From contig CANDYV010000003.1 of the NCBI GenBank assembly GCA_947425085.1, forward strand, positions 1 to 47,928: a DNA stretch of 47,928 bases, in the 5' to 3' direction. Below are positions 1 to 47,928 of this stretch, piece by piece. A model generated the notes under the pieces. It made no database searches. It was not told the origin of the DNA and worked only from the letters and a program-made list of their open reading frames with translations. A program made the position numbers and the translations under genes. This stretch comes from an uncultured Candidatus Saccharibacteria bacterium (GTDB taxonomy: Bacteria; Patescibacteriota; Saccharimonadia; Saccharimonadales; Saccharimonadaceae). Positions within the stretch are counted from its first letter, which is position 1; each line of letters starts with the position of its first letter.

Positions 1-47
1 GGACGCGGTTACGTTTGTTCCAAACTTTCGGTATGTTCATACGACTT

Positions 48-80
48 ATTATAGCATAAGTCAGAGACTTATGCTATAAT
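48..80. repeat. 15-bp perfect inverted repeat carrying TATAAT on both strands
   Basis: Arms ATTATAGCATAAGTC (48-62) and GACTTATGCTATAAT (66-80) are perfect reverse complements around a 3-nt spacer. Each arm ends in TATAAT read outward, so the element could be two divergent -10 boxes or a protein-binding palindrome. No ATG follows the right-hand box at leaderless distance. Confidence 0.6.
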
Positions 81-95
81 GTGCGTCGCGCTCAG

Positions 96-117
96 AAAAA
101 CTCGCTAGCGAGTTTTT
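96..117. terminator. Palindromic bidirectional terminator-like hairpin
   Basis: A perfect 22-nt palindrome has arms AAAAACTCG and CGAGTTTTT around CTAG. It would give a GC-containing stem flanked by A and T runs, so it could end transcription in either direction. It probably insulates the first glycosyltransferase from an upstream gene outside the window. Confidence 0.5.
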
Positions 118-141
118 CGTTCGCTACTCCTAGTTTTAGCA

Positions 142-147
142 TATAAT
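142..147 (+). promoter_or_regulatory. -10 box of the GT2 gene, leaderless spacing
   Basis: TATAAT at 142-147 is followed by 7 nt and then the ATG at 155. Transcription would therefore start at or next to the start codon. No good -35 hexamer is visible. Confidence 0.6.
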
Positions 148-154
148 AGGTATT

Positions 155-994
155 ATGAAACTCTCTGTAATTATACCGGTATGGAACACGGGCGAAAATG
201 CAGTAAAATTAATTCAACAACTGTTGAGACAATATGCTGATTTGGAGATTATTGCGGTAGATGATGGATCGACGGATGATAGTCTGCAGAAGTTAGAAGA
301 AGTGAGTCGTTGTTCCCTGGCGCGGAGTCGGGTGAAGGTAGTTCATCAGGAGAATGCCGGGGCGAGCGCGGCAAGAAATACGGGGATTCGGATGGCGCGG
401 GGGGAGTACTTGTGTTTTTTGGATTCGGACGACGAGATAAAAGACGGAATGCTGAAGAAAATGGTCGAGAAAATGGACCAGAATCCGCAACTCGCGATTA
501 GCACGGTGGGGATGGAATATCGGAAACTGGCGCAGGGGCGGGTGGAAAATACTTATGTATCGTCGCGACGCGAGCGGCGTCGGAACGAAAGCCGAGCGGA
601 GTATATGCTATATCTTTTACTGTTGGACGGGCGGATGTACGGAGTGATTAACAAACTTTTCCGGACTAAGATAGTGCAGGAGAATAAGCTGGAGTTTGAG
701 GTGGGGAGGACTTTTGCGGAGGACACAAACTTCGTTTTGGACTATTTGAGATATGCGCCAGGTGAATTCTCGTTTATTTTGGAACCGTTGTATATTTATA
801 ACTACGGAACGGAAACGAGCACGGTGAAAAAGTCGGCGACAGAGTGGAAAAATTGGCAAGAGAGTTATGATTATTTGAAGAAATGGGTGAAAGATACAGA
901 CGGCCTGAGCCTGAGGAGCCGGATATTACTCCAGCTCGTGAAGGCGAGGTGGCGAGTGTCGCATTTGCGGTCAAAAAGGCGAGCGCGCGGTTAG
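155..994 (+). CDS. Family 2 glycosyltransferase
   Basis: This is a GT-A fold, family 2 glycosyltransferase that should transfer a sugar from a nucleotide-sugar donor onto a surface polysaccharide or lipid-linked acceptor in the cytoplasm. The N-terminal start MKLSVIIPVWN is typical. DDGSTDD (residues 36-42) is the nucleotide-binding loop, NAGASAARNTG (67-77) is conserved in the family, and DSDD (90-93) is the metal-binding DxD. At 279 aa it is a single catalytic domain without membrane segments. The start is fixed by a TATAAT only 7 nt upstream. It converges on the next gene and overlaps it by 4 nt at the stop codons. Its neighbours (GT4 enzymes and a UDP-GlcNAc 2-epimerase) place it in a wall- or capsule-polymer cluster. 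The exact sugar cannot be read from sequence. Confidence 0.9.
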   Translation: MKLSVIIPVWNTGENAVKLIQQLLRQYADLEIIAVDDGSTDDSLQKLEEVSRCSLARSRVKVVHQENAGASAARNTGIRMARGEYLCFLDSDDEIKDGMLKKMVEKMDQNPQLAISTVGMEYRKLAQGRVENTYVSSRRERRRNESRAEYMLYLLLLDGRMYGVINKLFRTKIVQENKLEFEVGRTFAEDTNFVLDYLRYAPGEFSFILEPLYIYNYGTETSTVKKSATEWKNWQESYDYLKKWVKDTDGLSLRSRILLQLVKARWRVSHLRSKRRARG

Positions 995-2364
995 CGCTCT
1001 AGTTCGCGAAGCTTGGCGTCGATAGTCGCGGCGCGCTTGGCCCAGGTATTCTCTTCGGCCTGCTCGAGGAGGCGTTTGCGGGCGGCGGAGTTTTTATGAT
1101 CTTTGATAGCTTGTTCGAGCTTGGTTTCAAAATCATCGTAGTCTTCGGCGAGGTAAATGTAATCGTAGCCGCGACATTCGAGAAGGTCGCGAGTGCCGAC
1201 CGTCGGAAGTCCGGCCGCCATGTATTCGAAAAGTTTGACCGGGGAGGTAGACTTGGCGATTTCGCCAAGGCGGAACGGAATGATGGCGCAGTCGAAATGT
1301 TTGGCATAGCTAGCCAGCTCGGAGTATTGCTTCGAGTCGTAGTGATGAATATTAGCGGCAGGCTTCAAATCAGCAAGAGCGCCATTATAGTCCATGCCGA
1401 TTAGCACAATTTCCCATTCGGGGTGATTCTTAGCGACGCGGTTGATAAGTCTAAAATCAATCCAGGGAGCAAGAGCGCCATAAAAACCAACGATAGGGTG
1501 GTTAGTGTTTTTTACCTTAACCAAATCGGCGGGGACAGTGTCATCTTGTTTTTGATAGTTGAAATGGTCGACGTTGACGGCATTAGCGGCCATAATCACC
1601 GGGCAGAGATCCATAAGTTCTTTTTTCAGGTGTTCTTCGAGGCGAGTAGCAGTGACGACGGCGAGGCGAGGCTTTATTTCTTCAAGGTGATTGAAAACTT
1701 CTAACTGAAGAGCGAGGTCGCCGGAGATATCTTCATGGAACTCATCGATATAATCATATATAAGTTCGTAGCCCCAGGAACGAATGTCTCGGAGATGATC
1801 GAGTTCGAGCGCCATAGTGTTCGGCAAGAGGAAATATTTTTGCTTTTGTTTGAGGGTGCGGAGATACTTATAGTCGCTAATCGTGACGAGGTTTTTAGAA
1901 ACTTTGCGAATATTAAGTCCAGGGACGTTTGGCTCGAGGTAAATGACGAAATAACCGAGCTTCGCAAACTCATCGGCAAGATGCTGAGGGCGTTGTTTGA
2001 GCTTGATAGCATAAGGGATACTGTCGATGACAATGACACGATCGTAGCCTTTCGCAAGTTCTTTCATTTCCTCGAGGCGCTTGGATTCCTTTTTGGCCTG
2101 AGATTTGGCGCGCGAAGAGATAATTTTGGAGGCGGTGGAAGTGATGGCGCGGCGGCGACCAGTTCCGAGCGGGAAAAGATGGTTATAGGTTTCGGCGACA
2201 CGAGTGGCGGCGCGGAAACGCTTGGAGGAGACGAGGCGCTTGAGAGCTTTGTTCTCCCTTTCGAGGGCGCGCTTTTCGTCTTTGAGGGTTTGGTTGAGTT
2301 TCTTGAGAGTTTCTAGCTCGGTATCGGCTGGGTTAGTGGACGCGGAAGATGGTTGTTTAGTCAT
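991..2364 (-). CDS. GT4-type glycosyltransferase with N-terminal coiled coil (TuaH-like)
   Basis: This is a probable GT-B fold glycosyltransferase of 457 aa. The first ~90 residues are charged and heptad-like, suggesting a coiled coil, which is unusual for the family. The catalytic part begins near VIVIDSIPYAIKLKQRPQ, where the RPQHLA motif resembles TuaH-type teichuronic-acid enzymes. It ends with the donor-site motif KSTSPVKLFEYMAAGLPTVG, typical of GT4 C-terminal domains. The start is supported by AAAGGAG about 6 nt upstream. The gene overlaps the end of the 2-epimerase gene by 8 nt, so the two are translationally coupled in one minus-strand operon. The likely role is adding a residue to a surface glycan whose ManNAc-type precursor is made by the neighbour. 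Substrate is unknown. Confidence 0.8.
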   Translation of the reverse strand: MTKQPSSASTNPADTELETLKKLNQTLKDEKRALERENKALKRLVSSKRFRAATRVAETYNHLFPLGTGRRRAITSTASKIISSRAKSQAKKESKRLEEMKELAKGYDRVIVIDSIPYAIKLKQRPQHLADEFAKLGYFVIYLEPNVPGLNIRKVSKNLVTISDYKYLRTLKQKQKYFLLPNTMALELDHLRDIRSWGYELIYDYIDEFHEDISGDLALQLEVFNHLEEIKPRLAVVTATRLEEHLKKELMDLCPVIMAANAVNVDHFNYQKQDDTVPADLVKVKNTNHPIVGFYGALAPWIDFRLINRVAKNHPEWEIVLIGMDYNGALADLKPAANIHHYDSKQYSELASYAKHFDCAIIPFRLGEIAKSTSPVKLFEYMAAGLPTVGTRDLLECRGYDYIYLAEDYDDFETKLEQAIKDHKNSAARKRLLEQAEENTWAKRAATIDAKLRELER

Positions 2365-3463
2365 TGGTTTCTCCTTTGGTTAGAATATCGACGATACGGC
2401 GACTGGCAAAACCATCACCGTAAGGGTTTTTAGCTTCGGACATTTGGCGATAAAGTTCAACGTTAGACAGAAGTTCATCGGCAGCGGCATAGACATCATC
2501 GGTATTAGTGCCGACAAGCTTCAGGGTGCCAGCCTTAATTCCCTCGGGGCGTTCGGTCGTATCGCGCAAAACGAGAACCGGTTTGCCAAGAGAGGGAGCT
2601 TCTTCTTGGACGCCACCGCTATCAGACATGATGAAATAAGCACGCTCCATGAAGTTATGAAAGTCCAAGACGTCGAGCGGGGAGATTAGGCGGATACGAT
2701 CGTTGTCACCGAGGATTTCCTTCGCGACGGATTGGACTTTAGGGTTAAGGTGGACCGGGTAAATAACTTTGACGTCGTCGTGCGCTTCGACGAGGCGGCG
2801 CATAGCGGTAAACATCTGGCGCATAGGATCGCCGAGGTTTTCGCGGCGGTGCGCGGTGACGAGAATGAGGCGATCATCACCAACCCAATCGAGAGCCTCG
2901 TGGCGATAATCTTGGTCGACGGTGGTTTTCAGGGCGTCGATAGCAGTGTTGCCGGTGATAAAGATTTTTTGGTCTTCGTTGAGATCTTTTTTGAGGTGTT
3001 CGGCGCTAACTTCGGTGGGAGCAAAAAGATATTCGGCGATACGGTCGATGATTTGGCGGTTGATTTCTTCTGGAAATGGCGAATGAATGTTATAAGTGCG
3101 GAGACCGGCTTCGACATGGCCGACAGGAATTTGCTGATAAGCGGCAGCGAGAGCGCCAGCCATAGCGGTCGTCGTGTCGCCATGAACAAGCACGACGTCG
3201 GGCTGCTCTTTAATAAGAACCTCCTCGATGCCGGTCAGAGCGGCGGAGGTGATATGGGAAAGGGTTTGGTTCGGGCGCATGATGTTAAGGTCGTAGTCGG
3301 GAGTAATGTCAAAAACTTTGAGCACTTGGTCGAGCATGTCGCGGTGCTGAGCCGTGACGCAGACGATAGATTTGACGTCAGGGCAGTTCTCTAGCTCTTT
3401 GACGACCGGAGCCATTTTGATAGCTTCGGGACGAGTGCCAAAAATGGAGAGGATTTTTCTCAT
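2357..3463 (-). CDS. wecB: UDP-N-acetylglucosamine 2-epimerase (non-hydrolysing)
   Basis: The enzyme interconverts UDP-GlcNAc and UDP-ManNAc in the cytoplasm, supplying ManNAc for wall teichoic-acid linkage units or capsules. At 368 aa it has the normal family length. Signature motifs are present: GTRPEAIKMAP (9-19), GDTTTA (95-100), HVEAGLRT (116-123) and PFPEEINR (129-136), plus a late SDSGGVQEEAPSLGKP segment that lines the nucleotide site. The start ATG has GGGAAC upstream; a TATAAT directly abutting it is too close to serve as its promoter. It is followed with 8-nt overlap by the TuaH-like glycosyltransferase. The gene could equally be called mnaA by the Gram-positive convention. Confidence 0.95.
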   Translation of the reverse strand: MRKILSIFGTRPEAIKMAPVVKELENCPDVKSIVCVTAQHRDMLDQVLKVFDITPDYDLNIMRPNQTLSHITSAALTGIEEVLIKEQPDVVLVHGDTTTAMAGALAAAYQQIPVGHVEAGLRTYNIHSPFPEEINRQIIDRIAEYLFAPTEVSAEHLKKDLNEDQKIFITGNTAIDALKTTVDQDYRHEALDWVGDDRLILVTAHRRENLGDPMRQMFTAMRRLVEAHDDVKVIYPVHLNPKVQSVAKEILGDNDRIRLISPLDVLDFHNFMERAYFIMSDSGGVQEEAPSLGKPVLVLRDTTERPEGIKAGTLKLVGTNTDDVYAAADELLSNVELYRQMSEAKNPYGDGFASRRIVDILTKGETND

Positions 3464-3465
3464 GA

Positions 3466-3531
3466 TTATAGTTCCCTTGTTTTAGCGGTTAACTGATCTT
3501 TTTCGACATACATCTGACAGAACTCCTTCAT
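3466..3531 (-). CDS. Candidate 21-aa small protein between the GT-C and wecB genes
   Basis: A 21-codon ORF beginning MKEFCQMYVEKD starts 5 nt after the stop of the GT-C-like gene and ends 2 nt before the wecB ATG. The packing is as tight as in a real operon, and the peptide is charged and hydrophilic. There is no good ribosome-binding site, and such a short ORF can occur by chance. It could act only to couple translation of wecB to the upstream gene. Confidence 0.25.
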   Translation of the reverse strand: MKEFCQMYVEKDQLTAKTREL

Positions 3532-3536
3532 TTTAC

Positions 3537-4916
3537 TTAATTATCATACTTCATGTAAATATTGTCGTTGTCCCAGTTTACTGGCGTGAGCTGGCGAAAA
3601 TGGAAAATTGGGCTAGACACCATATAAGGATTATCCGGCAGCTCTCCAGCGAAATGGAGGTTGCCGTCGTTTTGGCTAGTGATTTCATTATTGGTGACCG
3701 GTGCGACTTTTGAATGGTAACGCACCATGGCATATGTCATATCAACAGTCATTAGGACGCCGACGCCAAGAAGAACGGTACAACTAACTTTTGCGAAAGT
3801 TTGGAGGTCGACGTCGGTGCGGGAAAGTTGTTCAGATAAAAAGGTGAAAATACCGACAAAAACAGCGACATAAATCGGAAAGAGGAAGCGAACATACATG
3901 TCGTCGTGCAATTTGATAAGCGACGATGCGCCTAGAAAGAGGATACAGAAGGCTAAAATATGAAGGTAAAGCGGAAGCTGGTTGGGTTTAGATTGTTTGT
4001 GGCGGATGAAAGCCGAGAAAGTAATAAACAAGAGGAGGACAAGTGCAAAAGCGAAATAGCGGATATTGTACCAAAAATGGTCAATCAGGGCCGAGATGGT
4101 GCGGAGCGGGGCGCTGAAGATTTCGGAAATATGGATATATTCGTAGATTATGCTATAGCCACCGTTAGCACGACTATCAAGGCCAGCGCCAACATAGAAG
4201 AAAATTAGCCCGAGAAGAATGCCAATAAAGCCTGCAAGTTGGAGGCGATATTGCTGGAGGAACTGTTTGACGGTGAGTTTTTGGGTGATTTTGTGGATAA
4301 TGGCGCTTGTGACGAGGATAATGAGGACAGCAATTGGGGCGATTTCCGTCGAGATACCGAAAAGAAACCCGAGCAAAAGCATGCCGACAAGAGCGAGAGG
4401 CTTGGCGGTTTGGAGATTGAGGCGATACGGAAGAAGAAAACCGACCATGGCCAACATAGCGAGGATATAATTATGAACATAAGAGAAACGATACATGAAA
4501 ACTTCGCTGGTTTCAAAAAGCATAAGGAGAACAAAAAGCCCAAGATAAACTAAGGCGTCTTTATAGGAAAGGCGAGGGCGGCGCTTGAGAACGAAAACTG
4601 TCAATAAATAGATGAGCGCAGTACACATGGCAGCATCGAAAAAACGAAGAATAAGTCCGAAACCGAGAGAGGCTTGCGCATCCATAAAACGCATAGTTAG
4701 GTTCTGGTAGAATTCGCCGAGACGAGGCAAATAATTGTAAACGTAGGCGAGGATGGTGCCGGTGTTCCCTCCGGCATGCCAACTGTGATGCAAAATATCT
4801 TCATAAGACATGGTCATCAAAAAATAGAAGATGCAGAAGAAAATAGGAACAATTATGTAACAGGCGATACAAATAGCCTGCATAGTCCGGCGTTTACTCC
4901 ACTTTTTCGCACTCAT
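3537..4916 (-). CDS. Polytopic membrane protein, GT-C glycosyltransferase-like
   Basis: This 459-aa protein has about ten hydrophobic helices and begins with a basic N-terminus before the first helix (residues ~14-35). A large first extracytoplasmic loop carries YEDILHHSWH, where an acidic residue after TM1 resembles the catalytic position of GT-C enzymes that use lipid-linked sugars. The C-terminal ~70 residues are soluble. I recognise the overall pattern (DUF6056-like) but no specific family. It is preceded by TATAAT (4926-4931, minus strand) 9 nt before the ATG. In context it could add sugars outside the membrane or export the polymer. Function is inferred from topology and neighbours only. 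Confidence 0.6.
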   Translation of the reverse strand: MSAKKWSKRRTMQAICIACYIIVPIFFCIFYFLMTMSYEDILHHSWHAGGNTGTILAYVYNYLPRLGEFYQNLTMRFMDAQASLGFGLILRFFDAAMCTALIYLLTVFVLKRRPRLSYKDALVYLGLFVLLMLFETSEVFMYRFSYVHNYILAMLAMVGFLLPYRLNLQTAKPLALVGMLLLGFLFGISTEIAPIAVLIILVTSAIIHKITQKLTVKQFLQQYRLQLAGFIGILLGLIFFYVGAGLDSRANGGYSIIYEYIHISEIFSAPLRTISALIDHFWYNIRYFAFALVLLLFITFSAFIRHKQSKPNQLPLYLHILAFCILFLGASSLIKLHDDMYVRFLFPIYVAVFVGIFTFLSEQLSRTDVDLQTFAKVSCTVLLGVGVLMTVDMTYAMVRYHSKVAPVTNNEITSQNDGNLHFAGELPDNPYMVSSPIFHFRQLTPVNWDNDNIYMKYDN

Positions 4917-4925
4917 GATACGGTT

Positions 4926-4931
4926 ATTATA
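4926..4931 (-). promoter_or_regulatory. -10 box of the GT-C-like gene
   Basis: TATAAT on the minus strand lies 9 nt before the ATG at 4916, giving a leader of only a few nucleotides. Confidence 0.55.
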
Positions 4932-4946
4932 GCATACTTTCTGGTT

Positions 4947-4975
4947 TTGCGGTTTTGTCGAAGTTTTGTTATAAT
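4947..4975 (+). promoter_or_regulatory. Promoter TTGCGG-N17-TATAAT, decides the GT4 start
   Basis: The -35 is TTGCGG (4947-4952), the spacer is 17 bp, and the -10 is TATAAT (4970-4975). The ATG at 4982 follows after 6 nt, so the transcript should be leaderless. This excludes the in-frame TTG at 4955, which lies inside the promoter. Confidence 0.7.
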
Positions 4976-4981
4976 TTGAAT

Positions 4982-6190
4982 ATGAAGAGTATGTTGGTTG
5001 TGTCGGATTTTTTTATCGGGGGTGGATTGGAAACTCGGATCTTAGAACAAGTAAAAGTTTATCAGCAGCACGGAGTAAAGTGCTACTTGGCGGCGGATGA
5101 ATATAGCGAGGAGCTGGCGGAGAAGTTTGACGGGGTTATCAAGTTACCACTTCGGGCGTCGGACCGCGGGACGATTATTAGCAACGTGGATGCGCTGGTA
5201 AACTTCTGCCGAGATAATGAGATTGAGATGATTGATGCGCAGCCACTTTATGGTGTGATTGCAGCGGGTTTTGCGTCGGCGATATTACACTTGCCGATGT
5301 GTTTCACTCTACATGGTCAATACAATACGCCGTGGCTGGCGGATGACCCGCTATTAACTCTATTCCATCTAGTTTTGGAGCTGCGACGACCGCAAATAGT
5401 ATTGGTGGCGGAATATTTGAAGGAGTTTTATCCGGAATTTTTGGCTGGAAAAGATGTGAAAGTTGTCAGAAATGGTATAATTTTGCCCGAGGAAACAACA
5501 CGGGAAGCGAAGGGGTGCAAGTGGATTTTTGCGTCGAGGCTGTCTGGTCCGAAGCACGAACTACCGCTAGGAGCGATTCCGGTGCTAGAGAAGGCGGGAG
5601 TAGAACAGCTGGATATTTTTGGACGCGGCGATGAAGAGAAACATGTGAAGGATTTCGCGGAGGCATATAACTCCGATGCGACGCATAAGATGCGAGTGGA
5701 CTTTCGCGGGTGGTGCGATTCGGTAGTAGACGAGATTCTGCAGGGAGAGTATGAAGGCGGGATTGGCATGGATAGAGTGGCCGTGGAGATGATGTCAACT
5801 GGATTGCCGGTGATTATATTGGGGTATGGCGGATTGACGGAGGGGGTTTCGGCGGACAACTTTGAGAAATTAATACAAGATAACTGGTCAAGCCAAGAAA
5901 AGTTTGATGAGGCGGAAATGATTCGCAGTATTGAGGATGTGCGGCAAAATCCGGAAAAGTATGACATGCGAGAAATGGTCGCCGAGAGGTTGGATTCGGA
6001 GAAGATTTGGACAGAGCGGCTGGAGGAAGTCGAGGATCTGAAGACGGATTTGGGCAGAGACGCAATGGTGATGGCGGTTTGGCAGGACTATTATGAGAAT
6101 GAGGCAAGGGCGCGAGAGATTGAGCGACTGCGGGCGCAGCTCGATAAGACGTTTACTCAGCGAATCAAACAGACTTTACGAAAGAAGTAG
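4982..6190 (+). CDS. Family 4 (GT-B) glycosyltransferase
   Basis: This 402-aa GT-B glycosyltransferase is likely to build the same surface glycan as its neighbours. The N-terminal domain starts MKSMLVVSDFFIGGG, with the glycine-rich loop that usually contacts the acceptor or donor. FTLHGQYNTPW and VKVVRNGI are family landmarks, the latter opening the C-terminal Rossmann domain. The EGGIGMDRVAVEMMSTGLPVI segment corresponds to the donor-binding E-x7-E region. The last ~60 residues are helical and charged. The start at 4982 is fixed by a promoter whose -10 ends 6 nt upstream. The gene is divergent from the GT-C-like gene and ends at a hairpin shared with the convergent lectin gene. Confidence 0.85.
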   Translation: MKSMLVVSDFFIGGGLETRILEQVKVYQQHGVKCYLAADEYSEELAEKFDGVIKLPLRASDRGTIISNVDALVNFCRDNEIEMIDAQPLYGVIAAGFASAILHLPMCFTLHGQYNTPWLADDPLLTLFHLVLELRRPQIVLVAEYLKEFYPEFLAGKDVKVVRNGIILPEETTREAKGCKWIFASRLSGPKHELPLGAIPVLEKAGVEQLDIFGRGDEEKHVKDFAEAYNSDATHKMRVDFRGWCDSVVDEILQGEYEGGIGMDRVAVEMMSTGLPVIILGYGGLTEGVSADNFEKLIQDNWSSQEKFDEAEMIRSIEDVRQNPEKYDMREMVAERLDSEKIWTERLEEVEDLKTDLGRDAMVMAVWQDYYENEARAREIERLRAQLDKTFTQRIKQTLRKK

Positions 6191-6195
6191 TAAAT

Positions 6196-6225
6196 AGCCG
6201 TCAACTTATCGCTGACGGCTTTCTT
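6196..6225. terminator. Bidirectional terminator between GT4 and lectin genes
   Basis: Arms AGCCGTCA (6196-6203) and TGACGGCT (6213-6220) flank a 9-nt loop. A short T-rich run follows on the plus strand. It sits just after the GT4 stop and just before the lectin stop on the other strand. Confidence 0.6.
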
Positions 6226-6231
6226 GGGTGA

Positions 6232-8130
6232 TTATTTGCTAGCTTCGAACTGCCAATCCTGAGCTGGAGTGCCATTCTTAAACCAGAGCTGGATGTTGGT
6301 GCCGTCTTGGTTAATTTTGCCGTCAGCAATGTCGATAACGTAGCCGCTATCGCAGGCGGAAGCGATGACGTAAGAGTTATTGGTGGTGGGGAGGAGCTTC
6401 CAGCGTTGGGCGCAAGTGCCGTTGTATTTGTAGAGTTGGATGTTGGAACGGACGTCAACAAGAGCAGAATCGAGATCTAGGGCGCGACCGGACATGGTAT
6501 TCCGGATGGTGTAGTCGTCGGTGGTGGAGTTATAGGTGATTTGCCAATTTTGGGCGGGAGTATTATTGCTGAACCAGAGCTGGACATTGGCGCCATCCTG
6601 ATCTTTTGCACCCGAGACATCGAGGGCCTTGCCGGAGTTGGCGGCAGAGTGGATGGTGTAAGTGCCATCGGGGAGGGGCTGGACGGCTTCTTCGAACTGC
6701 CAATCCTGAGCTGGAGTGCCATTCTTAAACCAGAGCTGGATGTTGGTGCCGTCTTGGTTAATTTTGCCGTCAGCAATGTCGATAACGTAGCCGCTATCGC
6801 AGGCGGAAGCGATGACGTAAGAGTTATTGGTGGTGGGGAGGAGCTTCCAGCGTTGGGCGCAAGTGCCGTTGTATTTGTAGAGTTGGATGTTGGAACGGAC
6901 GTCAACAAGAGCAGAATCGAGATCTAGGGCGCGACCGGACATGGTATTCCGGATGGTGTAGTCGTCGGTGGTGGAGTTATAGGTGATTTGCCAATTTTGG
7001 GCGGGAGTATTATTGCTGAACCAGAGCTGGACATTGGCGCCATCCTGATCTTTTGCACCCGAGACATCGAGGGCCTTGCCGGAGTTGGCGGCAGAGTGGA
7101 TGGTGTAAGTGCCATCGGGGAGGGGCTGGGACGGGGTGGCCTGGTCAGGTTTTTGACTATTGTCGGGTTTTTGGCCAGGGTCGTCTTCGGAAGGGTCTTT
7201 TTCATCGGGGGTCTCGGTCGGCTTGTCATTGGCGTCTGGAGCGGAGGGACTAACTGTTTGCGTGCTGCCGAACCAATTCGTGAAATAGAGATAGAAGTTG
7301 CGATTACCGTAAGCGGAACAGGCATCGCCTTGGCCGTAACCGGCGGCAAGAGCGGCGGCATTGGGCTGGTAAGGGGTGTAGCGATAGAGGGCGGCCGTAG
7401 CGCGGTTTTCGATTAGGACGTTGGTGCCGCCACAAGAAGAGGATGGGTTATAAGCGACGTAGACGCCTGGTTTGTTCTCCGGATAGAGGTAGTAGCCGTT
7501 GTCGAGAGTATAGCGGAAGAGTTCGGCGGCGCGGAGGACTTGGTTTTTAAAGCCATAATACTTCGAGTCGCAGGCGGCGGTGTCCGGGCAGCCATAGCCC
7601 ATGGCCGCACGGTATTGCCCGCTGTGCGGGAAAGTGTCGCTAATGAGGCCCTGCTCTTTTTCGAGAAGGACGAGAAGAACTTTCGGGTTAATGCGACTAG
7701 CCTGGGCGGCTTCGTAGATAATTTCAGCGGCAGTTTGTCCGGAACCGATGGTCGTTCCCTCACCAAAGAGTTCTTCGGAAAGACAGACGAAGTGACCGTT
7801 GTCGGCTGTGCCAGACCAATGCCAACTAACGGTTTTATAGGTGTTAGTTTGATACTCGTAGAGCTCGCGGTCGGTATTTTTACAAGAGTTTTTCGAGGTA
7901 AGGAATGCCTGGATATCCGAGACGGTCATACTAGTATAGTCAGCCATGACAGCGTCGCTGATAATGTTGCCCGGATTAAAGCCTTGTACCGGGGCGGCAG
8001 AGGTGTTTATCGGGTGGCTGGCGGCGAGAAAGGAAAAAGTAGCAGCCATGAAAAAACTAAAAGTGACAAAAACTAGAATACGGGACTTATGAAACTCATT
8101 TTTGAGATTTTTTAGGATGTGGTGGTTCAT
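6232..8130 (-). CDS. Secreted lysozyme-like/ricin-type lectin protein with duplicated beta-trefoil
   Basis: A 632-aa exported protein. Residues ~17-44 form a signal or anchor helix. Residues ~50-290 resemble a domain found in actinobacterial secreted proteins, with SRINPKVLLVLLEKEQGLI and YGCPDTAACDSKYYGF, suggesting a transglycosylase-like or peptidoglycan-binding fold; this is recalled from homologues and is not proven. A Pro/Asp-rich linker follows. Two ricin B-type beta-trefoils then occur in tandem, each with QxW motifs (QNWQI, QRWKL, QDWQF), and they are identical over ~146 aa. Ricin trefoils bind galactose, xylose or other glycans, so the protein may bind host or wall carbohydrate. It lies downstream of a TM protein and a LexA-like gene on the same strand with short gaps (36 and 21 nt), suggesting an operon. 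Confidence 0.85.
   Translation of the reverse strand: MNHHILKNLKNEFHKSRILVFVTFSFFMAATFSFLAASHPINTSAAPVQGFNPGNIISDAVMADYTSMTVSDIQAFLTSKNSCKNTDRELYEYQTNTYKTVSWHWSGTADNGHFVCLSEELFGEGTTIGSGQTAAEIIYEAAQASRINPKVLLVLLEKEQGLISDTFPHSGQYRAAMGYGCPDTAACDSKYYGFKNQVLRAAELFRYTLDNGYYLYPENKPGVYVAYNPSSSCGGTNVLIENRATAALYRYTPYQPNAAALAAGYGQGDACSAYGNRNFYLYFTNWFGSTQTVSPSAPDANDKPTETPDEKDPSEDDPGQKPDNSQKPDQATPSQPLPDGTYTIHSAANSGKALDVSGAKDQDGANVQLWFSNNTPAQNWQITYNSTTDDYTIRNTMSGRALDLDSALVDVRSNIQLYKYNGTCAQRWKLLPTTNNSYVIASACDSGYVIDIADGKINQDGTNIQLWFKNGTPAQDWQFEEAVQPLPDGTYTIHSAANSGKALDVSGAKDQDGANVQLWFSNNTPAQNWQITYNSTTDDYTIRNTMSGRALDLDSALVDVRSNIQLYKYNGTCAQRWKLLPTTNNSYVIASACDSGYVIDIADGKINQDGTNIQLWFKNGTPAQDWQFEASK
6244..6682. 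repeat. Tandem repeat copy 1 (439 bp, period 447)
   Basis: This segment matches 6691-7129 with no difference that I could find by reading. It encodes one full ricin trefoil. The 447-bp period is 149 codons, so the reading frame is kept. Confidence 0.9.
6691..7129. repeat. Tandem repeat copy 2 (439 bp)
   Basis: This is the second copy of the trefoil-coding unit. Synonymous positions are also identical, which points to very recent duplication, gene conversion or an assembly artefact. Confidence 0.9.
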
Positions 8131-8166
8131 TTTGGTTTTCCTTGATTAGTTTTTGTGTTAGAAGGG

Positions 8167-8745
8167 TTATAATTGCACGGTGTCGGTGATGAGGCCGGTC
8201 TTGCCGTCGCTGGTGACCGTGATTTCGATCGGATAGGCGCCGGGACTGAAATCAGAAATCGGAACTTCGAAGGGGCCACAGGCGGAAGTTGTGACGTCTG
8301 GCTGAGCAGGCAAAGAAGCAGTATAGACTACCGTTCCGGCAGGGTTTTTGAGACTTAAAGTGCAGGTGCCGGACTCGAGCAGATACTGGTCGATGCTGGC
8401 AGAGATCGTGAGCGATTCAAAGTTTTGGTCACGGTTGACGCCTTTATAGGCGACGCGACCGGTGAGCTCAGGGAGCTCATTGGGGTCTTCACCTTCGTAC
8501 TGGTTGACTTTATCTTCCGGCTCAGGGTCTTTATCTTCATCATCGACAGGCTGGGTCGGGGCGACTGGGCTCGGGGTGTTTTGCGGGGGTTCGGGAAGAG
8601 TTTCCTGAGTGTGATTAATGCTCATGAAAATAATAATCGTGACGGCGACAGCAACAACTAGAATTATTAAAAAACTAACGACAATAATCGGTCGTCGGTA
8701 AGGCGGAACGCGGTGCGCAGGATTAGATTGCTTTGAATTTGACAT
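8167..8745 (-). CDS. Membrane-anchored extracytoplasmic protein, Ig-like C-terminal domain
   Basis: This 192-aa protein has a short basic cytoplasmic tail and one transmembrane helix at about residues 19-42. A Pro/Glu/Asp-rich spacer (~50-90) then leads to a ~100-residue beta-rich domain with regularly spaced hydrophobic strands and two cysteines (TCTLSL and TSACGPF) that could form a disulfide. The pattern resembles an Ig- or FN3-like fold. No family is recognised. It sits 21 nt downstream of the LexA-like gene and 36 nt upstream of the lectin gene, all on the minus strand. It may be a surface partner of the lectin, but that is inferred from position only. Confidence 0.7.
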   Translation of the reverse strand: MSNSKQSNPAHRVPPYRRPIIVVSFLIILVVAVAVTIIIFMSINHTQETLPEPPQNTPSPVAPTQPVDDEDKDPEPEDKVNQYEGEDPNELPELTGRVAYKGVNRDQNFESLTISASIDQYLLESGTCTLSLKNPAGTVVYTASLPAQPDVTTSACGPFEVPISDFSPGAYPIEITVTSDGKTGLITDTVQL

Positions 8746-8766
8746 GACTTACCTTATACGTCTATT

Positions 8767-9111
8767 TTAAGCGGTTTCGGCGGGGTCGTCAAGGTCAATT
8801 CCGAGGAGATCAGCAGCTTGACGGAGGATTTCGGTTTCGTTGATGGTGGCCGTGGCGAGACGTTGGCGAAAGAGGGCGGTTGTTTCAGGAAAAGAAAGAT
8901 CGACGACCTCGAGAGAGCGGGCGGCGCCGGGGATTTTTTTCAGGGCACCTTTTTTGACGAGATTGTCGATATGCTCAGCGACGGCGGAGACGGAAGAGAG
9001 GCCCAGCGCAGACATGATTTCGCGATACGATGGAGATTCACCCTGTCGAGCCGTAAAATCATTAATAAAGTCAATAATAAGCGCTTGTTTTTTCGTCAAT
9101 TTAGTTTTCAT
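8767..9111 (-). CDS. LexA-type winged-helix DNA-binding protein without protease domain
   Basis: This 114-aa protein aligns by eye with the LexA N-terminal winged helix: TKKQALIIDFINDF, then GESPSYREIMSALGLSSVSAV as the recognition helix-turn-helix, then DNLVKKGALKK as the wing. LexA continues with a linker and an S24 autoprotease with catalytic Ser and Lys. Here only ~45 further residues follow, with no Ser-Lys dyad, so RecA-stimulated self-cleavage is not expected. The start is supported by a TATTAT-type -10 within 5-8 nt of the ATG. The gene heads a minus-strand run (TM protein, lectin) and is divergent from the LCP gene, so it may be a local or autogenous repressor of surface genes and not an SOS regulator. 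Confidence 0.75.
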   Translation of the reverse strand: MKTKLTKKQALIIDFINDFTARQGESPSYREIMSALGLSSVSAVAEHIDNLVKKGALKKIPGAARSLEVVDLSFPETTALFRQRLATATINETEILRQAADLLGIDLDDPAETA

Positions 9112-9153
9112 GTGTTATAATATAGTTATAATTGTTTTAATTGGGCCATCTTC

Positions 9154-9174
9154 ACGAAAACTCCGGGTTTTCGT
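9154..9174. promoter_or_regulatory. Inverted repeat between lexA-like and LCP genes, candidate operator
   Basis: ACGAAAAC (9154-9161) and GTTTTCGT (9167-9174) are perfect inverted 8-mers separated by TCCGG. The element lies in the divergent promoter region, upstream of a TATAAG -10 candidate (9191-9196) for the LCP gene. It could be the binding site of the neighbouring winged-helix protein, or a hairpin in a leader RNA. Confidence 0.4.
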
Positions 9175-9218
9175 TTGGGTGTTAAGATTATTATAAGATA
9201 TAGGATTTAGAAAGTCAA

Positions 9219-11114
9219 ATGGGCAAGACGACGATAGATGGATTAGCAGTACGCGAATCGAGCAACTCGAGGCGCCGGGTTTCTAGTGCTTCTGCCGGTA
9301 AGTCTATGGATATGGCTTTAGTTAAAAAATCGACTAAACCTGCACGCGCTAGCTCAGCGCGGCGCGATAATTCCCTGCCGGCTTCGACGCGGCGGCGTTC
9401 GACTACTAAAGTTTCTTCGGAAAGTTTCTTGGAGCCGGTGCAGAGTTTTGGATATGACGCTCGCGATGATTATGATTTTACCAGTGATTACGATAAGGAG
9501 CTTGACACAGCTTTTGGCGGCTCCGCTACAACAGCGGATAGTGGTGCAGACTGGTCAGACCTACTGGGCGAGCTTTCTTCAGAAACCGCTACCGACAAAG
9601 TTGGGGCGAATGAGTTTGTGCAGCCGGCAACTTCTGGACGATGGCTGGATGACTGGGCGGAGAAATCGAAAGATGACTTTTTGGCGGATGATTTTTCAGA
9701 TAAGCGGGATGCCCAGGAGGAGCAATCGGTACTCGATAAATTCGTAGATGACGAGGAAGATTCGGGAAAGAAGCCTAAAAAGCATAAGAAGCAGTCTTCT
9801 GTCGGCAAGGTGATGGCGCTGGCTGTACTGTTGCTCATGGTGCTCGGGGGCGGAGCGTTGTATCTGTGGGCCGACGGGCTAATTTCACGACTAACAGGCG
9901 GGAAGTCAGGTCTGTTTGATTCGTTGATGGCGATGGTTTCGGATGAGATTCCCTTTGAGACCGATAAAAATGGGCGAACTAATGTTTTGATCTTCGGAAC
10001 TGAAGGTTATGACATGGACGGGACTGCCGGAGACGGCGGGACGCACGACGGGGCACAACTCACAGATTCGATTATGGTGGCGAGCTTCGATCAAGAAACG
10101 AAGGACGTGGCGCTTCTGAGCTTGCCTCGAGATCTAAAAGTGCCGATGGCATGTTCGGCGGGCAAGATAAATGAGGTTTTTTGGTGTCATAATCAGAGTG
10201 GAACGAATGAGGAGGCTGGCGCAGAAGCCTTGATGAAACAAATTGGGGACATTCTAGGGATTGAATTTCAATATTATGCACATGTGAACTGGGCGTCGCT
10301 AGTTAAGATTGTCGACACTTTGGGCGGAATCACGGTGACTCTGGATGAGGATATTAATGACTATTATTATACTGGTATGGTGGCGAAAGCGGGCGAGCCA
10401 ATTACGTTGAACGGCGAGCAGGCGGTCGGTCTAGCCCGCGCACGGCACGGGACGACCGGAGGTGATTTCACGCGAGGTAATACGCAACAAAAAATCGTGG
10501 AAGGGATTGCGCAGAAAGTTCTCCAAACAGGTGTTGGAGTGAACGAGGCGCTCGGGCTGCTGAATATTCTAGGGGACAATTTGCGTTCAAATTTTTCAGC
10601 AGATAATATCAAAGCGGCGGTACGACTTGCGAGTGGTTTTAATATTTCAAGTATTCGCCAAGTTCCACTAGTAAATTATGACAAGAATATCTTCTACGTG
10701 ACGACAGCAACAATCAATAACATTTCGTATGTCGTGCCGTCGGCGGGCGAGCGTGATTATTCTGAGATTCAGGAATATGTCGCGGGGATGTTTAGTAGCG
10801 ACGGCGTGAAGCGCGAAGGAGCAACTTTTGCGGTATATAACGCGACGGACGGATATGGTGTGGCGTCAGCCGAGAAGGATCGGCTGGAAGCGGACGGATT
10901 TAAAGTTTTGAGGGTTGGCGATGCGGCTAGCGAAGTTTGCGAAACAAAATACTGCGTCTATGAGATGAGTAACGAAAAAGTGGCAACACGGGCGGCGCTC
11001 GAAGAGCGCTACGGAGTGGCGGTGCGGCCAGAGAGCGAATTGCCAGAAGGTGTTTGGGGTGGAGATGTGGACTTTGTGGTGGTCGTAGGGCTAGTAGACG
11101 AAGAGAGCCAGTAA
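9219..11114 (+). CDS. LytR-CpsA-Psr (LCP) family wall-polymer ligase
   Basis: LCP enzymes transfer undecaprenyl-linked glycopolymers (teichoic-acid-like or capsular) onto peptidoglycan outside the membrane. The 631-aa protein has an unusually long low-complexity cytoplasmic region rich in Ser, Arg and Asp (1-190). One TM helix follows (~197-218), then the LCP domain (~250-470) with LTDSIMVASFD, LLSLPRDL, and ARARHGTTGGDFTRGNTQQ, whose arginines bind the pyrophosphate. A C-terminal LytR_C domain (~535-625) is also present. It is divergent from the LexA-like gene and converges on khpB, from which a palindromic terminator separates it. It fits with the 2-epimerase and glycosyltransferases upstream as the final attachment step. 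Confidence 0.93.
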   Translation: MGKTTIDGLAVRESSNSRRRVSSASAGKSMDMALVKKSTKPARASSARRDNSLPASTRRRSTTKVSSESFLEPVQSFGYDARDDYDFTSDYDKELDTAFGGSATTADSGADWSDLLGELSSETATDKVGANEFVQPATSGRWLDDWAEKSKDDFLADDFSDKRDAQEEQSVLDKFVDDEEDSGKKPKKHKKQSSVGKVMALAVLLLMVLGGGALYLWADGLISRLTGGKSGLFDSLMAMVSDEIPFETDKNGRTNVLIFGTEGYDMDGTAGDGGTHDGAQLTDSIMVASFDQETKDVALLSLPRDLKVPMACSAGKINEVFWCHNQSGTNEEAGAEALMKQIGDILGIEFQYYAHVNWASLVKIVDTLGGITVTLDEDINDYYYTGMVAKAGEPITLNGEQAVGLARARHGTTGGDFTRGNTQQKIVEGIAQKVLQTGVGVNEALGLLNILGDNLRSNFSADNIKAAVRLASGFNISSIRQVPLVNYDKNIFYVTTATINNISYVVPSAGERDYSEIQEYVAGMFSSDGVKREGATFAVYNATDGYGVASAEKDRLEADGFKVLRVGDAASEVCETKYCVYEMSNEKVATRAALEERYGVAVRPESELPEGVWGGDVDFVVVVGLVDEESQ

Positions 11115-11130
11115 ATATTTACTGGCTCTC
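11103..11130. terminator. 28-nt palindromic terminator overlapping the LCP stop codon
   Basis: Arms GAGAGCCAGTAAAT and ATTTACTGGCTCTC form a perfect palindrome that includes the LCP stop codon (11112-11114). It lies between convergent genes, and T-rich sequence follows on the plus strand. Confidence 0.65.
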
Positions 11131-11148
11131 TGTTGCTTTAGGGAGATT

Positions 11149-11625
11149 TTATTCTTCGGAGCTATCGAGGGAGATTTTCTCGATGATAAGTTGGCGCTCG
11201 CGGCCCTCACCTTCGGAATGAGTTTTGACGTCGGAGTAGTCCTGAGCAACTTTGTGAACGACGCGACGGTCGGCCGCATTGAGGTTAAGACGTTTGGAGC
11301 GACCGGTGGCGCGAACTTCACGAATCCAATCTTCGGCTTGTTCAGCGATGCGGTCAGCGCGCTGGCGCTTATAGTCAGCAACATCAACATTAACACGGGT
11401 TAATTCCCCTTCGCGACCGACTAAAGCCATAGAAACAATGTGCTGGAGAGCGCGGAGATTGTTCGCCTCGCGGCCAATGAGGAGCGAGTTCATACTGGTC
11501 GAAGGGATAGAGAGCTGGATGACTTCGTCGTCAAGGGTAGAGTCGACGGCGACGTTGATACCGAAGAAAGACAATAGATCTTCGAGGTATTTAGTAGCGA
11601 AGCGAATTGATTCATCTTTATTCAT
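11149..11625 (-). CDS. khpB: KH/R3H RNA-binding protein KhpB (Jag)
   Basis: This 158-aa RNA-binding protein is of the Jag/KhpB/SpoIIIJ-associated family, which regulates cell-wall and division functions in Gram-positives. Residues ~1-75 form a KH-II domain with GREANNLRALQHIV in place of the GxxG loop. Residues ~90-158 form the R3H domain with ADRRVVHKVAQDY and a TSxGEGRER-like end (THSEGEGRERQL). The N-terminal Jag_N domain seen in Firmicutes is absent. It starts 5 nt after the yidC stop, the conserved yidC-jag order near the origin, so the two are co-transcribed. Confidence 0.9.
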   Translation of the reverse strand: MNKDESIRFATKYLEDLLSFFGINVAVDSTLDDEVIQLSIPSTSMNSLLIGREANNLRALQHIVSMALVGREGELTRVNVDVADYKRQRADRIAEQAEDWIREVRATGRSKRLNLNAADRRVVHKVAQDYSDVKTHSEGEGRERQLIIEKISLDSSEE

Positions 11626-11630
11626 GATTA

Positions 11631-12743
11631 TTAACTCCTTTTCTTTTTATGGTGACGGCTACTTTTCGCAGAGATGCGAGTAACTTTAACGCCGGGTTTG
11701 TCGGCGGATTTGGTGGAGTTTTTATTTTTCATCCAGCGATCGGAAGAGTTATCTTCAACGATTTGCGCTTCTTCGATACTTTTGAGTTCTTTGATGAGGC
11801 GTTTGTCGGCGGCTTCTTCCATCTGGTCGGTTTTCTTGTTGAGAATATATTTCTGTTGGAAGCCGGTCATAAGGTTACTGAAGAAGTAGTAGAAAACGAG
11901 CGCGCCAGGGAGGTTGATCATGATAAGGAGCATCATAATCGGCATCATGTATGACATCTGGCCGGTCATAACTTGGTTAAGCTCGGCTTGGTCCGGTTCT
12001 TTGCCGTCGGCGGCTTCTTTCATGATTTGACGGAAAGTTTTGGACTTCTGGGATTTTTTCGAGGGGAGCTGCTGACGAGAAATCCAGAACTGCGTAAAGG
12101 CAGAACCGAGCGCAAAGAGAAGCATGACAAAGGCGCTAACAGAAGTAAAGCCAGGCTTCGGGTCGAGGTCGACGAAGCCGAAAAGTTTCGGGTGGAAATC
12201 ATAGGTTTTCTCGGGGATAGCTTCGATACGAGCTTTGATTTCTTCTTCGGAGCCGCCTTCGGCGCGAGCGTCTTTGACGGCGGTCTGATATTCGAGATAA
12301 GGCTGCTGGAGCTGGATGACTTCGTCAATGCGCTCGATTTCGCGAACCGGGGCGTAGGCGCGGCGCTCAAGGTTGTCGTCGGGGGTAGGGACGACCATGA
12401 CGCGAACGGCAGTATAGAGCGCAATAAGAATCGGGAGCTGGATGATCAAAGTGATCATGGAACGGAACGGCTTGATGTTGTTGCGTTTGTAGAGATCCAT
12501 CATCTGAAGCGATTCGAGCTGACGATTGCCGTTACAATTCTTTTTAATTTCAGCGAGCTCCGGCTGAATTTTGCGCATTTGGCGGGTCTGGTGAAGCTGG
12601 CGCTTCAAGATAGGCCAGAGGCAGATTTTGATAAGAATAGTAAATAAAATAATGGCGAGACCAAAGTCGCCCACAAAGCCATAAACGATGAAAAGGATAT
12701 TCGTGATCGGGCGAACGATCAACATGTCAATTAACTCAAACAT
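11631..12743 (-). CDS. yidC: Membrane protein insertase YidC/Oxa1
   Basis: YidC inserts and folds membrane proteins, alone or with Sec. The 370-aa protein is the short Gram-positive/Oxa1 type, without the large periplasmic domain of E. coli YidC. TM1 is near the N-terminus. A cytoplasmic hairpin with RQLHQTRQMRKIQPELAEIKK follows, typical of the family. The other helices come after an extra extracytoplasmic insertion of ~90 residues (~115-200). The tail is long and basic (KSSRHHKKKRS), suited to ribosome contact. The start chosen is the second in-frame ATG, because TATAAT (12750-12755, minus) lies 6 nt before it. The ATG 12 codons upstream would precede the promoter. Order rpmH-rnpA-yidC-khpB is canonical. 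Confidence 0.93.
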   Translation of the reverse strand: MFELIDMLIVRPITNILFIVYGFVGDFGLAIILFTILIKICLWPILKRQLHQTRQMRKIQPELAEIKKNCNGNRQLESLQMMDLYKRNNIKPFRSMITLIIQLPILIALYTAVRVMVVPTPDDNLERRAYAPVREIERIDEVIQLQQPYLEYQTAVKDARAEGGSEEEIKARIEAIPEKTYDFHPKLFGFVDLDPKPGFTSVSAFVMLLFALGSAFTQFWISRQQLPSKKSQKSKTFRQIMKEAADGKEPDQAELNQVMTGQMSYMMPIMMLLIMINLPGALVFYYFFSNLMTGFQQKYILNKKTDQMEEAADKRLIKELKSIEEAQIVEDNSSDRWMKNKNSTKSADKPGVKVTRISAKSSRHHKKKRS

Positions 12744-12749
12744 AGTTAT

Positions 12750-12755
12750 ATTATA
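12750..12755 (-). promoter_or_regulatory. -10 box of yidC, leaderless spacing
   Basis: TATAAT on the minus strand ends 6 nt before the yidC ATG. TTGTTC (12774-12779, minus) 18 bp further upstream is a plausible -35. Confidence 0.6.
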
Positions 12756-12809
12756 ACACACCTCAAGAAAACTGAACAATACTTACCGGTTCTCCGGGGG
12801 CATCTACTC

Positions 12810-13151
12810 TTATTCAGTTAGGCTACGAGCAACTAAGTCGTGGATGGTGCGGCGGAGGTCGAGGAATGGCGTGTTGGCGACAGATTTGTTAAAGACAACA
12901 AAAACGCAGTCCATGGGTTGCTGGAACTCGGGGAGTTCGTGGCGAATAGCTTCGTAGACGCGGCGACGGATGCGGTTGCGACCGACGGCGGATTTGAGGA
13001 CTTTTTTGGAAACAACAACAGCAAAGCGCTGGTAGCCGCGAGTATTGGGCGCAAAAACTAGTGAGAGAGAAGGCGTGCGAATGGTCTTTCCCTTTTGGTA
13101 AACGTAACGGACGCCGCCGCGAGAATGGAATCGGTATTTTTTGGATAACAT
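12810..13151 (-). CDS. rnpA: Ribonuclease P protein component
   Basis: RnpA is the small basic protein subunit of RNase P, which matures the 5' ends of tRNAs. The 113-aa length is normal. It starts MLSKKYRFHSRGG and carries RFAVVVSKKVLKSAVGRNRI followed by RRRVYEAIR, the RNR signature helix that contacts the catalytic RNA. TATAAT (13160-13165, minus) lies 8 nt before the ATG, so rnpA has its own nearly leaderless promoter downstream of the rpmH terminator. The catalytic RNA gene (rnpB) is not recognised in the window. Confidence 0.95.
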   Translation of the reverse strand: MLSKKYRFHSRGGVRYVYQKGKTIRTPSLSLVFAPNTRGYQRFAVVVSKKVLKSAVGRNRIRRRVYEAIRHELPEFQQPMDCVFVVFNKSVANTPFLDLRRTIHDLVARSLTE

Positions 13152-13173
13152 CTGTATATATTATACACCTAAA

Positions 13174-13193
13174 AATACCCCCGAAGGGGTATT
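13174..13193 (-). terminator. Intrinsic terminator of rpmH
   Basis: Read on the minus strand, AATACCCC-TTCG-GGGGTATT is followed by TTT. The stem is 8 bp with a stable UUCG tetraloop. It separates rpmH from the rnpA promoter. Confidence 0.75.
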
Positions 13194-13207
13194 CTGCTCA
13201 GCGTCTG

Positions 13208-13345
13208 TTAGGCGGTGAGGCGGGCGCGACCCTTAATACGGCGGCGCTTCAAGACTTTTTGGCCATTTTTGGTGCTGTTGCGTTTCATGAAGCCGTGTTC
13301 AACTTTACGCTGACGTTTGTGTGGCTGATAAGTCCGTTTTGGCAT
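13208..13345 (-). CDS. rpmH: 50S ribosomal protein L34
   Basis: A 45-aa protein translated directly from the sequence: [18 protein letters not shown], then [18 protein letters not shown], ending GRARLTA. This is the standard L34 sequence and length, highly basic, part of the large ribosomal subunit. It lies between rnpA and dnaA and is divergent from dnaA, the classical origin-flanking arrangement. Confidence 0.97.
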
Positions 13346-13369
13346 AACATTGTCCTCTTGCTTTTATAA

Positions 13370-13583
13370 TAATGAAATACTTGTTCTAGTATACACTAGT
13401 TTTCCACTTTTTTCAAGAAGTTTTCCACACATTCTTCCAGAGTAGGCGGCGAGTTGTGGAAAAGTCGACCCCTGTAATTGGGGAGCGATATTATAACATG
13501 TCGGAAAATAGGGTAAAAACTGTGGAAAAGTCGGGGGATGTTTGCTATAATTGGGGTAGTTAAGGAGGTCACCAGAGAGGTCT
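13370..13583. promoter_or_regulatory. rpmH-dnaA intergenic region with DnaA-box-like sites and dnaA promoter
   Basis: TTTTCCACT (13400-13408) and TTTTCCACA (13421-13429) occur on the plus strand. TGTGGAAAA occurs at 13455-13463 and 13521-13529, the last two within the identical 13-mer TGTGGAAAAGTCG. These match the DnaA consensus TTATNCACA with one change and would allow DnaA autoregulation. The dnaA -10 TATAAT is at 13546-13551, followed by AAGGAGGT (13562-13569), a perfect anti-SD complement but 14 nt from the ATG. A closer GAGAGG (13575-13580) may be the working site. Confidence 0.7.
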
Positions 13584-14951
13584 ATGTTGGACGTGTGGAA
13601 AAATGTGCTAGCTGAAGTCGAGCAGACCATTCCGCGCGAGCAGTTTTCGACGTGGTTTACGGGGACGGAACTTTTAGAGGCGGATAATGGGGTTGTAGTT
13701 GTGGGGGTGCCAAATGTGTTTAAACGAACGCAACTGCAGGCGAAATACTCTGAAGTAATTCGGATGGCTTTCGAGCATAACGGCGTAGCGGTAGTGGATT
13801 TGAAATATCAGGTGATGAGCCGGGAGAAACCGCGAGGCGCACGGATTGGCGAAGGAGCGATGCGCCCGACAGCGGTGGCGACGGTGGCGAGCAATAATAT
13901 TCGACCGTCGAGTTCAGTGAGTGGGTCGATACAAACGGGTCTGAATCCGCGTTATACCTTGGATAATTTCGTGATTGGATCGAATAATGATCTAGCGGTG
14001 AGTGTGGCGCAGAATATTATTAACAATCCGGGGGTGAGCTATAATCCGTTTTTCCTTTACGGCGGGCCGGGGCTAGGCAAGACGCATCTCGTGCAGGCGA
14101 TTGGTAATGCCCTGCTCCAGAATAATCCGAAGATGAAGATTTTGTATACGCCGATTTCGAGCTTCTATTCGGAGTTTATTAAGTCACTGCAAAATAAGAA
14201 AAGCGATGCGTTTCGGGAGAAATATCGAAAGCTGGACGTGCTGATTATTGATGATTTTCAGATGATTATGAATAAGGATGCGTCGCAGGTTGAGTTTTTT
14301 GATATTTTTAACGAGCTATACGCGCTAAATAAGCAGATCATTGTGACGTCGGATCGGCTACCGGACCAGATTAAGTCGGTGGACGTCCGATTGTCGTCAA
14401 GGTTGTCGCAGTCGGGGGCGTATGATTTGCAGTTACCACAGTTTGAGGATCGGTGTGCGATTTTGAAGTCGAAGGCAGAGTTTAAGGGGGCAGAAATTGA
14501 GGATGAGGCGATTGAGTATATTGCGGAGAATATCAAGACGAATATTCGGGCGCTAGAGGGGGAGTTGGAGCATATTTTGGCAGTGGCAGACTTCAAGAAT
14601 ATGACGCCGCTTGAAGTGATTAATGAGGGGTATATCAATACTGGGAATGCGCAACGAACGAAGACAGTGTCGCCGAAGCTAGTGATTGAGAAAGTGGCGA
14701 AATATTATCAGATGACGCCGAAGGAGATGTGCAGCAAGAGTCGGGTGGCACATATCAAGAACGCTCGGCAGGTGGCGATGTATATTTTGTCGAAAGACCT
14801 TTCGATGAGTACGCCGAAGATCGCCTTGGAAGTGGGGGTGAAAGACCATACGACCGTAATGCATGGCGTGAGGAAAATTGAGGCGGATTTGAAGCTGAAT
14901 TTTAATCTGCGCGATCAGATTGCCTCGATTAAGGAAAAGATTTATGGGTAG
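13584..14951 (+). CDS. dnaA: Chromosomal replication initiator DnaA
   Basis: DnaA binds 9-mer boxes at oriC, oligomerises with ATP and melts the origin. The 455-aa protein has domain I (1-80, VWKNVLAEVEQ start), a short linker, and an AAA+ domain with Walker A GPGLGKTH (161-168) and Walker B VLIIDDFQM (~213). The C-terminal domain IV contains the box-binding signature, with STPKIALEVGVKDHTTVMHG at about 408-427. DnaA-box-like sites lie on both sides of the gene. Order dnaA-dnaN-recF is canonical. Confidence 0.98.
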   Translation: MLDVWKNVLAEVEQTIPREQFSTWFTGTELLEADNGVVVVGVPNVFKRTQLQAKYSEVIRMAFEHNGVAVVDLKYQVMSREKPRGARIGEGAMRPTAVATVASNNIRPSSSVSGSIQTGLNPRYTLDNFVIGSNNDLAVSVAQNIINNPGVSYNPFFLYGGPGLGKTHLVQAIGNALLQNNPKMKILYTPISSFYSEFIKSLQNKKSDAFREKYRKLDVLIIDDFQMIMNKDASQVEFFDIFNELYALNKQIIVTSDRLPDQIKSVDVRLSSRLSQSGAYDLQLPQFEDRCAILKSKAEFKGAEIEDEAIEYIAENIKTNIRALEGELEHILAVADFKNMTPLEVINEGYINTGNAQRTKTVSPKLVIEKVAKYYQMTPKEMCSKSRVAHIKNARQVAMYILSKDLSMSTPKIALEVGVKDHTTVMHGVRKIEADLKLNFNLRDQIASIKEKIYG

Positions 14952-14958
14952 GACCTTG

Positions 14959-15032
14959 TGCGAATATATTTCCAATAAAATATATTCGCAAGACAGCGTT
15001 GCCTCGGTAAACAAAAGCATTAGCTTTTGTTT
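14959..15032. terminator. Two hairpins after dnaA
   Basis: Hairpin one has 13-bp arms TGCGAATATATTT (14959-14971) and AAATATATTCGCA (14978-14990). Hairpin two has 10-bp arms AAACAAAAGC (15009-15018) and GCTTTTGTTT (15023-15032) around ATTA. They lie between dnaA and the iteron block and could terminate dnaA transcription or insulate the origin. Neither has a long T run. Confidence 0.5.
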
Positions 15033-15051
15033 CCGCTCGGCTCCTAGTCTT

Positions 15052-15146
15052 GTTCGGGTTTTTGAGGCATGTTCGGGTGCTGGATTTTGTTCGGGTTTGA
15101 AAAATGTTCGGGTTTTTGACGTTCGGTTTTTAAACTTTGTTCGGGT
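15052..15146 (+). repeat. GTTCGGGT iteron-like array in the dnaA-dnaN region
   Basis: GTTCGGGT occurs exactly at 15052, 15071, 15089, 15106 and 15139, with a variant GTTCGGTT at 15121. Steps are 19, 18, 17, 15 and 18 bp. The array lies upstream of the DnaA-box cluster and has no coding explanation. Origin-binding-protein iterons usually have such regular spacing. Confidence 0.7.
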
Positions 15147-15152
15147 GTTTTC

Positions 15153-15382
15153 TGTGGAAAACTTGTGGAGAAGTTTGCGGGAAAGTTTGTTGAAAACTTG
15201 TGGGAAAGTTTCCACAAGTTGGCGGGATAGTGGGTTTTGCACATGGCGAGGCGGAAAAAGTCGGGTTTTCCACGGTTTGGTGGAAAAGTTTTCCTATGGG
15301 TTTTCCACGCAGATTAACAGGGGTATACGGGCAGTTTTGCACAGTTTCCACAGGACTTACTATTACTACTATTATTATATTA
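15153..15382. other. oriC: Putative oriC: DnaA-box cluster and DnaA-trio tract
   Basis: Box-like sites are TGTGGAAAA (15153-15161), TTTCCACAA (15209-15217), TTTTGCACA (15235-15243 and 15335-15343, exactly 100 bp apart), TTTTCCACG (15266-15274, 15301-15309) and GTTTCCACA (15344-15352). They are followed by seven consecutive [C/T]TA triplets at 15357-15377, the complement of the 3'-GAT-type DnaA-trio motif known from Bacillus subtilis. The T/A-rich tract continues to about 15382 as a likely unwinding element. An inverted repeat (15195-15203/15212-15220) lies inside the cluster. Confidence 0.75.
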
Positions 15383-15499
15383 GGAAGTTTTGGAGCGATA
15401 CCGCGGAGATTTGCGGAGAAGGAAAAAGTGCGAACATTTAAAAGTAGCGTACAGAAGGTTAGAAGGTAGATTTGGAGTTATTAGAAGAAAGGAAGAAAT

Positions 15500-16606
15500 A
15501 TGGAAATTAAGATTGGGCAAGAGAAATTAGCAAAAGCATTGAATCATGTTAGTAAGGTGGCTGCGGGGTCGAGGGCGACACTACCGATTTTGAATAATGT
15601 TTTGATTAGGGTGGATGAGAATAAGGTTTCGCTGACAACGACGAATTTGGATATGGCGGTGGTGAGTTATTTACCGGCGGTAGGATGTAAAAACGGTGTG
15701 GTGACGGTGCCGGCGAGATTGATGGCAGAGTTTGTGAGCAATTTGCCTCGGGGGGAGATGGTGGAGATGACAGCAGAAGGCGAAAAAGTGATGATTCGGG
15801 CTGGTGAATATACTTCGAGTATAAATGGGGCGCTCGCAGATGATTTTCCGGAGTTGCCGGAGATTGAAGAGGACAAGGCGGTGAAGTTTACGCTGGGGGT
15901 GGATGAATTTAAAGATGGGTTGGCGCAGGTGATGGTGGCGGTGAGTAACGACACGACGCGGCCGGCGCTTACTGGTGTATACTTTAATACATTTGAAGGT
16001 GGGCTGTATCTTGCGGCGACGGATGGGTATCGGTTGGCGGAGCGGAAGGTCTTGGGGAAAACTGAGGCGGAAGTTGTGGCGATTGTGCCGGCATCTTCCC
16101 TTCGGACGGTAATGGGGTTGCTTGGGGACGAAGCGACGGAGATCGAGGTTTTATTTGATGAGTCGCAAGTGAGGTTTAGGCTAGGTGAAGTTGAAGTAAC
16201 GTCAAAGTTGATTAGCGGTTCGTTTCCTGATTATAGGCAATTAATACCGAAAGAGACGGAAATTAAGACGGAATTGCCGCGCGACGAACTGACGCGGGTG
16301 ACGAAATTGGCGGCGCTGTTCGCGAAAGAAGTTGGCGGGTCGGTAGTGTGTGAAACTTCTGTGGAAAACGGAGCGTTTGCGATTTCTTCGGTGGCGAATG
16401 AGCTGGGGGAGAATAAGTCGGAAATTAAGACGGAAGTGAATGCGGATGGAAAGGTGACGCTGAACTCGAGGTTTTTGTTGGATACATTAAATGTGCTCGG
16501 TGGAAAAGTGGTGAGTTTTGGGTTTTCGAATAAGTTAGATCCGGTTGTGCTGCGGAGCGACGCGACGACGGACTATGTGCATATTATTATGCCGCTGAAA
16601 TCGTAA
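15500..16606 (+). CDS. dnaN: DNA polymerase III beta clamp
   Basis: DnaN is the sliding clamp that tethers polymerase III to DNA. The 368-aa length and three-fold domain pattern are normal. The start MEIKIGQEKLAKALNHVSKV, then LPILNNVLI, is typical of domain I. The RPALTGVYF segment opens domain II, and DYRQLIPKE opens domain III. The C-terminal VHIIMPLKS resembles the usual IMPMR(L) end that forms the protein-binding pocket. GGAAG precedes the ATG, and the gene is followed 24 nt later by recF. Confidence 0.97.
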   Translation: MEIKIGQEKLAKALNHVSKVAAGSRATLPILNNVLIRVDENKVSLTTTNLDMAVVSYLPAVGCKNGVVTVPARLMAEFVSNLPRGEMVEMTAEGEKVMIRAGEYTSSINGALADDFPELPEIEEDKAVKFTLGVDEFKDGLAQVMVAVSNDTTRPALTGVYFNTFEGGLYLAATDGYRLAERKVLGKTEAEVVAIVPASSLRTVMGLLGDEATEIEVLFDESQVRFRLGEVEVTSKLISGSFPDYRQLIPKETEIKTELPRDELTRVTKLAALFAKEVGGSVVCETSVENGAFAISSVANELGENKSEIKTEVNADGKVTLNSRFLLDTLNVLGGKVVSFGFSNKLDPVVLRSDATTDYVHIIMPLKS

Positions 16607-16630
16607 AATTGTAGTACGGGGCTATGGAAA

Positions 16631-17665
16631 ATGGTGATTAGAAGTGTAAAACTCACGAATTTTCGGTCGCACGAGAGTTTTGTGCTTCAGTGTAATCCAC
16701 AGACGACAATGATTATTGGGGAAAACGGTTGTGGAAAAACTTCGGTTCTGGAGGCGATTTATGAGGCCTTACAGGGGAAAAGTTTTCGGGCGGTAGATCG
16801 GGAGATTGTGCGGCGGGGGGCGGAGTTTTATCGGGTGGAGCTGGAGTATGAGGATGGGCGGAAGGTGGTGGCGATATATGATGCTGGGTCGGCGAAGAAG
16901 GAGTTTTTGGCGGAAGATAAAAAGTCAAAACGGTTGCCGAAGAAGGCAAAATATCCGATTGTATTGTTTGAGCCGGATGACCTACATTTAGTCGGGTCGA
17001 GTCCGGTGAGTCGGAGGAATTATTTTGATCGAGTTTTTGGGCAGTTGTCGGAAAAGTATAATACGGCGCTTTTGAGGTATAATAAGGCGCTCAGGCAGCG
17101 GAACGAGTTGCTGAAGGACGAGGGGGTGCGGCAAGAGGATTTGTTTTCTTGGGATGTGCTTTTGACGCGGCATGGGGCGGAGCTTGCGGAGGCGCGGCGG
17201 GGGTTTGTCGAGGAGATAAATAAGAGGTTTACGGAAGTTTATCGGTCGATTGCGGAAAATGAAGATGAAGTTTTGTTGTCATATGAGAGTTCGGTGCGGT
17301 CGGAAAGTGAGTTTTTGGCGCGATTGATGGCGGATTTTCCGCGTGATTCCCTACTTGGGCATACGAGTTTCGGAGTGCACCGAGATAACTATGAGTTTAT
17401 TTTTAATGGAGCGGGAGCGGACGGATCGGCGAGTCGGGGTGAAGTACGGTCGAGTGTGTTGGCGCTGAAGTTTATTGAGGCAGAGATGGTGGTGTCGGTT
17501 TTGGGGCGGAGGCCGGTGGTGCTGTTGGACGATGTATTTTCTGAACTCGATGAGACGCGGCAGAAATGTCTCGTGAGGAATTTTCAGGAGAATCAGATTA
17601 TATTGACCAGCGTGAGTGGGCAAAATAATCTAGACAGTTGTATCGCTCTAAAGAAAATACGATAA
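16631..17665 (+). CDS. recF: DNA replication and repair protein RecF
   Basis: RecF is an SMC-like ATPase that loads RecA at single-strand gaps with RecO and RecR. The 344-aa protein has MVIRSVKLTNFRSH at the start, Walker A GENGCGKTS (30-38), the ABC-type signature region near YEFIFNGAG...SRGEVRSS, and Walker B PVVLLDDVFSELD. It follows dnaN closely and converges on the 928-aa membrane protein gene 24 nt away. No clear terminator hairpin is visible in that gap. Confidence 0.95.
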   Translation: MVIRSVKLTNFRSHESFVLQCNPQTTMIIGENGCGKTSVLEAIYEALQGKSFRAVDREIVRRGAEFYRVELEYEDGRKVVAIYDAGSAKKEFLAEDKKSKRLPKKAKYPIVLFEPDDLHLVGSSPVSRRNYFDRVFGQLSEKYNTALLRYNKALRQRNELLKDEGVRQEDLFSWDVLLTRHGAELAEARRGFVEEINKRFTEVYRSIAENEDEVLLSYESSVRSESEFLARLMADFPRDSLLGHTSFGVHRDNYEFIFNGAGADGSASRGEVRSSVLALKFIEAEMVVSVLGRRPVVLLDDVFSELDETRQKCLVRNFQENQIILTSVSGQNNLDSCIALKKIR

Positions 17666-17689
17666 GTTTTTATTGGAGTTTTTGGGAAA

Positions 17690-20476
17690 TTATGCGGCGT
17701 AACTGCGGTTGCGGACGTCGGCGTAGATGATGTATTGGTGTTGGGCGATGAGAGGCTGCTCATAGCTGTTTTGTTGATCGAAGTCTGGCGCGAGATCTTC
17801 GCGGAGGGTTTCGGCGATCTCGTTGCCGGTTGGAGTCGGTTCGTTATTCATGGCGATACGGGTACCGGCGTCATAGTCGTTGAGAAAATCCGAATAATCA
17901 ATGATTGCAATAAGAGTTTCGGCGCTTTCTTTGGTCATGCCGGTATAATGAGCTATAATACCGGCAGGAGAAGTGTCGAGTGGGTTTTCTTTGTCGTATT
18001 GTTCTTCGTAGGCGGTGACGGGATTTTTACCTTCTTCATAGGCGCCCATTTGTTCGAGGATGCGTTGGTCTTCGATGTAACGTTGGTAGTATTTCATTTC
18101 GGAGTCCCAATATGGGTTCTCTGTGCTATTGGAACAGTTTTTGCCGTTTACCCAGCCTTGAACGCCATCGTCGAGGCCCTTAATGCCGTTAATGATATTG
18201 GGAATGTCGCTTAGAATAGGAATGCTATTAAGGATGGTATTGCCGACTTCAAATTGACTAAGGATATTATTATCTGCAATCCCAAAAGGCGTGTCGCGAT
18301 TGTCGCAATAAGAAACATAGTAGGCGAGATTGGATTTTTTCTGAATCGTACAATTTCCGTCATTATCGCAATCTAGTCCTGGCGTGGTATTATTGCTGGC
18401 ATACGAACTTCCCTTCCCCATAAGGACTGCCGTGTAGGTTGCGTCGTCGGGGGCTAAGTTAAGAGTGTCGGTTGCGGTAGTTGTGACAGGGTTGCAATAA
18501 ATATCTCCAACAGCACCAATTCCCTCTAAATCCGGGCAATCGCCAAATGTAGTCATGTAGGAGCTTCCCTCTCCTTCGGCTGAGACTCGTCCAGTAAGGG
18601 AGGCGATAGCGGTTGATGTGGTGCGTAGAAGCGAGGAGACGGCGGTTGTTTTTGTATTGACCATAGTGGGGAGCAAACTGTAGGCGATGCTGCCGAAGAA
18701 AGTGTTACGGTTTGTGATATCGAATGGACTGAGATTCTTGCGATCAACTTCTGCGTCCCAAGCTAGCACGGTATTGTTTGCTTGATTGTAGGCGATGGCG
18801 GCGTCTTTTGATGATAAGGATTGTCCGCTACCTGAACGGCCTAGGCGCGTATTTGCGGCAGAGGCGCCCTTCGTGAAGAGTTCGCCGGCGGGGATGCCCG
18901 TTGCGGTTTCGAAGACGTTCGTGAATAGCGATTGAGCAATAGCGGGAATAGCAAAACTCAATAAAGCGCCAACAGCTGAAGCAACAGCAAAGGAAGCGGC
19001 AGTCTTAAGTAGGAATCCGCCAATAATTTTTACAACACCTCCGCCGCCTATAGTAACCGCGAGTGAAGCGACGCCGTCAGCGATTTGGGCTAAAGCGCAG
19101 CCGGCGATTGAAATGCCACGCATTTTAAGAACATTGCCAAATGTAGTAGAAATGCGTTCTAGAGAATAGTTTTTTGTCGTCGCTTTATTGGCCGGTGCGT
19201 TAGCGAGTATTAGTTGCATACCATTAGACTGAAGTGGAGCGCCCGTAACTTGTTCTTTTTCGGCTTGAGATTCGTCGCCATTGAAGGATAATTTATCCAT
19301 ATTTGGAACTTCCGTGGTTTGGCTAGTGCTGAGAAAGTTAAGAACTTCGTTGATAGCTGAGGCATCACCGTAGCCAGCTTTCATTTTGATGATATTTTCC
19401 ATGAATCCCATAAAATAATTGATAGATTGATAGATCTCATTAGCAGCGACGGCCATGGAAATCATATTACCGAGTTTTAATAGGGTACATCCTTGGTTTA
19501 GGATGCCAGTGATTTTAGCAACGGAACCGGCGACGTTGCTGACGTAACTTCTGGCGCTAGTTTCAGCGGCGTCGACAGAGGTGCCGGATTTATTGGTGCT
19601 GCTGCTTGTGCCTACGTCACCTGGCTCCTCCATGACGGGGATTTTATTGCCGTTGCCGTCCGTTTTAAAGCTTCCGTCTGGGTTAGTTTCATAGACTGGG
19701 TTACCGCTGGCGTCGGTTTTTTGGACGTCATCTCCACGAGTGACGCTGGCGACGTCGGTGCTGTTGCCCTCGAATTTCTTAATCATAGTATCATCGAACG
19801 CAGCTCTGTCGGTATCGGAATTGCCAGTTTGTCGATAGCTACTAAATAGATTTCGACTAAGGCCGAGCTTTTGATATATTTTATTGGCGATATTATCAAA
19901 GAATGAGGCGACGCGTCCGCGTTTTGCGCTACTATAAGCGTCGCGGAATTCGGCATTAGTGCTATATAGGTCGGCGAAATCGTCGGCGCTAACAGGAGTG
20001 GTAATGTCACCATGCTTCCAGTTGAGGACGGTATTACTACCGGAACCGCTGACTTCGATGCCAAAACTTGCGAGACGCTTCTTAAAGGAGTTTGACATGT
20101 GGTTATATTTTGTGACGCCAGTAAAACCATTTGTACTGGTGGCGTTCCCCTTCATCATGAATCCAGTTAAACGAACGGTACGTAGAGTGTTACTAGCGTA
20201 TTGTGTATCTGTGGCGTCGGTAAAAAGAGCTTCCATAGCTGGAGCTAGGAGTGAATTTGAGCTGCCAAGAAAAGCTCCGCCTCCGGCAAAGAGGGCGATA
20301 ATGACAAAAATGGTGGCGATTCCTTTCTTCTTACCTTTGGTTTTGGTTTTGGTTGGGGTTTCGCGGCCGGAGCCGGTGTAGAGGGATTCTTCGTTCGCAG
20401 CGCTACGCGCCAGAGCGCCATTTTCGGCGTTCCGGAAGGCGGAGACGGCATTAGTGACTGCGACGGGGGTTGCCAT
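17690..20476 (-). CDS. Large membrane protein of the T4SS-like locus, unknown function
   Basis: A 928-aa protein with a basic cytoplasmic N-terminus (KTKTKGKKKG, 43-52), a TM helix at ~52-70, and a long extracytoplasmic part. Further hydrophobic stretches lie in its middle (around ISMAVAANEIY, and a glycine/alanine-rich region GGGGVVKIIGGFLLKTAASF). The remainder is Asn/Thr-rich with several cysteines, such as CDNDGNC and CNPVT, suited to disulfides outside the cell. It is the last gene of the minus-strand VirB4 operon, 54 nt after virB4. I do not recognise a family. By position it may be a VirB6/TrbL-like or channel-associated component. Start MATPVAVTNAV is the only sensible ATG. Confidence 0.7.
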   Translation of the reverse strand: MATPVAVTNAVSAFRNAENGALARSAANEESLYTGSGRETPTKTKTKGKKKGIATIFVIIALFAGGGAFLGSSNSLLAPAMEALFTDATDTQYASNTLRTVRLTGFMMKGNATSTNGFTGVTKYNHMSNSFKKRLASFGIEVSGSGSNTVLNWKHGDITTPVSADDFADLYSTNAEFRDAYSSAKRGRVASFFDNIANKIYQKLGLSRNLFSSYRQTGNSDTDRAAFDDTMIKKFEGNSTDVASVTRGDDVQKTDASGNPVYETNPDGSFKTDGNGNKIPVMEEPGDVGTSSSTNKSGTSVDAAETSARSYVSNVAGSVAKITGILNQGCTLLKLGNMISMAVAANEIYQSINYFMGFMENIIKMKAGYGDASAINEVLNFLSTSQTTEVPNMDKLSFNGDESQAEKEQVTGAPLQSNGMQLILANAPANKATTKNYSLERISTTFGNVLKMRGISIAGCALAQIADGVASLAVTIGGGGVVKIIGGFLLKTAASFAVASAVGALLSFAIPAIAQSLFTNVFETATGIPAGELFTKGASAANTRLGRSGSGQSLSSKDAAIAYNQANNTVLAWDAEVDRKNLSPFDITNRNTFFGSIAYSLLPTMVNTKTTAVSSLLRTTSTAIASLTGRVSAEGEGSSYMTTFGDCPDLEGIGAVGDIYCNPVTTTATDTLNLAPDDATYTAVLMGKGSSYASNNTTPGLDCDNDGNCTIQKKSNLAYYVSYCDNRDTPFGIADNNILSQFEVGNTILNSIPILSDIPNIINGIKGLDDGVQGWVNGKNCSNSTENPYWDSEMKYYQRYIEDQRILEQMGAYEEGKNPVTAYEEQYDKENPLDTSPAGIIAHYTGMTKESAETLIAIIDYSDFLNDYDAGTRIAMNNEPTPTGNEIAETLREDLAPDFDQQNSYEQPLIAQHQYIIYADVRNRSYAA

Positions 20477-20530
20477 AGCTTGTTATTTTTGACCTTTCTT
20501 CATGATTTCGACCTTTTAGTGATTTTGCGT

Positions 20531-22366
20531 TTACCTTCGGGCGCCTCCGGGGCGGGTGGTGATGAGGGATTCTTCGGTTTCGGAAGCGATGATTTGGATG
20601 TGGACGTGGTTGGCGCCGGCGAAGAAGAGGCCTTGGCCGACTGGGAAGTTGGCGAGGCGTTTCTTTTCTTCGTTGGTGAGCTTAAAGACATCGGAAAGAA
20701 CATCGACGGCGGACGCGGATTGTTTCAGAAGGAGTTGCATGGAGGAGTTTGCGACGATAGCGCGGCCCATTTTGCTACTCATAAAGTCTTCAACATCTTG
20801 AGTGATAGTGGTGAGACCGAGGTAGTATTTGCGGGCGCGCTTGGCGAGACTGAAGAGGAAGTTTGCGGAATCGTCGTATTTCATGAGCTGCCAGGCCTCA
20901 TCGACGATGAGGAGGCGGCGTTTTTGGTCGGCGCGGACAATATTCCAGATGTGGGAAAGAATAATATACATAGCGACGGGGCGAAGCTCGTCCTCGAGGT
21001 CGCGGATATTAAAGACGACCATTTGGTTGTTGATATCGATGTTGGACTGTTGTGAGAAGATGCCCGCGAAAGTACCAGTCGTGTATTTGCGAAGACGTTG
21101 GGCGAGTTGTGGGCCGGTGCCGCCCATATGGAGGAGGGTATCGTAGAGATTGATGATGGTCGGCGGAGTGGCTTGGTGGGTGAGGGGATCGCTGGTGATG
21201 CCGGCGCGAGCGTAAGTATCAATGAGGGCTTGGTCGAGGTCAGCCTCTTCGTTGGCGGTTAGAGCCGGGACGACTTGGCCGTTGGCGGCGACTTGGTTGC
21301 CGCCAAGCATGAGGCGGAAGAGGCCGTGGAGGGTAACAAGGTTAGCGCGGAGAGCGTCATTGGCATCTTCGCTATCGACGACTTTCGGGAGGTCGAAGGG
21401 GTTAATGCGGACGTCGGAGTTGAGCGAGAGGCGAATATAACTGCCGCCGACAGCGTCGCAGAGCTTCTGGTACTCGTTTTCTGGGTCGATAATGAGAATT
21501 TCTGCGCCGATCATCATGGAGCGAAGAGCTTCAAGTTTGACGGCGAAAGATTTACCAGCACCGGATTTCGCGAAGACGACGAGGTTGGCGTTTTCTAGGC
21601 TGAAGCGGTCGAAGATGACGAGGCCGTTGTTGTGCATGTTGATACCGTAGAGGATGCCCTTTTCTTGGGTGAGGTCGGCGGAAGTGAACGGGAAGCTGGT
21701 CGAGATGGCGCCGGTGTTCATGTTGCGACGAATTTGGAGTTGGTCGGTACATTGCGGCATGGTGCTGTTCATTCCCTGCTCTTGCTGGGCGCTGGCGACT
21801 TTCGAGAAAATCATTTGTTGGCCGAGGAGGGTTTCGACTTTGTGTTGGACGAAGTTAAGCTCGTCGAGAGAGTCGGCCCATAAAGTAATATATAGACCAA
21901 AGCGGAAGAACTTTTCGGCACCGACTTGGAGCTTGTCGCGGAGTTCCTCGGCATCATTGATGGCGGCTTCGATTTCTGGGTCACGGACTTTACCGCGTTC
22001 GGCATTGACTTGGTAACTAGCTTCGAGCTGGGTGACTTTTTTGCGGAGGTTTTTCATGACGACGGTCGTTTCGACAGGGTAGACATACATAGAAACGTCG
22101 AGAACTTCGTCGATGTTGATAAGGGAGGAAATCCAACCGGTATAAAGGGTGCGGGGATAGCCGTAGACGTAGATGGTTCGGCCGTATTTCGTGCCAAGAC
22201 GGAAATAGCCAGAGTGGATTTCGATGGAGCTTGGGGAGATGAGATCGCGGAGGGTGGTGATGCCCTGTTCAAAGGCTTGCTGAACTTCAGCCTCTTCGGC
22301 GTGTTGGGATTGGATGGCGATTTCGGCGGCAGTAAGTTGTCTCGCGGCTTTATTTTTTCTAGGCAT
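20531..22366 (-). CDS. virB4: VirB4/TraC-type secretion ATPase
   Basis: VirB4 ATPases power type IV secretion and pilus assembly at the inner face of the membrane. The 611-aa protein carries Walker A AKSGAGKSFAVK (~266-277) and a following ILIIDPENEY. Walker B is LLIVDEAWQLM, and a Q-rich motif LTTITQDVEDF comes near the C-terminus. The N-terminal ~230 residues form the usual CagE/TrbE-like domain. The start at MPRKNKAARQ overlaps the end of the upstream gene by 8 nt, indicating translational coupling; a longer in-frame extension would lie wholly within that gene. No VirD4 or relaxase is nearby, so a conjugative role is not supported. Confidence 0.95.
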   Translation of the reverse strand: MPRKNKAARQLTAAEIAIQSQHAEEAEVQQAFEQGITTLRDLISPSSIEIHSGYFRLGTKYGRTIYVYGYPRTLYTGWISSLINIDEVLDVSMYVYPVETTVVMKNLRKKVTQLEASYQVNAERGKVRDPEIEAAINDAEELRDKLQVGAEKFFRFGLYITLWADSLDELNFVQHKVETLLGQQMIFSKVASAQQEQGMNSTMPQCTDQLQIRRNMNTGAISTSFPFTSADLTQEKGILYGINMHNNGLVIFDRFSLENANLVVFAKSGAGKSFAVKLEALRSMMIGAEILIIDPENEYQKLCDAVGGSYIRLSLNSDVRINPFDLPKVVDSEDANDALRANLVTLHGLFRLMLGGNQVAANGQVVPALTANEEADLDQALIDTYARAGITSDPLTHQATPPTIINLYDTLLHMGGTGPQLAQRLRKYTTGTFAGIFSQQSNIDINNQMVVFNIRDLEDELRPVAMYIILSHIWNIVRADQKRRLLIVDEAWQLMKYDDSANFLFSLAKRARKYYLGLTTITQDVEDFMSSKMGRAIVANSSMQLLLKQSASAVDVLSDVFKLTNEEKKRLANFPVGQGLFFAGANHVHIQIIASETEESLITTRPGGARR

Positions 22367-23384
22367 TTGGTTTCTCTCCTTTACGAACATAAGTGGTGGC
22401 GAGTTTAGAAAAGTCGACGAGCGGTTCACGGACGGCGGTGTCGGGGTTATTAAAGTTGTAATACAATTCACTTAACTCGCGGGTGTTGAGGCGGACGGAC
22501 TGGATACCGATCTGGAAAAGACCGGAAACAACTGATTCGACGCGGTTATTAAGTTCGTCGACGGCTTTGTTGTAAGTGTCGCGATTGATGCGGGTGACTT
22601 CGGGGGCTTTTTTGCCGAAGGTTTTGAATAAGTTCTTGGTTTGGTTGACGAAAGCTTCGGCATCGGCAGAGCTGTAGTATGGGATGACGACGAAGAAAGA
22701 CTTGTCCATGATGTTTGCTTCTTGGGAAAGGAGGTCGATGAAGTTGATGTAATCATCCATGAGAACGCCGAGGAGCATGTTGTCGTTGTTGCGGCGAATA
22801 GTGGTTAAGCGGTCAATGTAAGGTCCGATGTCGACGCGTTGGGAGCGGACGAGAATCTGGACATTGAAGTTCAGAGAGTTTAAGAAGTTTTGGTAGCTAT
22901 ATTCGACGCCTTCGCGTTCTTGTTCGGACATGAGGTCGAAGTTGATAGATTGGCAAGCGACGACGGCGCGGAAAGAGCCGTCTTTCATGATGACGAGACC
23001 GTCGCGAAGTTCAGAAATGAGAAGGGTGGATTGGGTGGAGATGGGATTTTCGATGACTTTCGGGGCCTGGGCTTGACCGGAGAGGGCTTGTTGGCCTTCT
23101 GGGGCGGTGCTGGCGAGGGTTTGGGCGCCAGCAGTATTCATGGCAGCTTGTTGCTGAGTGAGAACTTGTTGTTGGTTGGTGCCGGATTGATACATCTGAG
23201 ATTGGGCAAATTGTTGGCCAGGTTGGTAACCCATGGGTTGCGGATTTTGTGGCGTGTTTGCTGGGGGCATGTTTCCGGCGGGCGGCATTGGCATATTAGC
23301 AGGCATAGGAGGCATGACTGGCTGAGGCTGAGTCCCCTGCTGGGCGGGAACGTTGAATTGGCCTGGATTAGTTTGTGGGTTCAT
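22359..23384 (-). CDS. TraC-like VirB4 N-terminal-type protein
   Basis: A 341-aa protein. The first ~110 residues are a Pro/Gln/Met-rich low-complexity region. Residues ~110-341 form a compact domain beginning NPISTQSTLLISELRDGLV, with SFRAVVACQSINFDLMS. This pattern matches the N-terminal domain that precedes the ATPase in VirB4/TraC proteins, here encoded separately. The gene overlaps virB4 by 8 nt. In Gram-positive conjugative systems such a TraC-like protein accompanies VirB4 and PrgI. It probably assembles with VirB4 at the membrane base of the apparatus. It has no Walker motifs. Confidence 0.7.
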   Translation of the reverse strand: MNPQTNPGQFNVPAQQGTQPQPVMPPMPANMPMPPAGNMPPANTPQNPQPMGYQPGQQFAQSQMYQSGTNQQQVLTQQQAAMNTAGAQTLASTAPEGQQALSGQAQAPKVIENPISTQSTLLISELRDGLVIMKDGSFRAVVACQSINFDLMSEQEREGVEYSYQNFLNSLNFNVQILVRSQRVDIGPYIDRLTTIRRNNDNMLLGVLMDDYINFIDLLSQEANIMDKSFFVVIPYYSSADAEAFVNQTKNLFKTFGKKAPEVTRINRDTYNKAVDELNNRVESVVSGLFQIGIQSVRLNTRELSELYYNFNNPDTAVREPLVDFSKLATTYVRKGEKPNA

Positions 23385-23409
23385 GATGTTGATGGCTCCT
23401 TAATGCTTC

Positions 23410-24366
23410 TTAGTGTAGTGATACGTAAACTTCGCTTTCGTTTTCTTCGCGGATGCGGTCGGCGGCTTTCTGGACGTCTTCGGTGGGTTGGGGATTGGGC
23501 TGTTGGTTGTTTTGTGGGTTTGTGGAGAAATCGACAGACTGTTGGTCCATGAGAGGGTCGTAGGCAGGGATACCGGCACTAGTGATTGGGGCTTGGGTTG
23601 GGAGGTCGGGCTGGATGACGACAGGAGATTCGAAGCCAGAGGTGGTGGCGGGAATACCGGAGGAGGTTAAGTTGTTATCGTTGTTGATGCCAAAACCAGC
23701 ACGGGGTTGGATGACGCGTTGGCCGGGGAGCTGGATCATATTATTCTTGGCGATAGTATTGTCGTAGTTGTATTCGGAAGTTTCAATAGCATTACGCATT
23801 TGATCGACGACAGCGGCACGGCGTTCCTGCTGTTGCTGGACCATGATGTTGTTGAGATTATAATTATCGCTGCGGTTAGCGTCGAACATGTCGGTTGTGT
23901 TATAAGCTTCGGCGTAGAATTCGTCTTTCATGGTGGTACTGGCGTTTTTGATGGCATGGCCTTCGGAGTCGACGATTTCAGCTAAGAATGAGAGGCGATG
24001 GCTGGCTTCTTCGCTAGAGAGGTCGCGAGCACGGGAGGCTTCGACTTGTTTCGGAGCGGTAATCAAGATGGTCGATTCGCTTTGGCCAGGGAGCCAGTAG
24101 CGCTTGTTGGGCTTTGTATAGAAAGATAGGAGGGCGGCGAGGTAAGTTTCCATCGGCTGATCCTTTTTCAGAGGAAGAGCAAGGGCGCCAAAAAAGATCA
24201 TGAATGGAACAGGAATGACAGCAAGAAGCGGAAAAAGTTGGAAAAGCGCAACGGCGAGCATGCCGCACCCAAAAACAATCATCAGGTAGATAAACTGACG
24301 GAAGCTAAACGGCCCAAGTAACTTATCGTCCGCCTCAACGTCCTGCGGAACTTTGTATGTTGCCAT
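23410..24366 (-). CDS. PrgI family protein (VirB3-like)
   Basis: This 318-aa protein begins MATYKVPQDVEADDKLLGPF, the PrgI-family start. Two adjacent TM helices follow (~26-45 and ~47-68), and then YLAALLSFYTKPNKRYWLPG. PrgI is the VirB3 equivalent of Gram-positive type IV systems and links the VirB4 ATPase to the membrane channel. Ordinary PrgI proteins are ~100-130 aa; here a ~200-residue Asn/Gln-rich cytoplasmic tail is added. TATAAT (24374-24379, minus) lies 7 nt before the ATG, so this gene has its own leaderless promoter, covered by a 10-bp inverted repeat. It is the first of four genes running through virB4. Confidence 0.88.
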   Translation of the reverse strand: MATYKVPQDVEADDKLLGPFSFRQFIYLMIVFGCGMLAVALFQLFPLLAVIPVPFMIFFGALALPLKKDQPMETYLAALLSFYTKPNKRYWLPGQSESTILITAPKQVEASRARDLSSEEASHRLSFLAEIVDSEGHAIKNASTTMKDEFYAEAYNTTDMFDANRSDNYNLNNIMVQQQQERRAAVVDQMRNAIETSEYNYDNTIAKNNMIQLPGQRVIQPRAGFGINNDNNLTSSGIPATTSGFESPVVIQPDLPTQAPITSAGIPAYDPLMDQQSVDFSTNPQNNQQPNPQPTEDVQKAADRIREENESEVYVSLH

Positions 24367-24392
24367 ATATATTATTATACATTATATATGGC
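24362..24392. promoter_or_regulatory. PrgI promoter inside a 10-bp inverted repeat
   Basis: GCCATATATA (24362-24371) and TATATATGGC (24383-24392) are perfect inverted arms. They enclose the minus-strand TATAAT (24374-24379), and the left arm contains the start codon. Binding by a repressor here would block both promoter and start. Confidence 0.5.
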
Positions 24393-24425
24393 AAAAGTGG
24401 GAAGGATTTTGTGAGGTTAGTTGAG

Positions 24426-27400
24426 TTAGTGAGCTGAGCGGTAAACAAGGTCGATTGCAGCTTGTTGGAGGTCATCGATAAGCTCGCGTTGCCGCTGGTA
24501 ATAGTCTGCAATTTGACTAATACCGTCTTCGGTGGAGCCTAGTTGCCGTTCTTTTTCGGATAGGTAGTAGATAATATCTTGAAGTTCACCAAGAATGTAA
24601 TCGTCATTGAGGGTTTCAACGGTTTCGAAGTATCCGGTTAAAGCGTCGGCAGCTTGTTCGAGCGATGAAGCGTATTGGCAGTAAATGTTGATATTAGTGG
24701 TGATGTTTTGAATATTGTTTCGCTCGGCGTAGTCTTGCTGGGCTTCTATGCTACGCATGAGGCTGTCGTAAGTACTATCGACGCCTTGACGGCCGGATTG
24801 CGGGCGAGGTGGATATGATCGGCCGCCACTGCCACCGGGGATATTTGAATTACTGGGTTGTGCGCTAGTGCCAGGGTTGCCTTGGAGGTTTTGGACTTGA
24901 GATTTGGCGGCGCGATACTTGTCTTGGAGGATGCGCGGATCATCACCAGCAAAGAAGTCTTGGTTTTTGGTGCCAGCGCCAAGGATGTCTTCGAAGCTGG
25001 TGCTTGGATCCATGTTTTTGGTACCAACGTCGGTGAGGGTGTCGATGAGTTTCTTGAGAGCTTCGAGCGTATCTGGCTTTTGGTTTTCGAGGACGCCTGG
25101 AGACATACTACGATTCATCATGCCAGCAAGTTTGACGGCAGCCTTTGGCAAGATATTGTGTTTAATGTAATTCTTGCGGTCTTCGAGAGTGGCTTCACTA
25201 GCGCTAACTTCTTGCCAGACGGGACTACCATTTTCGTCTTGACTAAGGCGGAAGCCCTTAAGGGCTTGGCCATTGACGTTGCGATAGTTCATAACATCAG
25301 AATCTGGGAAGAAGAATTCGAAGGCGCTGACGCGATTGCCATTGTTGTCGAAGAGTTGTTCGTCATAGATTTTCTTGAAGTTTTGCTCGAAGAGCTGGTC
25401 ATCGACACTAGAGAGAAGCATGCGCCAGGTATCAATAGCGTAGCCATCGTTTTGGAGGAATGGGCCAGCTTTGGAGGCGACGCTGAGGCTTTGGAGGTTA
25501 GCGATATTATATTGGCCGATAGATGTGACGTAACCCATATTGGTTTGGGCGGTGATCATTGGCGTAACTTCAGCAGCGTGTTCTTTGTACTTGCTAGCTA
25601 ACATAGCAGCGGTAATGGTGCTATGATAGCGGCGCAGAATACCGGTCTGTTCTTCTGGAGCATGCTTGACGCCGATTTGTGTGAGATAGCGGCGGTTGAT
25701 TGGGTCGCCGATATTGATATCGTCTGTGAGCAGCTCTTTCATATAGCCAGCATCATCTTCGTAAACGCGCTGAATAAGTTTATTATTGTCGTCGGTAATA
25801 TCGAAGTACCGGATGCGTTTATAGGAAGCTTTTTCGTTTGCGGAAAGAGCGTCGTATTCGGCGCGAGTGAGTTCTTTGCCACTGTCTTTGTCGACCCAGA
25901 TATAATCTTGCCATTCGTCATAGTGTTCGCCTGGCAGTAGTCGGTGTTGGATGTTTTCGACGACCTTACCGTCTTTATTGGTAGCAAAACCGTCGTCGGT
26001 CATGCCGGCTTTATCATAGACCATGGCACGGAATTGAGGCTTTTTGATGCCAAATTTGTTGATGATGATGCGAGCTTCGCTGCGGCGACGTGATTCAATT
26101 TGGGCGTTACCGACGATAACCTGGCCCATGATTGAGGCTTCGCCAGTATGCCCGAGACTGCCGGCGGCGCCTTTAATGAGGCGATTGAATTGGTACGGGT
26201 TGGTGTCGTGATTGGTGGTTGCGTCCATATACTGGCTAAGTAGCCATTCTTGGTCGGCTTGAGCTTCATTTGCAGTTAGAAATTGCTGCTTCATGGTGTT
26301 GAGGTAGGCTTCACCGTGGGCATCAGAAAGGCGGCTGGCGCCGGAGCCGGAGAAGTGACGACCGTAGGCAGAAAGCGTATTACGATAAGCCGCATCAGCG
26401 ACGCCAACGCGGGTCTCATAGAGAGCTGCGGTTTTGGCGTTCTTGGTGTAGCGGTTGGCGCGCTTCGACCAGGTGTCGTTGCCGTCCTTATCGACTCCTG
26501 TGCTAGAGGAGGCGGTAATGAGGGCGCGTTCATGGGCTTTACCGTGGCGGATTTCGAGTGAGTTCTTGGTGTCGAGCTCACGGAGTTCGCGGCGGTAGTC
26601 GAGGTAGCGGCGGAGTTTGGCGCCAGGCATCATGGAATTAGCGAGGTAGCGTTGGCGGTTAAGTTCTTTGTGGCTGAGGGACCAGCCGGCGATACCGCGT
26701 TCGGCCGGGGCGGCGAGTCTGCGCAGGCTGGCGTTGAGGGTGCCGAGGATGGTGCCGGACATTTTCATGAGCGACCAGGAGAAGACGAGCGGGAAAATCT
26801 GGACGGCTATGCCGAGAATGAGGCCGAAGCCGTCGTGGGCGGAGGTGATGAGCGCCCAACCGGCGAGTTGAGAGGCGCCGAAGAGGAAGCTGAACATAGG
26901 GTAGAAAATAAGCATCTGAAAGAGGAGTTGCTTCCATTTTTGGAACCATTTTTCGGTGTTGGGGAGGAGGTAGGCGACAAAGGCGAGCGGAGAGATCATA
27001 ATGAGGAGGGCGACGAGGGCTTGGCGAGCGGCGATGGTCAGGAGGCCAGAGACGATGGCGATGACTGCACCGAGGAGAACTGGAAGGAGCATCCAGAAGA
27101 GTGCGGCGCCACCGCCGGTCGCACCGATGGCGATACCAGCGATGCCGACGCCGGATATGATTGAGGTGATGATTTCGCCGAGAGGGACGTTGGCGATTTC
27201 GCTAGCTTGGCCATTGGCGATGACGGATTGTTGAATGCCGGTAAAGAATTCGCGGAGAGTGGATCCGATGATATTACTGAGGTCGACGGCGAGAGAACAG
27301 ATGACGAAGCTGAGGTTGACGAGGACGACGGCGATGATAAGGCGAGGGAGGATGCGTTTGACGCCGTAGTTGTTGATGCCAAAGCCGGTGAGCTGAGAAT

Positions 27401-27974
27401 AAATGACAATAAGGAGGAAGATGACGAAAACGATGTTGGTGATGTTGCGGGCGTATTGCCAGACGAGGTAGATGGGCGAGTCGGCTTCCATACTAAGGGG
27501 CGGAACAACAGAAAGACCATCTACGACGTTGTAGATAGCATCGATGAATTTGGCGATGACGCCGGTGGTTGGGCAGACAATCCAAGCGAGGGCACCGACT
27601 TGGCCTTCGCAGGTGTTAGGTTGGTCTTCTGTGCCAGGGTTTTCTGGGTTGTCGGGGTCGGCGGGGGAGTCGCTATCATCAATTTCAACGTTGTTTCCAG
27701 GGTTACTGGGGTCGCTAGGTGTGTCGTCGATGTTGACATTATTCCCGTTGTTGTCTGGGTTGGGGTTGTCAATCTCGATGTTGTTGCCAGGGTTGGTGTT
27801 CTGATTATTATCCTCCGGCTCGTCGTCGAGTTGGATATTGTTCCCTGATGTGTCGTTTTCGACGGCGTAAACGTAAGAACTGGGAGTATTCATGAAAACG
27901 GTAGCAAAAATTGTGCCGAAAACCAATAAGATGGCGGACACAATCTTTGTAATTCTCGCAGTTAGGTTTTTCAT
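24426..27974 (-). CDS. VirB6/TrbL-like polytopic channel protein with long cytoplasmic tail
   Basis: A 1182-aa protein. A signal-like helix (~9-36, ending in YVYA) is followed by an Asn/Asp/Pro-rich extracytoplasmic segment (~40-120). That segment contains four repeats of the form GNN-[IV]-x-[IL]-[DE]D. Next come several TM helices (~190-430) with the LAVDLSNIIG and ITIAARQALVALLIMISPLAFVA-type sequence seen in TrbL/VirB6 channel proteins. About 700 soluble, charged residues complete it. The start at 27974 (MKNLTARITK) is chosen because the TATAAT at 28015-28020 (minus) overlaps an earlier in-frame ATG. It heads the minus-strand secretion locus and is divergent from the pilin genes. Confidence 0.82.
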   Translation of the reverse strand: MKNLTARITKIVSAILLVFGTIFATVFMNTPSSYVYAVENDTSGNNIQLDDEPEDNNQNTNPGNNIEIDNPNPDNNGNNVNIDDTPSDPSNPGNNVEIDDSDSPADPDNPENPGTEDQPNTCEGQVGALAWIVCPTTGVIAKFIDAIYNVVDGLSVVPPLSMEADSPIYLVWQYARNITNIVFVIFLLIVIYSQLTGFGINNYGVKRILPRLIIAVVLVNLSFVICSLAVDLSNIIGSTLREFFTGIQQSVIANGQASEIANVPLGEIITSIISGVGIAGIAIGATGGGAALFWMLLPVLLGAVIAIVSGLLTIAARQALVALLIMISPLAFVAYLLPNTEKWFQKWKQLLFQMLIFYPMFSFLFGASQLAGWALITSAHDGFGLILGIAVQIFPLVFSWSLMKMSGTILGTLNASLRRLAAPAERGIAGWSLSHKELNRQRYLANSMMPGAKLRRYLDYRRELRELDTKNSLEIRHGKAHERALITASSSTGVDKDGNDTWSKRANRYTKNAKTAALYETRVGVADAAYRNTLSAYGRHFSGSGASRLSDAHGEAYLNTMKQQFLTANEAQADQEWLLSQYMDATTNHDTNPYQFNRLIKGAAGSLGHTGEASIMGQVIVGNAQIESRRRSEARIIINKFGIKKPQFRAMVYDKAGMTDDGFATNKDGKVVENIQHRLLPGEHYDEWQDYIWVDKDSGKELTRAEYDALSANEKASYKRIRYFDITDDNNKLIQRVYEDDAGYMKELLTDDINIGDPINRRYLTQIGVKHAPEEQTGILRRYHSTITAAMLASKYKEHAAEVTPMITAQTNMGYVTSIGQYNIANLQSLSVASKAGPFLQNDGYAIDTWRMLLSSVDDQLFEQNFKKIYDEQLFDNNGNRVSAFEFFFPDSDVMNYRNVNGQALKGFRLSQDENGSPVWQEVSASEATLEDRKNYIKHNILPKAAVKLAGMMNRSMSPGVLENQKPDTLEALKKLIDTLTDVGTKNMDPSTSFEDILGAGTKNQDFFAGDDPRILQDKYRAAKSQVQNLQGNPGTSAQPSNSNIPGGSGGRSYPPRPQSGRQGVDSTYDSLMRSIEAQQDYAERNNIQNITTNINIYCQYASSLEQAADALTGYFETVETLNDDYILGELQDIIYYLSEKERQLGSTEDGISQIADYYQRQRELIDDLQQAAIDLVYRSAH

Positions 27975-28014
27975 GATAGACTTCCCAATAGACCCTATTT
28001 CAGGGCATACAACC

Positions 28015-28020
28015 ATTATA
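28015..28020 (-). promoter_or_regulatory. -10 box of the VirB6-like gene
   Basis: TATAAT on the minus strand lies about 40 nt before the chosen ATG and gives a short leader. The divergent pilin promoter is near 28155-28183 (TTGGTT-N17-TAAGAT). Confidence 0.5.
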
Positions 28021-28189
28021 TCACACATAAGCGCTTTAGTCAACCCTTTTCTTCGAAAAAGTGTTGCTACGGGGCGGTGTCTCGGAAAAGGTAATAAATT
28101 GTCTTTCCCTCGGCTTCTATCGCAGAGCAATTCTTTTTTCTGGAGTTTGGGATATTGGTTTTTTGCGGGAATAATGATAAGATAGGGGT

Positions 28190-28924
28190 ATGAGACAGAA
28201 GATTTTGGGATTTCTTGGGGCGGTTTTGGTTGGAATTAGTTGTTTTGCGGGGGTTTTGACGGTGTCTGGTGCGACGGCAGAGTCGGCGTGGGCTGAAGTG
28301 ACGATAACGACTGGTGGCACGGATAACTGTGCAAAGAACTATTTGGGCTTTCGGCCGTGGTTTTATGATACGTCCGGTAAGATTTGTAGTGGTGGGAATA
28401 TAGTTCAGCCGGATAAAAATGATCAAGATGCGATTACGGTGTTTGTCTGGACGATTATTTTGAATATTACGTTTGATTTGACTTTGGCGGTGGGATATAT
28501 TGCCGTGGCAATGGTGATTTACGGCGGGTATTTATATATTATGGCGCAAGGTGATCCGGGCAAGGCGGCGAAGGGCCAGCATACCTTGGTGTCTGCTGTG
28601 ATTGGTGTGGTAATTGCGATGGGGGCGTCGGTGATCGTGAACACGGCGCAGGTGATTTTAGGCTTAAACAATGGCGTGCCGACGACGGTGAGTACGACAA
28701 CTCAGATTCAAAATATTTTTTCGTGGGCATACTCGATGGCGGGGCTAGTTGCTGTAGTGTTTATTATCAAAGGTGGGGTGGAATATATGATTTCACGTGG
28801 GGATCCGGGGCGGGTGCAGAAGGCGACGCGTAGCCTGGTTTATGCAGTGGTTGGGTTGGTGATTGTGATTTTAGCGGCGGTAATAACGAGTGTAGTAATG
28901 GGGGCGATTGGAGAGGCATTGTAA
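28190..28924 (+). CDS. Tandem T4SS-pilin-domain protein
   Basis: This 244-aa exported protein has a signal peptide (1-~35, ending AWA) and an N-terminal segment with two cysteines. Two successive T4SS_pilin modules follow. Each has a pair of hydrophobic helices around a GG-x-[FYE]-...-GDPG[KR] turn: YGGYLYIMAQGDPGK, then KGGVEYMISRGDPGR. Ordinary VirB2/TrbC-type pilins have one module, so this looks like a fused dimer. The -10 candidate TAAGAT (28178-28183) lies 6 nt before the ATG. It is the first of four pilin-domain genes on this strand and is divergent from the VirB6-like gene. It may be a structural pilin or a membrane adaptor. Confidence 0.8.
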   Translation: MRQKILGFLGAVLVGISCFAGVLTVSGATAESAWAEVTITTGGTDNCAKNYLGFRPWFYDTSGKICSGGNIVQPDKNDQDAITVFVWTIILNITFDLTLAVGYIAVAMVIYGGYLYIMAQGDPGKAAKGQHTLVSAVIGVVIAMGASVIVNTAQVILGLNNGVPTTVSTTTQIQNIFSWAYSMAGLVAVVFIIKGGVEYMISRGDPGRVQKATRSLVYAVVGLVIVILAAVITSVVMGAIGEAL

Positions 28925-29305
28925 ATGAAAAAGATTGGATTAGTTTTAGCGGGAGTTTTGGCGATGGCCGGGTTGGTTGTGCAGTTTGTGGCAGAGCCGG
29001 TTTTGGCGGTGAACTCGGATATCTGTAACGGCCCGTTTGATGATGAACAGAAGGCGGCGGCAGGGTGTGGGACGCAAAAAAGTGCAGGAGCGGTGGCAAC
29101 GACTATTATTAATGTAGTGCTGGGGTTTTCCGGGGTGATTGCGGTGGGCGTAATGATTTATGGCGGTTTTTTGTTTCTAAGTAGCTCGGGGGATGCAGGT
29201 AAGGTGAAGCGAGGGCAGGATGCGATTAAGTATGGGTTGATCGGGCTTGTCGTGGCGTTGCTTGCGTATGCAATTGTGGCATTTGTGAGCATGGCGATTT
29301 CTTGA
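28925..29305 (+). CDS. T4SS pilin-domain protein
   Basis: A 126-aa VirB2/TrbC-type pilin. It has a signal peptide (~1-27, ending VLA), a short extracytoplasmic segment with two cysteines (DICNGPF and AGCGTQ), then two TM helices around YGGFLFLSSSGDAGKVKRG. The ATG directly follows the TAA of the tandem pilin gene, so they are co-transcribed. The stop codon is TGA, evidence for the standard genetic code. Confidence 0.85.
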   Translation: MKKIGLVLAGVLAMAGLVVQFVAEPVLAVNSDICNGPFDDEQKAAAGCGTQKSAGAVATTIINVVLGFSGVIAVGVMIYGGFLFLSSSGDAGKVKRGQDAIKYGLIGLVVALLAYAIVAFVSMAIS

Positions 29306-29400
29306 TGATTTCGTGGCGTTTTCGGGGAGAAAATGCTAGACATTTGAAGGTTCGTGTTGTATTATAAGAAGTAAGAGTAATTAACAAATAAGGGAGAATT

Positions 29401-29796
29401 ATGAAGAAACTTATTTTTAACATTTGCGCGGTGGTGATGACTGTGCTTGGCTTGGGTGGCGTTGCGGCTTTGTCGCCGGTTGTGGCTGAGCCTGCGTATG
29501 CGTTGAACGCATCAACTGGTAGCCCATCTGATTTTGTTTCGAGCTCTAGGCCTAATAGTGCTACGAATAAGGACTTGATGGACATGATTAAACTAATTAT
29601 TAACGTTGTTCTTGGTGTGGTCGGTATCGTCGCTGTCGTGATGATGATTATGGGGGGTATTAGCTTTATTACTTCGCAAGGTGATGCTGGGAAGGTGACT
29701 AAGGCTCGCAACACGATTCTTTATGGCGTAGTAGGTTTGATTGTTGCGCTTTTGGCGTTTGCGATTGTGAACTTCGTTTTGACAAATATCAAATAA
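29401..29796 (+). CDS. T4SS pilin-domain protein
   Basis: This 131-aa pilin has a signal peptide ending AYA (~36), a Ser/Asn-rich mature N-terminus and two TM helices around MGGISFITSQGDAGKVTKA. It has a good ribosome-binding site (AGGGAGA) and a TATAAG-type -10 about 35-45 nt upstream. It may therefore be transcribed separately from the two preceding pilins. Codon choice is richer in T-ending codons than in most neighbours, as in highly expressed genes, which would suit a major pilin. Confidence 0.85.
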   Translation: MKKLIFNICAVVMTVLGLGGVAALSPVVAEPAYALNASTGSPSDFVSSSRPNSATNKDLMDMIKLIINVVLGVVGIVAVVMMIMGGISFITSQGDAGKVTKARNTILYGVVGLIVALLAFAIVNFVLTNIK

Positions 29797-29808
29797 GGAC
29801 AGATTCTA

Positions 29809-30363
29809 ATGAAACTTAAACGAGCTATTTTGTCGCTTATTGCTTTGGCTGGTTTGGGTGTTTCTCTAATGACGACGGGGACGGCTTATGCGGCCGTCTC
29901 TTGTCCGACTGGGACCATTCACGCTGGTCAGTCGAAGCCGACGTATGCGGAATGCAATATTGACTCAAATGCAACAGCGGACACGTTGATGAATACAGTT
30001 AAAAATGTAATTAATGTAATTCTTGGTCTTTTAGGTGTGGTTGCAGTAGTCGTGGTTATTCTGGGTGGTTTTACGTTTATCACTTCGCAGGGGGATGCCG
30101 GTAAGGTTATGAAGGGGCGAAATACGATTTTGTGGGGGGTGGTTGGTCTGATTGTGGCGCTTTTGGCGTTTACGATTGTGAACTTCGTGCTGAAAGGAGT
30201 ATCGAGTCCGACTAATAACGGTCCAGGGAATAATGTACAGGTTGATCAAGGTGACAGCGGATCTGGAAATCGCGTCGAGGTAGATGGTAATAACGGTCCG
30301 GGGAATGATGTTCAGGTCGATGGGAATAGGGGGCCTGGCAACCGTGTTGAAGTTGATAAGTAA
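29809..30363 (+). CDS. T4SS pilin-domain protein with C-terminal GN-x-V-x-VD repeats
   Basis: A 184-aa protein with a signal peptide ending AYA, two cysteines (VSCPTG, AECNID) and one pilin module (LGGFTFITSQGDAGKVMKG). A ~50-residue tail (~135-184) carries four imperfect units of PGN-[NDR]-V-[EQ]-VD. No ordinary pilin has such a tail. The same unit occurs in the N-terminal extracytoplasmic segment of the VirB6-like protein across the divergent promoter. It begins 12 nt after the preceding pilin gene with AAGGA upstream, and a terminator follows at 30396-30427. Confidence 0.85.
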   Translation: MKLKRAILSLIALAGLGVSLMTTGTAYAAVSCPTGTIHAGQSKPTYAECNIDSNATADTLMNTVKNVINVILGLLGVVAVVVVILGGFTFITSQGDAGKVMKGRNTILWGVVGLIVALLAFTIVNFVLKGVSSPTNNGPGNNVQVDQGDSGSGNRVEVDGNNGPGNDVQVDGNRGPGNRVEVDK

Positions 30364-30395
30364 TCGTCTTTCAGATTAAAGTATTTATTGTAGTG

Positions 30396-30427
30396 AAGAT
30401 GACCCTTACATTTGTTGGGGTCATCTT
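30396..30427 (+). terminator. Terminator of the pilin operon
   Basis: AAGATGACCC (30396-30405) and GGGTCATCTT (30418-30427) form a 10-bp stem, followed by a moderately T-rich stretch. Confidence 0.7.
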
Positions 30428-30525
30428 TGTTGGATTGTTTGGCTGGTTGAGATTTGCGCAGCGGGGTGAGCGGATGGGGTGGTTTCGATTCTTCGCGGGC
30501 GGGTTATGAATTGTATTTTTTCAAA

Positions 30526-30556
30526 ACTAAAAACCGCCCGGAGGGCGGAGTTTAGT
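30526..30556 (-). terminator. Intrinsic terminator of the hsp20 gene
   Basis: On the minus strand, CCGCCC-TCC-GGGCGG is followed by TTTTTAG. Outer arms ACTAAA and TTTAGT extend the stem. It lies about 65 nt beyond the hsp20 stop codon. Confidence 0.8.
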
Positions 30557-30620
30557 GTGTGAGTAACGACTTTGTTGACTGGGTTAACTTGTCGTTTTTT
30601 GTCGAACGACTTTTGGAAAA

Positions 30621-31121
30621 TTACTGGATAGCGATCTTCTTCGGAGCGTCTTGTTGTTCCTTTTCGAAGGAGATGGTGAGGACGCCGTCTTTGAGCTCGG
30701 CTTTGACCGTGCCTTCTTCTTCTTTCACGGGAACAGGGAGCGCGATGGTGCGAGAGAATTCGCCCCAGTAACACTCTTGAATGTGCCAAGCGGTGGTATT
30801 TTCATCTTCCCCGCCGCTTAAAATGCCGGAAATTGTCAGGATGTTGTCGGAAATTGTCACGTTTAGATCTGACTTAGAAATGCCAGCCGTGCGAGCCTTA
30901 ACAACTAGTTTGTCCGCGGTTTCGTAGACATCTACAGCGAGTTGTCCTGGAAAATCGTCGGTATCTTCCCACCCATCATTTACCCCCGGATCTGATGGTT
31001 CATCAACGTTGAGGATAGCCTTTTCATTTCGGTCGATGACTGGCGCCGGTTCGGCGTCATCGAGGAATGCACGAGCTAAATCGTCTTCCATCAGCATATC
31101 GGCATCATTAGTGCGAGCCAT
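30621..31121 (-). CDS. Small heat-shock protein, Hsp20/alpha-crystallin family
   Basis: Hsp20 proteins are ATP-independent holdases that bind unfolding proteins. The 166-aa protein has a variable acidic N-terminus (1-60). An alpha-crystallin domain follows (~65-155), with PGQLAVDVYETADKLVVKA, the TISDNILTISG strand pair and a C-terminal ELKDGVLTISFEK. The start at 31121 (MARTNDADML) is chosen for its GGAGG site 9-10 nt upstream; an upstream in-frame ATG runs back into the promoter. TATAAT on the minus strand (31156-31161) overlaps a plus-strand TATAAT. There is no CIRCE element here, unlike groES. Confidence 0.92.
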   Translation of the reverse strand: MARTNDADMLMEDDLARAFLDDAEPAPVIDRNEKAILNVDEPSDPGVNDGWEDTDDFPGQLAVDVYETADKLVVKARTAGISKSDLNVTISDNILTISGILSGGEDENTTAWHIQECYWGEFSRTIALPVPVKEEEGTVKAELKDGVLTISFEKEQQDAPKKIAIQ

Positions 31122-31192
31122 TGCTTGAATTACCTCCGTTATATTGTTATGCTTTATTATAATGGTATTTTGTAGTAAAATCAAGAGATATT

Positions 31193-32029
31193 ATGGGTTT
31201 CATTGTAAAAAATACAACAAAATGGGGGCTACTTGACCTGGTTTGCCCGCACACCTGTAGGGGTTGTGGACGACTGGGAGCGGTGCTTTGCGAGTGTTGT
31301 AAAAATAACATAAAATCAACGCGTGAGGCGATTTGTCCGCTCTGTAAGCGTTCGGTTGCGATGAGGGCGGGAAAATGTCCGGGCTGCGGTCTGGTGCGTG
31401 AAGATGAGCGCGAGGAGGGCTATGGTGACGGAGTGGGGCGGGAGTGGGTGTGTCCGGATTGTGAAGTTCCCTTTTGCTGGTTGGGCGTGGTGGGTTGGCG
31501 CGAGGGCGCGCTGGCGAAGTTGGTCAAGGATTTTAAATATAAGTCGGTGCGGGCGGCGGGAGAAGTTTTGGTGGACTTTTTAGATGAGCGGATCCCGAAG
31601 GATTTTGGGTTTTTGGATTTTGGTGTGGGCGATGCTAGTGAGGTCGCGATGAGGGAAGGCGGCTTGGAGGTGGTGGTTGTGCCGTTGCCGACGATTGGGC
31701 GGCACGTGCGAGAGCGGGGGCTGGATCATACGGCGATTTTGGCGAGGAAGTTGGCGAAGCGCAGGGGGTGGAAATATGAACGGGTGTTGGGCCGAGCGAC
31801 GGATGTGGTGCAGGTGGGCACGAAAGCGGTAGCACGGAAGGCGCAGGCGGAGAAGACGTATGAGGTTGTGCGAGAGGCGAGTGGGGAGAAGTTGTATTTG
31901 TTGGTGGATGATGTGTGGACGACGGGTGCGACGATGCTGGCGGCTGAAAAAGCTCTCAAGGAGGCGGGCGCGAAATGGATTGCCGGGGTGGCGCTTGCGA
32001 CGGGGAGAGGCGAAGTGGACGCGAGCTAG
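31193..32029 (+). CDS. comFC: ComF family phosphoribosyltransferase-like protein
   Basis: ComFC/GntX proteins assist DNA uptake or strand handling during natural transformation. The 278-aa protein has an N-terminal zinc-ribbon-like region with many CxxC pairs (CRGCG, CECC, CPLC, CPGCG, CPDC). The C-terminal PRTase domain carries the PRPP loop LLVDDVWTTGATM (~240-252). An extra ~60-residue segment separates them. A possible TAAAAT -10 (31176-31181) lies 11 nt before the ATG. It is divergent from hsp20 and near the pilin locus, so a competence role for that locus is reasonable, but no ComEC or ComFA is seen here. Confidence 0.88.
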   Translation: MGFIVKNTTKWGLLDLVCPHTCRGCGRLGAVLCECCKNNIKSTREAICPLCKRSVAMRAGKCPGCGLVREDEREEGYGDGVGREWVCPDCEVPFCWLGVVGWREGALAKLVKDFKYKSVRAAGEVLVDFLDERIPKDFGFLDFGVGDASEVAMREGGLEVVVVPLPTIGRHVRERGLDHTAILARKLAKRRGWKYERVLGRATDVVQVGTKAVARKAQAEKTYEVVREASGEKLYLLVDDVWTTGATMLAAEKALKEAGAKWIAGVALATGRGEVDAS

Positions 32030-32086
32030 AGGCTGACTTATCGATGGAGCAGCGAAGGGGCGTGATAGGCTGACTTGCGGGACAAA

Positions 32087-32110
32087 AAAGACGCCCTGGA
32101 GGGCGTCTTT
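32087..32110. terminator. Bidirectional terminator between comF and pilin genes
   Basis: AAAGACGCCC-TGGA-GGGCGTCTTT is a 10-bp stem. On the minus strand it is followed by a T6 tract, so it terminates the pilin gene at 32125 and perhaps comF. Confidence 0.8.
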
Positions 32111-32124
32111 GAGGTGTTTTTGCC

Positions 32125-32550
32125 TTAAGCTATGAATCGAGTAATTATTTGTAGGGCGGCTTCGTCGGTTTCTGGGGTGCTGTAGCTGCCGATGGTGTTC
32201 AAGACGAAACGGACGATAGCGTAAGCGAGGACGGCGATGATAAGACCGATAATAGCGTAGAGAATGGTGTTTTTGGCGTCGGTGATTTTCTTGCTGTCGC
32301 CGCCAGAGATGATGTAGCGGACGCCGCCCCAGATGAGCATGATGACAGAGAGTGCGCCAACGATGGCGAGGGCGATGCTGGTGAGCTGGGTGAAGACGCC
32401 ATTGTCGCCGATGAGCTCGGCGGGCATGCCTTCGGCGCGGGCGATTTCTGCACCTTCTTGAACGGTGAGAGCCATGGCTTTACCAGCGCAAAGCGTGAGG
32501 CAGGCGCCGATGCCAGTGATGATTTGTAGAACATTTTTCGCAAACTTCAT
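32125..32550 (-). CDS. T4SS pilin-domain protein (detached paralogue)
   Basis: This 141-aa protein has a signal peptide (~1-28, ending AMA) and two TM helices around WGGVRYIISGGDSKKITDAKN, the same architecture as the pilins at 28.2-30.4 kb. The turn reads GGDSKK where the others read QGDxGK. It stands alone on the minus strand. Its own TATAAT lies near 32595-32600, about 45 nt upstream of the ATG. It is probably a pilin or channel subunit of the same or a second apparatus. Confidence 0.82.
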   Translation of the reverse strand: MKFAKNVLQIITGIGACLTLCAGKAMALTVQEGAEIARAEGMPAELIGDNGVFTQLTSIALAIVGALSVIMLIWGGVRYIISGGDSKKITDAKNTILYAIIGLIIAVLAYAIVRFVLNTIGSYSTPETDEAALQIITRFIA

Positions 32551-32660
32551 TTGATTTTCTCGCAGTTATATGATAATGAATTACTTGTATATATTATAGC
32601 ACAAAAGTCGAGGAGAAAAATGTTTTTGAGGGATTTTGTTGTAAAAGGTGTGTCTTGTGG

Positions 32661-32666
32661 TATAAT
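32661..32666 (+). promoter_or_regulatory. -10 box of tRNA-Ser
   Basis: TATAAT ends 11 nt before the mature tRNA 5' end, leaving a short 5' leader for RNase P. TTGTTG at 32636-32641 is a possible -35 at a long 19-bp spacing. Confidence 0.6.
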
Positions 32667-32677
32667 GGGGAGTATCT

Positions 32678-32770
32678 GGAGGGTTACCCAAGTGGCTGAA
32701 GGGGACGGTTTGCTAAATCGTTAGTCTGGGGAAACCTGGAGCGGGAGTTCGAATCTCCCACCCTCCGCCA
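32678..32770 (+). tRNA. tRNA-Ser (anticodon GCT), CCA encoded
   Basis: The acceptor stem GGAGGGT/ACCCTCC is a 7-bp match, followed by G and an encoded CCA. The anticodon stem ACGGT/ATCGT holds the loop TTGCTAA with anticodon GCT, reading AGC and AGT serine codons. A long variable arm (TCTGGGGAAACCTGGA) and the T-loop GTTCGAATC are present. The total is 93 nt, class II. Confidence 0.95.
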
Positions 32771-32875
32771 AACGAACCAAAATGGGCTACTTTACAAATT
32801 CTATCGGCGTTCGCTCATCGTAAGATGCGCTTCACTTGATAGAATGTAAATTAGCCGCATTTTGTTTTCGTTTGG
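32768..32875 (+). ncRNA. Long trailer hairpin overlapping the tRNA-Ser CCA end
   Basis: The left arm 32768-32805 and right arm 32838-32875 pair almost throughout: CCAAACGAA/TTCGTTTGG, AAAATG/CATTTT, TTTACA/TGTAAA, TTCTATC/GATAGAA. The 32-nt apical part folds further as CATC-GTAA-GATG. The left arm begins at the CC of the encoded CCA. This could be a processing signal, an attenuator or a mobile palindrome; there is no T run after it. Confidence 0.55.
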
Positions 32876-32942
32876 TTTCTATTCGTGGGTGGTTTTTGGG
32901 GATTTTGAGTGAAAAGTGGGTGGGGTATGGTAGAATATAGTT

Positions 32943-33476
32943 ATGGCTACGAATAATTCGAAGAATTCTTCAAAAAAGGTGGCGGAGGCGAAGGTTGTCA
33001 GGGAGGCTCCGGGGAGGGGGCAGACGGACATCAGCTGGGAAGCCGAGGAATATATTGTGCGCGACAAGACGACGTGGTGGTATGTTGGTTTAGTCGCGGT
33101 GGGGTTGGTTTTGTCGGGGATTTCGGTGCTTTTACAATGGTGGAGCTTTTTGGCGGTGGTGATTTTGAGCGTGATTGCGCTAATGATTTATGCGATGCGA
33201 CCGCCGCGAATTTTGCGTTATTCCCTGTCAAACAAGGGGCTGAGCGAGGGGGATAAACTTTATAATTATAGCGACTTTAAGTCGTTTGGACTTTTGCATG
33301 AGGAGTCGCACTTTGCGATTGTGTTGACACCGCGGAAGCGGTTTTCGCCGCGGGTGACGGTTTATTTTCCGGAGGCGCAGGGGGAGGAGATTGTGGATGC
33401 CTTCGGAGCGAGGCTACCAATGGAGGAAGTGAAACTAGATATGCTAGATAAACTAATAAAGTTCTTGCGAATTTAG
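32943..33476 (+). CDS. Conserved-looking membrane protein, two TM helices
   Basis: A 177-aa protein with a basic N-terminus and two adjacent TM helices (~46-65 and ~67-87). A soluble C-terminal domain then carries the pattern PPRILRYSLSNKGLSEGDKL, followed by YNYSDFKSFGLLHEE and PRKRFSPRVTVYFP. This looks like a PH-like domain after a TM hairpin, as in other small bacterial membrane proteins, but I do not recognise the family. TAGAAT (32931-32936) lies 6 nt before the ATG, so it is probably leaderless. No operon partner is evident. Confidence 0.75.
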   Translation: MATNNSKNSSKKVAEAKVVREAPGRGQTDISWEAEEYIVRDKTTWWYVGLVAVGLVLSGISVLLQWWSFLAVVILSVIALMIYAMRPPRILRYSLSNKGLSEGDKLYNYSDFKSFGLLHEESHFAIVLTPRKRFSPRVTVYFPEAQGEEIVDAFGARLPMEEVKLDMLDKLIKFLRI

Positions 33477-33534
33477 TTTTTGTGATATAATAAGTAGTAT
33501 ACGTTAATGTAAATAATAAATGGTGGGAGACGAT

Positions 33535-34026
33535 ATGAACCAAAACCGTAATAAAGATAATGATTTGCAGCGTGCGATCGACGAAATCACTCAAAAGGGT
33601 GGTTCGGCTGGTGGTCCGAAACCATCGAATGCTCCGGCTCCAGCAGGTCAGCCACCAATGATGCCGCCAGCGGGTCAGCCAGGCGCGATGCGCTTGCCGC
33701 AGACTCCGGCTGCTCCACAGATGGGTATGCCGACTGTTCCGCCAATGGGTGGTGCTGGTTTTGGTCGCTCGATGGGTGGTTATGGTTCCGGTTCTGATAT
33801 TTCTAAGGTTAAGGAGGCGGCGCTCAAAGAGCTCTTCCCGATTATGGATCGTGTCGAAGTCGATCCAGAGAAGCGCTTCATGCTCTATCAGGAAATGTTG
33901 AACACGATGCGTGATAAGGCGGTGATTGCGCCGGCTTATGAAGCTGCTCGACAGATTCGTGATGATAAGGTGAGGGCGGATTCGTTGCTCTACCTCATCA
34001 ATAGTATCGACGAGATGTCGCTCTAA
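33535..34026 (+). CDS. Hypothetical protein, Pro/Gly/Met-rich with helical C-terminus
   Basis: This 163-aa protein has an N-terminal ~90-residue low-complexity region rich in Pro, Gly, Met and Ala. A likely helical domain follows (~95-163: SKVKEAALKELFPIMDRVEV onward, ending NSIDEMSL). The codons use many T endings and look like those of a highly expressed gene. The start at 33535 is favoured by GGGAGA just upstream; an ATG five codons earlier is the alternative. TATAAT (33486-33491) gives a ~38-nt leader. A strong hairpin terminator follows. Function is unknown. Confidence 0.75.
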   Translation: MNQNRNKDNDLQRAIDEITQKGGSAGGPKPSNAPAPAGQPPMMPPAGQPGAMRLPQTPAAPQMGMPTVPPMGGAGFGRSMGGYGSGSDISKVKEAALKELFPIMDRVEVDPEKRFMLYQEMLNTMRDKAVIAPAYEAARQIRDDKVRADSLLYLINSIDEMSL

Positions 34027-34042
34027 AGTTTTTAGATAGTAA

Positions 34043-34069
34043 AAGTCCCTCGCGGAATGCGGGGGACTT
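34043..34069. terminator. Bidirectional terminator after the Pro/Gly/Met-rich gene
   Basis: AAGTCCCTCGC and GCGGGGGACTT form an 11-bp stem (one T-G pair) around GGAAT. On the minus strand TTTAC follows, so it may also end the convergent gene. Confidence 0.7.
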
Positions 34070-34157
34070 GTGGAGGTTCGCTAGTTTTGGACCGTTTTGG
34101 ATGGACTGTTGAGGTTTTTATGGAGTTGGGCTGGAATTGTTCCTGGACGGGTTGGAG

Positions 34158-35006
34158 TTATTCTTGGATAGGGAGGTAGACGAGCTCGTCTTCGGCGGCG
34201 ATACGGGAGAAGATGCTACAGAGGTAGGTGGCGCTCAGGACGACGGCACGACCAGCGTCGTAGCTGGCGGTAATTTCGGCGCCATCGGGGAGGGGCTGGT
34301 TGCGGTTGGGGTTGATGAGGCAAAGAAGGTCGCGGATGACGTCGCGGGAAATGAAGGCTTGATGCTCGGGAAGGGCGATTTTCTGGGAATAGCTTGGAAA
34401 GAAAGTATAGCAGAGGATGGCGCGCTGAAGGCGTATGTCTTCCCCGTTGGCGGTGGCGCGCGCAGTCATTTCCTGAAGGAGGCGTTTGGCGCCGGCACGA
34501 GTCAAAAGTGGCCGGCGGCGACCGAGGTGGTTGGGGAGGCTGAGGGTGTGGAAATAATAGATGAGCCGGTGGTGCTTTTTGAGACTTTGATAGGCGTCGT
34601 AGATTTCGGAGTAGGAGAAACTGAGGTAGAGCTCGCAATAGGGGTCGTTCTGTTTGTTGATGCCGTTGTAAGTGTAGGGGAGGACGTAGTGGGTGGAGAT
34701 ACTGTAGGCGTCGGCGAGGATGTCGCGGCTGGAGGTGTTGTCGTCTCCGATGACGTAGCGGCCGGAGAGGTGGTTGATGATGAAACGTGTGAGAAAATAG
34801 CAGGCACCGGCGGCGGTCACGAGGATGACTGGGCCGAGGATGCTATATATGGCAAGAGTGGTGATTGGGTTGCTGGGGTATGATGGCGAGCTGGACCAGA
34901 TCCAGAGCGCGAGGTAGACGACGGAGAAGCCGAAGATGCTGGAGAAGGCGGCGCAGAGAACGAAGTTTAGGATGGGAAAGCGTGGGGTTTCGGACAGGGG
35001 TTTCAT
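34158..35006 (-). CDS. Hypothetical membrane protein with soluble C-terminal domain
   Basis: A 282-aa protein with two TM helices near the N-terminus (~13-35 and ~48-72) and a ~200-residue cytoplasmic domain rich in Tyr, Arg and Leu (YSISTHYVLPYTYNG; LGRRRPLLTRAGAKRLLQEM). I do not recognise it. The start has a perfect AAAGGAGG site 8 nt upstream. A strong promoter, TTGACA-N17-TACAAT, lies ~140 nt upstream, giving an unusually long leader for this genome. Confidence 0.65.
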   Translation of the reverse strand: MKPLSETPRFPILNFVLCAAFSSIFGFSVVYLALWIWSSSPSYPSNPITTLAIYSILGPVILVTAAGACYFLTRFIINHLSGRYVIGDDNTSSRDILADAYSISTHYVLPYTYNGINKQNDPYCELYLSFSYSEIYDAYQSLKKHHRLIYYFHTLSLPNHLGRRRPLLTRAGAKRLLQEMTARATANGEDIRLQRAILCYTFFPSYSQKIALPEHQAFISRDVIRDLLCLINPNRNQPLPDGAEITASYDAGRAVVLSATYLCSIFSRIAAEDELVYLPIQE

Positions 35007-35143
35007 GGGGTTTCCTCCTTTGAAATTGTGGATTTTTGGTGCGTAGGGATGGATTATGAGGGGCTGTGTACGGGTAGTCAGAATACCAAGATAGCGAATT
35101 GAAAAAGTGCGCGGTATCCTGAAAGAGGCCGTGTTATCTTTTT

Positions 35144-35172
35144 ATTGTAGCACAGGTTATGCTTTTTGTCAA
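35144..35172 (-). promoter_or_regulatory. Strong promoter TTGACA-N17-TACAAT for the 34158-35006 gene
   Basis: On the minus strand, TTGACA (35167-35172) and TACAAT (35144-35149) are separated by exactly 17 bp. Transcription would start near 35137, leaving a ~130-nt untranslated leader. I see no obvious hairpin or riboswitch in it. Confidence 0.65.
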
Positions 35173-35256
35173 TATGTAGGCCATGAATTGGCTAAATGCT
35201 GCTAGATGTGCCGACGAAAAAGCCTTTGGACGGGGCTTTTCGGAGATTTGGTTGGC

Positions 35257-36282
35257 CTAGAGGTCGAAATTGCCAGTAGCGTTGACAGCACCATGGAGGG
35301 TGTAGTAGTTGCCGTCGGCGCGTTGGGCGATAGATTCCATGCCGCAGCCAGGGCCGGATTTTGCGCAGGAGGAACCGGAGTAGAATTTGATAACGTTGCT
35401 GATATTTGGGAGTTTACCGTAGGAGCGGAAGTTTTCTTCTTTGGCGGCTTTGGCTAGAGGGATATACTCGACGGTGCCGTCCTCCATGAGATAGAAGAGG
35501 ACTTCGTAGCCGACGGCTTGGCCGAAGCCGGTGAGGAGGATGTCAGTGGGCTTGCCGGAGAGACCAAGATCGGAAATGTTTTCTGTGCCGGTCTTGGAGG
35601 TGGTGAGATATGGGTAGTATTCTTTGATACGATCCCAATTGAGGGTGAGGGTGGTTTGGTTGGTTGTAAGGTCGAGGCCAACACTAAAGGCGGAATTGGA
35701 GCTGTCGAGGGAAGTGCCGATGCTGTAGGTCATGTCGTATTCGCTATCAAGCGGCTTTTTGTTGCCGAGGACGAGGTTGCTGGGGACGGAGGCGAGGACT
35801 TTGTTGCGGATTTCCGAGGTGATTTCTTCGGAGTCGTCGGGAGTTTCTGGGTCGTCATCGGGGTTGTCAGTTGGCTCATCTGGGGTGGTTGGGGTTTGGC
35901 TGGAAAGTTGGTTTTTTAGGCGAACGATTTCGGAGTCTTTGTCGGAGTTCTGGATGCCGAAGAAAACGCTGGTGCCGATACCGGCGAGGGTGAGGACGGA
36001 GAGGATGAGGACGACCGGGAGAAGTTTGTTCTTAGGCTTGTTGATTTTAGATTTCATGATGGGCGAAGTCATAGGAGCGGGAACGGTATCAGGAGTGGTT
36101 GGAGTTTCTGGGGTGGTTGGCTCAGATGGGACGGTCGGTGCGGATTCGGGGGTTGTAGGGCTGTTGGTTGGCTCGGTTAGGGTTGCTTGAGGTGCGGAGG
36201 TGTCGGGCGTGGTTGGTGCTTCTGGGGTGGTTTGGCTGTTAGGGTTGTTAGTATTGTTGAGATTGGGGTTTTCTTCGGGCAT
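35257..36282 (-). CDS. Membrane-anchored surface protein, Thr/Pro-rich cytoplasmic tail
   Basis: This 341-aa protein has ~85 N-terminal residues made almost entirely of Thr, Pro, Glu, Ser and Asn. A basic stop (KSKINKPKNK) and one TM helix follow (~87-108). A TTPDEPTDNP-type spacer then leads to a ~180-residue extracytoplasmic domain ending with two cysteines (SSCAKSGPGCGM). No known family. A minus-strand TATAAT near 36325 precedes it. It has the same layout as the divergent 36391-37386 protein: soluble tail, TM, spacer, Cys-containing ectodomain. The two may be distant paralogues. Confidence 0.7.
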   Translation of the reverse strand: MPEENPNLNNTNNPNSQTTPEAPTTPDTSAPQATLTEPTNSPTTPESAPTVPSEPTTPETPTTPDTVPAPMTSPIMKSKINKPKNKLLPVVLILSVLTLAGIGTSVFFGIQNSDKDSEIVRLKNQLSSQTPTTPDEPTDNPDDDPETPDDSEEITSEIRNKVLASVPSNLVLGNKKPLDSEYDMTYSIGTSLDSSNSAFSVGLDLTTNQTTLTLNWDRIKEYYPYLTTSKTGTENISDLGLSGKPTDILLTGFGQAVGYEVLFYLMEDGTVEYIPLAKAAKEENFRSYGKLPNISNVIKFYSGSSCAKSGPGCGMESIAQRADGNYYTLHGAVNATGNFDL

Positions 36283-36390
36283 AGTTCCCTTTCTTTTGAA
36301 GTGTTTATGTTTAGATCTTTGAATATATTATAACATAAAGTGAGGAGCGTGGTGCTATAATGGAAATAATAAACATAAATGGAATGAGAT

Positions 36391-37386
36391 ATGGACGATG
36401 AGTTTAATAATAAAAATACGGTTGGTTCGGAGCGAGATGTCGTAGAAACGACTGTTGCGACTGGCTCGGTCGGCGGGGATGCTGATTCTAAGAAGAAGCA
36501 ATTGGGATGGAAGATTGCGGTGGGCGTGTTAGCGTTAATAGTGGTGGTTTTGGCTGGAACTTTAGCATGGTGTATGTTGACGAGAGGCGATTCTGAAGGC
36601 CAAGGCAGTGCGTCTGGAGGTGATGATGCGACATTGGATGGTTCTGAAGGTGCCGAGGATGATGCTGAGGAATTTTTGAAACAAGATGAGGCGGTGCGAG
36701 AGGTAGTCGCGGCGATAAAAGAGAAGGCTTTGGAGCTGCTGGATCCGTATAAGCTGGTCGATAGTATATATGATGTAGAGGTGCCATACAAGCCAGAGGG
36801 ATTTTTGACGGCGATTCAGTTAAATCGGGGGTATGGGGTTAAGGTGGAGGATTCTGTGAACCCGACGTTGCCGGAGAAGATTAATAGCGTGGATTGGGTG
36901 ACGGAGTATGGTAATGTATTGAAGGAGCGGGGGTTTGTGGATACGGGAGAATATTATACGCTTTCTAGCGCGGTACATAGCGGAGGGTCGTTGTTCGTAA
37001 ATAAGGAGAGCGGTGTAGTTTGTATGGTGGAGGATGAGCCGCGTTTGGATTGTAGTCATAAGGATTGGTATAATGAAGCGGATGCGGAGTTGACGAATGA
37101 GTTAGCTAAAGTATTTGAAGCTGCGACAGGAGAGGAAGCGGGGTATTTGGTGGCGACGGTTGAGGGCATTCAAAATAGCTCGGTGGCGCCATACCAGAGG
37201 ATTTATGCGGGTCGAAGCGGATATAGGTCAAGTTTCTACCGGGTGAGCCCGGATGCGGAGTGGGTGTATTTTGCGAGTGGGCAAGATGGGCCGGCTTGTG
37301 CCGAATATAATACGGAAGACTTGAAGAAGGCGTTTGCGGGGACGCGGTGCTGGGGTGAGGGAGAGTATTTGGAGGTTGAGCCGTAA
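36391..37386 (+). CDS. Membrane-anchored surface protein, Cys-containing ectodomain
   Basis: A 331-aa protein with a ~33-residue acidic cytoplasmic tail, a basic KKKQLGWK stop, a TM helix (~42-65), a Gly/Ser/Asp/Glu spacer and a ~230-residue ectodomain. Cysteines occur in VVCMVEDEPRLDC and near the C-terminus (GPACAEYN, TRCWGEG), suggesting two disulfides. The family is unknown. TATAAT (36356-36361) and GGAATGAG precede the ATG. The gene is divergent from the similarly organised 35257-36282 gene and ends at a strong palindromic terminator. Confidence 0.7.
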   Translation: MDDEFNNKNTVGSERDVVETTVATGSVGGDADSKKKQLGWKIAVGVLALIVVVLAGTLAWCMLTRGDSEGQGSASGGDDATLDGSEGAEDDAEEFLKQDEAVREVVAAIKEKALELLDPYKLVDSIYDVEVPYKPEGFLTAIQLNRGYGVKVEDSVNPTLPEKINSVDWVTEYGNVLKERGFVDTGEYYTLSSAVHSGGSLFVNKESGVVCMVEDEPRLDCSHKDWYNEADAELTNELAKVFEAATGEEAGYLVATVEGIQNSSVAPYQRIYAGRSGYRSSFYRVSPDAEWVYFASGQDGPACAEYNTEDLKKAFAGTRCWGEGEYLEVEP

Positions 37387-37410
37387 AGGAGTAGTTGAAA
37401 CGGAGTACAT

Positions 37411-37438
37411 AAAAACTCCCCGTTGCCGGGGAGTTTTT
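37411..37438. terminator. Bidirectional terminator between surface protein and groEL
   Basis: AAAAACTCCCCG-TTGC-CGGGGAGTTTTT is a perfect 12-bp stem with A/T flanks, serving both convergent genes. Confidence 0.9.
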
Positions 37439-37455
37439 AGGGTTATGGCGTAACT

Positions 37456-39072
37456 TTAGTACATGCCGCCCATGTCGGGAGCAGCGGGAGCTGCTTTCTC
37501 GGGGATGTCGACGATGAGGGCGCCCATGGTGATTGCGGTGGCAGCGATACTGGTAGCGCTCTGGACGGCTTCTTTTGTGACTTTTGCTGGGTCGATGACG
37601 CCAGATTTTTTGAGGTCGATGAGACCTTTTTCTGGCTCCATGACGTTAATTCCCTGACCTGGCTTTGCCTTCTCGACTTCGGCGAGGAGCGCTTGAGAGT
37701 TCAGGCCGGCGTTTTCCATGATATGGATAAACGGAGCTTGGAGGGCTTTCTTGACGATTTTCGCACCGTCGGTGTCGGCTTTGAGGTTGCTTGCGAGGTT
37801 GACGAGGGTGACGCCACCACCGGTGACGATACCTTCGGCAAGAGCGGCTTTCGTAGCAGCAACGGCGTCGTCGACGCGGAACTTTTTCTCGTCGATTTCG
37901 GCTTCGGAGGCGCCACCAACTTTGATGACGGCGACTTTACCGAGAAGGGCGGCGGCGCGTTTCTCGAGCTCTTCGCGGGCGTAATCGGATTTCTCAAGTT
38001 TGGCTTGGGACTGGATGAGGGCGATGCGATCTGCGACGGCTTTCTTGTTGCCAGCACCTTTGATGATAGTGGTTTCGTCTTTGGTGGCGAGGACTTTGTC
38101 ACAGGTACCGAGGACTTCCATGCCGACTTCTTCGAGCTTCATGCCTTTGTCGCTGGAAACGACGGTGGCGTCGGTCAAGATGGCGATGTCTTCCATGATT
38201 TCCTTGCGGCGGTCGCCGAAGGATGGGGCTTTCAGAACGAGGGTATTGAAGACGCCTTTGAGCTTGTTTAGGACAAGGACAGAGAGGGCTTCGCCAGAAA
38301 CTTCTTCGGCGATGATGACGAGGTCTTTGCGACCGGCCTGAGCACATTGTTCAAGAAGCGGGATAAGCTCGCTAGCACTGCTGATTTTTTGGTCGGTGAT
38401 AAGGACGAGAGGTTTCTCGAAGAGGGCTTCTTGGCGGTTGGTGTCGGTGACGAAGAAGGGGGAGGAGTAGCCTTTGTCATAGGTGAAGCCTTCGACGATT
38501 TCTTGCTCCATTTCGAGACCTTGGCCTTGTTCGACGGTGACGATGCCGTCTTTGCCGATTTTGCTGATGACGTCGGCGATGAGCTGGCCGATTTCTTTGT
38601 CGCCAGCGGAGATTGAGGCAACTTCGGCGACTTTTTTGTCATCGCCTTCGATTTTTTCGGCGGATTTTTCGATGTCCTTGATAATTTCGGCGCCAGCTTC
38701 TTCAATTCCCTTGCGGAGTTCCATGGGGTTCACACCAGCGGCAATGAGTTTGTTGGCTTCGCTCAAGATATTGTAGGTTAAGACGGTGACGGTCGTGGTG
38801 CCGTCGCCAGCGACTTTGTTGAGCTTCTGGGCGGCGGATTTGATGAGTTTCGCGCCGATTTGTTCACCGAGGTTTTCTTCGGTCGAGCCGAGGTCGACGG
38901 CTTCGGCGACGGTGACGCCATCATGGGTGATGGTCGGGCCGCCGTAGGATTTTTCGATGACGACGTTCTGGCCTTTCGGACCGAAGGTGACTTTGACGGC
39001 GTCGTAAAGTTGTTTGGCGCCAGCGAGGACTTTCTCGCGGGCTTCAGCAGTGTAGAAAATCTTTTTTGCCAT
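37456..39072 (-). CDS. groL: Chaperonin GroEL (Hsp60)
   Basis: GroEL forms the ATP-driven folding chamber with GroES. At 538 aa it has the normal length. Landmarks are VTFGPKGQNVVIEKSYGGPTI near the start, the ATPase motif GDGTTTVTVL (catalytic Asp), and EGIVTGGGVTLVN in the equatorial domain. The tail PDMGGMY is shorter than the usual GGM repeats. It lies 84 nt after groES on the same strand and is probably co-transcribed from the CIRCE-controlled promoter. The ATG has AAAGGAAC upstream. Confidence 0.98.
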   Translation of the reverse strand: MAKKIFYTAEAREKVLAGAKQLYDAVKVTFGPKGQNVVIEKSYGGPTITHDGVTVAEAVDLGSTEENLGEQIGAKLIKSAAQKLNKVAGDGTTTVTVLTYNILSEANKLIAAGVNPMELRKGIEEAGAEIIKDIEKSAEKIEGDDKKVAEVASISAGDKEIGQLIADVISKIGKDGIVTVEQGQGLEMEQEIVEGFTYDKGYSSPFFVTDTNRQEALFEKPLVLITDQKISSASELIPLLEQCAQAGRKDLVIIAEEVSGEALSVLVLNKLKGVFNTLVLKAPSFGDRRKEIMEDIAILTDATVVSSDKGMKLEEVGMEVLGTCDKVLATKDETTIIKGAGNKKAVADRIALIQSQAKLEKSDYAREELEKRAAALLGKVAVIKVGGASEAEIDEKKFRVDDAVAATKAALAEGIVTGGGVTLVNLASNLKADTDGAKIVKKALQAPFIHIMENAGLNSQALLAEVEKAKPGQGINVMEPEKGLIDLKKSGVIDPAKVTKEAVQSATSIAATAITMGALIVDIPEKAAPAAPDMGGMY

Positions 39073-39156
39073 ATTGTTCCTTTAATTAAATGATTATGAA
39101 GTGAATGTTCTCTCTGTTAGGATAGGGTTGAACTTGTAAAGGGTTTAATAGTTCGT

Positions 39157-39411
39157 TTAGAGAGTGGCGAGGACGTCTTCTTCCTTGACGATGATGTATT
39201 CGGTGTCGTCAATCTTGACGTCGGTCGTGGAATAATTTTTGTAGATGATCTTGTCGCCCTTTTTGACGGTTTTGACGTCAGGACCGACAGATTCGACGAC
39301 GGCGTAGGCGGGTTTTTCTTTAGCCTCGCCGAGTAAAATACCAGATTTGGTTTGAGTCATTGGCTCTTCTTTGACAGCGATAATGCGGTCTGCTAGAGGT
39401 TTTAGTTGCAT
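39157..39411 (-). CDS. groS: Co-chaperonin GroES
   Basis: GroES caps the GroEL chamber. The 84-aa protein has LKPLADRIIAVKEEP, the mobile-loop region MTQTKSGILL, and the C-terminal strand EYIIVKEEDVLATL. It is slightly shorter than E. coli GroES (97 aa) but within family range. The ribosome-binding site AAGGAG lies 5 nt before the ATG. It heads the groES-groEL operon and is controlled by a CIRCE-like operator overlapping its -35 box. Confidence 0.97.
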   Translation of the reverse strand: MQLKPLADRIIAVKEEPMTQTKSGILLGEAKEKPAYAVVESVGPDVKTVKKGDKIIYKNYSTTDVKIDDTEYIIVKEEDVLATL

Positions 39412-39431
39412 AATTCTCCTTCCGTACCTCT

Positions 39432-39474
39432 ATATTAGCGCAGATTTTTGGCACTGTCAAGACATGAGTGCTAG
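39432..39474 (-). promoter_or_regulatory. groES promoter with CIRCE-like operator (HrcA site)
   Basis: TTGGCACTG-N9-GAGTGCTAG (39448-39474) matches the CIRCE consensus TTAGCACTC-N9-GAGTGCTAA at 15 of 18 arm positions. Within it, on the minus strand, TTGACA (39455-39460) is followed by a 17-bp spacer and TAATAT (39432-39437). HrcA binding would cover the -35. hrcA itself is not in the window. Confidence 0.85.
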
Positions 39475-39555
39475 TTATGGTTAGAATTGGGGCTGATTTT
39501 TGAGTTGATTGAACTACGGTGGTGGGTGATATAATAGAGAAAATAAGGAGGTGAA

Positions 39556-40494
39556 ATGGGCGAAATTTTGAGGAACGCGGAGCGAGACGATAAGAGGCAG
39601 GGCGAGGCGACAGAATGGGATGAGCTGAAAGGGGTGCCGTTCGCGGGATTTGGGAGTGCTGAGCGACAGAAGTTGGCGGAAGAGGGGCGGATTAAGGATA
39701 CTGGGGCGTATGTCTTGAATGAACAGGGAGATGTGGTGGGGGTGGCGCCAGCATTGTCGCAAGAATATGAGAAGTCTAATATGAGGTATGAGCGGACGAT
39801 TGGTGGTGAATTGGAGTTTTTGAGTAATTTCATGGTTGATAAAGCAGAGTTCTTGGAAGAGGAAGAAAGACGAAGTTCCAATACGTTTGGCGATTTTGGG
39901 TTGGCGTATGATAGATACAATGAGCAACGGCAGAAGTTTAATCAAGAAGTTGAGTATATAAATGGATTGATGAGATATTTCCGGTCTGTGGACGATGGGC
40001 AGCTGGCGGATCCGGCGAGGGGCGATGAGGTGTTTGATAAGGTGCGAGCAGATATTGCGCGGTATGCTGACGAGGTTCAGAGATGTCGGGCTGAAGGCAC
40101 GGAAGCTCAAGAGGAATTGGAAGAAGCGACTGCGAAGAGTAGGACGATGCAACGGGTCTTTAAGGTGATGCGGGCGAAGTTTGAGCATGGGGCGAGGTTT
40201 GGGAGGACTGAAGCGGGATTTGGGGCGATTTATGATGACGATGAGAGGGATGGGACCGTGGCGACTGATGACGGGATAGACAAAGAAATGGTGCCAACGG
40301 GCGAAAGTCCGGAGATGAAACGGCAACGTGTTCATGAGGAATGGAAGCGAAGGGAGGAGGTATCGCAGCGACGCAGAAGTGAGCGCGACGAAATGCGGAG
40401 GGAGGAGAGCGAACGGAGTGGGCGATTTGAGGAAAATAGGCGTCGGAATGAGGCACAGGAGGAACAGGAAGAAGAGATTGAAATGGAGATGTAG
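39556..40494 (+). CDS. Hypothetical cytoplasmic coiled-coil protein
   Basis: A 312-aa highly charged protein without signal or TM segments. Heptad-rich helices occur around 110-200 and at 255-312, the latter an Arg/Glu-rich tail (ERRRNEAQEEQEEE). No family is recognised. It has the best ribosome-binding site in the window, AAGGAGGTGA, ending 1 nt before the ATG. TATAAT (39530-39535) gives a ~14-nt leader. It is followed by the MurE-like gene with its own promoter. Confidence 0.7.
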   Translation: MGEILRNAERDDKRQGEATEWDELKGVPFAGFGSAERQKLAEEGRIKDTGAYVLNEQGDVVGVAPALSQEYEKSNMRYERTIGGELEFLSNFMVDKAEFLEEEERRSSNTFGDFGLAYDRYNEQRQKFNQEVEYINGLMRYFRSVDDGQLADPARGDEVFDKVRADIARYADEVQRCRAEGTEAQEELEEATAKSRTMQRVFKVMRAKFEHGARFGRTEAGFGAIYDDDERDGTVATDDGIDKEMVPTGESPEMKRQRVHEEWKRREEVSQRRRSERDEMRREESERSGRFEENRRRNEAQEEQEEEIEMEM

Positions 40495-40535
40495 AAGGGG
40501 CGAGCTCGCTCTTCGGGCGGTTTGTCGATTTGTGG

Positions 40536-40562
40536 TATAATGGGGGTATTATGAGTTTTTAG
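40536..40562 (+). promoter_or_regulatory. murE promoter -10 followed by a three-codon mini-ORF
   Basis: TATAAT (40536-40541) is followed 9 nt later by ATG-AGT-TTT-TAG (40551-40562). This is a near-leaderless mini-ORF just upstream of the murE start codons. Confidence 0.4.
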
Positions 40563-40582
40563 GGGGAGTGAGCGAGGAAATT

Positions 40583-41959
40583 GTGAGTTTGAAGGCGATT
40601 GTGGAGAAGATTCCGTTTTATGATAGTTTGGTGTTGCCGTTGCACTGGGGGCAGGCGGTGGTGGCGGGGGCAAAGAATGGTTGGCCGGGTAAGAAGATGC
40701 GGGTGATCGCGGTGACGGGGACGAATGGCAAGACGACGACTTGTTTTATGATTTGGAAGATGTTGAATGAGGCGGGACATAAGACTGGACTGCTGACGAC
40801 GGTGGCTTGGGGCGGGGTGAACGGGGATGAGAATGACATCGTTGGGGTTTCTGCTGGGTCGGGGGCTGAGGGGATGGATGCGCTGAGGATGCATAAACAG
40901 TTTGAGCATATGACGACGGAGCGGGTTGGGGTGTTGAACGAGCGGATGAAGGCGATTTATGAGGCGGGGGCGGAGTTTTTGGTATTAGAGACGACGTCGC
41001 ATGCGCTGGTGCAGTTCCGGACGCTGGGGGTGCCGGTCGAGGTTGCGGTGTTTACGAATATTACGCATGAGCACTTGGATTATCATAAGACGTTTGAGAA
41101 ATATCGGGCGGCGAAGATGAAATTGTTCAAAAAGGCTCGATTCGGGGTGGTGAATGCGGACGATCCGAATGCAGAATGGTTTTCTGGGGTGGTTGCTGCG
41201 CGGAAAAATTATGCGGAAGGTGATATATTTACTTACGGAATCGAGCAGGGTAGGTTTGTGGCGACAGAGGTGGAGTTGGATGCGTCTGGGGTGAAATATT
41301 CGTGTCATGATATGGAGGGCGAGAAGGCGGATTTGGCGGTCGAGACGCAGATCCCGGGGAAATTTAACGTCTATAATTCCCTGGCGGCGGTGTGCGTGGG
41401 GCGGAGAGTGGGGCTCGAGGACGCGGAAATTGCGCGGGGGATTCGGTCGTTATCTTCGGTTGAGGGGCGGATGACGCGGATTCGGGAGGGGCAAGATTTT
41501 GAAGTGATTGTGGACTATGCGCATGCGCCAGACGCGCTGGAGAAGGTTTTCGAGTCGGTCGGCCATGCGGTCGACAAGGGGCGGAGAATTATTTCGGTGC
41601 ATGGGGGCGCGGGGCGGCGCGACCCGTCGACGCGGGCGATTCGAGGGGAGATTCTGGGGCGGGAGAGCGATGTCGTGATTATTACGGAAGATGATTCGCG
41701 GGATGAGGACCCGAAGGAGATTGCGGCGATGTTCGTCGAGGGGGCAGAGAAGGCGGGCAAGAAGCTGGGGGAAGATTTGATTGTGGAACTCGACCGAGAG
41801 GTGGCGATTCGGAAAGCGCTCGAGATGGCTTCCGGGGGAGATTTGGTGCTGCTGCTCGGGAAGGGACATGAGAAGACGATTCTCAGGGCGGATGGGCCGC
41901 ATGAGTTTGAGGATATTAAGGTTGCGCAGAAGATTTTGCGGGGCTTAAAGGAGAAATAG
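40583..41959 (+). CDS. murE: UDP-MurNAc-tripeptide synthetase (MurE-type Mur ligase), short N-terminus
   Basis: MurE adds the third amino acid to UDP-MurNAc-dipeptide. The ATP loop TGTNGKTTT, FTNITHEHLDYH, the carbamylated-lysine region YRAAKMKLF, DYAHAPDALEKVF and LLGKGHEKT are all present, so central and C-terminal domains are intact (458 aa). Only about 45 residues precede the ATP loop; MurE normally has ~105, including the UDP-MurNAc-binding domain. The amino-acid selectivity motif reads DDSR instead of DNPR (diaminopimelate type), keeping the Arg. The start at 40583 (GTG) has GAGG 5 nt upstream; a GTG at 40568 adds five residues. The third residue added cannot be decided from sequence. 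Confidence 0.88.
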   Translation: MSLKAIVEKIPFYDSLVLPLHWGQAVVAGAKNGWPGKKMRVIAVTGTNGKTTTCFMIWKMLNEAGHKTGLLTTVAWGGVNGDENDIVGVSAGSGAEGMDALRMHKQFEHMTTERVGVLNERMKAIYEAGAEFLVLETTSHALVQFRTLGVPVEVAVFTNITHEHLDYHKTFEKYRAAKMKLFKKARFGVVNADDPNAEWFSGVVAARKNYAEGDIFTYGIEQGRFVATEVELDASGVKYSCHDMEGEKADLAVETQIPGKFNVYNSLAAVCVGRRVGLEDAEIARGIRSLSSVEGRMTRIREGQDFEVIVDYAHAPDALEKVFESVGHAVDKGRRIISVHGGAGRRDPSTRAIRGEILGRESDVVIITEDDSRDEDPKEIAAMFVEGAEKAGKKLGEDLIVELDREVAIRKALEMASGGDLVLLLGKGHEKTILRADGPHEFEDIKVAQKILRGLKEK

Positions 41960-42034
41960 AGGGGATTGAGTGTAGTTTGTGTGCCTGGTGTGCGGACAGT
42001 AGGCACACAAGATAGGATGTGTTGGTGTAAAAAA

Positions 42035-42061
42035 AGAAGCTCCCGCAGAGGGAGCTTCTTG
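42035..42061. terminator. Terminator of the TM2 gene
   Basis: AAGAAGCTCCC and GGGAGCTTCTT form an 11-bp stem around GCAGA. On the minus strand a T-rich run follows. Confidence 0.85.
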
Positions 42062-42075
42062 GGGTTGAAGCGAGA

Positions 42076-42630
42076 TTAGGCTTCTTTCTTGTCGTCCTTT
42101 TTGTCGGATTTGGCAGCTTTGTCTTCGGAAACTTCTTTGACTTCGGTGTTGGCGGCTGGGGTGGCAGGAGCGGCTGGTTGAGCTGGCTGGGCTGGTTGAG
42201 CGTAAGCGACAGGAGCGGCGACAGTGTAGCCTTTGGCAGCGAGGGCGGCGTCACCCTGGACGAGGATGATGATACCTTCGACGAAGCCCCAGATGCCGCT
42301 ACCCATGATAGCGATGTAAGAGAGGAACATGAGGAAGCCGAAGAAGAAGCCCATGAATGGGACTTTGGCGGTGAGGGCGACCATGACGGCGGAAAGCATG
42401 ATAAGAATGAAGCCGCCACCGGTCAAAGCGACGTGGATGAGGCCTTTCTTTTTCTCGCCGAGGTACCAGTTGTGGGCGCCGAAAGCACCGAGGAAGATAC
42501 CGAGGAGACCAGCGGCGACGGAGGATTTGATGCCGGTCGGGATGGTGTTCTGGAAGGCGGGGTTGTTCAGCGGGTTGGCGCTGGAAGCGTTAGCGTTTGG
42601 GGTGGTATTTGGATTGGCGTTTGGGTCCAT
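42076..42630 (-). CDS. TM2-domain membrane protein
   Basis: A 184-aa protein. The N-terminus is Asn/Pro-rich (1-35). The TM2 domain follows with KSSVAAGLLGIFLGAFGAHN and WYLGEKKKGLIHVAL, the characteristic two-helix motif with a short polar turn. Another hydrophobic pair sits at ~85-125. An Ala/Pro-rich segment and a strongly charged Lys/Asp tail (KSDKKDDKKEA) end it. TM2 proteins are widespread and mostly uncharacterised. The ribosome-binding site AGGAGAT is near the ATG. Confidence 0.85.
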   Translation of the reverse strand: MDPNANPNTTPNANASSANPLNNPAFQNTIPTGIKSSVAAGLLGIFLGAFGAHNWYLGEKKKGLIHVALTGGGFILIMLSAVMVALTAKVPFMGFFFGFLMFLSYIAIMGSGIWGFVEGIIILVQGDAALAAKGYTVAAPVAYAQPAQPAQPAAPATPAANTEVKEVSEDKAAKSDKKDDKKEA

Positions 42631-42789
42631 AAGATCTCCTTAGTAATATAATAATTAGTTTGATTATAGCGGGATTTGGCAGGAAAAGCAAGGGCTAGGG
42701 TTTAGGGATTGGCTGCGCGAGGCGGAGACGGTTCTGTGGCTGAGTCCGGCGATGCGGGGGGTTGGTTTTGGAAGCCGGGAGGAATGTGG

Positions 42790-42795
42790 TATAAT
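42790..42795 (+). promoter_or_regulatory. -10 box deciding the tsaD start
   Basis: TATAAT ends 6 nt before the ATG at 42802; TTTGGA at 42767-42772 is a weak -35 at 17 bp. This rules out longer in-frame N-terminal extensions. Confidence 0.65.
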
Positions 42796-42801
42796 ATAGG
42801 G

Positions 42802-43860
42802 ATGAAGATATTGGCGATTGAGAGTTCGTGCGACGAGACGGCGGCGGCGGTGATTGAGGATGGGGTGAAGATTTTGAGCAATGTGGTGGTGTCGCAGGTG
42901 GATATTTTTGCGAAATATGGCGGGGTGATTCCAGAGGTGGCGGCGAGGTCGCATTTGGAGGCGATTTTGCCGGTCGTCGAGAAGGCGCTAGAGGATGTGG
43001 GGCTGACGAAGGAGGAGATTGACGCGATAGCGGTGACGCATACGCCGGGGCTGATGGGTTCGTTGTTGATCGGAACGCTGACGGCGCGGATGTTGGCGAT
43101 CCTCTGGGGAAAGCCGCTTTATGCGACGCATCATCTGAAAAGTCATATTTACGCGAATTGGCTTTCGACGGGCGAGACGCCGGAGTTTCCGCTGCTTTCG
43201 CTGGTGATTTCCGGGGGACACACGCAGATTATTTATATGCGGGAGCATAATATTTTTGAGATTATTGGGACGACACGGGATGATGCGATCGGGGAATGTT
43301 TTGATAAGGTGGCGAAGATTTTGGGTCTTCCCTATCCGGGCGGGCCGTCGATTGCGAAGGCGGCGCTCGAGGGGGATGCTTCGAGGTATAAATTGCCACA
43401 TCCGAAGGTTGAGGGGCTAGATTTCTCGTTCTCGGGGTTGAAAACGGCGGTGCTTCGGGCGGTACAGGCGGAATTGGGGCTGCCGATTACGACGCCATCG
43501 TATGAGCTGAAGGAGTATCTTTCGGAGCAGCAGAGGGCGGATTTTGCGGCGTCGTTTCAGGCGACGGCGTGCGATATTTTGATTGATAAGCTGAAAATGG
43601 CGGTTCTGGCGCATCCAGAGGCTAAATCGCTTGTGTTTGCGGGAGGGGTGAGTGCGAACCAGGTCCTGCGCGAGAAGGCCCTAAAAACGCTTCAGAACGG
43701 CCCAGACGGGGCGTTTAGGAAGGTATATTTCCCTGCTCCGCGGCTGGCGGGGGACAATGGGGCGATGGTCGGGGCGGCGGCGTATTTTGAGGTGATTTCT
43801 GGGGTGGAGCCGACTGATCCGTATGCGCTGTCGATTGCACCGAGGACGGCGATTGGCTGA
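42802..43860 (+). CDS. tsaD: tRNA N6-threonylcarbamoyladenosine transferase TsaD
   Basis: TsaD transfers threonylcarbamoyl to A37 of ANN-decoding tRNAs, with TsaB and TsaE. The 352-aa protein starts MKILAIESSCDETAAAV, the family signature. It contains the metal-binding HHLKSHIYA (HxxxH), SLVISGGHTQIIY and the late FAGGVSANQVLRE, and ends with APRLAGDNGAMVG. The leaderless promoter fixes the start at 42802. It is followed after ~60 nt by a separate transcription unit. Confidence 0.97.
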   Translation: MKILAIESSCDETAAAVIEDGVKILSNVVVSQVDIFAKYGGVIPEVAARSHLEAILPVVEKALEDVGLTKEEIDAIAVTHTPGLMGSLLIGTLTARMLAILWGKPLYATHHLKSHIYANWLSTGETPEFPLLSLVISGGHTQIIYMREHNIFEIIGTTRDDAIGECFDKVAKILGLPYPGGPSIAKAALEGDASRYKLPHPKVEGLDFSFSGLKTAVLRAVQAELGLPITTPSYELKEYLSEQQRADFAASFQATACDILIDKLKMAVLAHPEAKSLVFAGGVSANQVLREKALKTLQNGPDGAFRKVYFPAPRLAGDNGAMVGAAAYFEVISGVEPTDPYALSIAPRTAIG

Positions 43861-43886
43861 TCTAGTTGTGATTTTTACAATAGGGG

Positions 43887-43915
43887 TTGTCGAGATGGGA
43901 AGTATTTGATAGAAT
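43887..43915 (+). promoter_or_regulatory. Promoter TTGTCG-N17-TAGAAT of the structured RNA unit
   Basis: TTGTCG (43887-43892) and TAGAAT (43910-43915) are separated by exactly 17 bp. An ATG lies 6 nt downstream at 43922, the same geometry as the leaderless genes. Confidence 0.65.
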
Positions 43916-43921
43916 GGGAAC

Positions 43922-43969
43922 ATGTTCTTTTCACCAGAGGTCAGGGTTCGGACGTCCTGTTCGCTCTGA
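43922..43969 (+). CDS. Candidate 15-aa leaderless leader peptide
   Basis: The ATG at 43922 lies exactly 6 nt after the -10 box and opens 15 codons (MFFSPEVRVRTSCSL) before TGA. It lies at the 5' end of the putative structured RNA and overlaps a hairpin (43935-43968). It may be a genuine leader peptide or chance. Confidence 0.3.
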   Translation: MFFSPEVRVRTSCSL

Positions 43970-44081
43970 TGTCTGATGATGGGCATGTGTCGCCGGCAAA
44001 AGTCTGCGGTTCGGGTATGTTAACTTGACTAATGCAAGTGGGTTGAGAGCTGATGCTCTCGCTGTCTGAATTTAGTTGAGG

Positions 44082-44291
44082 ATGCGTGAATGCGACTTAC
44101 CGTTATCCGTGGATGGCGAGTTCCTTGTGAGAATAGATTGGAAAGGAGATGAGTTGTTCTGCGAGTCTATGCTTGTCAGAGCCTCAAGGATCGGGTTAAG
44201 GATAATCCGATCAGGGCGCCCTCTGGGTGAGTTTTTGGCCGGAAGGCCAGGTTTTCGAAACTCAGAAAGGAATACCGCAAATGAGACGTAG
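44082..44291 (+). CDS. Candidate 69-aa hypothetical protein inside the structured unit
   Basis: A soluble, mixed-charge 69-residue ORF (MRECDLPLSVDGEF start; ends RNTANET) with codons such as TTA, AGG, ATC and GTC that are unlike the GCG/GGG/GAG-rich genes around it. A TTG two codons upstream is an alternative start. It overlaps the next ORF by 11 nt. The DNA is also strongly folded, so coding status is uncertain. No family recognised. Confidence 0.3.
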   Translation: MRECDLPLSVDGEFLVRIDWKGDELFCESMLVRASRIGLRIIRSGRPLGEFLAGRPGFRNSERNTANET

Positions 44292-44532
44292 GCACAACCT
44301 TATGCGCTTCTTGGCGATGTTGGTGGTATTGACCCTCTGTGTTGCGTTACCTCGAGTAGTGCTTATGCCGTCGAATGTTGTCTTGCCAAGCGCATCATCC
44401 GTCGTTGAACCAGTAAAGGTTACGCCTTGCGAAAGAAGGGGCAGTTGTTTCTTGCCTCGGGCTGCGCAATGCAACCTCTACGCGTTCAACGCAAATGACC
44501 AGAGTTTGACTGTACGTAGGGCGGCCGCGTGA
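44281..44532 (+). CDS. Candidate small secreted Cys-containing protein
   Basis: An 83-aa ORF with a clear signal-peptide-like N-terminus (MRRRHNLMRFLAMLVVLTLC) and a short mature part containing three cysteines (TPCERRGSC, AAQCNLY). AAAGGA lies 9 nt before the ATG. The mature peptide would be ~45 residues, basic, and could be a bacteriocin-like or surface peptide. It lies inside the putative structured RNA, and the C-terminal codons overlap a GCGGCCGC palindrome. Either the ORF or the RNA may be the selected feature. Confidence 0.4.
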   Translation: MRRRHNLMRFLAMLVVLTLCVALPRVVLMPSNVVLPSASSVVEPVKVTPCERRGSCFLPRAAQCNLYAFNANDQSLTVRRAAA

Positions 44533-44765
44533 GCGTCGCCTCGCCGAGGCAACAGGGTGTTGTATGGCGAAAGACAAAATCGAACTCGACAATGACTGAA
44601 GAATCTGCGGACCTGGGCTGCCCGAGGGGCGGGCGGCCCAGGATTGATCGATTTGCACATGTTTGGTCGGAACTCGGATAGGGAGCCCGAATTCCGACGG
44701 TAAGAGACGTCACTTTGTATTTTTTCAAACCTTTCTCTTTCTTTCTCGTCGCGGGTGCGACAATA

Positions 44766-44798
44766 GCCTCGACTGGCTTCGGCTGGTTGGGGCTTTTT
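44766..44798 (+). terminator. Strong intrinsic terminator with UUCG tetraloop
   Basis: GCCTCGACTGGC-TTCG-GCTGGTTGGGGC forms a 12-bp stem (four G-U pairs) directly followed by TTTTTC. Confidence 0.8.
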
Positions 44799-44968
44799 CA
44801 TGCTTTGGATTTGCGGGGTTTTGTGTGGGTGCGGGATGTTGCGCTGTTGGGTGGTGGTTCTATGATTTATGATGGTTTGTGGCTTTGCACGGCAGCTTTG
44901 TAACTTTGCGGTTTTGCGTGAGGGCGGGGGATTGGTGGTATAATAGAGGAAATAATTGCGAGGAAAAT
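44799..44968. other. Spacer with the FemAB-like gene promoter
   Basis: A G/T-rich stretch without a convincing ORF. TATAAT at 44939-44944 is the -10 for the next gene, giving a ~18-nt leader that contains GAGG. Confidence 0.6.
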
Positions 44969-46030
44969 ATGAGCGAGGAGTCTCAGGAGGTGGTTGCAGT
45001 GCGCGCTGCGGGGGCGGTGCACGGGCATTTTTTGCAGTCGGATGAGTGGGGGCGGTATGAGCAGACGGAGGGACGTTCGACTTTGTGCGTGGAGGGTGAG
45101 GGGTTCCGGGCGCTGGCGGTGGTACATGAGACGGCGCTTGGGAAATATCTTTTTTGTCCGTATGGGCCGGTGCTTTGGGAGGTCGATAGGCATGATTTGA
45201 AATGGTCGCTTGAACGGGCGCTTGATTCCCTGGCGGACGTTGCGAAGAAGGAGAAGGCGATTTTTGTGCGGGTGGAGCCGACGGCGCCTTTTGCTGCGAA
45301 AGAGATGGAGGGGCTAGGGTTGGTGGCTTCGCATGAATTAGACCCAGCACATACTTTAACAATGGATTTGACTGTTGGTCAAGAAAGTTTGCTTGGTGGG
45401 ATGGAGAAGCGGAAGGTGCGGTATTGGCGGAACTCGGCGAAGCGGGGGTTCACGATGCGGCAGACGCAGAATCCGGAGGAGATTGGGCTGTTGACTGGGT
45501 TGCTGGAAAAATTGGGGGAGCGGGATCATTTCAATCCGCAGGATGAGGGGCATCTTAAGCGGCAGCTAGAGGCGGGGTTTGCAACGCTATATGTATTGGA
45601 GGCGCCGAAGGATTTCGGGGCAGAGGCAGAGGGGACTCAGGGCGCTGAGTTGGAGGCTGATAAGGTCGGTTCGGGTGATGAGGAGAAGAGGGTGGTCGCG
45701 GCGGCGTTGATTTATGATTATGACGGGGTGAGGTATTATGCGCACGCGGCGGCGGATGAGGCGCTGATGAAGTATGCGCCGGGGTCGATTGTGCTGATTC
45801 AGATGATTTTGGATGCTTCCCTGGCGGGGATGCGGGAATTTGATTTTTGGGGGATGACGACGTCGGAGGATCCGAAGCATCCGTGGTATGGGTTTACGCA
45901 GTATAAGAAGTCGTTTGGCGGGAAGCAGGTGGACTATGCGGGGACGTGGGATTTGCCGGTTTTGCGACGGAAATACCAGTTGTATCAGGGAGTGCGGGCG
46001 GTAAATCGGGTGATGCGGAAGAAGCGGTAG
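44969..46030 (+). CDS. FemAB/MurM-type peptidoglycan interpeptide-bridge aminoacyltransferase
   Basis: FemAB-family enzymes use aminoacyl-tRNA to add amino acids to the peptidoglycan stem peptide. The 353-aa protein has the twin GNAT-like layout. The first half includes GHFLQSDEWGRYEQTEG, the second half the family hallmark FDFWGMTTSEDPKHPWYGFT followed by QYKKSFGG. A 25-residue acidic insertion (~225-250) is unusual. The ATG at 44969 has GAGG 5 nt upstream and TATAAT 24 nt upstream. With MurE and LCP it belongs to the wall-building set. Which amino acid and tRNA it uses cannot be inferred. Confidence 0.88.
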   Translation: MSEESQEVVAVRAAGAVHGHFLQSDEWGRYEQTEGRSTLCVEGEGFRALAVVHETALGKYLFCPYGPVLWEVDRHDLKWSLERALDSLADVAKKEKAIFVRVEPTAPFAAKEMEGLGLVASHELDPAHTLTMDLTVGQESLLGGMEKRKVRYWRNSAKRGFTMRQTQNPEEIGLLTGLLEKLGERDHFNPQDEGHLKRQLEAGFATLYVLEAPKDFGAEAEGTQGAELEADKVGSGDEEKRVVAAALIYDYDGVRYYAHAAADEALMKYAPGSIVLIQMILDASLAGMREFDFWGMTTSEDPKHPWYGFTQYKKSFGGKQVDYAGTWDLPVLRRKYQLYQGVRAVNRVMRKKR

Positions 46031-46044
46031 GTTGGGGTTCTGTT

Positions 46045-46686
46045 TTGAGCGGGTCTGGATTGGCTGGACGGCCGAGTTTGACGGAGAAGATGAGCGCGGA
46101 AGAGTTTCGGAATTATTATTTTTTGAAGGAAGAGTTGGTGCGTTTTTGTCGGGAGAAAGGGTTGCCGACGGGTGGCTCGAAATCGGAATTAACAGAGAGA
46201 GCGGCGAGGTTTTTGAGCGGTTCGGCGGTTGTTGAGAATGATGACGACTTTGCGGAACCTGAGGTTTCTTTAGGCAGAGAGAAGGTGAGGCGCAGGGTAG
46301 CGAACAGTAATGAAGTCTTGAGCGAGGAGAGTGTAATTGAAGAAGGGTTTATCTGTTCCGAGCGGCATCGAGCGTTTTTTCAAGAGAAGATTGGGGCGGG
46401 ATTTCGGTTTGTGGTTCCCTTCCAGAGGTGGCTGAAGGCGAATGCGGGGCGGACATATGGGGAGGCGATTGAGGCATATCGGGAGATTATGAGGAAGAAG
46501 TCACGGGGTGATGTCACGGAGGAGATTGGGCCGCAGTTTGAGTATAACCGGTATGTGCGGGATTTTTTCGCGGATAACAGGGGCCAGTATGAGCTTCAGG
46601 AAGCGGTTATGTGCTGGAAATATAAGCGAGATTTACCCGGACATAACAGATACGAGCGGGCGGACTTGAAGGCGCTTGAAGCTTAA
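46045..46686 (+). CDS. SAP-domain and DUF6434 protein
   Basis: This protein of ~213 aa starts with a SAP-like helix-turn-helix region: RPSLTEKMSAEEFRNYYFLK, then EELVRFCREKGLPTGGSKSE. SAP domains bind DNA. A variable linker is followed by a DUF6434 domain with ICSERHRAFFQEKIGAGFRF, then QRWLKANAGRTYGEA and GPQFEYNRYVRDFFADN. The start is uncertain. A TTG at 46045 keeps the RPxL segment usual in this family; TTG 46060 and ATG 46090 are alternatives. It follows the FemAB-like gene by 14 nt and probably shares its transcript. Function unknown. Confidence 0.78.
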   Translation: MSGSGLAGRPSLTEKMSAEEFRNYYFLKEELVRFCREKGLPTGGSKSELTERAARFLSGSAVVENDDDFAEPEVSLGREKVRRRVANSNEVLSEESVIEEGFICSERHRAFFQEKIGAGFRFVVPFQRWLKANAGRTYGEAIEAYREIMRKKSRGDVTEEIGPQFEYNRYVRDFFADNRGQYELQEAVMCWKYKRDLPGHNRYERADLKALEA

Positions 46687-46722
46687 ATTAGCTATCTAGC
46701 AGTTCCCTGTTTTAGGATTGTT

Positions 46723-46746
46723 AATTCCCCTTGGTGGGGATTTTTT
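46723..46746 (+). terminator. Terminator after the SAP/DUF6434 gene
   Basis: AATTCCCC-TTGGT-GGGGATTTTTT: a short stem (CCCC/GGGG plus T-A) followed by T6. Confidence 0.65.
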
Positions 46747-46801
46747 GTTGGTTTTTGTCGGGGGAGTGTTGTGGGTTTAGGTGTTTTCTTTTGATTCGGT
46801 T

Positions 46802-47053
46802 CTATGGATTGGTTTTGGTATGGTTCGGTTTGGCAATAAAAAGGCATTTTCTGAGGTAATTTTGCGGATTTTCTGGATTTTGGTCCGGATTTTTTGTGCA
46901 AAAATACTCGTGAAAATGCTTGACTATCATTCCCTTTTCAACAAAATACCATAGACATTTTGACGCCAAAATGGTATAGAATAGCATAATTTTGCTTTGA
47001 TTTGAACGAAAATGATGTTTGTGTTTGCCTTCCGAACCACTATGTCCACTCAT
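46802..47053 (-). CDS. Candidate 83-aa small protein or gene remnant
   Basis: The ORF begins MSGHSGSEGKHKHHFRSNQS and ends NPDQNPENPQNYLRKCLF...HTKTNP. It is His/Lys/Asn-rich and resembles no family I know. Support comes from a minus-strand TATAAT (47072-47077) and a short leader filled by an inverted repeat. Against it are the odd composition and A/T-rich codons. It could be a degraded 5' end of a longer gene. Confidence 0.35.
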   Translation of the reverse strand: MSGHSGSEGKHKHHFRSNQSKIMLFYTILASKCLWYFVEKGMIVKHFHEYFCTKNPDQNPENPQNYLRKCLFIAKPNHTKTNP

Positions 47054-47077
47054 AAGTAATTCGTTACTTCCATTATA
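47054..47077 (-). promoter_or_regulatory. -10 box and inverted repeat AAGTAA-TTCG-TTACTT
   Basis: AAGTAA (47054-47059) and TTACTT (47064-47069) flank TTCG and fill the space between the minus-strand TATAAT (47072-47077) and the ATG at 47053. The repeat could be an operator or a hairpin in the leader. Confidence 0.45.
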
Positions 47078-47093
47078 GCGTGAGGGGAATGGG

Positions 47094-47387
47094 ATGTCAA
47101 TAGATTTGGTGCGAATTTTTCGCGCCAAAATTACAGGGGTGGAGGCGGATTTCGTGGATTTTGACAGGGAAGGAGAGTACGAGATATTTTGTGGGTTTTT
47201 CGTGGGATTTGCGAATTTTGGAGGATTGGCTGGAGGGGCAGGGAACGAGAGTTTTTGGAGTATCGTGGATACAATAGGGGTGAGGTGTGGGTTTTGTGCG
47301 CGCCGTTGTAATTTGGAAATGCGGACGAAATTAGAAAAGGAGTGCGGCGGGATTATTGGGGTGGGTTTTGAGCAGGGGTTGTTTTGA
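47094..47387 (+). CDS. Weak candidate 97-aa protein
   Basis: Starts MSIDLVRIFRAKITG, is Gly/Phe-rich, and has a cysteine cluster VRCGFCARRCNLEM near the C-terminus. GAGGGGA lies ~10 nt upstream. Codon choice is similar to real genes, but the sequence resembles nothing I know and could be chance. Confidence 0.3.
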   Translation: MSIDLVRIFRAKITGVEADFVDFDREGEYEIFCGFFVGFANFGGLAGGAGNESFWSIVDTIGVRCGFCARRCNLEMRTKLEKECGGIIGVGFEQGLF

Positions 47388-47452
47388 GGGTGTGATACTT
47401 GGGCAAGATTATTGGCAAAAAGTCAAGTCTAGGCAAAAGCGGGAATGGTTGG

Positions 47453-47458
47453 TATACT
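47453..47458 (+). promoter_or_regulatory. -10 box of the structured leader
   Basis: TATACT; transcription would start near 47465, in the first strand of the large stem. No convincing -35. Confidence 0.45.
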
Positions 47459-47461
47459 TGA

Positions 47462-47613
47462 GGTGTTAAACGAATCAAATATTATAAAATGCGGAGCTGT
47501 TTTTGCAGTTTATCATTGGAAGGTGATAACGGCACCGTAAGGTGGACTAGCTTTCGAGTGATAAACTCTGCAGTTTGGTTCGTTTAACACCCTTGCGGTG
47601 TCGTTTTTGTTTT
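47462..47613 (+). ncRNA. Candidate cis-regulatory RNA (riboswitch-like leader)
   Basis: An 18-bp outer stem pairs GGTGTTAAACGAATCAAA (47462-47479) with TTTGGTTCGTTTAACACC (47574-47591). Inside are GCGGAG/CTCTGC (47491-47496/47566-47571), TTTATCA/TGATAAA (47509-47515/47559-47565) and CACC-GTAA-GGTG (47533-47544), suggesting a junction. The 3' strand of the outer stem also forms ACACC-N5-GGTGT (47587-47601) followed by CGTTTTTGTTTT, a terminator, so the two folds exclude each other. A second GGTGTTAAAC (47633-47642) near the ribosome-binding site can pair with the same strand. No known riboswitch class recognised. Confidence 0.55.
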
Positions 47614-47664
47614 AGGATATACGGCCTGTTTGGGTGTTAAACATAACCTAAAAGGAGGGCTGTG

Positions 47665-47928
47665 ATGCGAAGCCGGAATAGAAAAGTTAAGAAACAGGGG
47701 GCGAGGCTAGGCTCGGTGGGGAATTACGCGGAGAGGGTGAGTTGCGGAAGATGCGTTGGCTATGGAAGTTGTGCGGGGCTGTTATTGCTGGCGTTTTTGT
47801 TAATGAACCCGGTGGCGGGGAATGAGGCGCAGGCGCTGGAGGAGGGGGATTATGATGATCAGATTGTGGCTACGGCTGATTCTGGCGTCACAATTTCCTT
47901 CACACCCTCTTCCGGCTCAGCTTCGCTC
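47665..47928 (+). CDS. Secreted or surface protein, N-terminal part (cut by window end)
   Basis: The ORF runs off the window with 88 codons visible. It has a long basic N-terminus (MRSRNRKVKKQGARL), a hydrophobic core (CAGLLLLAFLLMNPVAG) and a likely cleavage after AQA, then EEGDYDDQIVATADSGV. The AAAGGAGG site lies 7 nt before the ATG; a GTG one codon earlier is possible. The last codons (TCC, TTC, CCC, GGC, CTC) are C-ending, unlike the preceding ones, hinting at a compositional change in the ectodomain. Expression is probably controlled by the structured leader upstream. Confidence 0.75.
   Translation, partial: MRSRNRKVKKQGARLGSVGNYAERVSCGRCVGYGSCAGLLLLAFLLMNPVAGNEAQALEEGDYDDQIVATADSGVTISFTPSSGSASL

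Follow-up and report, generated by a model that had tools for sequence, protein, structure and literature searches.

A chromosomal, origin-proximal type IV secretion locus of a Saccharibacterium, with a conserved motor and a variable membrane-anchored neighbour

The window analysed here, a stretch of 47,928 nucleotides from an uncultured Candidatus Saccharibacteria bacterium (genome of 717 kb in 45 contigs, 75% complete), contains at positions 17690-32550 genes for VirB4, TrsD/VirB4-N, PrgI/VirB3, a VirB6-like protein, a pilin array with a detached fifth pilin, ComF and the 928-residue protein P928 (Table 1), and this cluster adjoins dnaA-dnaN-recF. The cluster very probably encodes a type IV secretion system (T4SS) that is used in host association. 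The machine itself is already known as the MPF-FATA-like T4SS of Saccharibacteria (PMC10633639, PMC12102498), so that the central claim of an earlier, sequence-only reading of this DNA was a correct rediscovery. What is new is a conservation gradient across the locus, the finding that P928 is not VirB6-like, and the replacement of the P928 ectodomain in two pairs of close relatives.

Table 1. Features of the T4SS locus and its surroundings, with positions in the window
Feature	Position	Strand	Evidence or remarks
dnaA-dnaN-recF	13584..17665	+	origin-type neighbourhood
P928, 928 aa	17690..20476	-	cytoplasmic tail, TM helix 52-70, large ectodomain with cysteines; hypervariable among close relatives
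VirB4 motor ATPase, 611 aa	20531..22366	-	Pfam, NCBIfam, PDB 4ag5, Walker motifs
TrsD / VirB4 N-terminal-domain protein, 341 aa	22359..23384	-	NF041427, 8.3e-7 (under that model's cut-off)
PrgI/VirB3 membrane anchor, long C-terminal extension, 318 aa	23410..24366	-	PF12666, 2.4e-11
VirB6/TrbL-like polytopic platform protein, 1182 aa	24426..27974	-	TrbL matches of homologues, fold match
Promoter-like site, TTGACT-17-TATAAT, extended -10	28015..28043	-	11/12, consensus match only
VirB2-like pilin 1, two T4SS_pilin domains, 244 aa	28190..28924	+	Pfam
VirB2-like pilin 2	28925..29305	+	Pfam
VirB2-like pilin 3	29401..29796	+	Pfam
VirB2-like pilin 4, Gly/Asn/Asp-rich tail	29809..30363	+	Pfam
Small heat-shock protein (sHSP)	30621..31124	-	conserved neighbour, seen in relatives' loci
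ComF-like phosphoribosyltransferase	31193..32029	+	conserved neighbour, seen in relatives' loci
VirB2-like pilin 5, detached from array	32125..32550	-	Pfam, 2.1e-13

A split motor, its membrane partners and a pilin array

Searches against Pfam and NCBIfam supported the genes named in the sequence-only reading, all of which are present as open reading frames. VirB4 matched P-loop_TraG (1.5e-29) and the NCBIfam model conju_CD1110 (378 bits, cut-off 325), and its closest solved relative is the VirB4 component in PDB 4ag5 (E 7.8e-47). Its Walker A (GAGKS at 269) and Walker B (LLIVDE at 485) motifs are intact, as is required of the motor of any T4SS. The stop of the preceding gene overlaps the VirB4 start by 8 bases, and its product, which had been described as a separate TraC-like protein, is indeed present, but aligns only to the N-terminal part of VirB4 models and is best called, from this alignment, TrsD or the VirB4 N-terminal domain. 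The motor is split across these two genes. The VirB3 and VirB6 membrane partners that a T4SS requires adjoin VirB4, the former identified by the Pfam PrgI model and the latter by family and fold evidence.

The VirB6-like protein has about eight hydrophobic helices in residues 120-405, followed by a large C-terminal region. The window copy has no family match of its own, and its profile matched no PDB sequence; TrbL/VirB6 was nevertheless matched by 11 of 23 homologues (best 3.2e-4), and the five best PDB matches of a model of the core (mean pLDDT 72.7) were all TrwJ/VirB5-TrwI/VirB6 stalk entries of the R388 system (prob 0.91-1.00, E 0.025-0.12). Since weak sequence evidence and weak fold evidence concur, VirB6 is the best assignment, in agreement with what had been proposed for this protein. 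Although the TrwI-containing stalk complex of the R388 Trw T4SS is thus its top fold match, the window system differs from R388 in having no recognised outer-membrane core complex or VirB5 stalk, and in the large C-terminal extension of its VirB6. The top-scoring promoter-like site of the region lies upstream of the VirB6-PrgI-TrsD-VirB4-P928 gene run.

T4SS_pilin was found in five proteins (6.5e-25 to 2.3e-7), each above the curated cut-off, including the fifth, detached pilin that had been predicted. The array does comprise four genes, as had been counted, but it holds five pilin domains, two of them in pilin 1, which corresponds to two separate genes in three relatives (L068, L070 and L071). 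In another relative, a T4SS_pilin domain is fused to a VanY D-Ala-D-Ala carboxypeptidase (L098:9127-10140), the fusion gene being clustered with genes of VirB6-like, P928-like and lysozyme type.

The gene set described as MPF-FATA-like in Patescibacteria (VirB4, TrsD, PrgI, VirB6 and VirB2-like pilins near dnaA/dnaN) is therefore found here. The MPF-FATA conjugation machines of monoderms (pCF10, pGO1, CTn2) share its cytoplasmic and membrane parts, and its VirB4 falls in the CD1110 NCBIfam family; unlike those machines, the window T4SS has VirB2-like pilins and has no relaxase, linked coupling protein or recognised VirB8.

A core locus beside dnaA-dnaN-recF

Of the 195 genomes of the class, 181 have VirB4 and 182 the VirB6 core. 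The order VirB4-TrsD-PrgI-VirB6 holds, at times interrupted by one or two genes, in 17 loci that span genera, families and orders; a divergent pilin array is usual in these loci, and sHSP and ComF are often present. Among 80 close relatives, nearly all labelled Candidatus Saccharibacteria, TrsD-PrgI-VirB6 lies immediately upstream of VirB4 in 65, and most carry 3-6 pilin genes within the stretch covered. The adjacency to dnaA-dnaN-recF recurs with the same gene order in many relatives, and the T4SS block has been relocated away from recF in some members of the genus. Presence across the class and synteny indicate that the T4SS is a core system and not an accessory element, and they bear out the proposal that the locus is core and near the origin. 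GC skew is positive across the whole window (1-47928), on both sides of dnaA, and marks no origin.

The machine has been described before in relatives. Wang et al. (2023) reported that the corresponding locus of Candidatus Southlakia epibionticum ML1, SEML1_0006-0019, is essential, its pilins included, and that it encodes no recognisable coupling or relaxase proteins (PMC10633639). A survey of T4SSs in 3,035 genomes (Quinonero-Coronel et al. 2025; PMC12102498) described VirB4, TrsD, PrgI/VirB3, VirB6 and VirB2 arrays of 2-11 genes, and reported that relaxases are rare, that coupling proteins are unlinked, that VirD4 homologues occur across the phylum and that T4SSs lie close to dnaA/dnaN. The window system shares with these VirB4, TrsD, PrgI/VirB3, VirB6, the multi-pilin array and the lack of a relaxase or coupling protein in a cluster that is origin-proximal in many genomes. 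It differs from the Southlakia locus, by its published description, in having no peptidase or lysozyme after virB4; here P928 follows virB4 and ends 24 bases from recF.

Several further genes were observed around the locus or its counterparts. A 632-residue protein with NCBIfam lectin-type matches (window 6232-8130), a possible surface lectin, is encoded near LytR/CpsA/Psr and glycosyltransferase genes, and in one relative the gene immediately 3' of VirB4 encodes a ComEC-type Competence domain (L071:8054-9112). Contig C39 of the same bin (G000, L065:1-4524) carries a second copy of P928 (a fragment), VirB4, TrsD and PrgI, with identities to the window of 91% for VirB4, 67% for PrgI and 51% for P928 over its fragment. 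This copy is probably that of another strain in the bin, and a second locus of the same organism is disfavoured.

Family searches found no relaxase in the window and none in the cluster, as had been proposed, and no coupling protein linked to the cluster. The claim that a coupling protein is lacking holds for the window but not for the genome, in which a VirD4/TraG homologue lies after topA and near dprA on contig C6, unlinked to the T4SS cluster; all 195 genomes of the class have such a homologue. The genome-wide search for relaxases covered PF03432, which was found in 2 of the 195 genomes and not in this 75%-complete one, and Replic_Relax, found in 41. At the opposite end of contig C6, a Replic_Relax protein lies beside a second VirD4-like ATPase and a MT-A70 methylase in GC-richer DNA that looks like a separate mobile module (L063:268-4186); the same contig encodes a 1517-residue surface protein, a candidate for host binding, that combines InlB-type repeats with ricin-type lectin domains and three SLH domains (L063:9723-14276).

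That the locus is a remnant or active integrative conjugative element is a reading with some evidence on its side: every part derives from a conjugation machine, a tRNA-Ser adjoins the last pilin (32678-32770), and the genome holds the Replic_Relax and VirD4-like pair. The position beside dnaA-dnaN-recF is, however, conserved in many members of the class, no integrase was found among the profiled window genes, VirB4 is under stronger constraint than DnaN, and the Replic_Relax module lies on another contig and belongs to a family confined to the minority of genomes given above. We consider such an element barely credible and reject it, since class-wide synteny largely refutes it.

Conservation gradient and the P928 ectodomain

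Relatives differ less in VirB4 than in DnaA, DnaN or RecF, whereas VirB6, the pilins and P928 diverge fast. VirB4 of other loci in the family is 81-92% identical to the window protein, compared with 44-60% for DnaA, 47-59% for DnaN and 34-62% for RecF (some DnaA and RecF genes being cut by the end of the locus), 54-75% for TrsD, 42-67% for PrgI, 26-45% for VirB6 and 24-43% for full-length copies of P928. Median identities over 300 pairs of close relatives follow the same gradient (VirB4 87, TrsD 70, RecF 59, DnaN 59, P928 35), and among the VirB4 matches listed in the class identity runs from 93% down to 68%. The excess of VirB4 identity over that of DnaA, DnaN and RecF points to strong purifying selection on the motor; among the proteins compared, constraint is strongest on the motor and weakest on the parts that face outward.

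P928 was described from the window as a membrane protein, which its single clear TM helix bears out (weaker hydrophobic stretches lie at 472-514), and a structural comparison with VirB6 had been suggested for it. A model built from 33 family sequences (mean pLDDT 67, pTM 0.71) gave no VirB6 fold match, and TrbL was matched by 0 of the 33 members; with one clear TM helix, P928 is ruled out as VirB6/TrbL. The model matched no PDB fold at E<=1 and no viral fold at E<=0.001 (best E 0.038, TM <0.1), and its moderate confidence means that a fold match may have been missed. The profile matched no PDB sequence, the window copy has no Pfam match, and a PHROGs search returned no match; no cluster protein matched a VirB8-like family in Pfam or NCBIfam. 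In the family, a single clear TM helix joins a cytoplasmic tail, which varies, to an ectodomain whose cysteines are nearly always even in number; across the 33 sequences three residues, C330, D586 and P832, are invariant and C460 is nearly so.

Wall-hydrolase domains occur in a few members (M23 in 2, CHAP in 1, NlpC/P60 in 1) and not in the window copy, which gives no more than a hint of a VirB1-type hydrolase, an assignment that we do not adopt. A VirB1-type hydrolase is absent from the cluster here, though one adjoins it in relatives, where genes for a phage-type lysozyme and a PEGA-domain protein stand between P928 and recF; the window has neither, and the Phage_lysozyme2 protein of this genome, whose counterparts are adjacent to virB4/P928 in relatives, is encoded on contig C8.

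In two close pairs, the ectodomain of P928 has been replaced, while its N-terminus and the flanking genes stay alike. Between the window and L106, DNA identity is about 0.73-0.93 across PrgI, TrsD and VirB4, stands at 0.85 in the first 150 bases of P928, and drops to 0.47-0.61 from about window position 20316, that is, from codon 53, where the TM helix starts; VirB4 is 99% identical and P928 50%, in a comparison that covers about half of the gene because L106 ends within it. The L109-L110 pair covers P928 in full, with identities of 97 for VirB4, 94 for DnaN, 94 for DnaA, 89 for RecF, 99 for sHSP, 74 for VirB6 and 40 for P928 (75 at its N-terminus, 20-64 beyond). P928 is kept at 73-80% in other close pairs (L158-L159, L127-L129 and L163-L170). 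For the window P928, the L108 protein is a nearer match (54%) than the L106 one (50%), whereas VirB4 and TrsD show the reverse. The drop in identity and these discordant relationships are probably best explained by wholesale replacement through recombination; very fast divergence in some lineages is a less likely alternative.

Host contact, import and the place of P928

The role of the Saccharibacterial T4SS has been termed completely unknown (PMC11665869). We propose a chromosomal, non-conjugative T4SS, derived from MPF-FATA machines and equipped with its own VirB2-like pilins, that would serve the life of the Saccharibacterium on its host bacterium. VirB4, together with the separate TrsD N-terminal domain and anchored by PrgI/VirB3, would most likely power the extraction of pilins and their assembly on the VirB6 platform, and the product would be an envelope channel or a pilus at the contact with the host. 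P928 would be anchored beside the machine, presenting its large variable ectodomain to the host or the host wall, and the unlinked VirD4 homologue could feed substrates. In this scheme the gene identities, the intact motor motifs, the conservation, the synteny and the ectodomain replacement are observed, whereas the assembly of pili, what is transferred and in which direction, and what P928 does are inferred.

The T4SS may instead import DNA or nucleotides, as in the H. pylori ComB or Ced-like systems, taking in host DNA as a source of nucleotides, perhaps with the VirD4 homologue. Import has been proposed before (PMC12102498, PMC11665869), and ComF adjoins the cluster, as the class-wide VirD4 homologue does dprA-topA here; in Southlakia, however, the VirD4 homologue is non-essential whereas the T4SS is essential (PMC12102498), and the cluster holds no recognisable nuclease or DNA receptor. 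DNA uptake through ComEC probably does not account for the essentiality, since comEC is dispensable in Southlakia according to passages in PMC12857230 and PMC11665869 that cite PMC10633639. A fast-evolving exterior fits host contact, but import needs contact as well, so that this feature does not separate the two. On this evidence we regard import as rather unlikely.

Whether P928 belongs to the machine is a separate matter, and it may be no subunit, given that only 21 of 68 close relatives have it as the next gene after virB4 and that some of its paralogues lie outside the cluster. Relatives of P928 were found in 78 of the 195 genomes by a single-sequence search, often several per genome; with so fast-diverging a family, this count is a minimum. 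Some lie beside recF where the T4SS block has moved and others beside pheST genes; paralogues in L088, L090, L093, L094 and L096 share one setting, profiled in L090, where pheS-pheT and ABC/FtsX-like genes adjoin the paralogue. These positions would suit a fast-evolving surface protein, an adhesin or phage receptor, that is a mere neighbour of the T4SS and is exchanged by recombination. Yet the slot directly after virB4 recurs in several genera of the family, and the L098 copy lies between a VirB6-like gene and the pilin-VanY gene, with a lysozyme. We take the neighbour to be a serious contender, with somewhat less than an even chance of being right. That P928 adapts the T4SS to the surface of a particular host we put forward tentatively, and doubtful as yet; the stronger version, in which P928 is a previously unnamed protein of the Saccharibacterial T4SS locus whose ectodomain cassette, exchanged between strains, sets which host bacterium the machine, and with it the epibiont, can engage, seems improbable.

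The T4SS is among the few machines with demonstrated essentiality for epibiotic growth, and the opposition of a near-invariant motor to an exchangeable ectodomain indicates which part is likeliest to face the host. The presence of a VirD4 homologue across the class corrects the notion of Saccharibacteria without a coupling protein, and P928 is a specific candidate for a protein that determines host range.
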